From NCBI GenBank assembly GCA_029008095.1, contig JAQXJB010000052.1, positions 209,238 through 273,237 of the forward strand: 64,000 nucleotides of DNA, read 5' to 3'. This stretch comes from Clostridiales bacterium (GTDB taxonomy: Bacteria > Bacillota > Clostridia > Oscillospirales > Oscillospiraceae). The notes beneath the pieces were generated by a model. The model was not told where the DNA came from. It was given only the letters and a program-made list of their open reading frames with translations, and ran no database searches. The position numbers and the translations under genes are program-made. The number at the start of each line of letters is the position of its first letter. Position 1 is the first letter of the stretch. Shown piece after piece: positions 1 through 64,000 of this stretch.

Positions 1-1
1 G

Positions 2-418
2 CTGGAGGGCATCACCCGAACCGGCTTCTCCGATGACGCTGATATACCCGCTTGGGAGAAGGCGTATATTTCCACAGCTCTGATGGCCGGCGTGGTGCAG
101 GGCTATTCCACCGATGAAGGCAAGATAGTTTTTGCCTCTGCCGACGAAATAAGCTGCGCCGAGGCTATGGTAATGCTCAACAATTCTCTGAAGATTTCCA
201 ATGTAAGCTCCGCTTCAAGTCTTGACGCCGAAGCGCTCCCCGTATGGGCAGCTCAGGCCGCAGCTAATCTGAGCGCCTGCAGCATAATCAACCCCTCCAT
301 CGCCAATTACAACAGTCCGCTGACCCGCGGCGACGCCGCAAAGATGCTCTGCTCCTCCCTTGACCTGTTGGCGGAACGGGAGAGCAATAAAGGCTCGCTG
401 TTGAGCTGGGCATGGTAA
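2..418 (+). CDS. SLH (S-layer homology) domain protein, C-terminal fragment truncated by window start
   Basis: Open frame from base 2 (LEGITRTGFSDDADIPAWEKAYISTALMAGVVQGY...) matches SLH motif pattern; stop at 418. Confidence 0.75.
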   Translation: MEGITRTGFSDDADIPAWEKAYISTALMAGVVQGYSTDEGKIVFASADEISCAEAMVMLNNSLKISNVSSASSLDAEALPVWAAQAAANLSACSIINPSIANYNSPLTRGDAAKMLCSSLDLLAERESNKGSLLSWAW

Positions 419-469
419 TCGCGGCTCCATTCGTCGATGGTAGAAAAATATTGCGGCAGACTTTAAAAT

Positions 470-494
470 ACGCCGGTGGCATTGCCACCGGCGT
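470..494. terminator. Rho-independent terminator-like hairpin
   Basis: ACGCCGGTGGC-ATT-GCCACCGGCGT, 11 bp stem; T-rich tract on the minus-strand side. Confidence 0.7.
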
Positions 495-505
495 TGTGCT
501 ATGTA

Positions 506-1012
506 TCAATACTTATGCTTGCTGTGCTGCTCCAGATCGTTGGGTATATTTCGCTCGGTCTGGTACGCGGTGAGAGGCTTCTCCAAATCTTTATAGTAGT
601 CAGCGGAAAGCTTAACACCCTTGGATTCGCCCTTGACGATGAGTTCAGCGAAGGTGTTGTTGGTTCTTGCCGCGCGGGAATTGACCGCGTTTACGCCGGG
701 GAAGGTCCAGATGATAGCGCTGATCTTCTCGATGGGATATTCCTTCACGCCGAAGAGCGAATAGACAACGATAGCCGTGTCATAAAGCTCTACTCTGGCG
801 ACAGCAATGAGTCTGATAACGAGAATCAGAACAGCCACCATGAGGATAAAGGAAATAACCAGTGCCACCGAGATGATACGACCGCTCTTCAGGTTGCTGC
901 TGAGCAGCGCGCCGAAGACGACGATCAGTGCAACTTCGAGACAGACCTCTGGCATGTAGACCATAGGTACTGTACCGAACCTGCGAATTTTTTTTCCATA
1001 CTTTTCTTCCAT
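506..1012 (-). CDS. Hypothetical membrane protein with two predicted TM helices
   Basis: ORF; likely start at MEEKYGKKIRRF; hydrophobic segments. Confidence 0.6.
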   Translation of the reverse strand: MEEKYGKKIRRFGTVPMVYMPEVCLEVALIVVFGALLSSNLKSGRIISVALVISFILMVAVLILVIRLIAVARVELYDTAIVVYSLFGVKEYPIEKISAIIWTFPGVNAVNSRAARTNNTFAELIVKGESKGVKLSADYYKDLEKPLTAYQTERNIPNDLEQHSKHKY

Positions 1013-1031
1013 AACATATCTCCTTTTATAT

Positions 1032-1919
1032 TTAAAATTTCTTTGCATTCCATTCTCTGAGGTCTTTGAGCTGCTCATGCAGACGCACATAGCTGGCATG
1101 CCTGCTGGGACAGATATCCCCGCGTTCCACAGCTTCGATTACCGCGCAGCCCATTTCCTTCACATGCGCACAGTCGGCAAATCGGCACTTACCGCTATAT
1201 GGAGCAAATTCGCGGAACAGCTCCGGGAGCCGCTCCTTAAGCTCAAGATCCACATCATCCGCGTCAAAGGAAGAAAAGCCCGGTGTATCTATTGCCGCGG
1301 CTCCGTTGGAAAAGCGAAACATTTCCACATGGCGAGTGGTATGGCGGCCGCGTCCAAGCTTCTCGCTGACCTCGCCGGTCTCAATTCCGAAATCCGGTTC
1401 GAGGGCGTTCAGCAAACTTGACTTTCCAACGCCGGAATTACCCGTAAACGCGCATACATGTCCCTTTATGGTCTCTCCCAGTTCCGCCACACCCTCACCG
1501 GAAAAAGCGCTGGTGCGGATCGTTCTGAAACCGGAGCGGGAGTAGATATCAAAAAGCTCGTCACCGGGATCGGCATCACTTTTATTGACGCAAATTATGG
1601 GCTCACAGCCCTTCAATTCCGCTATGGCCGCTATACGATCCACCAGAAATGGGTCCGTCACCGGGATAACGGCTGAGGCAATGATGACCATCATATCAAT
1701 ATTGGCTACCGAGGGACGGATGAAGGAATTTCTCCGGGGCAGTATTTCCACCAGAGTCCCTTTGCCGTTTTCGGTTTCCTCTATCATCACCTCATCGCCC
1801 ACAAGGGGAGATACTCCGTCCTTGCGGAACCTGCCTCTTGCCCGGCACTCTATTTTCCCTTCAGGCGTATCAACGTAATAAAAACCGCTGAGCGCCTTAA
1901 AAACTATGCCTTTCTTCAT
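1032..1919 (-). CDS. rsgA: Ribosome small-subunit-dependent GTPase A
   Basis: Circularly permuted GTPase motifs (NKSD, GNSGVGKSSL, DTPGF) and C-terminal Zn motif. Confidence 0.95.
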   Translation of the reverse strand: MKKGIVFKALSGFYYVDTPEGKIECRARGRFRKDGVSPLVGDEVMIEETENGKGTLVEILPRRNSFIRPSVANIDMMVIIASAVIPVTDPFLVDRIAAIAELKGCEPIICVNKSDADPGDELFDIYSRSGFRTIRTSAFSGEGVAELGETIKGHVCAFTGNSGVGKSSLLNALEPDFGIETGEVSEKLGRGRHTTRHVEMFRFSNGAAAIDTPGFSSFDADDVDLELKERLPELFREFAPYSGKCRFADCAHVKEMGCAVIEAVERGDICPSRHASYVRLHEQLKDLREWNAKKF

Positions 1920-3799
1920 TCAATATCAGGTGCGACCGCACCGGTATCCGGCTCCGCGGAGGGCTGCTCGGGGTCGGGCTGATCCGTCCAATTTTCCTCC
2001 CCGCCGGTCTCTCCTCCCTCTGGTTCTTCGGTATCCACGGGAGGCTTCTGAGCGAGGGAGCCGTTGGAAATGCTTATATTTACCTTGGTATGCTCGGCGA
2101 TCTCGGTGCCGGCGGCAATATTCTGGAAGACGACCTCTCCCTCGGGAGCTTCGTCATCCACGGAGTTTATCGTGCCGAGAGCAAGGTTCATGCTGTCAAG
2201 TATGCCCCTTGCGGCGTCAGCGGTACGGCCCACCAGGTCTGGCATTTCAACATACTTTATCTCAGGGCCTCCGCTGACGGTAAGGTACACCTTATCGCCC
2301 TCATTGAGCTCGACGCCCGGAGCGGGCACAGTGCTGATAACATAGCCCTCTGTGACATCATCGGAGGTTACGGTAGTGACCTCCACCTGAAGCTTCAGTT
2401 TCTGAAGGGCAATATACGCCTGACGGTACTCGCTGTTTATGACAGACGGCATTATGATATAAGTGTCGCCGCTGCTCACGACCACCTTCATATCAGACTT
2501 GCGCTCGCTGTTTTTGATAACGGTTCTGCCCGAAGAAGGAGTCTGCTTAATGATATAGCCCGCCTCAACAGTGTCGCTGGACTCGTAGCTGGGAATGATG
2601 TTGTAATAATCCGTATAAGATGGGTTAATGAGCACATCCTCAAGGCGGCTGCCAACCAGTTCGGGAACAGTCATGGTTTCCGGAGATGAGAAAACATCGC
2701 CCAGCCAATAGTACCAGAGGAAAACAAACACGGCAATAATGAACACCACAACGCAGAATATACCGGACAGAGTGGAAACCCGCCTTGCTCTGCGGGCGCT
2801 CTCTATATAGTCCTCCTTTGTCATTTCGCCCTTGCGGGATACCGGCGCCACACCATCCCGATAGGTATTGCCGTTTCTCGTATACTCGTCCCCCTCTCCA
2901 TCGCCTCTTTCAGACGGGTTTACAGTCTCGATTATTTCTTTCTCACTGTAGTCAAAATCCGCATCCGGATTTTTTCTGAAGCATTCAAGGTCATCGTAGA
3001 GGTCCTCTGCGGACTGATAGCGCTGGTTAAGGTCGGGGTTCATGGCCCGCATGGTTATGGCCTCCAGCCCGGCGGGAACATCCGGATTGATTTCTCTGGG
3101 CTGCAGGGGGATGGAGCTGATATGCTGTATGGCAACGGAAACTGCGCTGTCTCCCTCAAATGGCAGACGGCCGGTAAGCATCTCATACATGACGACGCCG
3201 AGGGAATAAATGTCCGTCCTTGCGTCAATATGGCCGCCCTTTGCCTGCTCCGGAGATATATAGTGCACCGAGCCGAGAGTTTCGTTGGTGAGAGTATCCT
3301 GGAGGTTAGTCAGACGGGCTATTCCGAAGTCGGTGACTTTTACGCTGCTGTCGGCCAGTATGAGAATATTATGGGGCTTTATATCCCGATGGATTATTCC
3401 TCTGCTATGGGCATGAGCAAGCGCCTTGGATATCTGGGTGGAAAAATGCAGAACTTCCTTCCATGTAAGGGCGCCCCGGCGCTGCATATATTGCTTGAGG
3501 GTTATGCCCTCGATGAGTTCCATGATGATATACTCTGTCTCAGAGGAGCGGCTGACGTCATACACCGCGACTATATTGGGATGAGAAAGCATTGCGACAG
3601 CCTGGGATTCCGTGTGGAAACGGCGCAGAAAATCCTCATCCAGTGCCAGCTCATCCTTGAGTATCTTAACCGCTACATAGCGGTTGAGCCTGTGGCACAA
3701 AGCCTTATAAACGACGGACATTCCGCCCTCGCCTATCTTCTCAATTATTTCATATCGGTTATCCAGCAATTGCCCGATATATTTATCCTTATGATCCAT
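1916..3799 (-). CDS. prkC: PASTA-domain Ser/Thr protein kinase
   Basis: Kinase motifs (IHRDIKPHNIL, DFGIAR), TM helix, PASTA repeats; adjacent PP2C phosphatase. Confidence 0.95.
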   Translation of the reverse strand: MDHKDKYIGQLLDNRYEIIEKIGEGGMSVVYKALCHRLNRYVAVKILKDELALDEDFLRRFHTESQAVAMLSHPNIVAVYDVSRSSETEYIIMELIEGITLKQYMQRRGALTWKEVLHFSTQISKALAHAHSRGIIHRDIKPHNILILADSSVKVTDFGIARLTNLQDTLTNETLGSVHYISPEQAKGGHIDARTDIYSLGVVMYEMLTGRLPFEGDSAVSVAIQHISSIPLQPREINPDVPAGLEAITMRAMNPDLNQRYQSAEDLYDDLECFRKNPDADFDYSEKEIIETVNPSERGDGEGDEYTRNGNTYRDGVAPVSRKGEMTKEDYIESARRARRVSTLSGIFCVVVFIIAVFVFLWYYWLGDVFSSPETMTVPELVGSRLEDVLINPSYTDYYNIIPSYESSDTVEAGYIIKQTPSSGRTVIKNSERKSDMKVVVSSGDTYIIMPSVINSEYRQAYIALQKLKLQVEVTTVTSDDVTEGYVISTVPAPGVELNEGDKVYLTVSGGPEIKYVEMPDLVGRTADAARGILDSMNLALGTINSVDDEAPEGEVVFQNIAAGTEIAEHTKVNISISNGSLAQKPPVDTEEPEGGETGGEENWTDQPDPEQPSAEPDTGAVAPDIE

Positions 3800-3814
3800 T
3801 GTAAATATATCCTT

Positions 3815-4552
3815 TCACTTAGAGAGCAAGACAACGGTAACGTTGTCCGATGCGTTTCTGCCAAGAGCGATATTCATCATTCTTTCGGCAGCCGTATCAT
3901 TGCTATCCCCGTAAAGCACCTCAAAGAGCATTTCCTGAGAGTTTACTATATTGCTTAATCCATCGCTGCACAGGAGCAGATAATCTCCCTCATCCAGCTC
4001 CACCTCGAAGGTATCGCAATGAACATGCAGTTCCGTACCCACGGCTCGGGTGATAAGGTTTTTACGCGGGTGCTTCCATGCCTGCTCGCGGCTGAGCTCA
4101 CCCTTGTCTATCATATCCTCAACGAGGGAATGGTCCTTGGTTACCTGCTTTATCTCGTTATTTTTTATTATGTAGCACCGGCTATCGCCCACATTGACGA
4201 CCGTGGTTCTGTCTCCGCAGAGCAGCGCCGCGACAAGCGTAGTGCCCATTCCCCGGTAATCCGGGCTGCTCTTGGCAAGTTCCAATATATCCCGGTTGGC
4301 CCGGTCGGCTGCGTCCGCCATGATCACCCGGAAATTTCCGTTTCCGGCCGCGATATCGTTTTTTATGGCCTCTACGAACTTCTCCCGGGCGGTGGCGCTG
4401 GCAAGGTCGCCGGCCTTCGCGCCGCCCATGCCGTCGCAGACAAGGCAGAGCACTGTTTCCTTGCCGTCCAGCGTACCGACAGACCCCGCGAAGAAGGAAT
4501 CCTGATTCATCGTTCTTACCGTTCCTTTGTCGGTCAGACCCCAATATTTCAT
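3815..4552 (-). CDS. PP2C-family Ser/Thr phosphatase (Stp1/PrpC-like)
   Basis: MKYWGLTDKGTVRTMNQDSF, CDGMGGAKAGDLAS, NVGDSRCY, CSDGLSNIV motifs; likely start at internal Met. Confidence 0.93.
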   Translation of the reverse strand: MKYWGLTDKGTVRTMNQDSFFAGSVGTLDGKETVLCLVCDGMGGAKAGDLASATAREKFVEAIKNDIAAGNGNFRVIMADAADRANRDILELAKSSPDYRGMGTTLVAALLCGDRTTVVNVGDSRCYIIKNNEIKQVTKDHSLVEDMIDKGELSREQAWKHPRKNLITRAVGTELHVHCDTFEVELDEGDYLLLCSDGLSNIVNSQEMLFEVLYGDSNDTAAERMMNIALGRNASDNVTVVLLSK

Positions 4553-4615
4553 TTTGATCGGACCTCCAATCTTTGATAATTCGGCTTTTTTCACCTTAAG
4601 GCAACGGGAGTCGCC

Positions 4616-5665
4616 TTATTTGCCGGTTTCCTTTGCGGTTTTTCGCCTGAGCTGACCGCAGGCCGCGTCTATATCCGAACCGAGCCTTCTGCGAACGGTG
4701 GCATTGACGCCCATATCGCAGAGACGGTTCATAAAGGCTTTAGCGTTGCCCGGTTTGAGTGGGCTGCCCTCGATATTATTCAGTGGTATGATATTGACAT
4801 GTCCGCCTATGGGACGCATCAGCTTCGCCAGGAGCTTCGCCTGCTCCTGAGAATCGTTCACGCCGTCTATGAGCGCATATTCAAAGGATATGCGCCTGCC
4901 CGTTTTTTCATAATATGCTCGGCAGGCAGCCATTAGCTCCGCTATGTTATGTTTTTTGTTTATGGGCATCAATTTGTTTCGGGTCTCATCATCGGGTGCA
5001 TGCAGAGAAACCGATAATGTTAATTGTAAATTATAATCGGCCAGTTTGTCAATTCTTTCTGTCAATCCGCATGTAGAAAGTGATATATGCCTCATGCCGA
5101 TATTCATTCCGTCCTTATGATTCACCAGTTGGAGGAAACGCATCACGTTATCAAAGTTCTCCAGAGGCTCTCCGATGCCCATGAGCACGATATTGGAAAT
5201 CTTCTCCCCCGAGTCCAGCTCGGTATAGCGCACCTGGTCGAGTATCTCGGAAGCTTCAAGATTGCGTACAAGTCCGCTTCCGGTGGAGGCGCAGAATATG
5301 CAGCCCTGGCGGCAGCCCACCTGAGAAGAGACGCAGGCTGTATTGCCGTGCTCATACTTCATGAGCACGCTTTCCACAGCGTTGCCGTCCCTAAGCTGCC
5401 AGAGATATTTTATCGTGCCGTCTATGGCTGACTGCTGCTTGCGGATCACCCGTGGAGGGACAATATAAAACTCGTTGTCAAGGCGCTCACGAAGAGACTT
5501 GGATAGGTCGGTCATCTCCTCAAAGCTTGCCACTCCTGCCGTGAGCCATTTGAAGATCTGTCCCGCGCGGAACTTTTTCTCCCCTATGCCGGCAAGATAT
5601 TCGCCTATCTCCTCGGGCAGCATGGACTTTATATCCCGCTTTATTTCTTTTTCCTCATTCTGCAT
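4616..5665 (-). CDS. rlmN: 23S rRNA (adenine2503-C2)-methyltransferase
   Basis: Radical SAM CxxxCxxC (CRQGCIFCAS) and RlmN motifs. Confidence 0.95.
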   Translation of the reverse strand: MQNEEKEIKRDIKSMLPEEIGEYLAGIGEKKFRAGQIFKWLTAGVASFEEMTDLSKSLRERLDNEFYIVPPRVIRKQQSAIDGTIKYLWQLRDGNAVESVLMKYEHGNTACVSSQVGCRQGCIFCASTGSGLVRNLEASEILDQVRYTELDSGEKISNIVLMGIGEPLENFDNVMRFLQLVNHKDGMNIGMRHISLSTCGLTERIDKLADYNLQLTLSVSLHAPDDETRNKLMPINKKHNIAELMAACRAYYEKTGRRISFEYALIDGVNDSQEQAKLLAKLMRPIGGHVNIIPLNNIEGSPLKPGNAKAFMNRLCDMGVNATVRRRLGSDIDAACGQLRRKTAKETGK

Positions 5666-6954
5666 ATATAAAAACCGTCCGTTCCGTATTCAAAGGGCCA
5701 TAGAGTCTTTTCGCCGTTGGGTACATCCCCTATGGGTGCGGGCAGCCCAAAGCCTTCCCGGGTGAAATCGCCGTTTTCCGAAAGGAATTTTTCGGTGACG
5801 TCCTCGTTCTCTTCCCGGACGAGCGTGCAGGTGGAATAGACAAGCCTGCCGCCCGGCTTTACATAGCCGGCAAGATTTTTGAGAATATTATATTGTATTT
5901 CAGGCAATTGCGCAATATCTTCAAAGCTTTTATAGCGTATTTCCGGCTTTTTTCTCACCACACCCATTCCGGAGCAGGGCACATCGGCGATGACAAGGTC
6001 GAAGCGCTCCTTCAGAGTAGGGTTAAATTGCGAGCCGTCCGCGGGAGCGGTGGATATTATATCTATGTGAAGGCGCTCCGCTCCCTCATCAATGCGCTTT
6101 AATTTATTGGGATGCAAATCGCAGGACAGTATGCTTCCCTCGTTCTCCATGAGCATAGCGGCAAGGAAGCTCTTTCCGCCGGGGGCGGAGCAGGCGTCCA
6201 GCACCGTTTCTCCCCTTTTTGGCCCTGCCGCCAGCACGGCCATAGCCGCGGCGGCGTCCTGCACCATAGCAAAGCCGTTCCTGAAGGCCGTCAGCTCCGC
6301 AAGGCTTCCTGTACCGCTGACGGTAACGCAGCCATTCAGCCACGGATGAGCCTTTGCGCTTATGCCATCGGCTTCAAGGCTATTTATCAGTTCCCCGGGA
6401 GTGCAGCGCAGCGGGTTTGCCCGGAGGGTAATATCCGCGTCAGCGTTATCCGCGGCCATGAGCAGCTCTGTCTTTTCCGCTCCGATGAGAGCGGAGAAAT
6501 ATTTATGCCACTGTTCTGTGTGGCTGTACCTCACCCAGGGTTCCTTCGGTTCAGGATACTTGCCCACATTCTCTGCAACGCGGCGCAGCACGGCGTTCAC
6601 AAGGCCGGAAGCGGCCTTATTGGCCAGCTTTTTGGTGAGGGCAACACCCTCGTTCACGGCGGCGCTGTGGGGTATCTTATCCATGAACATGATCTGATAT
6701 GCCGAAACACGAAGTATATCCAGCACATTGGGCTGGAGCTTTCCAAGGCCGCCCTTGACGTAAAGGCCGAGCCGGAAGTCAATGAGTCCCATATTCTGCA
6801 GTACGCCGCAGCTAAGACGGGTGGCAAGCGCCTTATCACGCGCATCCATATTCTCTTTTTTGAAAACGCCGTTGAGATATGCGTCCGACCACGCGCCTGA
6901 GCGTCTGTAAGCTCCCAGAGCGGTCACCGCGGCTTCTCTTGCACTTATGGGCAT
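5641..6954 (-). CDS. rsmB: 16S rRNA (cytosine967-C5)-methyltransferase
   Basis: NusB-like N-term, DACSAPGGKSFLAA and ADVPCSGMGV motifs; start set at MPISAREAAV after GGAGGATTATT. Confidence 0.92.
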   Translation of the reverse strand: MPISAREAAVTALGAYRRSGAWSDAYLNGVFKKENMDARDKALATRLSCGVLQNMGLIDFRLGLYVKGGLGKLQPNVLDILRVSAYQIMFMDKIPHSAAVNEGVALTKKLANKAASGLVNAVLRRVAENVGKYPEPKEPWVRYSHTEQWHKYFSALIGAEKTELLMAADNADADITLRANPLRCTPGELINSLEADGISAKAHPWLNGCVTVSGTGSLAELTAFRNGFAMVQDAAAAMAVLAAGPKRGETVLDACSAPGGKSFLAAMLMENEGSILSCDLHPNKLKRIDEGAERLHIDIISTAPADGSQFNPTLKERFDLVIADVPCSGMGVVRKKPEIRYKSFEDIAQLPEIQYNILKNLAGYVKPGGRLVYSTCTLVREENEDVTEKFLSENGDFTREGFGLPAPIGDVPNGEKTLWPFEYGTDGFYICRMRKKK

Positions 6955-6958
6955 AATA

Positions 6959-7098
6959 ATCCTCCATGCGGCAATACCGCACAAATCGTCATTAAAAATC
7001 TCCCCCGCATGGAGGATTTTTGCCATCATCGCCGGTTGCCCAACGGGCGAGGCGATGGGCCTTTTCATAAGATAGTGTGATTTTTCACACGATCCCTC
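6959..7098 (-). repeat. Dispersed repeat copy 1 (family of 4), upstream of rsmB
   Basis: Shares TCGCCGGTTGCCCAACGGGCGAGGC, TAGTGTGATTTTTCACAC and the terminal CCTCCAT (SD on minus strand) with the copies at 27945, 41329 and 43086. Confidence 0.85.
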
Positions 7099-7107
7099 AT
7101 TTTCTCC

Positions 7108-8028
7108 TCAGTCAGTTATCTTATGTCCTCTGAGATAGTCGGCGGTCTTCATGCGTTTTCCACCGGGAGCCTGAAGCTCTGTTATCACTATGGCTTTCCC
7201 GTCGCCGCAGGCTACAACAAGTCCCTGCTTGTTCTGCCCGACTATCCTGCCGGCGGGCAGGTCGGTCGTATCCTCCGCCATGACGGCGGCAAATATTTTG
7301 AAGGTCTCGCCGCCGAATTCCGCTGTGGCGGCGGGCTTGGGAGCCAGTCCGCATATGTGGTTTATTACCCGGCGGGCAGGCTTCGTCCAATCTATGGGAC
7401 AATCCTCTCTGTGGAGAGGCGGAGCGAAGCTGGCCAGAGCGGAGTTCTGGGGAGTGCGGACAGCGGTCCCGTTCTCGATGGCGCGGAGGGTATTTACAAG
7501 CAGCTCGGCGCCCATGACCTTGAGCCGGTCATACAGTTCGCCGTATGTCTCATATTCACCAACGGGGGTGGAAACCATGTCTATCATATCGCCCGCGTCC
7601 ATTTCCGGAGCAAGGTACATGGATGTCACTCCGCCAAGCTCCTCGCCGTTGAGGACTGTCCACTGAATAGGAGCAGAACCTCTGTACTTGGGCAGAAGAG
7701 AACCATGGATATTGATAAAGCCCAGCGGCATGCACTCAAGCATATCCTCCGGAATGAGCTTGCCGTAGGCCACGACCACGGCGATGTCCGCGCCGAGGGA
7801 CTTCATTTCCTCCAGCACCTCGGGCTGGTTTCTCAGTCTGGCAGGCTGGAACACGGGCAGACCATTTTTCAGCGCGTACTCCTTCACGGGACTTGCGGTA
7901 AGCTTCATGCCGCGCTTTGCGGGCTTGTCCGGCTGAGTGTAGACGCCGCAAATATCGAAGCCCGCTTCATATATGGCTTTCAGGGACTCCAGAGCAAAAT
8001 CCGGAGTACCCATAAACAACACTTTCAT
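7108..8028 (-). CDS. fmt: Methionyl-tRNA formyltransferase
   Basis: MKVLFMGTPDFA, INIHGSLLPKYRGSAPIQW motifs. Confidence 0.95.
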   Translation of the reverse strand: MKVLFMGTPDFALESLKAIYEAGFDICGVYTQPDKPAKRGMKLTASPVKEYALKNGLPVFQPARLRNQPEVLEEMKSLGADIAVVVAYGKLIPEDMLECMPLGFINIHGSLLPKYRGSAPIQWTVLNGEELGGVTSMYLAPEMDAGDMIDMVSTPVGEYETYGELYDRLKVMGAELLVNTLRAIENGTAVRTPQNSALASFAPPLHREDCPIDWTKPARRVINHICGLAPKPAATAEFGGETFKIFAAVMAEDTTDLPAGRIVGQNKQGLVVACGDGKAIVITELQAPGGKRMKTADYLRGHKITD

Positions 8029-8029
8029 T

Positions 8030-8563
8030 TTACTCTTCCTCGTATTCTTCGTATTCTTCGTATTCCTCGTCATCCTCTGCGGCGGACAGCTCTGCCATCT
8101 CCTCGGGAGTGAGTATACGCTCGGCGCGGGTATCGAAGAGTATGCCGGAAAGGTGGTCTATCTCATGACAGAAGCAGCGGGCGGTCAAGCCCTCGCCGTC
8201 CACCTCGAACCATTCGCCGTCCCGGTCCTGCGCCTTGACCTTGACGTATTCCGGGCGCTTTACGATACCCCATACGCCGGGAACGCTAAGGCAGCCCTCC
8301 GGCCCCTCCTGCTCGCCATCAGTTTCAATGATTTCCGGGTTGATGAGTTCTATAATCTCGTCATCGTTATTGGTATCCATGACCAGAACGGCTCTTCTGA
8401 GTATGCCGACCTGGGGCGCGGCGAGGCCAACCCCGTTTGACTCGATGAGCGTCTCGCGCATATCGTCCAACAGCTTATGAAGACGGGAATTGAAGTCGGT
8501 GACCTCGCGGCATTTTTTATTCAGGCATTCGTCGCCCTTCTTAACTATGTTTCTCAGCGCCAT
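8030..8563 (-). CDS. def: Peptide deformylase with acidic EEY-repeat tail
   Basis: GVGLAAPQVG, EGCLSVPG, CHEIDHLSGILF motifs. Confidence 0.95.
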   Translation of the reverse strand: MALRNIVKKGDECLNKKCREVTDFNSRLHKLLDDMRETLIESNGVGLAAPQVGILRRAVLVMDTNNDDEIIELINPEIIETDGEQEGPEGCLSVPGVWGIVKRPEYVKVKAQDRDGEWFEVDGEGLTARCFCHEIDHLSGILFDTRAERILTPEEMAELSAAEDDEEYEEYEEYEEE

Positions 8564-8579
8564 AACATTTTCATTCCTT

Positions 8580-11033
8580 TCAGTCCATAGGGTCTATGTC
8601 TCCGAAAACGGACACGCCCTTATATCTTTTATCCGATGAATACCGCCGGATGGCGGCGGCTATAAGCGCCCGCGCCTCCTTGCTGGGCGGGCAGCGAAGA
8701 TACACTCTGTAACGGTATCTGTTGTTTACCTTCAAAATATGCGCCGATGCAGGGCCGAGTATCTGAACGCCCTCGGTGCTGATAGATTTGAGCAGAGCTT
8801 CCTTCAGCTCGCTGCAGCATCGCAGTACCTTCGCCTCGTCCATGCCGCTGACCATTATGGAATACAGCTCGGAAAAGGGCGGAAGGTTAAGTATTTTACG
8901 CAGCTCAATCTCGCCCCGATAGAAGGAATCGTAATCCTGGGCGGCAGCGCAGCGTATGACCTCGTTATCCGGGGTGAGGGTCTGGATGACCGCTCTGCCC
9001 GCCTTACTGCCCCGGCCTGAGCGTCCCACGACCTGGGTTATCAGGTTAAATGTACGTTCTCTGGCCCGGTAATCGCCGGAATACAGCATCTGATCGGGCG
9101 AAATCACGCCTACCAGCGTTACATTTTCAAGATTGAGACCCTTTGCCACCATCTGAGTACCGATGAGGATGGGTATTTTCTTTTTTACAAACTCCGCAAG
9201 AATAACCTCATGGGAGCGTGACGCGGTAACGGTATCGGTGTCCATACGCATTACCTCAACGCCGGGATAAAGGAGCTTCAGTTCCTCCTCCACTCGTTGT
9301 GTGCCCGCACCGATGAACTGCAGACTGTGTCCGCATTCCGGACATTCACTGTAAACCGGGCGGGAATAGCCGCAGTAATGGCACATGAGCCGGTTATTTG
9401 CCGAATGATAAGTCAGGTTCGCACTGCAGGAGGGGCACTGAAAGGTATTGCCGCACTCGGTACAGGTAACGGCAGAGCTGCTGCCCCGCCGGTTTATGAA
9501 GAGTATGGACTGCTCCCCGGCGCGTAAATTCTTTTCCAGCTCCGCGCATAGCACCGAGCTGAGCGAGCCGCCGTTGCCGCCCCGCAGCTCTGACTTCATA
9601 TCCGCAATGATAACTCCGGGCAGCGCCTTCTGATTATACCGCCTGTCCATGCGGAAAAGCTTATATTTCCCGCTGACCGCGCCGTACATGCTCTCCACCG
9701 AAGGTGTGGCCGAGCCAAGGAGCAGCAGAGCATTTTCCTGCACACAGATGAACTTGGCAACGTCCCGGGCATGGTAGCGGGGATTATTTTCAGATTTATA
9801 GGTGTATTCCTGCTCCTCGTCCATAATGAGCAGACCCAAGCGTGAAACGGGAGCAAATACCGCCGAGCGCGTACCGACAACAACGTCAACAAGGCCGGAC
9901 TTGATACGCTTCCATTCGTCATAGCGCTCGCCAATGGAAAGGGAGCTATGGAGAACGGCTACGCGTTCTCCGAAATGACCTCGGAACGTGGCCATAAGCT
10001 GTGGTGTGAGGGCTATTTCGGGTACCATGACTATCGCCTGGCGCCCCATTTCTATGCAGCGGCTGATAAGCTTTATATAAACAGCGGTCTTTCCGCTGCC
10101 GGTCACACCGTAAAGGAGCGCCGCTGAAGCCTTTTCCTCCTCCAGCAGTTCTTTCAAGCCAAGGTACGCCTCCGTCTGCTGCCCGTTCAGTTCCTGTATG
10201 CTTGGCGCTTCGCTCTTATCATAGTTCGGTATGCGGAAAACCTCGCGGCGCTCAAGCTCGATATAGCCCCTCTTTTCAAGGGCTCTTACAGACTGCATAG
10301 CCGCACCGGTGAAGTAGCATATCTCTTTGACATCAGCCTCGCCTATCTCCGCCAGCAGCTTCAGCACGGAAGCCTGCTGGGCGGCGGAACGGCGCTTTGC
10401 CTCGGCTATCTCCAACGCTTCTTCGGCGGAGATTATGAGGTGGGCAACGCTGACAGTCCTGTCGTTGGCCTTGCGCTTGCCGGAAAGTCCGCTTCTGACA
10501 ACTCCCGCGCTCTCCAAAGTCTTTAGCGCCTTGCTCACCTTTTCACCGAAGGACGCGCGCAGAGCATTCAGGTCGGCAGTACCGCCGGCGGCATATATAC
10601 AGTCCAGCAGCCGCTCCGCCAGTGAATCTCCACCGGCGGCGGTATAGGCTTTTTCCTTATCTACGCCCTCAGCGATGGAGCAGATATGCTCCGCCCTGAA
10701 CCAGAGTCCCGCCGGAAGCATGGCCTTGACAGCATCAAAAACCGTGCAGAAAAAGCGTACCTTCATCCATTTGGCAAGCTTTAGCTGGTTTTCAGTAAGC
10801 ACAGGAGTCTCGTCCAGCAGGGCGTCAATGGACTTCAGCTTGAGATAATCGCTGCTGTCCGTCATTTCCATGATAACGCCTTCGACATGTCTGTTTCCCT
10901 TGGAAAAGGGTACGGACACTCTCATTCCGGGAGCAGCCGCGTCACGAATGGCCTGAGGTACAACGTAATCATACAGCTTGTCTATTTGATATGCGGCGGC
11001 TGAAACAGCCACCCGAGCCACACGATTTTCCAC
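8580..11033 (-). CDS. priA: Primosomal protein N' (replication restart helicase)
   Basis: GVTGSGKT, DEEQEYTYKS, zinc Cys clusters, VVGRSGRG; probable GTG start (VENRVARVAV) with AAAGGAG upstream. Confidence 0.93.
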   Translation of the reverse strand: MENRVARVAVSAAAYQIDKLYDYVVPQAIRDAAAPGMRVSVPFSKGNRHVEGVIMEMTDSSDYLKLKSIDALLDETPVLTENQLKLAKWMKVRFFCTVFDAVKAMLPAGLWFRAEHICSIAEGVDKEKAYTAAGGDSLAERLLDCIYAAGGTADLNALRASFGEKVSKALKTLESAGVVRSGLSGKRKANDRTVSVAHLIISAEEALEIAEAKRRSAAQQASVLKLLAEIGEADVKEICYFTGAAMQSVRALEKRGYIELERREVFRIPNYDKSEAPSIQELNGQQTEAYLGLKELLEEEKASAALLYGVTGSGKTAVYIKLISRCIEMGRQAIVMVPEIALTPQLMATFRGHFGERVAVLHSSLSIGERYDEWKRIKSGLVDVVVGTRSAVFAPVSRLGLLIMDEEQEYTYKSENNPRYHARDVAKFICVQENALLLLGSATPSVESMYGAVSGKYKLFRMDRRYNQKALPGVIIADMKSELRGGNGGSLSSVLCAELEKNLRAGEQSILFINRRGSSSAVTCTECGNTFQCPSCSANLTYHSANNRLMCHYCGYSRPVYSECPECGHSLQFIGAGTQRVEEELKLLYPGVEVMRMDTDTVTASRSHEVILAEFVKKKIPILIGTQMVAKGLNLENVTLVGVISPDQMLYSGDYRARERTFNLITQVVGRSGRGSKAGRAVIQTLTPDNEVIRCAAAQDYDSFYRGEIELRKILNLPPFSELYSIMVSGMDEAKVLRCCSELKEALLKSISTEGVQILGPASAHILKVNNRYRYRVYLRCPPSKEARALIAAAIRRYSSDKRYKGVSVFGDIDPMD

Positions 11034-11134
11034 AGCGGCGCTCCTTTCCCAATGCAGCCGGAGCTGCCTTGTTTTTGCGTATATAGCAATGTTCCGCCGC
11101 ATTTTAACGGCGGAACCTTTATGATCTGCTCAGA

Positions 11135-11335
11135 TCAGTATTCTCCTTTGGACTCTGCTGTATACTCTCCGTTGGCAAGCTGGTTGATGGCGACTGAAAC
11201 CGGCTTCGCTCCGAGAGGCTCACCCTTCTCGAAAGCAGCCTCTGAGAGGTCGCGGGAACGCTTGGCAACAACATTTACCAGCAGGTATCTGCTGTTTATC
11301 TTTTTAAGAAGATCGGACATGGGTGGGTAAAGCAT
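11135..11335 (-). CDS. rpoZ: DNA-directed RNA polymerase subunit omega
   Basis: Short ORF MLYPPMSDLLKKINSRYLLVNVVAKRSRDL between priA and gmk. Confidence 0.85.
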   Translation of the reverse strand: MLYPPMSDLLKKINSRYLLVNVVAKRSRDLSEAAFEKGEPLGAKPVSVAINQLANGEYTAESKGEY

Positions 11336-11336
11336 A

Positions 11337-11936
11337 TTAGTTTTCCTCCTTAAGATAGTGAAGCCTTCCGGCGGTCTTGCATTTCTCGGCGGTTATGATG
11401 GCGATGACCTCATCGCAGGCCGTTTCCACGCGGTCATTGATGATAATATAATCGTACATCTCCGCTTTTTTGCATTCTATCTTCGCCTGGGCAAGGCGCT
11501 TCAGAATTTTTTCCTCGCTGTCGGTGCCGCGCAGACGAAGTCGCTCCTCCAGGATAGCGAAGCTGCCCGGGAAGAGGAAGATGCTGATTGCATCGGGGCG
11601 TTTTGCCATTATCTGCTCGGCCCCCTTAGTCTCGATATCGAGGATAACATCATACCCCGCTTCGAGCTTTTGGTCAACCGGTTTTGCGGGAGTTCCGTAA
11701 TAATTTCCTACAAATTCGGCGTATTCCAGCAGCTGCCCCTCGTCAATAAGCTTCTCAAACTCTTCCTTCTTCATAAAGTGGTAATCCACGCCGTCCCGCT
11801 CTCCCCTTCTCGGCTCTCTGGTGGTGGCCGAAATGGAGAAATAAACGTTATTGAGCTGCTTGAGCAGCCGGGTAATGACCGTGCTTTTACCGGCTCCTGA
11901 CGGGCCGGATATTACGAAAAGCTTTCCTTTATTCAT
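11337..11936 (-). CDS. gmk: Guanylate kinase
   Basis: [36 protein letters not shown]. Confidence 0.95.
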
Positions 11937-12207
11937 CGTCTTCTGCCTCCGCATCGCTGAATGTCTTTCCGTCCTCTTCCGCAAATCTCCCGGCCACGGT
12001 ATCCGGCTGGATAGCAGAAAGGATTATGTGGCCGCTGTCGGCGATTATCACTGATTGAGTGCGGCGGCCGTAGGTCGCGTCTATAAGGCGGCCGGTCTCC
12101 TTGCCCTCCTGTATCATGCGCTTGATAGGTGCTGAATCCGGGCTTATGATAGCCACGATGCGTCCGGCCGAGACCATATTTCCAAAGCCAATATTAATAA
12201 GCTTCAT
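11929..12207 (-). CDS. remA: RemA-family (DUF370) regulator
   Basis: [30 protein letters not shown]; next to gmk/yicC. Confidence 0.9.
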
Positions 12208-12219
12208 CGTAAAGCCACC

Positions 12220-13098
12220 TTACTCTATGTTCTGTATCTGCTCTCTGATCTTCTCTATCTCGGACTTGATGTCTACCACCATGCGGGTTATCTCCACGTC
12301 ATTGCATTTAGAGCCTGTGGTATTGGCCTCGCGGTTGAGCTCCTGAGTGAGAAAATCAAGCTTACGGCCGATGGCTTCGTCCCTGGAGAGCATGTCCCTC
12401 ATCTGTGCGATATGGCTCTTCAGTCGGACAAGCTCCTCGTCCACGGCTACCTTATCGGCAAATATGGCGGCCTCAGTGACGATGCGGGCCTTATCAATAT
12501 CAGCGGCAGCAAGCACCTCGGACATCTTCTGCTCAAGCCTTGTCCGGTACTCCACGACTGTCTGGGGAGAACGCTCCTCCACCTTCGCCGCCAGAGTCTC
12601 GATATTGTCAAGCTTTGCGAGAATATCATTGCGGAGCTTCTCACCCTCCACCCGGCGCATGGCGTTGAAATTTTCCAGAGCCGCGGCGGTAACAGCCTCG
12701 AGGTCGGCGGTGAAAGCGTCCGCGTCAGTTTCCTTCTTTTCAACTGTGAAAATATCCGGCATACGGCCAAGCGCTACCACACTCAGGTCATTTTTCAGGC
12801 CGTACTTCTCGCTCATCTGCCGGTAAGCGGCGATATACGCCTCGGCGAGAGGTTCATTAAGACTAACGGCAACATCATCGGCCTTGGAGCTGTCCACGCT
12901 GACGAAAACATCCACCTTTCCCCGGGAAACATATTTCTGCACCAGGGACTTTATTTTTTCCTCAGCGAATATATACATTCTGGGCATACGAACGGAGCAG
13001 TCAAGGAAGCGGTTATTCACGCTTTTCAGCTCTACGGTAAGGCTGATATCGCCGCTGGCGCCGGTGGCGCTGCCGTAGCCCGTCATACTTTTTATCAT
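12220..13098 (-). CDS. YicC family protein
   Basis: MIKSMTGYGSA start and conserved C-terminal HIAQMRDML...GRKLDFLTQELNREANTTGSK. Confidence 0.93.
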   Translation of the reverse strand: MIKSMTGYGSATGASGDISLTVELKSVNNRFLDCSVRMPRMYIFAEEKIKSLVQKYVSRGKVDVFVSVDSSKADDVAVSLNEPLAEAYIAAYRQMSEKYGLKNDLSVVALGRMPDIFTVEKKETDADAFTADLEAVTAAALENFNAMRRVEGEKLRNDILAKLDNIETLAAKVEERSPQTVVEYRTRLEQKMSEVLAAADIDKARIVTEAAIFADKVAVDEELVRLKSHIAQMRDMLSRDEAIGRKLDFLTQELNREANTTGSKCNDVEITRMVVDIKSEIEKIREQIQNIE

Positions 13099-13120
13099 AG
13101 TCAAAATCAGTCCTGTTCAA

Positions 13121-13633
13121 TCATTTCAATTTTTTATGGATGCGCTGCATATAAAAGGCAATAAGCTTGGAAAGACCCAGGTCATATATGACGAAGACCG
13201 CGTTCAAGCCCAGCCAGAGAAGGACGATAGCTATATCCGGCAGGACTATGCCCGTAACGAATCCGTAACGCAGAGCCGCCCAACAGATAATGCAGGCAAA
13301 GTTAAAGACCACAAGCTTCACTATCCATTCCAGTACACGGCTGGTAGCGCGCTCCGCAGCGCTCTTCATAAGGGGATAATAGCCGAAAAACACTATATAG
13401 AGCATTGCCAGAAGCTTCTGCGGCAGGATAATTATGCTCAGAACGCAAACGGCCACATAGCATATTATAGCCCTCGCCGCGCCGCATTCAATGAGCACGG
13501 CGGTATTGATGATGCCCGCCAGCGCGGCCATAGCCAGCTTCCAGCTTGGCATGACAGCACCCAGATACAGGAGTACAAGCTGCAGCGCCGCGAGCATTGC
13601 CGCAACTGTAAGTTTTTTTGTTCCGCTACTCAT
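13121..13633 (-). CDS. Hypothetical polytopic membrane protein
   Basis: 170-aa ORF with several hydrophobic helices. Confidence 0.6.
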   Translation of the reverse strand: MSSGTKKLTVAAMLAALQLVLLYLGAVMPSWKLAMAALAGIINTAVLIECGAARAIICYVAVCVLSIIILPQKLLAMLYIVFFGYYPLMKSAAERATSRVLEWIVKLVVFNFACIICWAALRYGFVTGIVLPDIAIVLLWLGLNAVFVIYDLGLSKLIAFYMQRIHKKLK

Positions 13634-13634
13634 A

Positions 13635-14273
13635 TCAGCAGCAGGGTATCAGGTCTCCGCCCATACATTCGCAGCAGCAGTCGGCCGCGCAGAGAGTTGT
13701 GCAGCAGTCACAGCTATCCATTGAAGAGCGGGAATAATTGGTAGGCTTATAATAATTGCCTCCGCTGTTCATATATCGCAGAGCGCTGGCATATTCGGCA
13801 TTATTGGGATTCATGCTGACGGCGGTCTGATAGTATCTCCTGGCCTCGTCCAGCCAGCCCTTGCGGTAACAGATGCTGCCCATGAGGAAGTTCCACTCCG
13901 CGTCGTGAGGCACACCGGGATTATTGAGAAGCTGCTCGGCGTAGCCAAGATTTCCGCTGTTTATGGCATTTCTGACCTGATTATTCACGCTGCCGTTATT
14001 TCCGGAATTGCTGCCGCTGTAGGCGCGGCTGTAATTGTTCGCGCCCGAATAGGAATCAGTATTCCCGGTATAGCTTCCGTCCTGACTTCTCGCCTTAGTG
14101 ATCATGTCATAGGCTTCGTTGACTTCCTTCATTTTCTCCTGGGCAAGATCTGCCAGGGGATTATCGTGGTAATTGTCCGGGTGATATTTTCTCGCCAGAT
14201 CGCGATAGGCTTTCTTAACTTCCTCATCACTGGCATTGGGAGACACGCCGAGTACGCTATACGGATCGTTCAT
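13635..14273 (-). CDS. J-domain/TPR protein with Cys-rich C-terminus
   Basis: [35 protein letters not shown] (HPD); TPR-like segment; [25 protein letters not shown] tail. Confidence 0.85.
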
Positions 14274-15169
14274 TCTTTACTCCTTGATCTATGCATTGTA
14301 TTCGTGTACTTGAGCTCTCCTCCTCTGCCCTGAAAAACCATTTCCCGGACGTTTTCAAGGCCGAGGTAGATGATATTGGACAGTATCTGGTCGTACACGT
14401 TTTTATTCTTCAATTCATACGCGGAGGATATAAGCCCCTCCGAGTGGCGGAGCGTGCTTTCAATCATTTTGCGCTGCTCCTCAGTGAGGCTCGCGCCTCC
14501 CGTCTCAAAACGGTAAATAAGCGGATTATAGCTGCCTCTTTTGGCGTCTTCGGAATAATCATCCACAGTGTCAAGGATGTATATCCAGCGGCCAAGATGA
14601 TATAGAAGCTGGCCAAGCACCCTGCGCTCGCTATCCGCTTCCGCGCCAACAGCAGCCGCCTCGAGTATTTTGGCAAACTTATCAGCCACGGCGTCAAGGG
14701 AGGCGTTTCTGCTCTTTTCAAGCTCTGCAAGCTCATGGAGCATAGCGCGCGCGGTTTCCGCAAATTCCGGCTGGGCGGCAGCCGCTTTTTTATACCTGCT
14801 CTTCAGCAGAGCCGCCCCGGGCAGGCTGACGAGTTTTTCCTTGAAGCCTCCATCCTGAGCAGAGTCCTTCAGCTTCCAATATGTGAGGATAACGCTGCAG
14901 TCCGCCGCGGTTTCAAAAGCTTTACCCGAACTGAGATACTGCTTTTTCCGACAGGGTGAGGCCGGACATCTTCCCCGGCATACCTGAGGCTCGCAGTCCC
15001 GCTCAGTGAGCAGCATGGCGAGAAAGGTAAGGTCATAATTTACGATATACCGGGCAATGCCGCCGTACTTTTCCTTAAGCGACCAGCAAAGGCCGCAATA
15101 GGCAGCGCGGAACATCTCGTATTCCTTTACCTTCAGTTCCGGCTTATATGGTCTTACATATCCAAACAT
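14270..15169 (-). CDS. DUF5685-like protein
   Basis: [36 protein letters not shown]...; Cys-rich; pairs with J-domain gene. Confidence 0.7.
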
Positions 15170-15585
15170 ATATCTTCCATCACGGAGACGATCGTGTACT
15201 CCATAGGCTTATCCTTGCGGACATATCGGTTTATGACGTACACGCAGGCAGCGCCCAGCATAAAGGCAGCCACACTTATAACTATTCTTGCCGCTTCCGG
15301 CAGCTTTAAAAGCGCGCTTATCACATATGCGGAAAAAAAGAACAGTATCGGCACGAAATATACCAGCATCGCCGCGCCGAGAACTCCACTTGTGGCGCTC
15401 TCTATCACAACTCTGTCTCCGGGCTTGGCCCGGACAAGATTAACGGCACGGACGGAAATTATATTTTTCTCAGAACAGCTACCGCCGCAGGATGCGCAGC
15501 TTTTTCCGCAGGCGGAAATGCGCTCTACATGTACCTCGGCGCAGCCGTCGCCAAGGATTCTTTTAACAATGGCGCTTTGTGTCAC
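15154..15585 (-). CDS. RseC/SoxR-reducing-system family protein
   Basis: CGKSCASCGGSC cluster followed by two TM helices. Confidence 0.8.
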   Translation of the reverse strand: MTQSAIVKRILGDGCAEVHVERISACGKSCASCGGSCSEKNIISVRAVNLVRAKPGDRVVIESATSGVLGAAMLVYFVPILFFFSAYVISALLKLPEAARIVISVAAFMLGAACVYVINRYVRKDKPMEYTIVSVMEDICLDM

Positions 15586-15596
15586 TTTCCACGCTC

Positions 15597-16868
15597 CTAT
15601 CCTTCCTCATGGGCATCAGGCTCGCCCTCTTCCAGCGAAACAACTACCTTATAGTCGCCCACTCCTCCGGCTTCGCTGTAGCCGTCAACTATTATCTTCG
15701 CGTCAACGGCATAACGGCCAACGGCAGAGCCGAGGTCGGCCAGGTCGGCAACAATGCGGACATTATAAGCGTTCACAAGGTCGATTATTTCCTGAGGACC
15801 GCGGATCATTACCTCGAGATACTGCGTTACAGGCGTTGCGGTGTAGCCCTCGGATACGTTATCAAACTCAATATTGGAAACTATCATACGCTTGGTGGCA
15901 AGATTCTTAACGGACACCTTGACTTCTGCCTCAGTGACGCCGGAAAGATTATTGAGTTCATTGGACAAAGGAATGGCAAAGGTGGTGGTGCTGGAAACGG
16001 CAAACTTTGAAAGGTCGATGCTGCCGATGGATATTTTATTCAAAGAGGACAATATTCCCGCATCGCCCGAGAGGGCTATCGTGGGCGGACTTATCTCCAC
16101 TACGGCGTCACTGCTCTTGGCTCCGCCGCCGGGAATGATATCCACAGCCAGAACAACTTCCTTATACATTACAACAGGGATTGTGACTTCCACCTGCTCC
16201 TTGTCCACTTCTATCTCGTCGGAAACCACTTCGTTGCCGTCAGCGTCCACGAGCTTATAGTCCACGCTGTTGGTAACGGTTCTGGTAAGGTTCTCCCGCT
16301 CCACCTTTACAAAGGCATGGTCGACCCGGGATATAACTTCCTCAGGTCCGCTTATCTCCAGATACTCGGGATTATACTCCGCTGGCTCAGCCATATAGCC
16401 CTCGGCAACGGTGACGTTGATCTCGCCCCGGATATCGACCCTGCTCGTACTCATTCGGTCGATATTGACGGTAACATAAGTGGGGCTCTTATCGATATAA
16501 ACATCCTTTTCATCCACGCCGTTGGTGAAGCTCACATCATACACTCTCTCCACAACGCCGGTATTCTTGACGTCGGTAAGATCTACCGTGGCAACGATAT
16601 CGCTCTTCTTTATGGAACTTATAACGTTGCGCTTGCCGTAGAGCTTCAGAGTAACGGTCTGATCCGCCTTATCGGTTACGATAAGCTTTCTGTCTGCAAG
16701 TATATCCTCCTCGCCAATGTAGGTGATTGGAATACCTGAGATCGTGTTTTCTATATCCACGTTTTCAACGTTGGTTACATAGAGCCAAAGCAGAATTGAT
16801 ATGAGGCATGATACGGCGATAAGGAACCATTTATTTGATGTGATTTTATTTATTGTTTTCCTTGTCAT
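15597..16868 (-). CDS. cdaR: YbbR-domain protein, c-di-AMP cyclase regulator
   Basis: N-term TM plus repeated YbbR-like domains; immediately downstream of cdaA. Confidence 0.85.
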   Translation of the reverse strand: MTRKTINKITSNKWFLIAVSCLISILLWLYVTNVENVDIENTISGIPITYIGEEDILADRKLIVTDKADQTVTLKLYGKRNVISSIKKSDIVATVDLTDVKNTGVVERVYDVSFTNGVDEKDVYIDKSPTYVTVNIDRMSTSRVDIRGEINVTVAEGYMAEPAEYNPEYLEISGPEEVISRVDHAFVKVERENLTRTVTNSVDYKLVDADGNEVVSDEIEVDKEQVEVTIPVVMYKEVVLAVDIIPGGGAKSSDAVVEISPPTIALSGDAGILSSLNKISIGSIDLSKFAVSSTTTFAIPLSNELNNLSGVTEAEVKVSVKNLATKRMIVSNIEFDNVSEGYTATPVTQYLEVMIRGPQEIIDLVNAYNVRIVADLADLGSAVGRYAVDAKIIVDGYSEAGGVGDYKVVVSLEEGEPDAHEEG

Positions 16869-17733
16869 TTTTCTTCCCCTTGATTTTCTGCGCTATTTTG
16901 AGCCTGCTGCTTCTGCTGCCGGAGTTTTCGCCATCCTCCGGCATAAGCTCGTTTCTGAGTATCTTTTCAAAGGTGTCGTGAGCCAGATGGCGCTTGAGCA
17001 TACCGTCAACGGCTACGGAGATGGAGCCCGTTTCTTCGGAGACCACTACAACCACCGCGTCGGAGACCTCGCTCATGCCGATGCCCGCTCTGTGGCGTGT
17101 ACCCAACTCCTTGCTGATATTTGGATTGGAGGAATTGGGCAGGATGCAGCCGGCTGCGGCTATCCTGCCGTCCCGGACGATAACAGCACCGTCATGGAGC
17201 GGAGTATTTGGGAAGAAAATATTCTTAAGCAGCTCCGCGTTCAGGTCGGCGTTCACTGTCGTTCCTGTCTTTATAGTATCATCCAGCTTGATATCCCTCT
17301 CAAAGATTATGAGAGCGCCGGTGCGGGAACGGGACATATCCTCGCAGGCGGAAATGGTCTGATTGATGGCAACATCCATTTCCTTAGAAACGACCGACTT
17401 ACCGAAAAGATTTGCAAACGTGCTGCTGCCAACACGCTCCAGAAGCTTTCGCAGTTCCGGCTGGAAGAGGACGACCAGCACCAGCACGCCGAACTCCATC
17501 GTTTTTCCCAGAAGAAAATTGACCACATAGAGGTCCAGAACGGTGGAAAGGCCCATTGCTACTATCAGGATGATGATGCCCTGCATTACTCTTATGGAGC
17601 CGCTCTTCATAATAAACCGGATGCCCTTATATATCAGGAAAGCCATTACTGCGATATCCAATATGTCGGTCACGCGAATATTTCTCAGATAGTTACTCCA
17701 GATAAGATCAAATATACCGCCCATAGCCATCAC
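16846..17733 (-). CDS. cdaA: Diadenylate cyclase
   Basis: Three TM helices; DGA (TPLHDGAVIV) and RHR (GTRHRAGIGMSE) motifs. Confidence 0.94.
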   Translation of the reverse strand: MMAMGGIFDLIWSNYLRNIRVTDILDIAVMAFLIYKGIRFIMKSGSIRVMQGIIILIVAMGLSTVLDLYVVNFLLGKTMEFGVLVLVVLFQPELRKLLERVGSSTFANLFGKSVVSKEMDVAINQTISACEDMSRSRTGALIIFERDIKLDDTIKTGTTVNADLNAELLKNIFFPNTPLHDGAVIVRDGRIAAAGCILPNSSNPNISKELGTRHRAGIGMSEVSDAVVVVVSEETGSISVAVDGMLKRHLAHDTFEKILRNELMPEDGENSGSRSSRLKIAQKIKGKKNDKENNK

Positions 17734-18070
17734 CTCCGCTCCTGCTGTAATTGCATTAGGAAAGCTGCAATTCCGTTAATATGTCAACTTATATTATATA
17801 TTAAATTTTCCCTCTTGACAACACAATTTGAAAATAATTTACATGATTGAAATATTTCCGCCGCTATGCTGTACGCGTTCAGTTTTTGCTGCCAAAACAG
17901 CTCTCAGCGAGGGTATTACATCCGTTTCGGGCCGCTTTGTCGCGTTCGTGTAAAAAATGAAAATTTTTATTATTTTGGGCTAATAATATAATGAGGCCAT
18001 TGTAAAATCGGTTTTTCCGTGATATGATACGCAGGCTTCTGAAAATAAAATACGTAAGGAGAGAAAAAAC

Positions 18071-18304
18071 ATGAAGAATTTTGCAAACATTTCCGACAAG
18101 AAGGAAGTTCTCGACTCTATCGCGGTTTTGGAGAAAGAGCTGTCCGCAAAGACCGGCAAGGACGTTGCAGTCGTAGCATACAGCCCTGTGCAGTATGCTT
18201 CCCTGGACAATGACGCAGCTGCCCTTGAGAAGATCAGCGAGTTGGAGAAGGATATAGCCGCAAAGACCGGCAAGGATGTAGTGCTGGTAGCATTCTCTAT
18301 CTGA
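18071..18304 (+). CDS. Orphan 77-aa protein made of two ~38-aa repeats
   Basis: ATG with AAGGAG upstream (18056-18061); LEKELSAKTGKDVAVVAYS / LEKDIAAKTGKDVVLVAFS; terminator follows. Confidence 0.75.
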   Translation: MKNFANISDKKEVLDSIAVLEKELSAKTGKDVAVVAYSPVQYASLDNDAAALEKISELEKDIAAKTGKDVVLVAFSI

Positions 18305-18320
18305 TTTCAATATAAATCAC

Positions 18321-18353
18321 ATTGAGCCAACGGAGTATTTCCGTTGGCTCAAT
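18321..18353. terminator. Terminator hairpin, 14 bp perfect stem
   Basis: ATTGAGCCAACGGA-GTATT-TCCGTTGGCTCAAT followed by T-rich. Confidence 0.8.
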
Positions 18354-18372
18354 TCTGTTTCTTATCCTGCTT

Positions 18373-19092
18373 TTACGCGCCGAGGTATGCTTTCTTAACA
18401 CGCTCGTCTTCAAGAAGGTCAGCGGCAACGCCGGACATGGCGATAGAGCCGGTCTCAAGAACATAAGCGCGGTCTGCGATGGACAAGGCGGCCTTGGCGT
18501 TCTGCTCAACGAGGAGAATGGTTATACCGGCCTCGTGCAGCTCCTTAATTATGGAGAATATCTCGCCGACGAGAATGGGTGAAAGACCCATCGACGGCTC
18601 GTCCATAAGCAGCATCTTTGGATTGGTCATAAGAGCGCGTCCCGTGGCCAGCATCTGCTGCTCACCGCCGGAGAGAGTACCGGCGAGCTGCTTGGAGCGT
18701 TCCTTCAAGCGTGGAAAATGCTCAAAGACCATTTCGATATTCTCATTTATCTTAGCCTTATCCTTCATAATGAAAGCACCCATATAGAGGTTTTCCATTA
18801 CGGTCATCTGGCTGAAAACATGACGGCCTTCGGGCACATGGGCAAGGCCAAGATTGATGATAGTATTTGCCGGGGTCTTCTGCAGATCCTTGCCGTCAAG
18901 AGTGACGGTGCCGGAGGTAGCCTTGATAAGACCGGAGATGGTATGGAGCGTGGTGGTCTTTCCCGCGCCGTTGGCGCCGATGAGGGTGACCAACTCGCCA
19001 TCGCCTACCTCAAGAGAAACGTTCTTGAGGGCGTGGATAGCGCCGTAATGAACATTCAGGTTCGATATACTAAGCATTTCTCTCCCCCTCAC
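18373..19092 (-). CDS. livF: Branched-chain amino acid ABC transporter ATP-binding protein
   Basis: Walker A GANGAGKTTT, LSGGEQQM, operon context. Confidence 0.93.
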   Translation of the reverse strand: MRGREMLSISNLNVHYGAIHALKNVSLEVGDGELVTLIGANGAGKTTTLHTISGLIKATSGTVTLDGKDLQKTPANTIINLGLAHVPEGRHVFSQMTVMENLYMGAFIMKDKAKINENIEMVFEHFPRLKERSKQLAGTLSGGEQQMLATGRALMTNPKMLLMDEPSMGLSPILVGEIFSIIKELHEAGITILLVEQNAKAALSIADRAYVLETGSIAMSGVAADLLEDERVKKAYLGA

Positions 19093-19859
19093 TTTCCAAG
19101 ATAGGCCTCGATGACCTCGGGGTTATTGGCTATCTCCTCCGGCAGGCCTCTGGCGATTGTCTGCCCGAAGCTGATGACCTGGATGCGCTCACATATATTC
19201 ATAACGAGGCTCATATCGTGCTCAATGAGCAGGATGGCCACGCCGAAACGGTCGCGGATAATATTGATGCACTCCAGAAGCTCCGCTGTCTCGGTAGGGT
19301 TCATACCCGCGGCGGGCTCATCCAGGAGAAGGACCTTCATATCTGTTGCCAGAGCGCGGGCTATCTCCAGCTTTCTCTGCTCGCCATAGGGCAGCGCGGA
19401 AGCAAGATAGTTCGCCTTGTTTTCCAGATGGAAAATGGAAAGCAGATTCATCGCCTTTTCGGTTATCTCCTTCTCGGTCTTCCAATAGGAAGGAGTGCGG
19501 AAAAAGGCGGCTCCCATGCGGTACTTTATATCCTTGCCGAAGGCGACCTTGACGTTGTCAATGACGCTCATCTGGTGGAAAAGACGGATATTCTGGAAGG
19601 TACGGGCGATGCCGGCGGCAACGAACTGATGGGTCTTTTTGCCGTTCATTTTCTCGCCGTCCAGATATATCTCACCCTCAGTGGGCTGATACACGCCTGT
19701 GAGCAGGTTGAAAACCGTTGTCTTGCCGGCTCCGTTGGGGCCGATGAGGCCGACCAACTCGCCCTCATATATCTCGATATTGAAATCGTACACGGCGCGA
19801 AGGCCGCCGAAGGTGATACCAAGTCGCTCAGTTTTGAGCACGGGCTTTCTTTCACTCAT
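19089..19859 (-). CDS. livG: Branched-chain amino acid ABC transporter ATP-binding protein
   Basis: GPNGAGKTTVFNLLTGVY, AGIARTFQNIRLF, LPYGEQRKLEIARAL. Confidence 0.93.
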   Translation of the reverse strand: MSERKPVLKTERLGITFGGLRAVYDFNIEIYEGELVGLIGPNGAGKTTVFNLLTGVYQPTEGEIYLDGEKMNGKKTHQFVAAGIARTFQNIRLFHQMSVIDNVKVAFGKDIKYRMGAAFFRTPSYWKTEKEITEKAMNLLSIFHLENKANYLASALPYGEQRKLEIARALATDMKVLLLDEPAAGMNPTETAELLECINIIRDRFGVAILLIEHDMSLVMNICERIQVISFGQTIARGLPEEIANNPEVIEAYLGK

Positions 19860-20994
19860 TACCGGCCACCTCCTCCGTCTTTTTCTTGCCGAATTTCTCT
19901 TTAAGGATAGCCGGCCATCTGGGAATACTTGTTACGAAATTGACCAGAGAAAATTCATATGTACCGAAAATTCCCTTGGGTCTGAATACTATTACGATAA
20001 TAAGGGCTATGGAGTAAACAAGCATGGGATAGGCAAATATCTGCTGGGCAAAATTCGGCAGAGCCTGGACCCACTTGCCGTTCTTGATGGTGTAGTTGAG
20101 CAGGAACATGCCCACCGCCGACACCGCGGAGCCGGTAAGGGAACCCATGCCGCCGACAACGACCATGACCACAATAAAGGTGGAGTTTAGAATAGAACTG
20201 CTGGTGAAGGAGAATGAGCCGGTGGTAAGAGAGCTGTTGCAGCAGGCGAAGATAGCGCCCGCAATACCGGAGAAAAATGCGCCCAGGGCGAAGGTGAGCA
20301 CCTTATAATAGGACACGTTCACGCCGGATGCTCCGGCAGCGATCTCGTTATCGCGAATGGCCTTGATAGTGCGGCCATACTTGGAGCGGATAAAGGTGAA
20401 CATAAGAGCCACACAGATAATCACAAGGAGTACCGGCAGCCAGAGATAATCGGTGAGCTGATGGAGGACAAAACCAAGTCCGTTCTGATATAGCGCAGAG
20501 GAAGCACTGCCGAGAGAAAGACCGTCCATGCCGCAGAAGGGCAGGTTATTGATAACGTTTACGATTATCATACCGAAGCCGAGGGTAATAATGGCCAGAT
20601 AGTCGCCCTTCAGTCTGAGGGCGGGAATGCCGACAATGAGGCCTACTATTGCCGAGAGTATGCCGGCGGCGACGATACAAATGACCAGCACGAGCATGAA
20701 CTCAGGGCCGCTCTTTTCCGTATAGAAGCCGGCGCGCTGGAAAGCCAGGGATATCAGGGCAGCGGAATATGCGCCGATGGCCATAAAACCGCAGTGTCCC
20801 AAAGAAAGCTGTCCCAAAAAGCCCAGCACGAGGTTGAGGGAACAGGCAAGAATGATGAAATAGCAGCACTGCCAGATCATCGTGGATACCTTGGGCTGCA
20901 TACCCAGCGAGCGGGCCATAACGGCAAAAACGACCAGAGCCACGCAGATGATAAAGTTGACGATATAGCCGGTAAGAGTTTTTTTATTTGTCAT
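19852..20994 (-). CDS. livM: Branched-chain amino acid ABC transporter permease
   Basis: Polytopic; LSLGHCGFMAIGAYSAA, LRLKGDYLAIITLGF. Confidence 0.93.
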   Translation of the reverse strand: MTNKKTLTGYIVNFIICVALVVFAVMARSLGMQPKVSTMIWQCCYFIILACSLNLVLGFLGQLSLGHCGFMAIGAYSAALISLAFQRAGFYTEKSGPEFMLVLVICIVAAGILSAIVGLIVGIPALRLKGDYLAIITLGFGMIIVNVINNLPFCGMDGLSLGSASSALYQNGLGFVLHQLTDYLWLPVLLVIICVALMFTFIRSKYGRTIKAIRDNEIAAGASGVNVSYYKVLTFALGAFFSGIAGAIFACCNSSLTTGSFSFTSSSILNSTFIVVMVVVGGMGSLTGSAVSAVGMFLLNYTIKNGKWVQALPNFAQQIFAYPMLVYSIALIIVIVFRPKGIFGTYEFSLVNFVTSIPRWPAILKEKFGKKKTEEVAGNE

Positions 20995-21887
20995 ACCTTT
21001 TCACCTACATTCTTTCCGAGTATGCCGGTGGGCTTAACGAGCAGGACGATGATAAGTATCAGGAAAACGAATGCGCTGGCCAGCGAGGAGCTGATATAGG
21101 CGGAGCTGAAGGAATAAACGATGCCTATAACGAAGCCGCCGAGCATAGCGCCGGGCAAAGAGCCGATACCGCCCAGAACCGCCGCGATGAACGCGTAAAG
21201 ACCAAGGGTGGAGCCCATAGTGTTTGTGACGGAGGGATACTGGGCAAGGTACATCAGTGCCGCCACACCTGCAAGACCCGCGCCGATTCCGAAGGTAGTG
21301 ATAATGGTACGGTTAACGTTGATGCCCATGAGGGTGGCTGCCTGTTTATCTTCCGAGACGGCGCGCATGGCGCGGCCGGTCTTAGATTTCTGAGTAAAGG
21401 TGAAGAGCAGGACCATAACAACTGCGCTGACAACTATGGTAATGATAGTGACATAGCTGAGAGAAGCGCCTGCGATGCTGATGCCCTCATTGCCGAAAAT
21501 GGAGTTGACAACTCTCGGGTTGGGGCCCATCGCCGGGATTGCCTGAGCAAGATTTTCAAGCACGAGGCTGACGGATATGGCCGTGATAAGGGCCGTCATA
21601 TTAGTGCCCTTCTTTCTTACCGGACGGTAAGCAATAAGCTCCGTAGCCATACCGATGACGGAGCAGATGACCACCGCGACAATAACAGCGAGCCAGCCTG
21701 GCATTCCCATTCTCTGAACGATGGGAACAACAAAGAAAAGGCTGTAGCCGCCAACCATGATAAAGTCGCCGTGGGCAAAGTTTATAAGCTTTATGATACC
21801 GTATACCATAGTATAGCCAAGGGCCACCAGGGCATAGATACTGCCGAGTCTTAAACCAGTAAATAAAGCGGTGAGAAATGCGCTCAC
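20991..21887 (-). CDS. livH: Branched-chain amino acid ABC transporter permease
   Basis: GLRLGSIYALVALGYTMVYGIIKLINFAHGDF. Confidence 0.94.
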   Translation of the reverse strand: MSAFLTALFTGLRLGSIYALVALGYTMVYGIIKLINFAHGDFIMVGGYSLFFVVPIVQRMGMPGWLAVIVAVVICSVIGMATELIAYRPVRKKGTNMTALITAISVSLVLENLAQAIPAMGPNPRVVNSIFGNEGISIAGASLSYVTIITIVVSAVVMVLLFTFTQKSKTGRAMRAVSEDKQAATLMGINVNRTIITTFGIGAGLAGVAALMYLAQYPSVTNTMGSTLGLYAFIAAVLGGIGSLPGAMLGGFVIGIVYSFSSAYISSSLASAFVFLILIIVLLVKPTGILGKNVGEKV

Positions 21888-22067
21888 AAGGTTCCCCCCT
21901 CTTGTAGTAACCGCTGATATACATCAGTGGTGCCTTGTGGTATTTGTGCGGCATATTTTTGAAACGAAATACATTATCCGCGATAAAGCGCCTTTTTCTG
22001 CCGCAAAATTACGCGCAATTCGCTCGTGACAATCTAATCAACCTAATCAACGGTATTAGCACATATT

Positions 22068-22095
22068 GGGAGGTATGGAAAAGCCCATACCTCCC
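22068..22095. promoter_or_regulatory. Intercistronic hairpin between liv substrate-binding gene and livH
   Basis: GGGAGGTATGG-AAAAGC-CCATACCTCCC; no U-tract in direction of liv transcription. Confidence 0.7.
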
Positions 22096-22137
22096 ATGTG
22101 TTTTTTATTTTGTGGGAGTTATATTGAACTCCTGTCA

Positions 22138-23361
22138 TCAACCGATGGAAACGGTATCACGGAGCTGAGTGGTAACGGAAGTACCATCGTTGGTGAACTC
22201 GATGATGGCAGCACCCTTATTGGGAGTACCGGTAGCATCGAGAGAGAAGGTGCCGGTAACACCGGTGTAAACAACAGTCTGATCATCAAGAGCAGCCTTT
22301 ACGGAAGCCGCATCAAAAGCGCCGGCCTTGGTGATAGCCTGAACCATCATGTAGGTAGCGTCATAAGCGAGAGCCGCGAAAGCAGTGGGAACTTCATTGT
22401 TGTAAGCAGCGCCATAAGCGGTAACGAAGTTCTTAACAACGTCGGAGGTATCGGCGGAGTCATAGTGATTGGTGAAGATTACATCGTAGAAGTACTCCTC
22501 AGTACCCTCGGAGATGCAGCCAAGAACGCCGTCATAACCGTCAGCGCCCATGATGATGCCGGTATAGCCTGCGCGGCGGGCGGAGGGAACAAGGTAGGGA
22601 CCTACGGTGCCGTAGTAGTAAGGAGCGAAAACGAAGTCTACGCCGGAATCAATAACAGACTGGAACTGGTTGGAGAAGTCGTTGGCCTCCATAGTATCGG
22701 TGGACTCGGCAACAACGATCTCAACGTTATTGGCTGCGCAGGCAGCGGAGAAGGAGTCATACAGACCCTTGGAATAGGTATCGGCGGCGCAGTATACAAC
22801 GCCGACCTTGGTGTAGCCCTGCTGAGCAGCGTAAGCAGCGGCGATAGCGCCCTGGTTGGAGTCAGCATAGCAGGAACGGAACACATAGTCGCTGGTGGTA
22901 GTAACAGCATCAGCGGTAGAGGTGGGGGTGATCATTACAACGCCTGCGGTGTTGGCAGGAGAAGTGATAGCACTGGAGCAGGAGGAGATAACAGAGCCGA
23001 TGATAAGCTCGATGCCGTTGCCGGTGAGTTCATTGAATGCGTTAAGGCACTCGGTGGGGTCGCCCTGGTCATCCTTCTGGGTAAGAGCAATGGTGTACTT
23101 GGTACCTGCGACGTCTATACCGCCAGCATTGTTGATCTCGTCAACGGCAAGCTTAATACCGTTTGCGACGGATACGCCGTAGGTGGATGCGGCGCCGGTA
23201 AGGCATCCGATAGCGCCGATGTTGATAACATTAGCGGTATTGGTGTTCTGCTGATTGTTTGTGCCTTTGTTGGCATTGTCATTGTTGTTACCATTAGAGC
23301 ACGCAGCAAGGGCAAAAACCATGCAAAGAGCAAGCACAAGTGCAAGAATTCTCTTTTTCAT
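22138..23361 (-). CDS. Branched-chain amino acid ABC transporter substrate-binding lipoprotein
   Basis: Lipobox FALAACSNG; periplasmic binding fold IGAIGCLTGAASTYG; upstream of livHMGF. Confidence 0.92.
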   Translation of the reverse strand: MKKRILALVLALCMVFALAACSNGNNNDNANKGTNNQQNTNTANVINIGAIGCLTGAASTYGVSVANGIKLAVDEINNAGGIDVAGTKYTIALTQKDDQGDPTECLNAFNELTGNGIELIIGSVISSCSSAITSPANTAGVVMITPTSTADAVTTTSDYVFRSCYADSNQGAIAAAYAAQQGYTKVGVVYCAADTYSKGLYDSFSAACAANNVEIVVAESTDTMEANDFSNQFQSVIDSGVDFVFAPYYYGTVGPYLVPSARRAGYTGIIMGADGYDGVLGCISEGTEEYFYDVIFTNHYDSADTSDVVKNFVTAYGAAYNNEVPTAFAALAYDATYMMVQAITKAGAFDAASVKAALDDQTVVYTGVTGTFSLDATGTPNKGAAIIEFTNDGTSVTTQLRDTVSIG

Positions 23362-23593
23362 AAATTTCTCTCCTTTTAAAATATGTAATCCAAATCAAAT
23401 CCGCCTACACTTCTTTGATTTAGATTAATGGTTGAATTATAGTATTGTTGTTTTGCTGTGTCAATGACTTTTTCCGTTCTTTTTGGTACAAAAAAACGTT
23501 TTTATCGCAATTCACAATTTTCCCTGGCTGTTTCGCCCCATGTTTCGGCGTTTTTTGTGCAATATCCTGCCCGGTAAAGCATCGCCACAACGC

Positions 23594-23625
23594 CGCAGGG
23601 AGCGCCGTCATAAGCGCTCCCTGCG
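23594..23625. other. 12-bp perfect inverted repeat
   Basis: CGCAGGGAGCGC-CGTCATAA-GCGCTCCCTGCG. Confidence 0.7.
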
Positions 23626-23665
23626 ATAATATGGTAATTTCATTCACTAAAGGCTGTTTCTTATA

Positions 23666-23702
23666 TATTGCCGGCATTGGCAAATACCACATACCGGCAA
23701 TA
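23666..23702. terminator. Hairpin downstream of V-ATPase operon (no clear U-tract)
   Basis: TATTGCCGGCAT...ATACCGGCAATA, 11/12 match. Confidence 0.5.
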
Positions 23703-23709
23703 CATCAAT

Positions 23710-24360
23710 TTATTCGTATCCGTGCGCTTCCTGAAGAATGGTATCCTTCACCTTCATGAGGCGGGTAATATTTCCGCGCTCATTTTCCTCAAGCTTCATG
23801 GTGATATACTTTATGGTCGCCTGCATCTCCGGTATCATTACATATTCCAGAGCGTTTACGCGGCGGCGGGTCTTCTCTATCTCCTGGGCAAGAAGCTGCA
23901 TGGTCTTCTCTACCCTCGCCAGCTCCAGCATATCGCTGAACGTCTGGGAAAGACTTCCGATCGCATCGTCCAGCTCACCGGATGTCATGGCATAGCCATA
24001 AGGATATATCTCAGAGGGGTCGTCGCTTCTGGTCTTGAAGCTGTACTCAGGCACTTCGACGCTCATCACGTTTTTCAGCTTCATATCCACTTCGACGCTC
24101 TGCTTTGGATACAGGAGAGCCTGCTCCAGCATCTCCGGGGACATAACCGCAGATGCCACTGACATGGCTGCCATCGCCTCTCCCAGGCCGGCCTCGACCT
24201 TCTGGCGCAGTTCCTTGTTCTGCTTGATTATCAGCATGAACTGGCGCATCAGTTCGTCGCGCTTATCCTTAAGAAGCTTATGGCCGCGGGTAGCAGTCTT
24301 CAGACGAGCCTTGGCGCGGTTGAGCTCCATTCTTGTAGGTTTTACATTTGTGGAAGCCAT
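23710..24360 (-). CDS. V-type ATP synthase subunit D
   Basis: MASTNVKPTRMELNRAKARLKTATRGHKLLKDKRDEL. Confidence 0.94.
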   Translation of the reverse strand: MASTNVKPTRMELNRAKARLKTATRGHKLLKDKRDELMRQFMLIIKQNKELRQKVEAGLGEAMAAMSVASAVMSPEMLEQALLYPKQSVEVDMKLKNVMSVEVPEYSFKTRSDDPSEIYPYGYAMTSGELDDAIGSLSQTFSDMLELARVEKTMQLLAQEIEKTRRRVNALEYVMIPEMQATIKYITMKLEENERGNITRLMKVKDTILQEAHGYE

Positions 24361-24380
24361 CTTTCCGCCTCCTTACTGTT

Positions 24381-25769
24381 TTATTCCGCTTCCGCGTCCT
24401 TCTTGGGCAGGTATTTTTCGATATGCTCGGTCTTGATACGCTTCAGCTCAGACTTGGGAAGGATGGACAGCAGTTCCCAGCCGATATCCAGAGTTTCCTG
24501 GATGCTGCGGTTCGTGTCCTGACCCTGTCCGATATATACCTTTTCAAACTCTTCCGCAAACTTCGCGTAGAGCTTATCGTTATCCGAGAGGGCGGCCTCG
24601 CCAAGAATGGTCATAAGCTCACGGGCGTCCTTACCGGCGGAATAAGCCGCAAACAGCTGGTTCATCGTGCCGGAATGGTCCTCTCTGGTCTTGCCCTCGC
24701 CGATACCCTTGTCCTTCAGACGGGAGAGAGACGAGGAAACATCGATGGGAGGCAGGACGTTGCGGTGATAGAGGTCGCGGGAAAGGATTATCTGTCCCTC
24801 GGTGATGTAACCGGTGAGGTCTGGGATGGGATGAGTGATATCGTCCTCGGGCATGGTAAGGATGGGTATCATGGTGATGGAGCCTTCCTTCCCTATCCGG
24901 CGGCCGGCGCGCTCATACATCGTGGCAAAGTCGGTATAGAGATATCCGGGATAGCCGCGTCTGCCGGGAACTTCCTTTCGAGCCGCGGAGATCTCACGCA
25001 GCGCCTCGGCGTAGTTGGTGATATCGGTGATGATAACAAGGACGTGCATACCCTTGTCAAATGCCAGATACTCGGCGGCGGTGAGAGCCATACGGGGAGT
25101 GGCGATACGCTCAACGGCTGGGTCGTTGGCGAGGTTGGTGAAGAGCACCGTTCTGTCGATAGCGCCCGTGCGCTTAAACTCCTGAACGAAGTATTCGGAC
25201 TCCTCGAAGGTGATACCCACGGCGGCGAAAACAACGGCGAAAGGAGAATCCGTGCCGAGAACTCTCGCCTGACGGGCTATCTGGGCAGCCAGGTTCGCGT
25301 GAGGCAGACCGGAGCCGGAGAAGATGGGCAGCTTCTGGCCTCTTACGAGGGTATTCAGACCGTCGATGGCGGAGATGCCTGTCTGGATGAACTCGGAGGG
25401 ATAGTTTCTTGCGGCAGGGTTCATGGGCAGGCCATTGATATCCATATACTTTTCAGGGAGTATATCGGGGCCGCCGTCAATGGGATTGCCCATGCCGTCA
25501 AAAACACGGCCGAGCATATCCTCGGAAACGCCCAGCTCAAGGCTGTGGCCCAGAAAGCGCACCTTGCTTTCGGCCAGGTTGATGCCGGTGGAGCTTTCAA
25601 AGAGCTGAACAACCGCCTTATCCTCGTTTACCTCGAGAACCTTGCAGCGTCTTTTTTCTCCATTGGGCAGCTCTATTTCGGCGAGCTCATCGTAAGCAAC
25701 GCCTTCTACGTTTCTGACGACCATAAGGGGGCCGTTGACTTCCTGTATGGTTTTATATTCCTTTATCAA
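24381..25769 (-). CDS. V-type ATP synthase subunit B
   Basis: [17 protein letters not shown]-ATPase B motifs; operon. Confidence 0.95.
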
Positions 25770-27538
25770 TCCTGCTCGCCTCCCTCTGTTATCTTACTGA
25801 TCTGGTCGATCATATCCATGCCTATCTTATCGTATTCATCAAGATAGCACTCTATGGGCACGGTCTTGGCGCGGGCAATGCGCTCCTTGGCCTCGATTCT
25901 TATAAGCTTATTGAAATCGGCTCCGTCCTCAATAGCCTTGCGGCAGAGCGAGTCATATGTGAGGATGAGCTCCAGCATACGAGCCTGTCTGACATACTCG
26001 GAATAGTTATCCACATCCACGAAAGCGTTCTGCTGGAGGAAGTCCTCGCGGATCATCTTGGCTGTCTCAAGGGTAAGACGGTCGCCCGCGGACAGAGAAT
26101 CCTGACCGACCAGCTTGACTATCTCCTGCAGCTCAGACTCCTCGGTGAGCATGGTCATGGCCTTTTCGCGGTTCTCCATAAAGGTTTTTCCGAAATGCTT
26201 ATCATACCACGGACGGAGATTATCCAGATACAGAGAATAGCTGTTGAGCCAGTTTATGGCCGGGAAGTGGCGGGCATGGGCAAGGCTGGAATCGAGACCC
26301 CAGAACACCTTGACTATACGCATGGTAGCCTGGGAAACAGGCTCGGAGGTATCGCCGCCGGGAGGGGAAACGGCGCCGATGGCGGTAAGAGTACCGCGGC
26401 GCTCCTCATTGCTGCTCATGCACTCCACGCAGCCGGCTCTTTCATAGAACTGAGCCAGACGGGAACCAAGGTAAGCCGGATAACCGTCCTCACCGGGCAT
26501 CTCTTCAAGACGGCCGGACATCTCACGCAGAGCCTCGGCCCAGCGGGAAGTGGAGTCGGCTATGATGGCTACATCGTAGCCCATGTCGCGGTAATACTCC
26601 GCGATGGTGATTCCGGTATATATGGACGCCTCGCGAGCCGCAACGGGCATATCGGAGGTATTCGCTATAAGCACGGTTCTCTTCATCAGGGACTCGCCGG
26701 AGCGGGGGTCCTGCAGTTCCGGGAACTCCATGAGAACATCGGTCATCTCGTTGCCGCGCTCACCGCAGCCGATATATACCACAACGTCCACATCGGACCA
26801 CTTTGCAAGAGCATGCTGAACGACGGTCTTACCGCTTCCGAAGGGACCGGGTACTGCGGCTGTTCCGCCCTTGGCGATGGGGAACATGGTATCGATAACG
26901 CGCTGTCCGCTGCAAAGAGGCACATCGGGCAGGGTCTTGCTCTTATAGGGTCTGTTCTTACGAACCGGCCACTTCTGCATAAGAGTAAGCTCCTTGACCT
27001 CACCGGCAGCAGTTCTTATCTTAGCCACGGTATCGGTAACTGTATAGTTACCGCTATGGATCTCGATAAGCTCACCGGCTATGCCGTGGGGCACCATGAT
27101 GCGGTGCAGCAGAGCGCTGGTCTCCTGTACGGTGCCGATAACGTCACCGCCGGAGAGCATGCTGCCGACGGCTGCAGTGGCCTTGAACTCCCAGAGCTTC
27201 TTTCTGTCGAGAGCAGGCACATCCACGCCTCTGGCCAAGGTCTCGCCCACCAGAGCTCTTATGCTCTCAAGAGGGCGCTGAATACCGTCATATATATTTT
27301 CCAGAATACCGGGTCCAAGCTCAACGGAAAGAGGCGCGCCTGTGGTGACGACCTCCGCTCCGGGGCCAAGTCCCGAGGTTTCCTCGTAAACCTGTATGGA
27401 AGCGCTGTCTCCGGTCATGTTGAGTATTTCACCCTTGAGCCTCTGTTCGCCGACCAGGACGACGTCCGCCATATTGGCGTCAGCCATGCCCTCGGCAACA
27501 ACAAGCGGGCCGGAAACCTTGACAATTCTTCCGCTCAT
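25766..27538 (-). CDS. V-type ATP synthase subunit A (catalytic)
   Basis: Walker [13 protein letters not shown]; 590 aa. Confidence 0.95.
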
Positions 27539-27619
27539 AAATTGACCAATCCTTTCTTTGCGGCAGCGGGAGACGAACCGATGCCTGTTTTTGCGGGCGT
27601 CAATACGCCGCAGGTTCTG

Positions 27620-27940
27620 TCACAGCACGCCTGAGCCGACCGCTCGCTCAACAGCCGACGTGAGCGCCGACATGCCGAGACCGAGAGTGCCGTTTTTAGA
27701 CGGGATGAGTATAATGGCGGGAGTGACCTCGTCCTTATGCTTGTTTATCTCGTCCATAATACCGCCTGCAAGCTCCTCCGTGATATATATTATCGCGTAT
27801 GTCTCCTTATCCTTTGCAAGGCGGCGAAGCAATGGTTTTGCTTCTTCACAGCTGTCTGCCGGAAACACGTCCAGCCCAAGGGCTTTGAAGCCGACGCTGC
27901 TGTCCTTATCGCCTATTACGGCGATCTTAAAGCCGTTCAT
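27620..27940 (-). CDS. V-type ATP synthase subunit F
   Basis: MNGFKIAVIGDKDSSVGFKALGLDVF. Confidence 0.9.
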   Translation of the reverse strand: MNGFKIAVIGDKDSSVGFKALGLDVFPADSCEEAKPLLRRLAKDKETYAIIYITEELAGGIMDEINKHKDEVTPAIILIPSKNGTLGLGMSALTSAVERAVGSGVL

Positions 27941-27944
27941 TCAA

Positions 27945-28136
27945 ATCCTCCATTCCACCGCGTGACAGCTCATATTGATCCCCCGTTCCTCCGCTATGAG
28001 CGGCACAAATCAGAAACGAAATGCTCTCACGGCAAAAAGGGTGTGGATCATAGCCATCCTCTGCGGCTGCCGCGAAGCGGCGAGCAAATGGGCTTTTAAT
28101 AAATACTATAGTGTGATTTTTTACACTATATTCCCT
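27945..28136 (-). repeat. Dispersed repeat copy 2, between V-ATPase subunit C and F genes
   Basis: TCCTCCATTCCACCGC ... GCACAAATCAGAAACGAAATGC ... TAGCCATCCTCTGCGGCTGCCGC ... AAATGGGCTTTTAATAAATACTATAGTGTGATTTTTTACACTAT. Confidence 0.85.
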
Positions 28137-29127
28137 CTCTAAGGCGCTGGCGGGTAAGCTCCGCCGGGATCCCGGCATACTGACCCGTCATGACAATGCG
28201 AATGGAATTTATCTCCGCCTCCACGGCACAGAGATATCCAATAAGAGGTTTCTCTCCGAAGGGCGCGAGCTTTGCGTCAGACATATAGGCGTTGAGAACC
28301 TCGTCACAGGTTTTCTCAAAGGAGGTTATCCTGCCGCCAGCGGCCGCGCTCTTTGCCTGCTCCACGGCAGGTGCAAGAGGCGTATTGCCGAAAAGCTCCA
28401 GTGTGGACTCAGGATTCGTAAGCGCGCTGAGGATGTATATGAGCTTGACGCTGCCTCCCTCTATCAGGGTGCGCTCTATGAAATCATCATCCTTTTTCAT
28501 TCTGAAGGCTCGCACAAGGCTCTTAAGATTGGCACAATCCACAGACAGAGCCGCGTAGCCCTCGAAAAACGGACTGCCCGACGCCTTCGCCTCGGCGACA
28601 AACTCAGCGTAGTAGGCCTTATCAAGGACAAAGTCGGCCAGCTGCGGGTCGCCTGTTCTCGCCAGAACGTCCGCCGCCTGAGCTATTCCGTCGCCAAGAG
28701 CCTTCGGCAGGCTTCCCAGCTTATTTTCAAGGAAGCACTCGCTGATAACAGCAGCCGGAACGCGGCCCGCGCCGGAAAGCATTTTCTCCGCGTCCGCTCC
28801 CACCGCCGCGGCCTTTACCAGCGCCTTGGCGTTGTGATAATCGTATTTGATTCTGAATGCATCAACAAGCGCGGCGTTGGGCGCAAGCGAGCCCATATCG
28901 CCAAACGCTTCGTCCCGCCGGGCTGAAAGCAGAGCCTCCAATTGTTCCGCTCCGCAGTTATCAGGTATCTTCCAGCCGGCGTCCTCAAGGACCTTCAGAG
29001 CTTCCTCGGGGGAACGCGCCTCGAGCATTCGCTCAATGCGGTCTTTGCCTATGATATTGCTTTCCCTGGCGTGTATATAAGCGGAAAGGTAGAGATAATC
29101 CGTATCCTTGATTTTCTTTGCCGCCAA
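28126..29127 (-). CDS. V-type ATPase subunit C
   Basis: KKIKDTDYLYLSAYIHARESNIIGKDRIERML; probable TTG start after GGGGG. Confidence 0.85.
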   Translation of the reverse strand: MAAKKIKDTDYLYLSAYIHARESNIIGKDRIERMLEARSPEEALKVLEDAGWKIPDNCGAEQLEALLSARRDEAFGDMGSLAPNAALVDAFRIKYDYHNAKALVKAAAVGADAEKMLSGAGRVPAAVISECFLENKLGSLPKALGDGIAQAADVLARTGDPQLADFVLDKAYYAEFVAEAKASGSPFFEGYAALSVDCANLKSLVRAFRMKKDDDFIERTLIEGGSVKLIYILSALTNPESTLELFGNTPLAPAVEQAKSAAAGGRITSFEKTCDEVLNAYMSDAKLAPFGEKPLIGYLCAVEAEINSIRIVMTGQYAGIPAELTRQRLREGI

Positions 29128-29146
29128 AATACATACCCCCTTTTTC

Positions 29147-29746
29147 TCATTCAAAAAGCAGCTTTGCCACCTCGGCGGCAAGCTCGTTTTTGCGAAGCTC
29201 CATGAGCGTTTTAACACTGCAATTGGTTTCTATCCTGCCGTCTGAAAGGATGAGACCGGCCTCGATGCTCCTGCTTTCATCGGCGAGAGTAAGCTTAGCC
29301 TTTCTTCCCTCCGATGCGAGTATTTCATTGGCCTCAGAGACTACCTTCGCACCGTACTTCTCCCGGTCGGCAGCGGAAAAGACCAGCTTTTCCTCGCCGC
29401 TGCCCGAAGCGCGGACGGCAAGAGAAACGAGAAATTTTTCATATTCAGCATCGGGAAGGGAAAGCAGCTTCTTCTCCGCCCCGGCAAAAGCTTCAGCCAC
29501 CATTTCCTGTTTCAGCTGCAGCATACGCTTTTTGGACTCGGTCTGGGCTGAGCCCTTGCGGAGCTCCACCCGGCGCTCAGCCTCCTGCTTTCCCTCGGCA
29601 ACTATCTTCCAATAAGCGGCGTCGGCCTGCTCCTTATAGCCGGCGAGTATCTCCTCGCACTTTGCCTTGGTCTCCTCGGCAGCGGCGGCTATCTCAAGTT
29701 GGGCGTCGCTTTTGATGCGCTCGGTAATTTTTTCGATTCCGTTCAT
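29147..29746 (-). CDS. V-type ATP synthase subunit E
   Basis: MNGIEKITERIKSDAQLEIAAAAEETKAKCEEI coiled coil; operon position. Confidence 0.88.
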   Translation of the reverse strand: MNGIEKITERIKSDAQLEIAAAAEETKAKCEEILAGYKEQADAAYWKIVAEGKQEAERRVELRKGSAQTESKKRMLQLKQEMVAEAFAGAEKKLLSLPDAEYEKFLVSLAVRASGSGEEKLVFSAADREKYGAKVVSEANEILASEGRKAKLTLADESRSIEAGLILSDGRIETNCSVKTLMELRKNELAAEVAKLLFE

Positions 29747-29760
29747 AAAATCATTCCCAA

Positions 29761-32217
<2,457 letters not shown>

Positions 32218-32218
<1 letters not shown>

Positions 32219-32532
32219 CAGCCGTTCACTATCCTTCCGACAATGTAATCAACAGCTTTGTCCAGCCGTTTTTCAACGCCGGTTCTGGTAACGGCGCGCT
32301 TATTCTCTGTGGAGCTCGCCAGTTCCGAAGCGGCGCGTTCGCCGGTTCTGTCAGCATCGGCAAGCATTTTTTCCACCTCTGCCTCCGCCTCCTTTTCGGC
32401 TTTGGCTATCAGCTCCAGACCTTCGGCTTCCGCATTGGCAAGCATCTTCCTGGCAATAGCCGCAGCCTCGGCCTTGGCGGCACGCATTGCTTCCTCAGTC
32501 CGGTTGATATCTCCAAAAATATCCAGAGACAT
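32218..32532 (-). CDS. V-type ATPase peripheral stalk subunit (G/H-like)
   Basis: Charged coiled coil AEAAAIARKMLANAEAEGLELIAKAEKEAEAEVEKML; first gene of operon. Confidence 0.75.
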
Positions 32533-32846
32533 AAAGTACCTCCTCTCCGAGCGTATTTTTGAAAATCGCCCTTTCACTGGAGCAGAACATGTTCAAAATC
32601 GAAAGTTCCACCTTCATTTTTTGCATTTTCAGCCCGCTAAAGCCCATTTTCACACGTGATTATGAAAGAAATATAAACCAAAATCGCAAAAATTGCAAGG
32701 GTATTATCATTAATCGTTTGTTTTTTCGTTACTTTATATATATTTGGACACAGTAAAATTCCGTTCTTGATTATTGTTGAATAAAGCTTTATACTATACT
32801 CTGGGAATAGAAATAAACTAAGCACGTTCACTTTAGGGAGGATAAT

Positions 32847-33734
32847 ATGAATAATACCAACGCCAAACCTCGCAAGCGCCGCGGCGACCGCCCGGACGGC
32901 CGCAGGCTGCGCTCTCTCGCGCCTTTCTACACCTTCATCCCATTCATCATGAAGGACCGCAACGATGCCAGCAATTATTTTACCGACAGCATCGACGTTT
33001 CCGCCGCAGACGCCTATCTCCGCAAAAAGCGAGAAGAGGGTCTGAAGGGCGTGGGCATGCTCCATCTTTTTCTCGCCGCATATGTCCGCTGCGTGGCGCA
33101 GTTTCCCGGCATCAACCGCTTCATTTCCGGCCAGCGCATATATGCCCGCAATAACATTGAGGTATCCATGGCCGTAAAGCGCAAGCTTTCTCTCGACGCT
33201 GCTGAAACCACCATTAAGGTGGTTTTCGAGCCCACCGACAGAATAGAGGATATTTTCAACAAAATGACCGCCGCGATAAACGAGATAAAGGACAACGACG
33301 AAGAAAACGGCACCGACAAGTTTGCCGCCGCCTGCGGCAAGCTTCCCCGCCCAATCTTCCGCTGGGCGATTCGCCTGTTCTATTGGCTGGATTACCACGG
33401 CTGGCTGCCCAAGTCCCTGCTGGACATCAGCCCCTTCCACGCCTCTTTCTTCATAACCGACCTTGGTTCCATCGGCATCCCGCCTATATACCATCATCTC
33501 TATAATTTCGGCAATGTGCCCATCTTCCTGGCTTTCGGCGCAAAACACCGTCAGAGCTACACCAAGTCGGATGGTACCACAGAGGACCGGCGCTACATAG
33601 ACTACAAGGTGGTAACTGACGAGCGCATCTGTGACGGCCACTATTACGCCACCGCTTTCAAGCACATGAAGCACTACATGCGTAATCCCAACCTGCTTGA
33701 CGAGCCTGTCACCGTTGTTCAGGACGTGGATTGA
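32847..33734 (+). CDS. Stand-alone 2-oxoacid dehydrogenase E2/CAT-fold acyltransferase-like protein
   Basis: C-terminal ...DYKVVTDERICDGHYYATAF resembles DHRxxDG motif with His replaced by Glu. Confidence 0.75.
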   Translation: MNNTNAKPRKRRGDRPDGRRLRSLAPFYTFIPFIMKDRNDASNYFTDSIDVSAADAYLRKKREEGLKGVGMLHLFLAAYVRCVAQFPGINRFISGQRIYARNNIEVSMAVKRKLSLDAAETTIKVVFEPTDRIEDIFNKMTAAINEIKDNDEENGTDKFAAACGKLPRPIFRWAIRLFYWLDYHGWLPKSLLDISPFHASFFITDLGSIGIPPIYHHLYNFGNVPIFLAFGAKHRQSYTKSDGTTEDRRYIDYKVVTDERICDGHYYATAFKHMKHYMRNPNLLDEPVTVVQDVD

Positions 33735-33803
33735 TTTTATTTTTAGTTTTAGACTAATTAAGGTTGAAAATTCACATATAATATGGTAGAATAAATCAGC
33801 CTC

Positions 33804-33877
33804 GCGGGTATAGTTCATCGGTAGAACGCGAGCTTCCCAAGCTCGACAGGAGGGTTCGACTCCCTTTACCCGCTCCA
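33804..33877 (+). tRNA. tRNA-Gly(CCC)
   Basis: Acceptor GCGGGTA/TACCCGC, anticodon stem CGAGC-TTCCCAA-GCTCG, T-loop TTCGACT, encoded CCA. Confidence 0.95.
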
Positions 33878-33905
33878 AAAAAGCACGCTCCGGCGTGCTT
33901 TTTTT
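33877..33905 (+). terminator. Rho-independent terminator after tRNA-Gly
   Basis: AAAAAAGCACGC-TCCG-GCGTGCTTTTTTT. Confidence 0.85.
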
Positions 33906-33953
33906 CAATACAATAAAAAATATATCCCTCAGAATCAAAAGGAGGTCGCCGCC

Positions 33954-34511
33954 ACGGAATTCATAAACAACATCGACTCGGCTGTAATGCTGTTTTTCCA
34001 GCAGCTAAGGAATCCCGTAACAGACCCAATAATGGCCATTTTCTCCATTTCATGCAATATAGGCTTCATATGGATAGTCCTCGCGCTGGTGCTGCTGGTC
34101 AGAAAGAAAACCCGCCGTCACGGCATACAGCTTGCTCTGTGCCTTATAGCTTCACTCATTGTAAATAATCTTATTCTGAAAAATCTTGTGGCACGTCCCC
34201 GCCCCTTCACAGAGGTGGAGGGACTGACTGTCATGCTCAGCCGTTTTGCCGACGCGGGTTCCTGGTCATTTCCTTCCGGCCACGCGGGCAGCAGCTTTGC
34301 CGCCGCCTATTCTCTGAGCAAAAGCTTCGGCAAGAAAGGATATCCGGCATGGATAGCCGCCGCGCTGATAGCCATTTCCCGCTGCTATATCGGCGTGCAT
34401 TATCCTTCGGACGTTATCTGCGGCGCGCTTTTCGGAACGCTTGGTGCTGTCGCCGCAGTGTATCTTTGGTCACGGTGCCTGCCGCTTTTGGAAAGAAAAA
34501 AACTCATATGA
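33954..34511 (+). CDS. PAP2-family phosphatase, probable ACG start
   Basis: KNLVARPRPF, SFPSGHAGSS, ISRCYIGVHYPSDV motifs; AGGAGG 8 nt upstream of in-frame ACG-GAA-TTC; first ATG only at 33987. Confidence 0.8.
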   Translation, partial: TEFINNIDSAVMLFFQQLRNPVTDPIMAIFSISCNIGFIWIVLALVLLVRKKTRRHGIQLALCLIASLIVNNLILKNLVARPRPFTEVEGLTVMLSRFADAGSWSFPSGHAGSSFAAAYSLSKSFGKKGYPAWIAAALIAISRCYIGVHYPSDVICGALFGTLGAVAAVYLWSRCLPLLERKKLI

Positions 34512-34517
34512 TAATAA

Positions 34518-34550
34518 AAGGCCGCTGCGGTTCAAAAGCGCAGCGGCCTT
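34518..34550. terminator. Bidirectional terminator hairpin
   Basis: AAGGCCGCTGCG ... CGCAGCGGCCTT between convergent genes. Confidence 0.8.
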
Positions 34551-34554
34551 ATTG

Positions 34555-35703
34555 TCATTCTTCCATATTTTCTTCCGATTCGCTTACGCTCTCTTTCTCT
34601 GCCGGCTTTTCACAGACCGGACAGCATTCCGCGTCCCAGGAATAAGCATCGAGCATGTCCTCGTCCGACAGAAATGTGGGCTCGCCTCTTCCTGCGGCGT
34701 CATCCACATACACATCCACGTGGCAGTATCCGCTGTCAACGTTCACAACATTCCAGAAGTGCTTTTCATTATTCATGCGCCCTTCCACCACATAGCACTC
34801 TACTCCGCCGAGGTTGCAGAGCAGCTTAACCGCCATGGCATATCCCTCGGAGTCGGCCTGTCCGCTGCCGATAAGCGCGTCATAGGCGGTACAGCCGGTT
34901 TCCGTTTGCAGCGGCACGCAGCGCTCCATCACATTGCGGCAGATATAGCCGATATCGGCGCGATAGGAGCTTTCGAGGACATCTTGAGCATAGCTGCTCA
35001 GGCTCTCCGTCCTCCTCTGGAGTTCATTGACGCCAAGCCCATAGTGAAACTCCACTTCCGTTATTCTCTTGACCACGCTGTCGAATGCTGCATAATCATT
35101 GACAGAAACACCGGGCTTCTGTGGGATAAGCTGAGGGAAGCTGCGGTAAAAAGCATCTATGAAAGCTTCAACATCCTCGGTCTTTATCTCCGTGGATACC
35201 TGCATAACCGCCAAGGAGCTTTCAAAGTTCTCAAGAGCCTCATTGATCAGCACCTGCATATCCTTGCCGGAGAGGATCGTGACCACGCTGTCTATTTCCT
35301 CCGCGCTGCGCTTATAGGTTATATATATCTCCATCTCGTAGTAAGAAACTATCCGGTTTATGCTGTGGGTTATATAGTCCACGGCGTAGATGCCCATTGG
35401 TTCTTCCCGGGTGACCTCAAAGCAGGCTCTGGAGATATCGTCCTCCACATCCCCCTTATACTTCTCGGTCTTGATTATTCCGTATTCCGCCGCGCTGTTG
35501 ATGAGGTTCATCAGCGCGTTTTTCATACCCTGATAGCTTTTGACTTCCTGAACGGAGGAGTCGTCCTTTATCTCGAAGTATTCGTCGACATAAGGCTCCT
35601 CCTCCCGGTATTCCTTATCGAACATACCGCTGCAGCCGGAAAGGAGCAGGGCAAGAACGCAGAGAACGGCTGTAAGCTTTATTCTGTTTTTCATTCGCTT
35701 CAC
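34555..35703 (-). CDS. Lipoprotein with transglutaminase-like domain
   Basis: Lipobox LLLSGCSG; TAYDALIGSGQADSEGYAMAVKLL...KHFWNVVNVDSGYCHVDVYVDD. Confidence 0.7.
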   Translation of the reverse strand: MKRMKNRIKLTAVLCVLALLLSGCSGMFDKEYREEEPYVDEYFEIKDDSSVQEVKSYQGMKNALMNLINSAAEYGIIKTEKYKGDVEDDISRACFEVTREEPMGIYAVDYITHSINRIVSYYEMEIYITYKRSAEEIDSVVTILSGKDMQVLINEALENFESSLAVMQVSTEIKTEDVEAFIDAFYRSFPQLIPQKPGVSVNDYAAFDSVVKRITEVEFHYGLGVNELQRRTESLSSYAQDVLESSYRADIGYICRNVMERCVPLQTETGCTAYDALIGSGQADSEGYAMAVKLLCNLGGVECYVVEGRMNNEKHFWNVVNVDSGYCHVDVYVDDAAGRGEPTFLSDEDMLDAYSWDAECCPVCEKPAEKESVSESEENMEE

Positions 35704-35719
35704 CCTGTCTTAATCCTTT

Positions 35720-37966
35720 TTAAAAAATACTTATCTGCTCCTCGCCGGAATCCTCGGGCTTGAGCAGAGCTCCAGCCGCGGGCAGGCTTCTCACCCGGTA
35801 ACGGGCGACATTCCGGATGGAGGTCTCGTCCAGCCACATGGCGCCGCGGAGCTTATACTTTGTCTTGAGGGTCATCACCGCCACGCCCTGAGTGCTTCTG
35901 GATGACTTGGGCGCAAGCTGGGCGGAATTAAAGACGAGGGCACGTCCCTCGGTGGAGAACGTGGCTATTTCCTTTTCCTCTGTGACCGGTATTATTGCCT
36001 TAAGGGGCGATTTATCCGAATAAGCGCCGGTGAGCTTTTTGCGGTTGGTCTTGGTGGCATAAGCTTCCGCGGCAACGCGGGCCACCTTACCGTTTTCAAA
36101 GAAAAAGAGGATGTTTCCGGTATAGTCTCCGGGCTGCATGAGGTAAACCACATTCTCCCCCTCGTCCATCTGAAGCTTGGCGGGCAGGAACGCGCCCAGA
36201 GCCGAAGCCTTGGTGTCCTCAAACTCGGAAACGCGGGTCTTATAGACCTGGCATTTATCGGTAAATACCAGCAGTTCGGCATTGTTTGTGGTCTCAAAGC
36301 TTATGAAGGGGCTGTCCTCTTCCTTATACTTCTGCTCGCTGTTCATGCGCAGGGACTGCGGCGTTATCTTCTTGAAGTAACCGTGGCGTGACATGAACAC
36401 CGTTACCGGATAGTCCGCGACCTCCTCCACTACCTGCATCTCCTCCGCGACCTCATGCTCAAAGACGATATCGGTCTTACGGGGTTGCCCATATTTCTTG
36501 ATAACGTTCTGCAGTTCTTCGATGATTATCTTCTTTATTCTGCTCTTATTCCTGGTGATATCCTCCAGGTCGGCTATCTCCTTTTCAAGGCTCTCTGTCT
36601 CCTCCACGCGCTTGAGTATATACTCACGGTTGATATTGCGCAGCTTTATCTCGGCCACATACTCCGCCTGCAGCTCGTCGATACCAAAACCTATCATCAG
36701 GTTGGGGATAACGTCGTCCTCCAGCTCAGTCTCGCGGATTATGCGTATGGCCTTATCTATATCAAGGAGTATCTTCGCAAGACCCTTGAGCAGGTGCAGC
36801 TTTTCCTTTTTGCGGGAAAGCTCAAAATACACTCTCCTGCGTACGGCTTCGATGCGCCATGCGCTCCACTCGTCCAATATCTCGCGTACGCCCATTACCC
36901 TGGGCATACCGGCGATAAGTATATTGAAATTGCAGGAGAAGGTGTCCATGAGCGGAGTCATTTTGAAGAGCCTCTGCATGAGCTTTTCCGGGTCCGTTCC
37001 CCGCTTGAGGTCTATGGCAAGCTTAAGGCCGCTCAGGTCGGTCTCGTCACGCATATCGGTTATTTCCTTGACCTTGCCGGTTTTTATCAGCTCCGCCACC
37101 TTGTCGATTATGGCCTCGGCTGTGGTGGTATAAGGTATCTGGCGTATCTCAATAAGGTTCTGCTCCTTGATGTATTCCCACTTGGCGCGTACCTTGAAGC
37201 TGCCGCGTCCGGTCTCGTAGATCTGCTCCATCGCGCCGCGGTTGAAGATAAGCTCGCCTCCGGTGGGAAAATCGGGAGCTTTGAGGGTCTCAAAGAGGTC
37301 GCACTGAGGGTTCTTCATAAACTCAATCGTAGTTCGGCAGACCTCCTCCAGATTGAAGCCGCATATCATGCTGGCCATGCCGACGGCTATGCCCTGATTG
37401 GAGGAAACAAGAATATTAGGAAAGGTTGTCGGCAGAAGCGCCGGCTCCTTCATACTGCCATCGTAGTTATCCACGAAATCCACAGTATCCCGGTCTATAT
37501 CCTTGAATATTTCCGCGCAGACCGGCGAAAGCTTCGCCTCCGTATAACGGGAGGCGGCATAGGCCATATCCCGGGAATAAACCTTGCCGAAGTTGCCCTT
37601 TGAGTCTACAAAAGGCACCAGCAAGGCCTCGTGGCCTTTTGAAAGGCGAACCATCGTCTCGTAAATCGCCGCGTCACCATGAGGGTTAAGGCGCATGGTC
37701 TGGCCGACGATGTTGGCGGACTTTGTACGGCTGCCGGTTATCAGTCCCATTTTATACATGGTGTAAAGCAGCTTACGGTGGGAGGGCTTGAAGCCGTCTA
37801 TCTCCGGGATAGCCCGGGAGACGATAGCCGACATGGCATAGGGCATAAAATTTATCTCCAGCGTCTCGGTGATGGGCTGCTCCAGCACTTCCGGGCGCAG
37901 CCCCATGACGTTGGGATTATCTACTCGTTTGGCTCCGTTCTTTTCGGGCGCTTTTTTCTTTGCCAT
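35720..37966 (-). CDS. Type IIA DNA topoisomerase subunit A (ParC/GyrA family)
   Basis: EINFMPYAMSAIVSRAIPEIDGFKPSHRKLLYTMYKMG; paired with subunit B. Confidence 0.92.
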   Translation of the reverse strand: MAKKKAPEKNGAKRVDNPNVMGLRPEVLEQPITETLEINFMPYAMSAIVSRAIPEIDGFKPSHRKLLYTMYKMGLITGSRTKSANIVGQTMRLNPHGDAAIYETMVRLSKGHEALLVPFVDSKGNFGKVYSRDMAYAASRYTEAKLSPVCAEIFKDIDRDTVDFVDNYDGSMKEPALLPTTFPNILVSSNQGIAVGMASMICGFNLEEVCRTTIEFMKNPQCDLFETLKAPDFPTGGELIFNRGAMEQIYETGRGSFKVRAKWEYIKEQNLIEIRQIPYTTTAEAIIDKVAELIKTGKVKEITDMRDETDLSGLKLAIDLKRGTDPEKLMQRLFKMTPLMDTFSCNFNILIAGMPRVMGVREILDEWSAWRIEAVRRRVYFELSRKKEKLHLLKGLAKILLDIDKAIRIIRETELEDDVIPNLMIGFGIDELQAEYVAEIKLRNINREYILKRVEETESLEKEIADLEDITRNKSRIKKIIIEELQNVIKKYGQPRKTDIVFEHEVAEEMQVVEEVADYPVTVFMSRHGYFKKITPQSLRMNSEQKYKEEDSPFISFETTNNAELLVFTDKCQVYKTRVSEFEDTKASALGAFLPAKLQMDEGENVVYLMQPGDYTGNILFFFENGKVARVAAEAYATKTNRKKLTGAYSDKSPLKAIIPVTEEKEIATFSTEGRALVFNSAQLAPKSSRSTQGVAVMTLKTKYKLRGAMWLDETSIRNVARYRVRSLPAAGALLKPEDSGEEQISIF

Positions 37967-37981
37967 TGGAATCCATCCTTA

Positions 37982-39967
37982 TCACGAAATATCTGCCAGA
38001 TCCAGATACTTGTATCCGTTGTCCGCAATATGATCCTTGCGTCCCTGCAGGTTGTCACCTAACAGCAGGTCGAAGGCCGCGGCGGTACGCTCCACATCCT
38101 CCGGCATGACCTTAATGAGACGGCGGGTCTCGGGATTCATGGTCGTCAGCCACATCATCTCCGGGTCGTTTTCGCCAAGTCCCTTGGAGCGGTTGATGGT
38201 ACATTTCTTGCCGGCCAGCTCACCGCTGAGGATGTCGTTCTTCTCCTTGTCGGAGTATGCAAACCAGGTCTTTTCCTTATACACGATCTCGTACAACGGA
38301 GACTCCGCGATATACACATAGCCCTCCCTGATCAGCGTGGGCGCCAACCGGTAGATCATGGTGAGGATCAGGGTGCGAATGTGAAATCCGTCCTCGTCGG
38401 CATCGGTACAGATTATTACCTTGTTCCAGCGGAGGTTTTCAAGGCTGAAGGCGCTCATGTCCTTGGTATGCTTATTCTGTATCTCAACGCCGCAGCCCAG
38501 CACCTTGACAAGGTCGGTGATGATCTCGCTTTTGAATATCTTGTCGTAATCCGCCTTCAGGCAGTTGAGTATCTTGCCGCGGACGGGCATTATGCCCTGA
38601 AACTCCGCGTCGCGGCTTGTCTTACAGGAGCCAAGAGCTGAGTCGCCCTCGACGATGTATATCTCGCGGCGGGAAACATCCTTGGTGCGGCAGTCCACGA
38701 ATTTCTGGATGCGGCTGGTTATATCCACACTGCCGGAAAGCTTCTTCTTGATATTCAGCCTTGCCTTTTCCGCGGTCTCGCGGCTGCGCTTGTTCACAAG
38801 CACCTGCTCGGCTATCTTCTCGGCGTCCATATGGTTTTCGATAAAATATACCTCAAGACGCTCCTTGAAGAACTCGGTCATTGCGTCCTGAATGAATTTA
38901 TTGGTGATGGACTTTTTCGTCTGGTTCTCATAGGAAGTGCGGTTTGAGAAGCAGTTGGTGACAAGTATCAGACAGTCCTGGATATCGGCGAAGGTTATCT
39001 TGCTCTCGTTCTTCTGATACTTGTTCTGCGCCTTCAGATATGCGTCGATAGCGGAAACAAAGGCGCTCTTCACGGCCTTGTCCGGCGCGCCGCCATGCTC
39101 CAGCCAGGAGGAGTTGTGATAATACTCTATCTTATTTACGCGGTTGGAGAAGCACATGGCGGCGGATATCTTCAGTTTATACTCCGCCTTGTCCTCCCTG
39201 TCCCGTCCCTTGCGCTCTGCTTCCATGTAGAACGGCAGCGTCATGGAATCCTCACCGCCTATCTCGGTGACGTAATCAAGGATACCGTTCTCATAGAGGT
39301 AATCCGTGGTCTCGAACCTTCCGTTCACCTGGCGGCGGAATCGGAAGGTGACGCCGCGGTTGACCACAGCCTGGCGCTTGAGAATGTCCATATAATACTC
39401 ATCGGGGATGTTTATATCGGTAAAAACCTCGATATCGGGCTTCCAGCGTGTGAGCGTACCGGTGCGCTTTCCCTTTTCCTCAACGAAGCTGAGGCCGCCC
39501 ACGTTCTCTCCCTTTTCAAAATGGAGGCTGTACTTCTTCTGGTCGCGCCAAACGGTAACGTCCATATACTCCGAGGAATACTGGGTGGCGCAGGCGCCGA
39601 GGCCGTTAAGGCCGAGGGAGTACTCATAGTTCTCCCCCTCCTTATTGTCATACTTGCCGCCGGCATAAAGCTCGCAGTAGACGAGTTCCCAATTATAGCG
39701 CTCCTCAACGGGGTTATAGTCCAGCGGGCAGCCGCGTCCGAAGTCCTCGACCTCGATGGAATTATCCTCGTAGGCCGTGAGAACTATCAGCTTGCCGTGG
39801 CCCTCTCTTGCCTCGTCAATGGAGTTGGAAAGGATTTCAAATACCGCATGCTCGCAGCCCTCAAGGCCGTCAGAGCCGAATATGACGCCCGGGCGCAGAC
39901 GGACTCTGTCCGCGCCCTTGAGCATGGATATACTGTCGTTACCGTAATTTACGGAACCCTTTTTCAT
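37982..39967 (-). CDS. Type IIA DNA topoisomerase subunit B (ParE/GyrB family)
   Basis: GHKL ATPase motifs, EGDSALGSCKTSRD, TDADEDGFHIRTL. Confidence 0.92.
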   Translation of the reverse strand: MKKGSVNYGNDSISMLKGADRVRLRPGVIFGSDGLEGCEHAVFEILSNSIDEAREGHGKLIVLTAYEDNSIEVEDFGRGCPLDYNPVEERYNWELVYCELYAGGKYDNKEGENYEYSLGLNGLGACATQYSSEYMDVTVWRDQKKYSLHFEKGENVGGLSFVEEKGKRTGTLTRWKPDIEVFTDINIPDEYYMDILKRQAVVNRGVTFRFRRQVNGRFETTDYLYENGILDYVTEIGGEDSMTLPFYMEAERKGRDREDKAEYKLKISAAMCFSNRVNKIEYYHNSSWLEHGGAPDKAVKSAFVSAIDAYLKAQNKYQKNESKITFADIQDCLILVTNCFSNRTSYENQTKKSITNKFIQDAMTEFFKERLEVYFIENHMDAEKIAEQVLVNKRSRETAEKARLNIKKKLSGSVDITSRIQKFVDCRTKDVSRREIYIVEGDSALGSCKTSRDAEFQGIMPVRGKILNCLKADYDKIFKSEIITDLVKVLGCGVEIQNKHTKDMSAFSLENLRWNKVIICTDADEDGFHIRTLILTMIYRLAPTLIREGYVYIAESPLYEIVYKEKTWFAYSDKEKNDILSGELAGKKCTINRSKGLGENDPEMMWLTTMNPETRRLIKVMPEDVERTAAAFDLLLGDNLQGRKDHIADNGYKYLDLADIS

Positions 39968-40254
39968 GAGCTTCCTCCGTTTGTTATGGTTATTTCTGTT
40001 CTTTCATCTGCCCGACAAGCCGTCCGCCCTCCCCGGCGCTCAGCCGGCTCACAACGCGGCACGTTTCGCCATCAGGAGCGTACGCTCCATCCCTACTGTC
40101 ACTTTATACAAAATATAGTATGCCACTATCAGGGCAGCGTACATCATAGGCATTTAATGCCACTTTCAAATTTATCATAACATTTCCCATAAATCAAGCA
40201 AAAATGGCCGCCGGAAACTCCAACGGCCATTATTTATCATTACGTTTCTTCGCT

Positions 40255-40755
40255 TTAGCCTATACGCTCCATAATATAGCTCTGCACCTCATGCCTCTCT
40301 ATACCGAGAGCCACGGCCAGCTCGCCGAAAAGCATATCCTCGGCGCGCTTCATATATCGCTCATCCATAGCGCCGAACTTGCGTTTCTCTTCCTCGCAGG
40401 TACGCTTTTTGGCATAAATAGACATGGTCAGCTCAATGAGTTCCCCGCAATCATAGTGCTTTATGATAGTCTCATAATGCTCTGAAAGCCGCCGCAGGAC
40501 ACTATTATTATAAGCCTCGGCGTGAATGGCTGGTATGGTATCAATGAGGCGCTCCGCCTCCTCCCTGCTTATGACAGGACGCATGAACACCTTATCGTTA
40601 TCCACGGGAGTGGAGACAGAACAGGTCTGATAGATTGGCTTGAGCACATAAAAGGATTGCTCCTCCGCGCTTTTCGGCAGCCGGCGCAGCTCGATATTTT
40701 CAACGCGGCAAACGCCCATACTGCCGTAAATAATCATATCTCCTATCGCGAACAT
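40255..40755 (-). CDS. CarD-family transcriptional regulator
   Basis: MFAIGDMIIYGSMGVCRVENIELR CarD RID-like N-terminus. Confidence 0.85.
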   Translation of the reverse strand: MFAIGDMIIYGSMGVCRVENIELRRLPKSAEEQSFYVLKPIYQTCSVSTPVDNDKVFMRPVISREEAERLIDTIPAIHAEAYNNSVLRRLSEHYETIIKHYDCGELIELTMSIYAKKRTCEEEKRKFGAMDERYMKRAEDMLFGELAVALGIERHEVQSYIMERIG

Positions 40756-40793
40756 ATTCACACCTCCCGCTCTGTGCAAGGCACTAAATAAAA

Positions 40794-40847
40794 AAAGCTG
40801 CAGTTCTGACAACCGGACTTACATTCGTCAGAACTGCACGCTGTATG
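40794..40847 (-). terminator. Terminator for CBS-domain gene
   Basis: Minus strand GCAGTTCTGAC...GTCAGAACTGCAGCTTTTTTT. Confidence 0.8.
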
Positions 40848-40892
40848 TTTATTTTACCACTTTTTCGCGTAATTTTCAAGCTTTTTGAATTA

Positions 40893-41324
40893 TTATTCTT
40901 TTCCGGTATATTTTTTAAAGAGGATCTTAAGGATATCGCGGCGGGTTATGATACCGATGAAGGAATCCATATCGTCGATTACAGGAACATAATTCTGGTT
41001 GAGCGCGCGCTCAAAGAGCTGCTCCACCGGCTCGGTTATTCTAACCGGCGGGTTTCGGTTTTCCTCGATAATGTCTCGGATATAAACATCCTCAAGAGAG
41101 CGGATATCTATCTTCTCCATTGCGCTCTCGGTATTCTCGCCGTCGACTATGTACCAGAGAAGATCGCCCTCTCTGATCGTGCTGTAATATTTTCCGCTGC
41201 GTGTAATGACGGGTATAGCTGTATATCCATGGTGGCACATCTTTTCAAGAGCCTGCCGCACCGTAAAATCATCATAAAGGTACTCGACCTCTACCTTGGG
41301 CTTCAAAAACATGGCAATGTTCAT
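40893..41324 (-). CDS. CBS-domain protein
   Basis: Two CBS motifs (VRQALEKMCHHGYTAIPVI..., YVPVIDDMDSFIGIITRRDIL). Confidence 0.9.
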   Translation of the reverse strand: MNIAMFLKPKVEVEYLYDDFTVRQALEKMCHHGYTAIPVITRSGKYYSTIREGDLLWYIVDGENTESAMEKIDIRSLEDVYIRDIIEENRNPPVRITEPVEQLFERALNQNYVPVIDDMDSFIGIITRRDILKILFKKYTGKE

Positions 41325-41328
41325 TGTA

Positions 41329-41470
41329 TTCCTCCATTTCGACGTGCAGACAGCACAAATTAGAAACGAATGCTCCCCCGGAGAAATGGGGGATTATAGC
41401 CATCATCTGCGGTTGCCGCAAAGCGTCAGGCAAATGAGCCTATTAATAATATATGTATAGCGCTTTTCTT
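41329..41470 (-). repeat. Dispersed repeat copy 3, upstream of CBS gene
   Basis: TTCCTCCATTTC...CAGCACAAATTAGAAACGAATGCTCCCCCGGAGAAATGGGGGATTATAGCCATCATCTGCGGTTGCCGCA. Confidence 0.85.
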
Positions 41471-41949
41471 CCCGCTGTGCTTCTTATCCCGCGGCTGCCT
41501 GCGGTTTATAATTTATGATACCACATTTTTTCCGGCAAATCATTAACAAAATGAAAAACATCCCTCCGACAGGTTCAAAACGTTCATTATATCCGTTGAT
41601 ATCATACCAGCGTATATATTTCGGTTTGAAAATGTCAAAGGGACGTTTTTCCTAAAGTTGACAGTATTTACACCTGTCCCCTTATCGGACGCTTTTTTGA
41701 ATCTTCTCGCATCTTCCACACTAACACGGGGTCTGATCCCGCCGCGCCGTGGCCTTTCTCCCACAGCGTATGCCGTGAAAACCGGCCTGATATCGGCGCG
41801 TACTCTCCTGCGTCCGAGCTTATTATGTCTCGCTCCGGAAAGAATACTCAGGAAATTTTTCTCATTCAAGTTTAAACCGGACATGTAGTGAATACAATAT
41901 TATATACCAATGAAAACGAAACGGAAGTGATCTTATCAACACCAAACGT

Positions 41950-42213
41950 ATGTCACGTTTATCGGCAAAGGAGCTTGCAAAGCTGACAAGGGAGCTGAGA
42001 GAGGTAAGCTGCGATCTGCACTGCGCTTACGACGCCTTCAACACCGCCGTTGAGGACGACCTCATATTTTCCAGCATATATGAGATCAACATGCTTCGCT
42101 CCCGGCACACCTATCTGCTGCGGCGGATAAAGCAGCTGCATGCCTCCCTGCCTGATGAAAGGAACGAGAAATGGATCTCATCATCTACGCAGGCGCAGCC
42201 ATCGCCGGAATAA
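41950..42213 (+). CDS. YaaL-like (DUF2508) protein
   Basis: CDLHCAYDAFNTAVEDDLIFSSIYEINMLRSRHTYLLRRIK; adjacent to bofA-like gene. Confidence 0.8.
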   Translation: MSRLSAKELAKLTRELREVSCDLHCAYDAFNTAVEDDLIFSSIYEINMLRSRHTYLLRRIKQLHASLPDERNEKWISSSTQAQPSPE

Positions 42214-42440
42214 TTCTCCTCATTGCCGTAGTGCGCGTATTCATAGCGCCGATAAAGCTCATATTGAAACTCGCCTTCAACACGGTTCTGGGCTTCGCCG
42301 GGCTGATCGTCCTCGACCACTTCGGCGCTTACATAGGCATTTCTTTGGGAGTAAATTTAATAAACGCCGCGGTAGTCGGCATATTCGGGCTGCCCGGGCT
42401 GGCGCTGCTGCTTCTGCTGAAATGGTTTTGCGGTATATAA
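42171..42440 (+). CDS. BofA-family pro-sigmaK processing inhibitor
   Basis: Small membrane protein VFIAPIKLILKLAFNTVLGF...GLPGLALLLLLKWF. Confidence 0.85.
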   Translation: MDLIIYAGAAIAGIILLIAVVRVFIAPIKLILKLAFNTVLGFAGLIVLDHFGAYIGISLGVNLINAAVVGIFGLPGLALLLLLKWFCGI

Positions 42441-42448
42441 CAGTCGCA

Positions 42449-43081
42449 TTACCCCAGCAGCTTATCCGCGAGAGCAGGCAGCTCGGTAATGGCGTTTATC
42501 CTGTACTTCGCCCCGTCCGCTTCACCGAAGCCGTAAGCGGCGTGGACAAAGGGCAGGCCGGCGAGAACCGCGCCCTCGAAGTCGCCGCAGGTATCCCCGA
42601 CATATATGGCCCTTTCAAAGCCTCCGCGCTTTACGACAGCGGCTATGTTCTCGCCCTTGCAGCGGCCGGTATTTCCGAAGCACTCATAGTCGTCAAAATA
42701 TTTTTGCAGACCGTGAGCTGTGAAAAAGGTCTCGATATACCCGCACTGGCAATTACTGATGATTCCGAGGCTGTATTTTTCGCGGAGAGCCGTCAGTGTT
42801 TCCTCAAGACCCGGATAGAGCGTGCCTCCGGTTTCGGCAAGCATTTCATGCTCCGCCTCACAGCACTCCGCCATGAAGGCGGCCTGTTCCTTTTCCGGAC
42901 AGCCGGGCAGCAGTATAGCGGCTATCTCGTCCATCTGCTTTCCCATCACGCCATGCACTCTGTCCACATCCATGAACGGCTCAAGGCCGCGGCGCTCCAA
43001 AACCATATTCCATGCCCTGCTCACTCCGGGAGCAGAATCCCAGAGCGTTCCGTCAAGGTCAAATAAAACCGCGTTTTTCAC
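42449..43081 (-). CDS. HAD-family hydrolase (phosphoglycolate phosphatase-like)
   Basis: DLDGTLWDSAPG, GDTCGDFEGAVLAGLPFV; GTG start after GGAGGATTTAT. Confidence 0.88.
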   Translation of the reverse strand: MKNAVLFDLDGTLWDSAPGVSRAWNMVLERRGLEPFMDVDRVHGVMGKQMDEIAAILLPGCPEKEQAAFMAECCEAEHEMLAETGGTLYPGLEETLTALREKYSLGIISNCQCGYIETFFTAHGLQKYFDDYECFGNTGRCKGENIAAVVKRGGFERAIYVGDTCGDFEGAVLAGLPFVHAAYGFGEADGAKYRINAITELPALADKLLG

Positions 43082-43085
43082 ATAA

Positions 43086-43237
43086 ATCCTCCATTCCGCC
43101 GCTATAAGCAGCACAAATAGAAATGAAATGCTTCCCCGGCGAAATAGGGGGATTATTGCCGTCATCGCCGGTTGCCCAACGGGCGAGGCAATGGGCTTTT
43201 TATAATATAGTGTGATTTTTCACACTATTCCTCATCT
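43086..43237 (-). repeat. Dispersed repeat copy 4, upstream of HAD gene
   Basis: TCCTCCATTCCGCCGCTATAAGCAGCACAAATAG...GTCATCGCCGGTTGCCCAACGGGCGAGGCAATGGGCTTTTTATAATATAGTGTGATTTTTCACACTAT. Confidence 0.88.
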
Positions 43238-43253
43238 TATCCGAAGTAAATTA

Positions 43254-43287
43254 AAACAGGGTCTTGCCGCCGGGCAAAACCCTGTTT
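43254..43287 (-). terminator. Terminator for D-2-hydroxyacid dehydrogenase
   Basis: AAACAGGGT...ACCCTGTTT with T-rich minus-strand 3' side. Confidence 0.75.
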
Positions 43288-43375
43288 CGCTTGTCAAAAG
43301 GTAATATCCGTGCCGCGGATATTGTAGCACATATATTATCAAACTGAAAGAAAAATGTTTCTGCCGCAAAAGAGC

Positions 43376-44347
43376 CTATATTCCGTTTACGATGTTTCGT
43401 GGTCTCTCCCCTGCTTCTATCCACCTAACGTTTTCCCAGATAACGTCATAGTATCTGCGGAAGCTGCCGCTGGTAATACCGCCTATGTGCGGCGATAGCA
43501 CCAGCCTGTAACGAAGCTCGCCGCCAAGCTGAAGCAACGGATTATCAGCGGTGACGGGCTCGGGAGATAGGGTATCGAAACCGGCTCCGCCCAGCCGTCC
43601 GTCCGCAATGGCACGGGCTACCGCCGCCTGATCCACCAGCTCGCCGCGCGCCGTGTTGATAAGCAGGGCGCCGGGGCGCATTTTCGCCAGTGTCTCATCG
43701 TTTATCATGCCCTCGGTCTCGGGCAGGGCGGGAAGATGGAGCGATATGATATCACAGGAGGCGTAAAGCTCATCCAGAGGAAGATACTGCGCACCGCAGT
43801 CCTGAACCTGAAATTTATCATAATAGCTGACGCGCGCGCCGAAGGCAAGAAGGCGCTTGCAGAGCTCGCGTCCGATAGCGCCCATGCCGACGATGCCGAC
43901 GCGGCATTCTCCCAGCTCCGTGAGGCCGTTTTTGAAGCATCGGGTCTTGGCCTCCATCTGCCGCGCCGCGAACACCATCTCGTCAAATTCCTTGAGGTTT
44001 CGCAAAAGCGCCAGCATGAGCAGCAGCGCCTGTTCGGCCACGGCTGCGGCATTGGCTCCGGCGGAGTTCGCCACAAATACGCCTCGCCCGGCGGCTGTCT
44101 CAAGGTCGATGAGATTATAGCCCACGCCCTGAGACTGTACCAGCTTCAAGTTGTCCATCCTGCGCAGCAGCGCGCCGGATATGGCGGTCATAGGATCGGT
44201 CACTATCACGTCCGCGCCGGAGGCGGCAACAGCGTCCTCATCGCAGACGCCGTTGCCAAAGTGGAGAAGCTCCCATTCCTTCGGCAGCGAAGCGGTATCG
44301 GCATAACGGTCAAAATTGGCTCTGTCGAGTAAAATCGCTATTTTCAT
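43376..44347 (-). CDS. D-2-hydroxyacid dehydrogenase
   Basis: VGIVGMGAIGRELCKRL, INTARGELVDQ, SPHIGGITSGS. Confidence 0.9.
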   Translation of the reverse strand: MKIAILLDRANFDRYADTASLPKEWELLHFGNGVCDEDAVAASGADVIVTDPMTAISGALLRRMDNLKLVQSQGVGYNLIDLETAAGRGVFVANSAGANAAAVAEQALLLMLALLRNLKEFDEMVFAARQMEAKTRCFKNGLTELGECRVGIVGMGAIGRELCKRLLAFGARVSYYDKFQVQDCGAQYLPLDELYASCDIISLHLPALPETEGMINDETLAKMRPGALLINTARGELVDQAAVARAIADGRLGGAGFDTLSPEPVTADNPLLQLGGELRYRLVLSPHIGGITSGSFRRYYDVIWENVRWIEAGERPRNIVNGI

Positions 44348-44386
44348 GTTTGCTTTTCCTTTCGCATGGGGGGCTCTCGGACTGTG

Positions 44387-45853
44387 TTACCACTGTCTGT
44401 AATCCGCTATGCCTTCGGTCTTAGCCTTTTTCGCCAAATCGGTGTAAAGGCCGTATTCATGCGCCTCGCAGCACTCGGTATACGAGGGGTCAACCTTGGG
44501 ATTTCTCGGCAGCGGAACATTCTGCTCAATGAGAATATCCTGCACCCGGCGTATGTCAACATCACGGACACTTACGCCCTGCTGCGCCGCTACCGCTGCG
44601 GCCACGCCTGCCGCCTGACCGGTTCCGACGCACTGCGGGATAAGCGTTACCCAGTCTATGGCTACGTCATCCGCGGATATGTGGCGGCCGGGGCACAGAA
44701 GATTTTCCACGCCCTTGGGCAGTATGGCACGGTACGGAATTTCAACAGGGCCGCAGTCGTTGATGCGGCAGATGGTGGAGTGCCAGGCTATAACATCGTC
44801 AAAGCGGTTGGCAAATGCGAAGTCGGAGGGCGTCATGATATACTCGCCCTGCAGACGGTAGCTGCATCTGGAGCCGAGCTGGGGCGCAATGTCGTACAGA
44901 TAGGCGTTGCGGAAGGCGATGGGGCAAACCTCACGCAGATATTCCACTACCTCGCGCATGGTGCTGCGGGTGCGAAGCTCTGTCTCGGTTATGTCCTTGA
45001 TCTTGGAGCAGTCCATACCGCTCTGCCAGTTATTGATCCAGCAGACAGAATTATCGCTGGAGGGGAGCGGAGCGCAGCGGAAGCCGGTTATCTTGCTCAG
45101 GCCTGCGTACATCGGGCCGACGACTTCAGGATTCGTTTTCTGCCACTGCACAAAAGCATCCCAGTTTATTCCGCCGATACGCCAAACCAGCGCCGTGCAG
45201 TTGGAACGGGTGTTGCTGTCAGAGAGGGCGCGGAATGGAGTGCCGGTCTGGCGGAAAATATCGCCGTCGCCGGTGGCGTCTATGACGGACTTTGCGAGGA
45301 CGGCCTGACGGCCCTCCTTGCTTTCAAAAATGACGCCCTTTACGGCATTGCCTTCCATGATGGGCTTGGTGCCAAGGCAGTGGTAGAGTATATGTATGCG
45401 GTCGCGCTCCTCAAGCAGCATTTTGTCCATTTCGATCTTGAGCTGGTTGGGCTCAAAATATACCGCGCGCACGAGGCGATGGGGCTCGCTTTCGCTTACG
45501 CTGCCGTGAACAGACCGCCACCGGTTTATGCGCGCAGGATCGGTGCAGCCGATATCCTCCGGCTCAGGCCCAAGAACGGCATTGGGGATATTCTTCATTC
45601 GTTCGAACCATTCCTCCTGGATGCCGCGTACGAACATTTTGTCATACCAGGACAGCTTGGGAACCATAATAACATAACCGCCGGTCACGTCGCCGCCCAT
45701 ATAGCCGTAGCGTTCCATGATGATGACCTTTTTCGCGCCTGCGCGAGCGGCGGCGAGAGCCGCGCTGTGCCCGGCGCTTCCACCGCCGACCACAAGAACG
45801 TCACATTCATCGATAACAGGAATGTTGTTGGATTCAGTAATAAAATTACTCAT
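44387..45853 (-). CDS. FAD-dependent oxidoreductase (FAD_oxidored, PF12831-like)
   Basis: DVLVVGGGSAGHSAALAAARAGAKKVIIMERYGYMGGDVTGG; DATGDGD; EIPYRAILPKGVENLLCPGRHIS. Confidence 0.85.
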   Translation of the reverse strand: MSNFITESNNIPVIDECDVLVVGGGSAGHSAALAAARAGAKKVIIMERYGYMGGDVTGGYVIMVPKLSWYDKMFVRGIQEEWFERMKNIPNAVLGPEPEDIGCTDPARINRWRSVHGSVSESEPHRLVRAVYFEPNQLKIEMDKMLLEERDRIHILYHCLGTKPIMEGNAVKGVIFESKEGRQAVLAKSVIDATGDGDIFRQTGTPFRALSDSNTRSNCTALVWRIGGINWDAFVQWQKTNPEVVGPMYAGLSKITGFRCAPLPSSDNSVCWINNWQSGMDCSKIKDITETELRTRSTMREVVEYLREVCPIAFRNAYLYDIAPQLGSRCSYRLQGEYIMTPSDFAFANRFDDVIAWHSTICRINDCGPVEIPYRAILPKGVENLLCPGRHISADDVAIDWVTLIPQCVGTGQAAGVAAAVAAQQGVSVRDVDIRRVQDILIEQNVPLPRNPKVDPSYTECCEAHEYGLYTDLAKKAKTEGIADYRQW

Positions 45854-46027
45854 ATTTGCACCTCACATTATCATTTTTATTCTACACATTGGAATTGTAA
45901 AATCGTCAGAAAATTAAAGTTTTATTTCATTGATGAAATATATTTTTAAAAAATATTTGAACACATGATAAAAACATGCTATCATATATACAAATACAGG
46001 GGGGTGGTTGATATCTTTTACTTTACC

Positions 46028-46921
46028 ATGCAGCAGCTTGAGACGTTCTTTTCCATCGTGGAATGCAGCTCTTTGTCAAACGCGGCAAAGGAGCGCTTTG
46101 TGTCTCAGCCGTCCCTGAGCAAAACCCTCAGCCGCTTTGAGGAAAGCATAGGCATAACGCTTTTTAACCGCGGATCCGGCGCCCTTGTGCTGACAAAGGA
46201 GGGGGAATTCCTCTATTCCCGGCTGAAGTCGGGATACAAAATTATGGTACAGGCGATAGAGGAAGCGAAGGAACTGGAAAACGATAAGCGCAAAACCCTC
46301 AGGATCGGTATACATCCCTCCTGCGAGCGTTCTGTTGAATTCAGCTCCATATGGGGCGTTATCGATTCCTACGAGCGTGCTCACCCGGAGGTTGCTATGG
46401 TCGAGGAATTTCTTGAGTATCAGGAGCTTTACAGCGCCTTCCGCAGCGGAGAGCTTGACGCGATCATCTCATACGGCTTTGAGCTTGACGATATGGCTGA
46501 CATAGAGACACGAAGCCTGCAGAAGCTCAATTTTTATATTGCGATGTCAGCCGAGGATCCGCTTGCAAAAAATGAGAAGCTTGATTTAAAGGAATTGACT
46601 GATAAACCGTTTTTCTTCGTTGCTCCCGACAAAACGAAGGTGGACAGGGAAAGATGCGTACAGCGGCTGAGGAATATACATATTGAGTCAAATAACATTA
46701 TAATCATGCCGAATTCCCGCTCCGCCGCGCGGTCGGTAGTGCGCGGAAAGGGATATCTTTTCACCTGCCACCGCCACGGTTATTCTCAGGACGAGATGAA
46801 GCTTTTCCCGGCGCAGGGGCAGAACGGCACGTCGTATCTTGTTTGCGCCTGGCATAAGAACGACAGCCGCCGCGAACTGAAAGAATTTATAAACAGCTTC
46901 CCTGAATGCGGTGAAGGCTGA
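46028..46921 (+). CDS. LysR-family transcriptional regulator
   Basis: MQQLETFFSIVECSSLSNAAKERFVSQPSLSKTLSRFEESIGITLF; an upstream GTG at 46004 is an alternative start. Confidence 0.92.
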   Translation: MQQLETFFSIVECSSLSNAAKERFVSQPSLSKTLSRFEESIGITLFNRGSGALVLTKEGEFLYSRLKSGYKIMVQAIEEAKELENDKRKTLRIGIHPSCERSVEFSSIWGVIDSYERAHPEVAMVEEFLEYQELYSAFRSGELDAIISYGFELDDMADIETRSLQKLNFYIAMSAEDPLAKNEKLDLKELTDKPFFFVAPDKTKVDRERCVQRLRNIHIESNNIIIMPNSRSAARSVVRGKGYLFTCHRHGYSQDEMKLFPAQGQNGTSYLVCAWHKNDSRRELKEFINSFPECGEG

Positions 46922-46936
46922 AAACCAATATCGGTG

Positions 46937-46974
46937 TAATTCTGCGCAATACCATATGGTATTGCGCAGAATTA
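46937..46974. terminator. Perfect 38-bp palindrome between convergent genes
   Basis: TAATTCTGCGCAATACCATATGGTATTGCGCAGAATTA. Confidence 0.75.
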
Positions 46975-46992
46975 TCTTTTGCTTTAAGGAAC

Positions 46993-48744
46993 TCAGCTTG
47001 CCAGATATCTTTCGTAGCTTGCCTGATAGATATCAAGGATATCCTGCATACCCATTTTGTATGCGCCTGCTACATAAGAATCCCACTCGCTCATGGGTCT
47101 GGAGCCGTCGACAAAGCTGGTCCAGGTCTCTCCTATGTAGGTAACGAGGTCATTGCTCAGTGAATTCAGCTGTTCGTTCTCCTCATCGGTAAACTTGCAG
47201 CTTGCAGGCCAGTCATAGGCAACAGCGCCGGTGGGCTCCGTCCACAGAGTCAGCATGTCTACAAGCCGGTCGCCGCCCTCAACAGCATAGCTGCGAAGGT
47301 TGTGCATCATACCGTGCTCGGCAAGGCCGTTGAGCGCGAAGTTTGCCATCATCCAGGATACGCCAACATGATAGGAGTCATTGGTGACAAATTCGGTCAG
47401 GCGGATATCACCGTTTTCATTGTAATCCCAAGTGAGGCCCTGAGGTCCGTAGCTGGCCTTGAAGGCTCCGGTCTCACTGTAAAACCAGTCGCACCAGCTG
47501 ACAGCGAGCTTAATGTTTTCGCATTTTGCGGAAACAGCAGTGCCGCCATAGCTGAACTTCGTGATCTTGGTGCCTATCTTGAGAGCTTCGCCTGCAACCT
47601 TGCGTGGGCGAACAAGAGCGTCCCAGCGGCAATCGGGATCCGAGTTCTTTGCCTCGCTGGAGGCAATGCCGGAGGGCTGGAAGAAGCAGTACGCGGACTC
47701 ATTGGAGCCAAGACGATCCTCAATGGCGGTACTGTCGGCTACGCTGCCCCAGTTGGGATTTATGAGGCCGTCTGCATACCAGGAGGAAAGAAGATTCATT
47801 GCATAGCGGTCATCCTCTTCGGTGAGGGTGAACTGTACGGTGCCGTCCACTACTCTTGCATTGGGCAGAGAAGTACCGTTGCAGTAAAGATATGTATCAA
47901 GGCCGGAGGACCAGATACCGGTATCCATTTCAACGGTTTTGGTGATATCCATAGGATACTTGCTGATTCCCGCGTTTTTGATGGCTACCAGGGCATCATG
48001 AACCTGATCATAGGTCAGAAGCTCCTCGCCTTTTATTCCCAACTTGTCCAGGAAGTCGCCTCTTATGCAGTAGCCCATTTTAGGCGTGGGATCATGAACC
48101 ATACCGTAGAAGCAGGCGATAGTCTCGGGGTCGAAGAATATCTTGTTGTAAACATCCTTGTCATAATCGTATTGCACGACCTGATGGGTGTAATTAGGCA
48201 TGTAGTCGAGATAATCATGAAGATTTACGAAATATCCGTCCTCTACGGAATTCTTTGGCGTTCCGGGATAGAAGCTCATGGCGCAGCCCATCATATCGAA
48301 AAGCGAGTCCGAGGCGAGAAGCGTGGCGAACTGTTCGCGTCTGGAGGTCGCGGGTGCAATGACCCATTCCACATGTACGCCGGTCTCTTCCTGAAGCATC
48401 TGCGGGAAGGGCATTGAGGTAAAGCCGTCTTCGCTGATGACCTGAGGCGTCCAGTTCGTGGTCCAGTAGGTCAGCACTTCATCCGTGGTGCAGAAGGGAA
48501 CGTCGTACTCATAAAAATCCAGAGCGCAGCCAAGGCTGTCTTTTTCAAATTTCCCTGCCGCATACTTGTACCCGGGCTCATCCTCTATCTGAGGAGGCGC
48601 GGAGTCTGCCGGCGGAGTGCTTTCAGTGCCTTTGTCCGTGGAAACCGGAGGAGTCGGCGACGCCGCGTCAGGAGACTTTGCACATCCTGCAAATATCCCT
48701 AACACCATCAGCAATGCCAAAAGAAGTGATAAGCTTTTTTTCAT
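46993..48744 (-). CDS. Extracellular solute-binding lipoprotein (carbohydrate ABC-type)
   Basis: Lipobox LGIFAGCAKSP; ~580 aa binding-protein-like; no permease/ATPase nearby. Confidence 0.8.
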   Translation of the reverse strand: MKKSLSLLLALLMVLGIFAGCAKSPDAASPTPPVSTDKGTESTPPADSAPPQIEDEPGYKYAAGKFEKDSLGCALDFYEYDVPFCTTDEVLTYWTTNWTPQVISEDGFTSMPFPQMLQEETGVHVEWVIAPATSRREQFATLLASDSLFDMMGCAMSFYPGTPKNSVEDGYFVNLHDYLDYMPNYTHQVVQYDYDKDVYNKIFFDPETIACFYGMVHDPTPKMGYCIRGDFLDKLGIKGEELLTYDQVHDALVAIKNAGISKYPMDITKTVEMDTGIWSSGLDTYLYCNGTSLPNARVVDGTVQFTLTEEDDRYAMNLLSSWYADGLINPNWGSVADSTAIEDRLGSNESAYCFFQPSGIASSEAKNSDPDCRWDALVRPRKVAGEALKIGTKITKFSYGGTAVSAKCENIKLAVSWCDWFYSETGAFKASYGPQGLTWDYNENGDIRLTEFVTNDSYHVGVSWMMANFALNGLAEHGMMHNLRSYAVEGGDRLVDMLTLWTEPTGAVAYDWPASCKFTDEENEQLNSLSNDLVTYIGETWTSFVDGSRPMSEWDSYVAGAYKMGMQDILDIYQASYERYLAS

Positions 48745-49083
48745 GACGTTTCTCCTTTCATAATACAACTTTCTGCGCGCAAGTCAAACGCTTTCCATCA
48801 GGCAAAAGGCGGAAAGCATACCGCCCTTGTCTGATGTTTACATTTTTATTTTATTCCATGCAGAATTATTGTTCAAATACACGAATAGTCCACCCCCATA
48901 AACGCACGTTTATAGCAGGCCGCCACGCATGCACAAATCAGGCAGGAAAAAGAGAAATGCAAGGCATTCTTTTCCAATATGTAAAACAATGTCTGAAGTT
49001 TGATTTGCATTCTCAGATAATGTCATATATCATCATGTCATATATATTATATGGTTACCAATATAAGCCAAGGGGGAACTAAC

Positions 49084-50160
49084 ATGATCGATCTGAATAA
49101 AATACCGCCTTCCCGACAGCGGGAGGGAACATTCCCATACATGGTGCAGCAGCCTCCCCGCCCGCTTTATCCGGAGGAAAGACCCGTTACGGCGAGAGAA
49201 AACTATCTTATGGTACTGCGCGGAGAGCTTCCCTATTGGATGCCGGTATGGCTTACTGACACGCAGTACTGCTGGCCAGACGTAATGCAGGAGCATTCCC
49301 TTTGGGAATCGGATGGTCTTGATTGGTGGGGACAGCAATGGGTATGGGAGCCCACGAGCCACGGTCTTATGCCTAAGCCCGGCAGCAAGGTCATCACCGA
49401 TATGGCGCACTGGCGTGAGCAGGTTCGTATTCCCGATTTCGCCGAGGTGGACTGGGAAAGCGACGCCGCCCTGCAAACCGCTCGCTATGACCCGGACCGC
49501 TGCCACCTTTTCCACTGTGCCACGGGCGTTTTTGAGCGCCTGCATGAACTGATGGGCATGAGCGACGCGATGTTAGCCATGTACGAGGAGCCGGAGGCGG
49601 TACACGAATTCAATGAAATGATGGTGGACTACAAAAAGCGTCTGCTCGGCAACATATTCAAATATTATGACCCCATCGATTACATCATCTACGGTGATGA
49701 CTGGGGAACTCAGCGGTCAGGCTTTTTCTCCAACGAAATGTACCGCGAATTTTTGATGCCGTATACCAAGCGCATCTGGGATTACGTTCACAGCTGCGGC
49801 AAATACGTTGAGCTCCATTCCTGCGGTCTTACACAGCAGTACATAGAGGAAATGATCGAAATGGGTCTTGACGCATGGACGCCTCAGCCTATCAACGATC
49901 TGGATAAGCTCACTGCAAAATACGGCGACAAGCTGTCGCTCACCGTGAATGTTCCCGGACTTGCGGGCGCGTCAAACGAGGCGGAGGTGCGCAGCTGTAT
50001 ACGTTCCTTTGTGGACGATTACGCACCACGCGGACACAGGGTAGTCGCCAACGGACTGACGGCTCTGAGAGACCCCAAGCTGCTCCGCACGGCATACGAG
50101 GAGCTCTACTACGCCTCGTCCGAATATTACGCGAAAGTGCGCGCGGGAAAAGAAAAGTAA
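49084..50160 (+). CDS. Uroporphyrinogen decarboxylase/MtaA-like methyltransferase-family protein
   Basis: YVELHSCGLTQQYIEEMIEMGLDAWTPQPINDL with HxCG Zn-type motif. Confidence 0.82.
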   Translation: MIDLNKIPPSRQREGTFPYMVQQPPRPLYPEERPVTARENYLMVLRGELPYWMPVWLTDTQYCWPDVMQEHSLWESDGLDWWGQQWVWEPTSHGLMPKPGSKVITDMAHWREQVRIPDFAEVDWESDAALQTARYDPDRCHLFHCATGVFERLHELMGMSDAMLAMYEEPEAVHEFNEMMVDYKKRLLGNIFKYYDPIDYIIYGDDWGTQRSGFFSNEMYREFLMPYTKRIWDYVHSCGKYVELHSCGLTQQYIEEMIEMGLDAWTPQPINDLDKLTAKYGDKLSLTVNVPGLAGASNEAEVRSCIRSFVDDYAPRGHRVVANGLTALRDPKLLRTAYEELYYASSEYYAKVRAGKEK

Positions 50161-50185
50161 CACTGGTAAAGGAGGCGCAAGCATA

Positions 50186-51151
50186 ATGGAAATACGGGAT
50201 ATCGAGTCTGTCTGCGCGGTGGATATTTACCGCAACTATTCAAACGCGGCGTACAATACGGCAACCTCGACGGCGGTCATATCCAAGCACGTGGCAAAGG
50301 CTGAAAAGGAATTGGGTATCCGTATATTCGAGCGCGCTTCCAAGACCCGTCCGGTGGAGCTTACGGAGGCGGGCGCGCAAATCATCGACTATATGCACGC
50401 CATCGTAAGGATGTACCGCTGCGCAGTAAAAACAGCGGAGAGCGTGCGTGTAAAGCAGAACGACGTTCTCACGGTTGGTTATATGCCGAGGGTAGGCAAC
50501 TTCCGGGAAAACGAGATACTTGCCCGTTTTGCCTTCGAGAACCCCAATATCATGCTCTACCGGAAAACTGACTGCACCGAAGGGCTTGTTAATATGCTGC
50601 TCAGCGGTGTGGCGGATATGGTGCTGGTACCGTTTCTGGAATCGCCTGATGAAAGCTCGCTGCTGCACAATCAGATTGCCAGCGATGATATCGAGATATT
50701 TGAGGTGCTGCACAATGACGTGCTCACGGTAGGCGTGCCTGACGGACATCCGCTTGCAAACGCAGAAATGATAACGAAGGATATGTACAAGCTGCTTCAC
50801 GGTGACACCTTTCTTCTTTCCAACGACCAGAAAACTCTGAAGCATGAGGCTTCGGACGGATATCTATACGAGCTTTTCGGCTTTACAGGGAATATGAAAA
50901 TACGCTATATCGATGTAACTGAGCCGACCATCAGTCTGGAGCTGGTGAAGCGCGGAGCGGGTGTGCTCGTACAGTCCGGCATAACGCAGCGCCATATGGG
51001 CGGCATCAATTTCATCCCGGTGGAGGGATGGGATAAGAGGGCAACGCTTTATTGCATATACCGAAAAAGTGCCGTTTCTCCCGGATTGAAGAAGCTGGCG
51101 GACTGCGTTAAACGATTTTCTGAGGAATACAATAAGCGAAAGGACGGTTAA
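50186..51151 (+). CDS. LysR-family transcriptional regulator (divergent HTH)
   Basis: NYSNAAYNTATSTAVISKHVAKAEKELGIRIFERASKTRPVELTEAG. Confidence 0.85.
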   Translation: MEIRDIESVCAVDIYRNYSNAAYNTATSTAVISKHVAKAEKELGIRIFERASKTRPVELTEAGAQIIDYMHAIVRMYRCAVKTAESVRVKQNDVLTVGYMPRVGNFRENEILARFAFENPNIMLYRKTDCTEGLVNMLLSGVADMVLVPFLESPDESSLLHNQIASDDIEIFEVLHNDVLTVGVPDGHPLANAEMITKDMYKLLHGDTFLLSNDQKTLKHEASDGYLYELFGFTGNMKIRYIDVTEPTISLELVKRGAGVLVQSGITQRHMGGINFIPVEGWDKRATLYCIYRKSAVSPGLKKLADCVKRFSEEYNKRKDG

Positions 51152-51155
51152 TACA

Positions 51156-52697
51156 ATGCGAACAACGAGAAAAGAATTTTTTTGTGACCTGGCCATCATC
51201 GGCGGCGGCGTTGGCGGCTGCGCGGCAGCCATCGCGGCCGCTCGCCGCGGACTTCGGGTAATACTTTTTGAAAAGGGCGTATCCCTCGGCGGCCTTGCCA
51301 CAAACGGTTATGTTCCGCAGGTAGCCGGTAATATAGAGGGTGTCTGCCTTGAATTTGTAAAAAAACTGGACGAGATCGGACAGCTCAAGCAGTCAGGAAG
51401 CGGCGAATATTACCGCAATCCGTCCTTTGAGCCGGAATACGGCAAATTTGTTCTGGAAAACATGGTCACGGGAGCCGGAGCGCGCGTGATCTATGACGCG
51501 GTCTGCGTTGACGCGGACGTGGAGGACGCGCAGATCAAGCGCTGCTATTTCCATACCAAGCAAGGCAGAGTAAGCGTTGCCGCAAAGCTTTTCATAGACG
51601 CTACCGGAGACGCCGATCTCGCAGAGATGGCGGGCGTGCCGTACCAGACAGGCGGCGTGGATTTCGCCGGCCTGAATATGTCCACAACGCTTGGCTCCCG
51701 CTGGGCAGGCGTGAATCTGGTCAAGTATCAGGCGGCGGAAAACCGTTTCCGCCAGGAGCAGCTTGACAAGGGCGTGAAGCTGCCGCTTTCGTTGATATAC
51801 GTTCTGGAGGATAAGTGGATCGAAGAGGGCAAGCTTATCCGCCATATCGCCAACCGCTATACCGGCTTTTTCCGCGTTCTCATTCCCAACACGCCTATGG
51901 ATAACGCGGAGTTCGTGACCTTCGCCTTTCATAGCTTCTTCTGCCAGAACAATGACTGCGAAAATATCAGCCGTCAGGTGCTGGAGCAGCATCAGCTCAT
52001 GCAGAATTTCCACACCTTCCTGCGTGAGTGCGTACCCGGCTTTGAAAACGTGCGCATCGTCGGCACCGGCTCTCTGCCCGGCGTGCGGGACAGCCGCAGA
52101 ATATTCGGCGAATACATGCTCAAGGCGGCGGATGTCTGCTGCGGCGTTAAGTTTGAAGACGGCATCGCGCGCTTCCCCGAGGTGCTTGACTGCCACCATC
52201 CCACCAGTGCCAGAATGACCTTCCAGAGACATTACCATATGCGCAAGCCGGAGGGCAGCGCCGTAACCATTCAGGCGGGCTGTCCCGCCGAAATGCACCC
52301 CTTCGGCGAGCCGGAGGGCATGGAGGTGCGTCCCAATCCCAGGGATTACTGCGAGATACCGTACAGAAGCCTGATACCGGAGAAGATCGACAATCTGCTG
52401 GCTGTGGGCCGCTGCTGTTCGGCGGAGTTCCATGCCAACGGAGCCATGCGCATTATCGCCCCCGCAATGGGAACCGGCCACGCGGCCGCTGTTGCGGCGG
52501 ATATGGCCATTCGCCGCGGCGTGCGCCCCCGTGACCTGGACGGCCGTGAGGTGCGCAAGGCTCTTATTGAGGAGGAGGGCGTTCCGCTGGATAAGCCCTG
52601 CGACGGTCACTGGGCTAAGCTCCGTGAGGCGGAGGGCAAGATCATTGTAACGCCGGTGGGCGATTTCGCCGCTATTGAAAACTTCCGCATGTTCTGA
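51156..52697 (+). CDS. FAD-dependent oxidoreductase (FAD_oxidored, PF12831-like)
   Basis: CDLAIIGGGVGGCAAAIAAARRGLRVILFEKGVSLGGLATNG; DATGDADLAEMAGVPYQTGG; EIPYRSLIPEKIDNLLAVGRCCSA. Confidence 0.86.
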   Translation: MRTTRKEFFCDLAIIGGGVGGCAAAIAAARRGLRVILFEKGVSLGGLATNGYVPQVAGNIEGVCLEFVKKLDEIGQLKQSGSGEYYRNPSFEPEYGKFVLENMVTGAGARVIYDAVCVDADVEDAQIKRCYFHTKQGRVSVAAKLFIDATGDADLAEMAGVPYQTGGVDFAGLNMSTTLGSRWAGVNLVKYQAAENRFRQEQLDKGVKLPLSLIYVLEDKWIEEGKLIRHIANRYTGFFRVLIPNTPMDNAEFVTFAFHSFFCQNNDCENISRQVLEQHQLMQNFHTFLRECVPGFENVRIVGTGSLPGVRDSRRIFGEYMLKAADVCCGVKFEDGIARFPEVLDCHHPTSARMTFQRHYHMRKPEGSAVTIQAGCPAEMHPFGEPEGMEVRPNPRDYCEIPYRSLIPEKIDNLLAVGRCCSAEFHANGAMRIIAPAMGTGHAAAVAADMAIRRGVRPRDLDGREVRKALIEEEGVPLDKPCDGHWAKLREAEGKIIVTPVGDFAAIENFRMF

Positions 52698-52708
52698 TAC
52701 TATGTAAA

Positions 52709-52736
52709 GAGTGGGCGTGCTTTCGCGCGCCCACTC
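52709..52736. promoter_or_regulatory. Intercistronic hairpin between two flavoprotein genes
   Basis: GAGTGGGCGTGC-TTTC-GCGCGCCCACTC; no U-tract. Confidence 0.7.
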
Positions 52737-52818
52737 AGATTATCAGAGAATATAAGCAATTTTATATTGCACTAAATATATATAATTTCAACCATATTTG
52801 CCAAAGGAGCTGATAGGC

Positions 52819-54354
52819 GTGAAACGTGAATACGGTGCGTGGGCACGTCCGCCCGAGCCGGTGGCCGAGGCGGATATTTGCAGAACTATAAAAACGGATG
52901 TACTCGTTATCGGAGCGGGCATTGCGGGCGTAAGCTGCGCCCTGCGCGCTGCCGAGAGCGGCGCGCGTGTGACGGTTTTGGAAAAAAGCGCGTCATGGTC
53001 GGCGCGCGGAGGAAATATCGGCGTACCCAACTCATCCTTTATGAAGGCGCAGGGCTACGAAAACGACATCGACGTTCTTACCCGCGAATGGATAAAGCGC
53101 TGCGGCAACCGCTGCGATGAGCGAATCGTGCGCAGATACATGCGGGAAGCACCAAGAGCAATGGACTGGCTTATCGATATCGTGACGCGGCCTGAATATA
53201 ACGCCCGGCCTGTACTGCAGGGCAGCCGATACAAGGGAGAAACATACTGGGAGGTATACGGCTCCCACCGCTTTTTCGACGGCCCGATGGCCAGGAAGGG
53301 ACTGCGCGCCGGAGCGCCGGACGCGGTAAACGCCATGTACGGCGAAGCACTCAAACTGGGCGTCGAATTTCTCTTTAACACCCCTGCCAGACAGCTCGTC
53401 AGGGAAAACGGCAGAGTGGTCGCCGCAATAGCCGAGGCCGGAGACGGGCTCATCCGCGTGGAGGCCGGGAGTGGCGTGGTGCTGGCCACGGGTGACATCG
53501 GCGGCAACGAGGAAATGTGCGCCGACCTTTGCCCGATGGCGAACGCCTGCGAGAAAAAGCTCTATTGGCCCAAGAACGGAAACACCGGCGATGGACACAG
53601 AATGGGTCTTTGGGTCGGTGGTACTCTTGAGGACGGCCCCTTCCCCACCATTCTCCATCCTCAGGCCTTTCATTACAGGACCTATTGCTTCCTCTTTGTC
53701 AAGCCGGACGGCAAGCGCTTTATGAACGAGGACAATTATGTCCAGGGCAAGACCGTCGCGGTACTCCGTGAACGGGAAAACTTTGTATGGTCCGTTATGG
53801 ACGGGAACTGGAAGGAGCAGGTCGCTGATTCTATACAATACGGCGGCGGCCTATTCTGGGGCGACGACTGCATAGCCGGCGAGAGCGAATTCGTAGCGGA
53901 AAACGAGGAAAAAATGCTTCAATTCGGTTTGGAGCGCGGACTTGTTGTAAGCGCGGACACGCCGGAGCAGCTCGCGCGGAAGATGGGCGTTCCTGAGGAT
54001 GTTTTCACGGCGACGCTGGCGCGTTATAACGAACTCGCCGCCAAAGGTCATGATGAGGACTTTGGAAAAAGGGCGGAGCTTCTGCATCCCCTCGATACCC
54101 CGCCGTATTACGCGATGAAATTCGGCCCCGCGCTGCTTGCCGTTGTTGGCGGACTTCGGGTTGACGAGGAAATGCATGTACTGGACGCCGAAAGCCGCGC
54201 CGTTGCCGGACTGTACGCAATCGGAAACGCCGCCGGAGGACGTTACGGCGTGGACTACCCCGTGCTGATACCCGGAAACAGCCACGGTACGGCGCTCACC
54301 TTCGGCTTTCTCCTTGGAGAGACGCTCGGAAAACAGACGCAGCATATACATTAA
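52819..54354 (+). CDS. FAD-binding (fumarate reductase/succinate dehydrogenase-like) flavoprotein
   Basis: TDVLVIGAGIAGVSCALRAAESGARVTVLEKS; GLYAIGNAAGGRYGVDYPVLIPGNSHGTALTFGFLLGE; GTG start with AAAGGAG upstream. Confidence 0.85.
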   Translation: MKREYGAWARPPEPVAEADICRTIKTDVLVIGAGIAGVSCALRAAESGARVTVLEKSASWSARGGNIGVPNSSFMKAQGYENDIDVLTREWIKRCGNRCDERIVRRYMREAPRAMDWLIDIVTRPEYNARPVLQGSRYKGETYWEVYGSHRFFDGPMARKGLRAGAPDAVNAMYGEALKLGVEFLFNTPARQLVRENGRVVAAIAEAGDGLIRVEAGSGVVLATGDIGGNEEMCADLCPMANACEKKLYWPKNGNTGDGHRMGLWVGGTLEDGPFPTILHPQAFHYRTYCFLFVKPDGKRFMNEDNYVQGKTVAVLRERENFVWSVMDGNWKEQVADSIQYGGGLFWGDDCIAGESEFVAENEEKMLQFGLERGLVVSADTPEQLARKMGVPEDVFTATLARYNELAAKGHDEDFGKRAELLHPLDTPPYYAMKFGPALLAVVGGLRVDEEMHVLDAESRAVAGLYAIGNAAGGRYGVDYPVLIPGNSHGTALTFGFLLGETLGKQTQHIH

Positions 54355-54372
54355 AATATAAGGAGATAAATT

Positions 54373-55332
54373 ATGAATACTCAGACCTTTTACCTCAACG
54401 AGGAAAAAACAGCGAAGCTCATAGTTACTGTGTCCAATGTAGTCCCATATTTCCAGCTTACCCCGGCGCTTATCCATGTGCCAGGCGGCGGCTTCATGTT
54501 CTGCAGCGAGTCAGACACTGTTGCCATCGCCGCGCGCTGCACCGGCAAGGGCTTCGGCGTCACCTGCACCTATCTCTACCCGGTGGCGCAGGAATACCGC
54601 TTCCCCCAGGTCGTGATATGGCTGATGAAGGGCATTAAGCTTCTGCGCGAGCATGCGGCCGAGTGGGGTATCGACCCCAATAAGATCGTCATTTCCGGCC
54701 ATTCCGCGGGAGCGTTTATCTGCATGAGCACCGGAAACCTCTGGAACCGTCCTGATTTCATGGACAAGGCCGGCTGCACCGGCGAGGAGGGCAAGCCCAA
54801 CGCCATGCTGCTGGGCTTCGGTCCGATGTTCTGCGGCCAGCAGACGGACGACGGCATTGTTTATGTGAAGAACGGTGATCTGGTCGGCCCACAGACGCCG
54901 CCCGCATTTTTCCACCACGCGAGGGGCGACGAACTGGTGTCGGTCTATCAGACCATCGCTATGCTGGATGCTATGGAGCGGGCGAAGCGTCCCTTTGCCG
55001 CGTATATCTCCTGCGCTGGCGGACACGGCGCCACCTCGTATACAAGCCATATGCTTGACGCGGACGGAAAGGTAGCGCCCGATATGGACGACTGGTTTGA
55101 GCAGGCGTGGCACTTCCTTGCCAACCAGCTTGATCTGCCCCAGATACCCGGCCCGATCCCGAACCCATTTGCCGCTCCGGAGGGTGGCGAGCCTATGATG
55201 CCGCCCATGCCGATGATAACGGCGGACGGCGACCCGGTCAAGCCCGAGGAAATGCCGCTGGGTCAGGCCACGGAGCTGCATATGCCCTTCAACGCCGGTT
55301 TCCATGATAAGGACTTCACCGTTTTTGAATAA
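54373..55332 (+). CDS. Alpha/beta hydrolase (esterase/lipase-like)
   Basis: IHVPGGGFMF oxyanion-type motif and ISGHSAGAFICMS nucleophile elbow. Confidence 0.85.
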   Translation: MNTQTFYLNEEKTAKLIVTVSNVVPYFQLTPALIHVPGGGFMFCSESDTVAIAARCTGKGFGVTCTYLYPVAQEYRFPQVVIWLMKGIKLLREHAAEWGIDPNKIVISGHSAGAFICMSTGNLWNRPDFMDKAGCTGEEGKPNAMLLGFGPMFCGQQTDDGIVYVKNGDLVGPQTPPAFFHHARGDELVSVYQTIAMLDAMERAKRPFAAYISCAGGHGATSYTSHMLDADGKVAPDMDDWFEQAWHFLANQLDLPQIPGPIPNPFAAPEGGEPMMPPMPMITADGDPVKPEEMPLGQATELHMPFNAGFHDKDFTVFE

Positions 55333-55474
55333 CAGCCCCCCGCTCACGGCAAAAGCCGCAGGCTAAAATATAATGTCCCCAAATACACTGGCAAACAGAA
55401 TTTGAAGAAATTCTCCGTTTATGGGGAAGAATTCTCACAGCAACTGATGTACCCTATTCCCGGAGGTGGGCATT

Positions 55475-55969
55475 ATGGATCAGGTAAAAATCGGCAAATT
55501 CATTGCCGTGCTTCGCAGGCAGGCCGGACTCACCCAGGAGGCGCTCGGCGAAAAAATCGGTGTTACCAACAAAACCATATCGCGCTGGGAAAACGGCAAC
55601 TATATGCCGGACATTGAAATGCTGCAATCGCTCGCCAATGAGTTCAATATCAGCATCAATGAATTATTGGCCGGAGAAAAGCTGTCCGACACGGACTTCC
55701 GGCGTAAGGCGGACGAAGCCATAGTTGCGGCATCCAAAGGAAGCATATTCTCGTCAGAAGAAAGGAAGGCATATTTCAAAAGGAAATGGCGCAAAGAGCA
55801 CATACCGCTTTTCGTTATTCTCGCGGCAATTCTGATTGCCTCTTTTGTGCTGCCAATAGTGCTCCATAAACCCTGGTTTATCGGATTTGCTCCTTTGACA
55901 GCATTTGTTGAATACGCCTATCAGAACAATAAAATGATGAGTTATGTTGAAAACAATCTCTATGATTGA
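55475..55969 (+). CDS. XRE-family HTH regulator with C-terminal TM segment
   Basis: LRRQAGLTQEALGEKIGVTNKTISRWENGNYMPDIEMLQSLA; hydrophobic FVILAAILIASFVLPIVL. Confidence 0.88.
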   Translation: MDQVKIGKFIAVLRRQAGLTQEALGEKIGVTNKTISRWENGNYMPDIEMLQSLANEFNISINELLAGEKLSDTDFRRKADEAIVAASKGSIFSSEERKAYFKRKWRKEHIPLFVILAAILIASFVLPIVLHKPWFIGFAPLTAFVEYAYQNNKMMSYVENNLYD

Positions 55970-56066
55970 AAAGGGATGAATATGATGCAAATTACCCTCC
56001 GAAGAGCGCAGAAGAAGCCGCTCCCGGAGGGTAATTCTTATGCCCGCTACCGGGCACATCATTTCA

Positions 56067-57083
56067 TTATGCGATAGTGCCGCCGCCCAGCAGGATATTG
56101 CCGTCATAGAACACAGCGGCCTGCCCCGCGGATGGGGATTTTATTTCTTCATCAAAAATTATATGCAGCCCGCCGTCCACGGGTATAAGCTCTGCGGCAT
56201 AGCTGAGCTTTGAGTACCGCACCTTTACGGCAGCCCGGAAGGGTGTTTCCGCCGGTGGCATGGAGACCCAGTTCACATCCCGTACCCATATATCCTTGAC
56301 GAACATTTTATCCAGATTGGAGAGGACTATTTCATTCTTCTCCGAGTCAATACGTGAAACGAATATTCTATGCCCCGCCGCGACCCCGAGACCACGGCGC
56401 TGGCCAACGGTATAATACTGTATCCCCTTATGGACGCCCAGCACATTGCCCGCTTCGTCCACAAAATTTCCGGGTCTGGAAACATAGCCCCGGGACTCGA
56501 TATACTTGCCGTGGTCGTTGCCGGGGATGAAGCATATCTCCATACTGTCGGACTTTTCCGCGACTGATATGCCCGCCGAGGCGGCCATTTTGCGGACAGT
56601 CTCCTTCTCCAAGCTTCCAAGGGGGAATATCACCCGCGCCAGAACATCCTGGCTCAGGCCGCAGAGCATATAGCTCTGGTCCTTCTGACTGTCGGCGGAG
56701 ATCAGGCGGTATCTCCCGCTCGCTTCGTCATATTCCACTCGGGCATAATGCCCGGTGGCAATATATTCAGCGCCTATTCTCTCAGCGACGCGGATAAGAG
56801 CCGGAAATTTCACATTTGGGTTGCAGAGAACGCAAGGGTTGGGCGTTACGCCATGAAGATATGCCTCCGCGAAGGGGGCGCAGACCTTTTCCTCCAGTTC
56901 CCTGCGGATATCCACTACCTCGAAGCCAATGCCAAGCTGCTCCGCCACAGTACGGGCATCATTGGGCGGGGTAACGCCTATATCGAGGAAAACCCCATGC
57001 ACCTCATAGCCCTCATCCCGCAGTATATTGGCAGAAAGGGCGGAATCCACACCGCCGGAAAGGCCGAGAACCACCTTACTCAT
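56067..57083 (-). CDS. mnmA: tRNA 2-thiouridine(34) synthase
   Basis: [29 protein letters not shown]. Confidence 0.94.
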
Positions 57084-58953
57084 TGCGTCCTCCCTTTTCC
57101 AGATAAACCATCAGAGCCGCTATATCCGCCGGACTTACGCCGGATATGCGGGAAGCCTGACCGAAATTGGCCGGGCGCACCTTAGTCAGCTTCTGCCGTG
57201 CCTCGGTGCGAAGGCCGTGTATATTCATAAAGTCGATATTATCGGGTATGCGTCGGTTTTCAAGGCGTTTGAATTCCTCCGCCTGCTTGAGCTGACGCTT
57301 TATATAGCCCGCGTATTTAACCGTTATCTCAACCTGCTCGCGAACGTCCCGGGGCAGCTCCGGGCGGTTTTTATCAAACTGCGCCAGATCCTCATAACCC
57401 AGCTCCGGGCGGCGGATAAGCTCCGCAATACATACGCCGGAGGGCGGCACGGAGCTGTTTTTTGATTCCAGAAACGCCCGCAGCTCGGGAGTTGTTGCAA
57501 TATGGGCATGCTCCACGCGCTCGACTTCCTTTTCCACGGCGGCGTACTTGGCAAGCACCCGCTCATAGCGCTCGTCCGAAACAAGGCCGATGCGGTGGCC
57601 GATGCCGCAAAGGCGTATATCCGCGTTATCCTGACGGTGGAGAAGGCGGTATTCACTGCGGGAGGTCATCATTCTGTATGGCTCATTTGTACCCTTGGTT
57701 ACAAGGTCGTCTATGAGCGTGCCGATATAGGCCTGGCTGCGGTCAAGTATCATTGGCTCCTCGCCCTTTATCTTCAGAGCGGCGTTCACGCCGGCAACAA
57801 AGCCCTGAACGGCGGCCTCCTCATAACCGGAGCTGCCGTTGAACTGTCCCGCACCGTAAAGGCCGGATATCTTCTTGGTCTCCAGAGTGGGCAGCAGCTC
57901 CAGCGGGTCTACGCAGTCGTACTCGATGGCGTAGGCGGAGCGCATTATCTCCGCATTCTCCAGGCCGGGCAGGGTTCGGAGCATTTTTATCTGCACATCC
58001 TCGGGCATGGATGAGGAGAAGCCCTGAATATACATTTCCTCTGTATCCGTGCCCATTGGCTCGATAAATATCTGATGACGCTTCTTCTCGGAAAAGCGCA
58101 CCACCTTATCCTCTATGGATGGGCAGTAGCGGGGACCGACGCCCTCGATAACGCCGGAAAACAGCGGGCTTCTATGAAGGTTCTCGCGGATGATATCGTG
58201 GGTCGTCTCGTTGGTATAGGTGAGATAGCAGACCGCGCGGTTCTCCGGTATCTCCGCGGTTTCAAAGGAGAAGGGCACTGGCTCCGCGTCGCCGGGCTGC
58301 ACCTCCATCTTTGAGTAGTCAATGCTGCGGGAATTTACACGGGGCGGCGTACCGGTCTTAAAGCGGCGAAGCTCCAGTCCCAGCGTGCGCAGACTATCGG
58401 CAAGCCTGACCGCCGCGAACATTCCGTCCGGCCCTCCCTCCTGCGTGACGTCACCGATAATGGTGCGTCCGGCAAGATATGTTCCGGTGCAGATTATCGC
58501 GGCTTTGGTATTATATATCGCGCCTGTACGGGTCTTTACATAGGCAACACGGCCGTTCTCCGCACCTATTTCAACGATCTCAGCCTGCTTCAGGCTGAGC
58601 CGTTCCTGCTTCTCAAGGGTATGCTTCATCACGTTCTGATACACTCTACGGTCCGCCTGAGCGCGGAGAGAATGTACAGCAGGACCCTTGCCCCGGTTGA
58701 GCATGCGGTACTGTATGCAGGCTTTATCCGCCGCCCTGGCCATTTCGCCGCCCAACGCGTCAAGCTCACGGACAAGGTGGCCCTTGCCCGTTCCGCCTAT
58801 GGCGGGGTTGCAGGGCATATTACCCACAGCGTCAAGATTTATTGTAAAGCAGATGGTTTCAAGGCCCATTCTTGCCGCCGCCAGAGCGGCCTCTATTCCG
58901 GCGTGACCCGCGCCGATAACGGCAACGTCACAGCTTCCGGCCTGGTAATCCAT
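57076..58953 (-). CDS. mnmG: tRNA uridine-5-carboxymethylaminomethyl(34) synthesis enzyme
   Basis: [39 protein letters not shown]. Confidence 0.95.
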
Positions 58954-59256
58954 GATCAAAACTCCCTTCCGGAGATATTCATCCAAAAATCAAAGTATAT
59001 TTTAGTTTACCTGACTGTAAAATGCAACAAAAAACGTTGTTTTTGCTTTGAAATGTTGACATTAGCGGGTAAAAGTATATAATTCCAATAATAAGGGAAT
59101 TTGAATCTGTGCCGGTTTTATTGGGCGGATCTCCGTCCATACCTCGGCTGCCTCAAAGCAGGGACGCCAAGGCAAAAAGAGGCGAATTATACCGCTGTAA
59201 TGCGGTACAGATTTGAGTTCTGTTGAATGACCAAAAATGATTGAGATGGTGAAAAG

Positions 59257-60678
59257 ATGCTTAAGAACACAGAAAAGACTATGGACAAAATCGTAGCTCT
59301 CTGCAAGAACAGAGGCTTTGTATTCTCCGGCAGCGAGATCTACGGCGGTCTCGCAAATACCTGGGACTACGGCCCTCTCGGCGTTGAGCTGAAGAACAAC
59401 GTTAAGAAGGCATGGTGGAAGAAGTTTGTTCAGGAAAATCCCTATAACGTGGGTCTTGACGCCGCTATCCTCATGAACCCGCAGGTATGGGTAGCCTCCG
59501 GCCACGTTGCCACCTTTAACGATCCCCTGATCGACTGCAAGTCCTGCAAGTCCCGCCACAGAGCCGACAAGCTCGTTGAGGAATGGAACAAGGAAAACGG
59601 CGTAACCGACGTTACCGTCGAAGCAATGAACAACGACGAACTCATGGACTACATCCGCGAGAAGGGCATCACCTGCCCTGAATGCGGCAAGTCCGACTTC
59701 ACCGATATCCGTAAGTTCAACCTTATGTTCAAGACCTTCCAGGGCGTTACCGAAGACTCCGCATCCACCGTTTATCTGCGCCCCGAGACTGCTCAGGGTA
59801 TCTTCGTCAACTTCCAGAACATCCAGCGCACCACCCGCCGCAAGCTCCCCTTCGGCGTTTGCCAGATCGGTAAGAGCTTCAGAAACGAGATCACTCCCGG
59901 TAACTTCACCTTCCGTACCAGAGAGTTTGAGCAGATGGAGCTTGAGTTCTTCTGCAAGCCCGGTACCGAGCTTGAGTGGTTCGACTATTGGCGCGCTTAC
60001 TGCCACGAGTGGCTCAAGAGCCTGAACATGCAGGACGAGAACATCCGTATGCGTGACCACGAGCAGGCCGAACTGAGCCATTATTCCAACGCCACCACCG
60101 ACTTTGAGTTTATGTTCCCCTTCGGCTGGGGCGAGCTCTGGGGCGTTGCTTCCCGCACCAACTATGACCTTAACGCTCACCAGACCACCTCCGGCAAGGA
60201 TCAGACCTATTACGACCAGGAGACCAATGAGCACTATATCCCCTACGTTGTCGAGCCCTCTCTGGGCGCCGACCGCGTAACTCTGGCTTTCCTCATCGAC
60301 GCATATGACGAAGAGGTTGTCGACGCCGAGAAAAATGATACCCGCGTTGTCCTTCACCTCCACCCTGCCCTTGCCCCCTTCAAGGCTGCTGTTCTTCCCT
60401 TGTCCAAGAAGCTCAGCGGTAAGGCAGAGGAGATTTACCACATGCTGCAGAAGCACTTCATGGTGGACTACGACGAGTCCGGCTCCATCGGCAAGCGTTA
60501 CCGCCGTCAGGATGAGATCGGCACTCCCCTCTGCATCACCGTTGACTTCGACACCGTCGGCGATGAAAACACCCCTGCTGATAACTGCGTGACCATCCGC
60601 GACCGCGACACCATGCAGCAGGAAAGAGTCAGCATTGACGAGCTGGTTGATTATATTTCCAAGAAAATCGCGTTTTAA
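59257..60678 (+). CDS. glyS: Glycine--tRNA ligase
   Basis: [29 protein letters not shown]; class II motifs, [12 protein letters not shown]. Confidence 0.95.
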
Positions 60679-60690
60679 GGAGGTTTTTTC

Positions 60691-61539
60691 GTGGAAAAAG
60701 AGCTGAAGATGAAGGAACTGAGAGTTTACGCTGAGGAGATCCGCGTAAAGACTCTCGAGGTCTTTTCGCATCTCGGCTTCGGCCATGTCGGCGGCGCGAT
60801 GTCCGTTGTCGAGACCGTTGCAGTGCTCTACGGAAGCATGATGCGCTATGACCCCAAGAACCCCGCATGGCCTGACAGAGACAAGCTTGTAATGTCCAAG
60901 GGACATGCAGGCCCTACCCTTTACGCCACTCTCGCGATGAAGGGCTTCTTCCCCGAGGCAATGCTCCGCGAGCTCAATCAGGGCGGCGGCAGACTGCCCA
61001 GCCACTGCGACAGAAACAAGACTCCCGGCATTGACATGACCACCGGCTCCCTCGGTCAGGGCATCTCCGCAGCCATCGGTATCGCCCTTGGCGACCGGAT
61101 GGACGGACGTGACAGCATGACCTATGCCATTCTCGGCGACGGCGAGCTGGACGAGGGTCAGAACTGGGAAGGCTTCATGTTCGCCAACCACTATAAGCTG
61201 TCCAACCTCGTTGTTTTCGTGGACGCCAACGGCCAGCAGCTTGACGGCTACACCAAGGACGTTATGGACACCGACAGCATCAGCGAGAAGATAAAGGCCT
61301 TCGGCTGGCTCACGTATGACATTGACGGCCACGATATCGCCCAGATATATGACGCCGTAGCCGCAGCAAAGGCCCAGAACGAGAAGCCCACCGCCATCGT
61401 TCTGCGCACCAAAAAGGGCCACGGCTGCACCTTTGCCGAGGGCATACTTTCCAACCACCATATCAACTTCACCGCCGAGCAGATGGAAGAGGCTCTCTCT
61501 CACGCAAGAGCCGTCCTCGCTGAAGCGAAAAATATGTAA
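60691..61539 (+). CDS. Transketolase N-terminal subunit
   Basis: TPP motif GDGELDEGQNWEGFMFANHYKLSNLVVFVDANGQQ. Confidence 0.93.
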   Translation: MEKELKMKELRVYAEEIRVKTLEVFSHLGFGHVGGAMSVVETVAVLYGSMMRYDPKNPAWPDRDKLVMSKGHAGPTLYATLAMKGFFPEAMLRELNQGGGRLPSHCDRNKTPGIDMTTGSLGQGISAAIGIALGDRMDGRDSMTYAILGDGELDEGQNWEGFMFANHYKLSNLVVFVDANGQQLDGYTKDVMDTDSISEKIKAFGWLTYDIDGHDIAQIYDAVAAAKAQNEKPTAIVLRTKKGHGCTFAEGILSNHHINFTAEQMEEALSHARAVLAEAKNM

Positions 61540-61551
61540 GGAGGGGTAGAA

Positions 61552-62514
61552 ATGTTTAAGGTTCTCAACACTATCGAAAAGAGCCCCGTCCTTATGCGCG
61601 ACGCTTACTGCAACACCCTAATGGACATGGCCAAGACCAACAAGAACATCGTAGCTCTTGACGCCGACCTTGTAAGCTCCTCCGGCATGAAGAATTTCTT
61701 CAAGGCCTATCCCGACCGCGCTATTCAGTGCGGTATTGCCGAGGCCAACATGATCGGCATCGCAGCCGGTCTCTCCCTCACCGGCAAGGTGCCCTTTGCC
61801 CACAGCTTCGGCACTTTCGCCTCCCGCCGCGTGGCTGACCAGATATTCATCTCCGCCTCCTACGCAAAGGCAAACGTGAGAATAATCGGCTCTGATCCCG
61901 GCGTTACAGCCGCCTACAACGGCGGTACCCACATGCCCTTTGAGGACATGGCTATGCTCCGCGCCATCCCCGAGATAACCCTCCTTGAACCCGCTGACCC
62001 TGTTGCTCTGGAGGACATCGTCCGCCAGCTCGCAGACGTCTGGGGCGTATATTATATCCGCATGGCCCGCAAGAACGTTATGGGCATTTATGAGCAGGGC
62101 AGCACCTTTGAGATAGGCAAGGGCAACATGCTCAGAAACGGCACTGACGTCACCATCATCGCCAGCGGCATCATGGTAGCCGAGGCTCTCAAGGCCGCTG
62201 ACATACTGGCTGAGCTTGGCGTATCCGCGAGAGTTGTGGATATGTTCACCTGGAAGCCTCTGGACGAAGAGCTTGTCGCCAGATGCGCTGAGGATACCGG
62301 CGCCATTGTGACCGCTGAGAACCACAACACTGTGGGCGGTCTCGGCGGCGCAGTAGCCGAGGCGGTCGTCAAGTCCGTCCCCTGCCCCATCGAAATGATC
62401 GGATCTCAGGACCAGTTCGGCCAGGTCGGCACAGAGGCTTATCTGCGTCAGGCGTACAACCTTACCGCTGATGCCATCGTAGAGGCCGCCAAGAAGGCCA
62501 TTGAGAGAAAGTAA
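61552..62514 (+). CDS. Transketolase C-terminal subunit
   Basis: DADLVSSSGMKNFFKAYPDRAIQCGIAEANMIGIAAGLS. Confidence 0.93.
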   Translation: MFKVLNTIEKSPVLMRDAYCNTLMDMAKTNKNIVALDADLVSSSGMKNFFKAYPDRAIQCGIAEANMIGIAAGLSLTGKVPFAHSFGTFASRRVADQIFISASYAKANVRIIGSDPGVTAAYNGGTHMPFEDMAMLRAIPEITLLEPADPVALEDIVRQLADVWGVYYIRMARKNVMGIYEQGSTFEIGKGNMLRNGTDVTIIASGIMVAEALKAADILAELGVSARVVDMFTWKPLDEELVARCAEDTGAIVTAENHNTVGGLGGAVAEAVVKSVPCPIEMIGSQDQFGQVGTEAYLRQAYNLTADAIVEAAKKAIERK

Positions 62515-62529
62515 TTTTGGTTTTATATT

Positions 62530-62570
62530 TGCAAAACACCTCCGGAACAATGTTCCGGAGGTGTTTTGCA
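62530..62570. terminator. Strong terminator, 20-bp perfect stem
   Basis: TGCAAAACACCTCCGGAACAATGTTCCGGAGGTGTTTTGCA. Confidence 0.85.
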
Positions 62571-62620
62571 TACAAAAAACCGGCGCTGCGAAAGCAACGC
62601 CGGTATGTATATTCAGTTGA

Positions 62621-63163
62621 TCACTCACCAACAGCAGAAAGGAAAGCATCTGCGGGTCTGCTCTTGAGCTCCAAAATGCCATAAACAATGCTGGCAATGG
62701 TAGCAACAAAAGTGAGGGCAATAAGAATGATTTGGATGATGCGGGTACCGGGATGGTTGCAGTAAACGCTCATAAAATCATTGGTGAAATAGCCAACGAG
62801 ACCATAAACGCTGAATATAAGGGGCATAAGGCAGGTGGCGATACCGCGCTTATTGGCACAGGTGATAATACCGATGATACCAACGATAGCCATAATAACA
62901 ACTACATTCAGCTGCTTGAGGCTCATAAACTTAATACCCATAACCTTTTCCATCTGAAGGAAATTGGTGGGAAGAAGCATAACGCCCCACAGACTCTTGG
63001 TTTCCTTATAGCCCTTACTGAGACCATAATCAGCCTCGGGATAAGTAAAATAAGGAAGCAGCCAGCTAATGAAAACAAGAATGATTCCGCCCATCATAGC
63101 ATAGCGCAGAATGGTTATCATCTTCAACTGCTTTTCTCTTTTGCTGTCAACAATCATATCCAT
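62621..63163 (-). CDS. Hypothetical polytopic membrane protein
   Basis: 180-aa ORF with about four hydrophobic helices. Confidence 0.6.
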   Translation of the reverse strand: MDMIVDSKREKQLKMITILRYAMMGGIILVFISWLLPYFTYPEADYGLSKGYKETKSLWGVMLLPTNFLQMEKVMGIKFMSLKQLNVVVIMAIVGIIGIITCANKRGIATCLMPLIFSVYGLVGYFTNDFMSVYCNHPGTRIIQIILIALTFVATIASIVYGILELKSRPADAFLSAVGE

Positions 63164-63340
63164 GTATGCAAGACCTCCAACTCAACCTCAAAATTAGTGG
63201 GATTCGCGATTGCTAAAAGAAGTTTAGCATAAAACTTGATGAATTTCAAGCACAATTTTTAATATTTTGCATAAAAAAGCATGCTTTTCCCATTTGTCAT
63301 GTTATGTTCACTGCAAAAAGCCGAAAACTGTGCGAAAAAA

Positions 63341-63370
63341 GGACTCCACCGTAACTCTGCGGAGTCCTTC
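63341..63370 (-). terminator. Terminator for YegP-like gene
   Basis: AAGGACTCC...GGAGTCCTT followed by TTTTTT on minus strand. Confidence 0.75.
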
Positions 63371-63387
63371 TCTGGCTTCTGGTGAAA

Positions 63388-63756
63388 TTATTCCTCGATG
63401 ATCTCGGCATCGGGAGCGTTCTTCTTAACAGACTCGATACCATTGAGGCAGCTTGCCTCGGCCTTATAGCCCTCGCTGACGGCGATTATCTGGCCGTTGG
63501 TGGCCTTCAGGCGGAAGCGGTACTCGCCAGCCTTATCGGTATATACCTCGAACTTGGGGTGCTTCTCAACCGCATATCCTTCTACAGTCTGGTTCTCAAC
63601 TGCGGCTTCAACCGCATTCTTCTGAACGCTGGCAATGCCGTTGCGGCAGGCGCTCTCGGTGGTATAGACCTCGGAAGTGGCGATAACCTGGCCGTTGGTG
63701 GCCTTCAGGTCAAACTTAATACCAGAGTTGACCTTGCGAATAACAAATTTGCCCAT
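63388..63756 (-). CDS. YegP-like (DUF1508) protein with two repeats
   Basis: FDLKATNGQVIATSEVYTTESACRNGIASVQKNA / FRLKATNGQIIAVSEGYKAEASCLNGIESVKKNA. Confidence 0.88.
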   Translation of the reverse strand: MGKFVIRKVNSGIKFDLKATNGQVIATSEVYTTESACRNGIASVQKNAVEAAVENQTVEGYAVEKHPKFEVYTDKAGEYRFRLKATNGQIIAVSEGYKAEASCLNGIESVKKNAPDAEIIEE

Positions 63757-63900
63757 AATACAGTCCTCCTGAAAAATTTTTTTGTAAAACTTCATGAAAA
63801 TAGAATACAATAGAAAACCACTTAATTCAAGAGTAAATTTCATTTTCTTTCACAATATGTGTAGGTATTACAATGATGAGTGACAAGAGGTAAAAAAAGA

Positions 63901-64000
63901 ATAGCGAATAGAGAGAGCCTGTGTTAAGGTTGAGTTGTCCAGACAAAACCGAAAGGCAGGTGTACCTCTATTCGCTATGAATAAGATAACACAAACGATG
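63901..64000 (+). mobile_element. Probable left end of an insertion sequence with start of transposase ORF (truncated)
   Basis: 13-bp inverted repeat ATAGCGAATAGAG/CTCTATTCGCTAT and open frame ATG-AAT-AAG-ATA-ACA-CAA-ACG-ATG (MNKITQTM...) running off the window. Confidence 0.5.

Follow-up and report, generated by a model that had tools for sequence, protein, structure and literature searches.

A flavoenzyme gene cluster of a clostridial genome whose binding protein may share a distant AlgM-type permease

One block of a 64,000-nucleotide stretch of the genome of Clostridiales bacterium (the whole stretch is referred to here as the window) encodes flavoenzymes, regulators, and a solute-binding lipoprotein. 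It raises the question of what these genes do together and how a substrate would reach their products. We give an even chance to the reading that the region is a two-layer catabolic cassette, in which the cassette's own binding protein feeds a common, distant AlgM-type permease. What was observed is the gene content, a conserved core, a count of 11 binding proteins to one AlgM-type permease, and the repetition of this layout in a sister genus. The gene families are already known, and the new element is the 11:1 importer layout.

Gene content of the cluster

All nine genes named in a sequence-only reading of the block were present as intact open frames with the expected family matches (Table 1). 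The two PF12831 proteins matched this family over their whole length, with 306 and 247 bits against a curated cut-off of 27. Two of the three full-length PF12831 proteins of the genome lie here within 9 kb, which is more than chance. A search of open-access literature for PF12831 gave a single paper, which was not informative. The structure model of FAD2 was poor (pLDDT 64), and fold matches from it were unusable. Inspection of the translations revealed the catalytic Arg/Glu/His motifs of the D-2-hydroxyacid dehydrogenase (ARGELVD, LSPEPV, and SPHIGG) and, in the alpha/beta hydrolase, the Ser-Asp-His triad with GxSxG (GHSAG, GDE, and GGHG). For the flavoprotein, GTG 52819, preceded by the ribosome site AAAGGAG, is a more probable start than TTG 52798; its homologues begin at the corresponding position. 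The FAD2/flavoprotein operon may be split at the hairpin between the two genes.

The block had been called an island. Integrase and transposase genes and tRNAs were not seen in or beside it (the nearest tRNA is at 33804), and its base composition gave no distinct signal. Therefore, the term fits only if it is taken to mean a gene cluster, and an origin from a mobile element was rejected.

Table 1 Features of the gene cluster (window coordinates)
Feature	Position	Strand	Evidence and remarks
D-2-hydroxyacid dehydrogenase	43376-44347	-	PF02826 E 1.6e-49, PF00389; second gene of the FAD1 operon
FAD1, PF12831 FAD-dependent oxidoreductase	44387-45853	-	PF12831 E 8.3e-73
FAD1/LysR1 intergenic region, divergent	45854-46027	.	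promoter-like sites by consensus only
LysR1 regulator	about 46028-46921	+	E 1.9e-16; divergent from FAD1
Strong hairpin	46936-46975		between LysR1 and the binding-protein gene
AlgQ/LplA-type solute-binding lipoprotein	46993-48744	-	AlgQ2 match via paralogue profile
Divergent promoter region, 339 bp	48745-49083	.	common to the binding-protein gene and the UroD operon
UroD-superfamily protein	49084-50160	+	E 1.3e-15; DDWG and HxCG motifs
LysR2 regulator	50186-51151	+	HTH_1 E 7.4e-10
FAD2, PF12831 FAD-dependent oxidoreductase	51156-52697	+	PF12831 E 7.4e-91
G+C-rich hairpin without T-run	52709-52738	+	between FAD2 and flavoprotein; found by eye
Fumarate-reductase-like FAD_binding_2 flavoprotein	52819-54354	+	PF00890 E 2.1e-58
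Alpha/beta hydrolase, BD-FAE/arylesterase kind	54373-55332	+	PF20434 E 2.3e-13; GHSAG nucleophile motif

A conserved regulator and flavoenzyme core

Conservation of the neighborhood was found for a part of the block. The whole set at 49084-55332 is carried by none of the FAD2 relatives found, a search of 244 further genomes from the order, with a threshold of E 1e-60, gave no orthologue of the UroD protein, and the parts read of genome G222, of the sister genus, contained no counterpart of the cassette. However, the LysR2, FAD2, and flavoprotein genes were seen side by side once more among the relatives found, in genome G261, which belongs to a different family of this order; they lie there on contig L095, 8 kb long, from an assembly that is 72% complete. 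This contig encodes an Old-Yellow-type (OYE-like) reductase, a DASS-like anion transporter, FAD2 (61%), the flavoprotein (60% over 505 aa), and LysR2 (38%, E 7e-43), with UroD and esterase genes absent. At locus L003, a LysR2-like gene lies directly upstream of FAD2, and FAD2 homologues adjoin transporters in other genomes.

Could the block be a chance mosaic of three unrelated neighboring units, namely the dehydrogenase-FAD1 pair, the binding protein, and the genes from UroD to the hydrolase? The units are arranged divergently or convergently, LysR1 and the binding-protein gene are separated by a strong hairpin, another hairpin lies between FAD2 and the flavoprotein gene, and the full gene set is not conserved. 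On the contrary, the core recurs in another family, and the binding-protein gene and UroD have a divergent promoter region in common. Moreover, a second locus, on contig C40, repeats the kinds of parts, with a paralogous binding protein flanked by a LysR1-like regulator (29%), PF12831, and UroD. We consider the mosaic improbable.

The preferred reading of a two-layer cassette assigns the enzyme layer to the LysR2-FAD2-flavoprotein core, which is most likely LysR-controlled and acts in the cytoplasm on a small organic compound, by oxidizing or reducing it; the direction of this step, like every substrate, is something that we infer. The UroD protein, the esterase-type hydrolase, and the divergent pair of FAD1 and 2-hydroxyacid dehydrogenase would be accessory genes of this genome, whose products probably remove acyl or methyl groups from the substrate or handle a 2-oxo or 2-hydroxy acid product. 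The proposal of a regulated cluster that imports a specific compound and converts it by redox chemistry is backed by the recurring core and by the transporters beside FAD2 homologues. Import cannot be read from the locus alone because its binding protein has no permease in the window. The sequence gave no sign that the substrate is aromatic. The three-gene core offers a defined target for learning what PF12831 enzymes do.

Active site of the flavoprotein

The flavoprotein matched flavocytochrome c (E 4e-27) and urocanate reductase (E 2e-26), and the motif GKRFMNED with the proton-donor Arg is kept, this Arg being invariant in four homologues. A classical fumarate- or urocanate-type reductase pathway, in which the flavoprotein serves anaerobic respiration, would agree with these matches. 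In flavocytochrome c3, the second carboxylate of fumarate is held by a clamp of His504 and Arg544. The flavoprotein has Leu and a Tyr-Pro stretch (YGVDYP) at the aligned positions, and the clamp is also absent in the aligned homologues, including the G261 copy. Since both second-carboxylate residues are missing from the alignment, a function of the flavoprotein as fumarate or urocanate reductase is unlikely. In addition, no signal peptide was seen, and the FMN-binding domain gave no match. The respiratory pathway therefore appears highly improbable. With the superfamily of flavocytochrome c, urocanate reductase, and 3-ketosteroid dehydrogenase, the protein has in common the FAD-binding domain and the overall match, but it differs in lacking the second clamp and a matched FMN domain and in scoring below every NCBIfam cut-off.

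UroD protein and O-demethylation

The genome encodes 19-20 members of the UroD superfamily (19 search matches). The model of the window protein (pLDDT 87) matched only UroD and MtaA-type folds, including an M. mazei methyltransferase, and these matches did not point to a function. Its sequence had no match among PDB sequences and none in viral contigs. Against the MtaA/CmuA family it scored 34 bits, far below the cut-off of 235. The HxC part of the zinc site is kept, and the third Cys of the MtaA-type site is not conserved.

These features bear on corrinoid-dependent O-demethylation, in which the UroD protein would act as methyltransferase I, passing a methyl group of the imported compound in trans to a corrinoid protein encoded on contig C19, after which the flavoproteins would convert the demethylated product. 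In the tree, the protein groups with paralogues carrying DDWG and HxCG, on an open branch (90/88), and one of these (L035 14108-15217) has genes for a corrinoid protein and for a THF methyltransferase of the PRK07535 type in its neighborhood. Two RACo-type activases are encoded in the genome, and the UroD superfamily includes the known O-demethylases OdmB and VdmB (PMC10418091). However, neither a corrinoid protein nor a THF methyltransferase nor an activase is encoded in the locus in the window, the third Cys of the zinc site is not conserved, and the conserved core does not include UroD. The C19 protein is the single clear corrinoid (B12-binding) protein of the genome against 19 UroD-family matches; any demethylation would need a partner acting in trans. 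The window protein resembles MtaA, OdmB/VdmB, and Mlp (PMC10418091) in its modelled fold and in the HxC residues of the zinc site, but differs from them in the third Cys, which is not conserved, and in having no corrinoid partner in the locus. Demethylation, as proposed from the sequence alone, is possible, and as the main route of this locus we hold it to be rather unlikely.

Binding proteins and the orphan permease

The lipoprotein in the window carries a lipobox (LGIFAGC) after a Lys-containing hydrophobic leader, according to the reading of its sequence. Alone it had no Pfam match, but a profile of four of its paralogues matched AlgQ2 (E 5.6e-26, profile positions 132-579). Including this protein, 11 full-length AlgQ/LplA-type paralogues are encoded in the 2.27-Mb genome, most of them accompanied by catabolic cassettes (glycyl radical enzymes, flavoenzymes, UroD proteins, and enolase-family enzymes). 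Flavoenzymes occur near the paralogues more often than expected, being present within 10 kb at 5 of 10 loci, compared with a genomic fraction of 7.3% (binomial P 4e-4, exploratory); enrichment of UroD genes near binding proteins was not significant by itself (P 0.14).

LplB/LplC (AlgM-type) permease genes were found neither in the window nor beside the 10 other paralogues. The genome has a single AlgM1/AlgM2-type permease operon, comprising one LplB and two LplC genes (contig C52:93868-96361), with no binding protein near it. Its LplB scored 665 bits in a protein search of the genome, against 51 for the next match, and matched AlgM1 at 8.6e-74, while an LplC partner matched AlgM2 at 7.5e-47. 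The other permeases whose surroundings were read are adjoined by binding proteins of other types. The C52 operon, about 160 kb from the lipoprotein gene, is thus the best candidate permease, with the reservation that another AlgM-type permease might have gone unseen in the assembly, which consists of 55 contigs and is 95.8% complete.

In the uptake layer of the proposed cassette, the lipoprotein would capture the substrate outside the cell and pass it to the C52 permease, with ATP hydrolysis supplied by a MalK/MsmX-type ATPase encoded elsewhere, for example, on contig C39; we infer both this coupling and the choice of ATPase. This permease would also serve the ten other paralogues, which mostly lie in other catabolic loci. 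That about eleven AlgQ-type lipoproteins of this Clostridia lineage, most with a catabolic cassette, all feed one AlgM-type permease has, in our estimate, slightly less than an even chance. The cell would then gain a substrate by acquiring a cassette with its binding protein, the cassette bringing no permease. The boldest extension of this reading would be a corresponding methyl-group hub, with one corrinoid protein serving many UroD methyltransferases. If the permease is shared, the substrate range of these gut-type anaerobes would be predictable from binding proteins and adjoining cassettes, and about eleven pathways could be tested together by a single permease knockout. Such systems would escape annotation in which every binding protein is expected to have an adjacent permease.

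Several binding proteins on a core ABC permease are reportedly found in the Pseudomonas Cbc importer of choline, betaine, and carnitine (Chen et al., 2010), which recruits binding proteins of distinct specificity. The Cbc system resembles the proposed hub in this respect and differs in its few binding proteins, closely related quaternary amines, and different ABC subfamily. The alginate importer AlgQ1/AlgQ2-AlgM1-AlgM2-AlgS (PDB 4tqu, 4xig, 1j1n) has counterparts for the binding protein, both permease subunits, and the candidate ATPase, but its parts serve one polymer, whereas here one permease faces 11 binding proteins scattered over the genome, many of them in different catabolic settings. 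In Bordetella and Rhodoplanes, orphan binding proteins of the TTT family far outnumber the membrane parts, and a shared membrane component was proposed as the explanation (PMC5994714). The large excess is like the present layout; the differences are that these systems are tripartite tricarboxylate rather than ABC transporters, that the numbers are far larger, and that the proteins are Gram-negative periplasmic proteins, not lipoproteins.

Orphan binding proteins might instead be surface sensors or scavengers for their own cassettes, without a shared permease. Rhodoplanes orphan TTT proteins lie near histidine kinases and regulators (PMC5994714), and some of the lipoprotein paralogues studied here adjoin LysR or other regulators. 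Nevertheless, a sensor kinase is absent beside the lipoprotein gene in the window, and sensing leaves unexplained an AlgM-type permease operon without a binding protein, both in this genome and in the sister genus. We regard this explanation as unlikely.

Distribution of the importer layout

In the sister genus, G222 has about 11 binding proteins of the same AlgQ/LplA type. Its LplB/LplC pair is orthologous to the C52 one (75%/74%) and shares the MurJ/polymerase context, and here too no binding protein lies beside the permease genes; a further, distant permease of G222 is accompanied by a binding protein. In the distant G261, a binding protein adjoins the permease genes at three of the four LplB loci read.

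The tree of binding proteins from this genome and G222 contained a few well-supported pairs, and look-alike cassettes of the two genera were not paired; for example, the loci C19:632 and G222 C3:30771 are similar in content, yet their binding proteins are not sisters. Since cassette types did not match clades cleanly, one-to-one co-evolution of binding proteins and cassettes is not claimed. Hints of the substrate disagree, with the AlgQ family known for oligosaccharides and the FAD2 core accompanied elsewhere by an anion-type transporter.

Gene content and organization

The nine genes named in the sequence-only reading were all present in the window sequence, with genes called by a simple coding score and several families assigned by eye (see the table). 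The source genome is a draft assembly of 55 contigs, 95.8% complete, and encodes three full-length PF12831 proteins, two of which, the oxidoreductases FAD1 and FAD2, lie in the window. In the run from UroD to the hydrolase, successive gaps measure 25, 4, about 121, and 18 bases, while 339 bases separate the back-to-back starts of the UroD and lipoprotein genes. For the fumarate-reductase-like flavoprotein the most likely start is GTG 52819, not TTG 52798; its homologues, including the copy in G261 (a genome of another family of the order), begin there too. Since a hairpin lacking a T-run lies immediately 3' of FAD2, the flavoprotein and hydrolase genes may form a separate transcript.

Features of the window, of related loci and of orphan binding-protein neighborhoods
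Location	Feature	Coordinates	Strand	Remark
Window	D-2-hydroxyacid dehydrogenase	43376-44347	minus	diverges from LysR1, as FAD1 does
Window	FAD1	44387-45853	minus	diverges from LysR1
Window	LysR1	46028-46921	plus	divergent from FAD1
Window	strong hairpin	46936-46975		between LysR1 and lipoprotein genes
Window	solute-binding lipoprotein	46993-48744	minus	convergent with LysR1
Window	UroD, LysR2, FAD2, flavoprotein, hydrolase	49084-55332	plus	in that order
Contig C52, outside the window	LplB/LplC permease	93868-96361		operon at L066 5845-8641
L095 (8-kb contig of G261)	Old-Yellow-type reductase	448-2442
L095	DASS-like transporter	2544-4028
L095	FAD2 homologue	4091-5611		61% identity
L095	flavoprotein homologue	5825-7363		60% over 505 residues
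L095	LysR2 homologue	7392 to contig end		38%, E 7e-43
C40 (L031) paralogue	LysR, aconitase X large and small parts, PF12831, Fe-S protein, UroD			one run
C22 paralogue	two glycyl radical enzymes, UroD, flavoprotein
C19 paralogue	two Old-Yellow-type reductases	C19:632		10 kb further: corrinoid protein, THF methyltransferase, UroD
C38 and two C19 paralogue loci	glycyl radical enzymes	C38:38921		within 10 kb
C4 paralogue	two enolase-superfamily enzymes
C38 paralogue	zinc alcohol dehydrogenase	C38:77294
C15 paralogues	tandem array

Orphan binding proteins and a candidate common permease

The window lipoprotein alone matched no Pfam family, and a profile built from four paralogues matched the alginate-binding proteins AlgQ1/AlgQ2 (5.6e-26). 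Across the whole genome this profile found 11 full-length paralogues and one fragment at a contig end. Inspection of the surroundings of all 11 revealed no adjacent AlgM-type permease (0/11); the paralogue at C38:77294 has in its vicinity a different type of ABC importer, which comes with its own binding protein, and that at C19:98391 is a few kilobases from an amino-acid-type importer. Flavoenzymes were clearly enriched within 10 kb of the paralogues (5 of 10 loci versus 7.3% of the genome, P 4e-4) and glycyl radical enzymes moderately so (4 of 10 versus 6.6%, P 0.003), whereas enrichment of UroD was not significant (P 0.14); these P values are exploratory, since several tests were run, the flavoenzyme list was compiled by hand, contig ends were not taken into account, and the prompting window was counted in. 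Glycyl-radical-type enzymes (PF02901) occupy 11 places in the 2.27-Mb genome, and at four of the orphan binding-protein loci such an enzyme is encoded no more than 10 kb away. The C40 locus is the nearest compositional parallel to the window. The C22 locus (L029, C22:32000-47125) also parallels the window cassette, with a binding protein, both glycyl radical enzymes, UroD, and a flavoprotein within 11 kb.

A genome search with PF00528 listed 26 permease matches. Those with surroundings read were, by eye, of peptide, phosphate, polyamine, amino-acid, methionine, or sulfonate types, or of the sugar type on contig C39, a system with a binding protein and an ATPase of its own; the LplB/LplC genes on C52, the window's contig, were the only AlgM-type ones, with C19:151548, C55:57340, and three peptide-type pairs left outside the gene-by-gene reading. 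LplB matches AlgM1 (8.6e-74) and LplC1 matches AlgM2 (7.5e-47); LplC2 follows in tandem and is 84% identical to LplC1. In a protein search of the genome with LplB, LplB itself scored 665 bits and the next match 51 bits. Some 160 kb separate this permease from the lipoprotein gene in the window. The neighbors of the permease are DivIVA-like, nitroreductase-like, MurJ-like, and DNA-polymerase-I-like genes, with no binding protein among them. It could be the hub that serves the 11 orphan lipoproteins.

The binding-protein family (E 1e-120) was found in 2 of 295 genomes of the order, this one and G222, from a sister genus in the same family, which carries nine complete copies and contig-end fragments, about 11 in sum, although the true number may differ. 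The orthologous LplB/LplC pair of G222 (75% and 74% identity) has the same MurJ-like and polymerase neighbors and likewise no binding protein beside it; a further, distant AlgM-type permease on its contig C16 has its own. One G222 binding protein adjoins arabinofuranosidase and arabinose genes (families assigned by eye). The orphan arrangement is not general to this permease family, since at three of four LplB loci read in G261 a binding protein adjoins the permease genes; the fourth has none within contig limits. In both genera the orphan binding protein is also present as tandem copies (L052 7178-11089 on C15; L075 5511-9411 on G222 contig C10).

The component genes are members of known families. 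Sharing of one membrane complex among multiple binding proteins has been established or put forward in other systems, namely for orphan TTT binding proteins (PMC5994714) and for ABC importers that recruit several binding proteins (Cbc, cited in PMC12838199). The papers searched described no AlgQ/AlgM-class system with an 11:1 ratio whose binding proteins lie in catabolic loci, although one may already have been published.

Enzymes and proposed pathway

The flavoprotein keeps the Arg of GKRFMNED and an active-site His. It has Leu and YGVDYP in place of the flavocytochrome c3 residues His504 and Arg544, and their equivalents are absent from the aligned homologues too, the G261 copy included. Because both residues are missing, a role as fumarate or urocanate reductase is unlikely. 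Another flavoprotein, 53% identical to the window's, is encoded beside a sugar-type ABC importer that is complete and includes an ATPase of the MalK/MsmX type (L065 5597-7225, contig C39).

UroD contains the HxCG and DDWG motifs; a third Cys is not conserved. Its structure model has a confident UroD fold, the nearest solved folds being UroD itself and a Methanosarcina methyltransferase, and in a tree it groups with a corrinoid-linked C19 paralogue, though on an open branch. A single clear corrinoid protein is encoded in the genome, along with two activases of the RACo type. Demethylation in trans and some other reaction of the UroD type are equally possible. UroD-family matches in the genome number 19, plus one on C19 found by BLAST (L035 14108-15217), an expansion for a genome of 2.27 Mb; in six of these proteins HxCG is replaced by a motif of the HHxD type.

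Beyond the observed gene content, core and 11:1 ratio, the most likely scheme is an inference. The lipoprotein would catch a compound outside, which would enter by the shared permease and may be de-acylated or demethylated, while FAD2 and the flavoprotein would oxidize or reduce it. The arm formed by FAD1 and the 2-hydroxyacid dehydrogenase may handle a 2-oxo acid, and the two LysR regulators would detect either the compound itself or a product.

Conserved core and transporters

Co-occurrence of the 49084-55332 genes had been proposed as the check on the cassette. The full set was absent from every FAD2 relative's locus examined, whereas LysR2, FAD2, and the flavoprotein stand together in L095. 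UroD orthologues (E 1e-60) were found in none of 244 other genomes of the order, and FAD2 (E 1e-90) in 1 of 393, G261, with two copies. A scan of GTDB species for FAD2 gave four close relatives among the matches listed (71-77% identity); one, L003, represents the same place as one G261 copy and has a LysR2-like gene immediately upstream of FAD2 (34%, E 2e-12). The gene orders in L095 and L003 thus mark LysR2-FAD2-flavoprotein as a conserved core to which, in those relatives, UroD, the hydrolase, and the binding protein do not belong.

Both L095 and L002 (Candidatus Alloscillospira) have a transporter beside FAD2; the two transporters are 32% identical and can be weakly assigned to the DASS/CitMHS anion-transporter group. 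In L005, FAD2 comes directly after a ribose-type ABC importer, and the closest transport gene in the window is that of the AlgQ-type lipoprotein. Over these four loci, which give a pattern and not a statistic, the core stays while the transporter is swapped. The hints to the substrate conflict: AlgQ relatives bind oligosaccharides, whereas in other genomes the core is accompanied by anion-type transporters.

A further Oscillospiraceae locus (L004 484-8628) encodes a cupin-like protein, a flavoprotein, a PF12831 protein, a formyl-CoA-transferase-like protein, and two 2-hydroxyacyl-CoA-dehydratase/benzoyl-CoA-reductase-like subunits, with a FAD2 orthologue 1.4 kb away.
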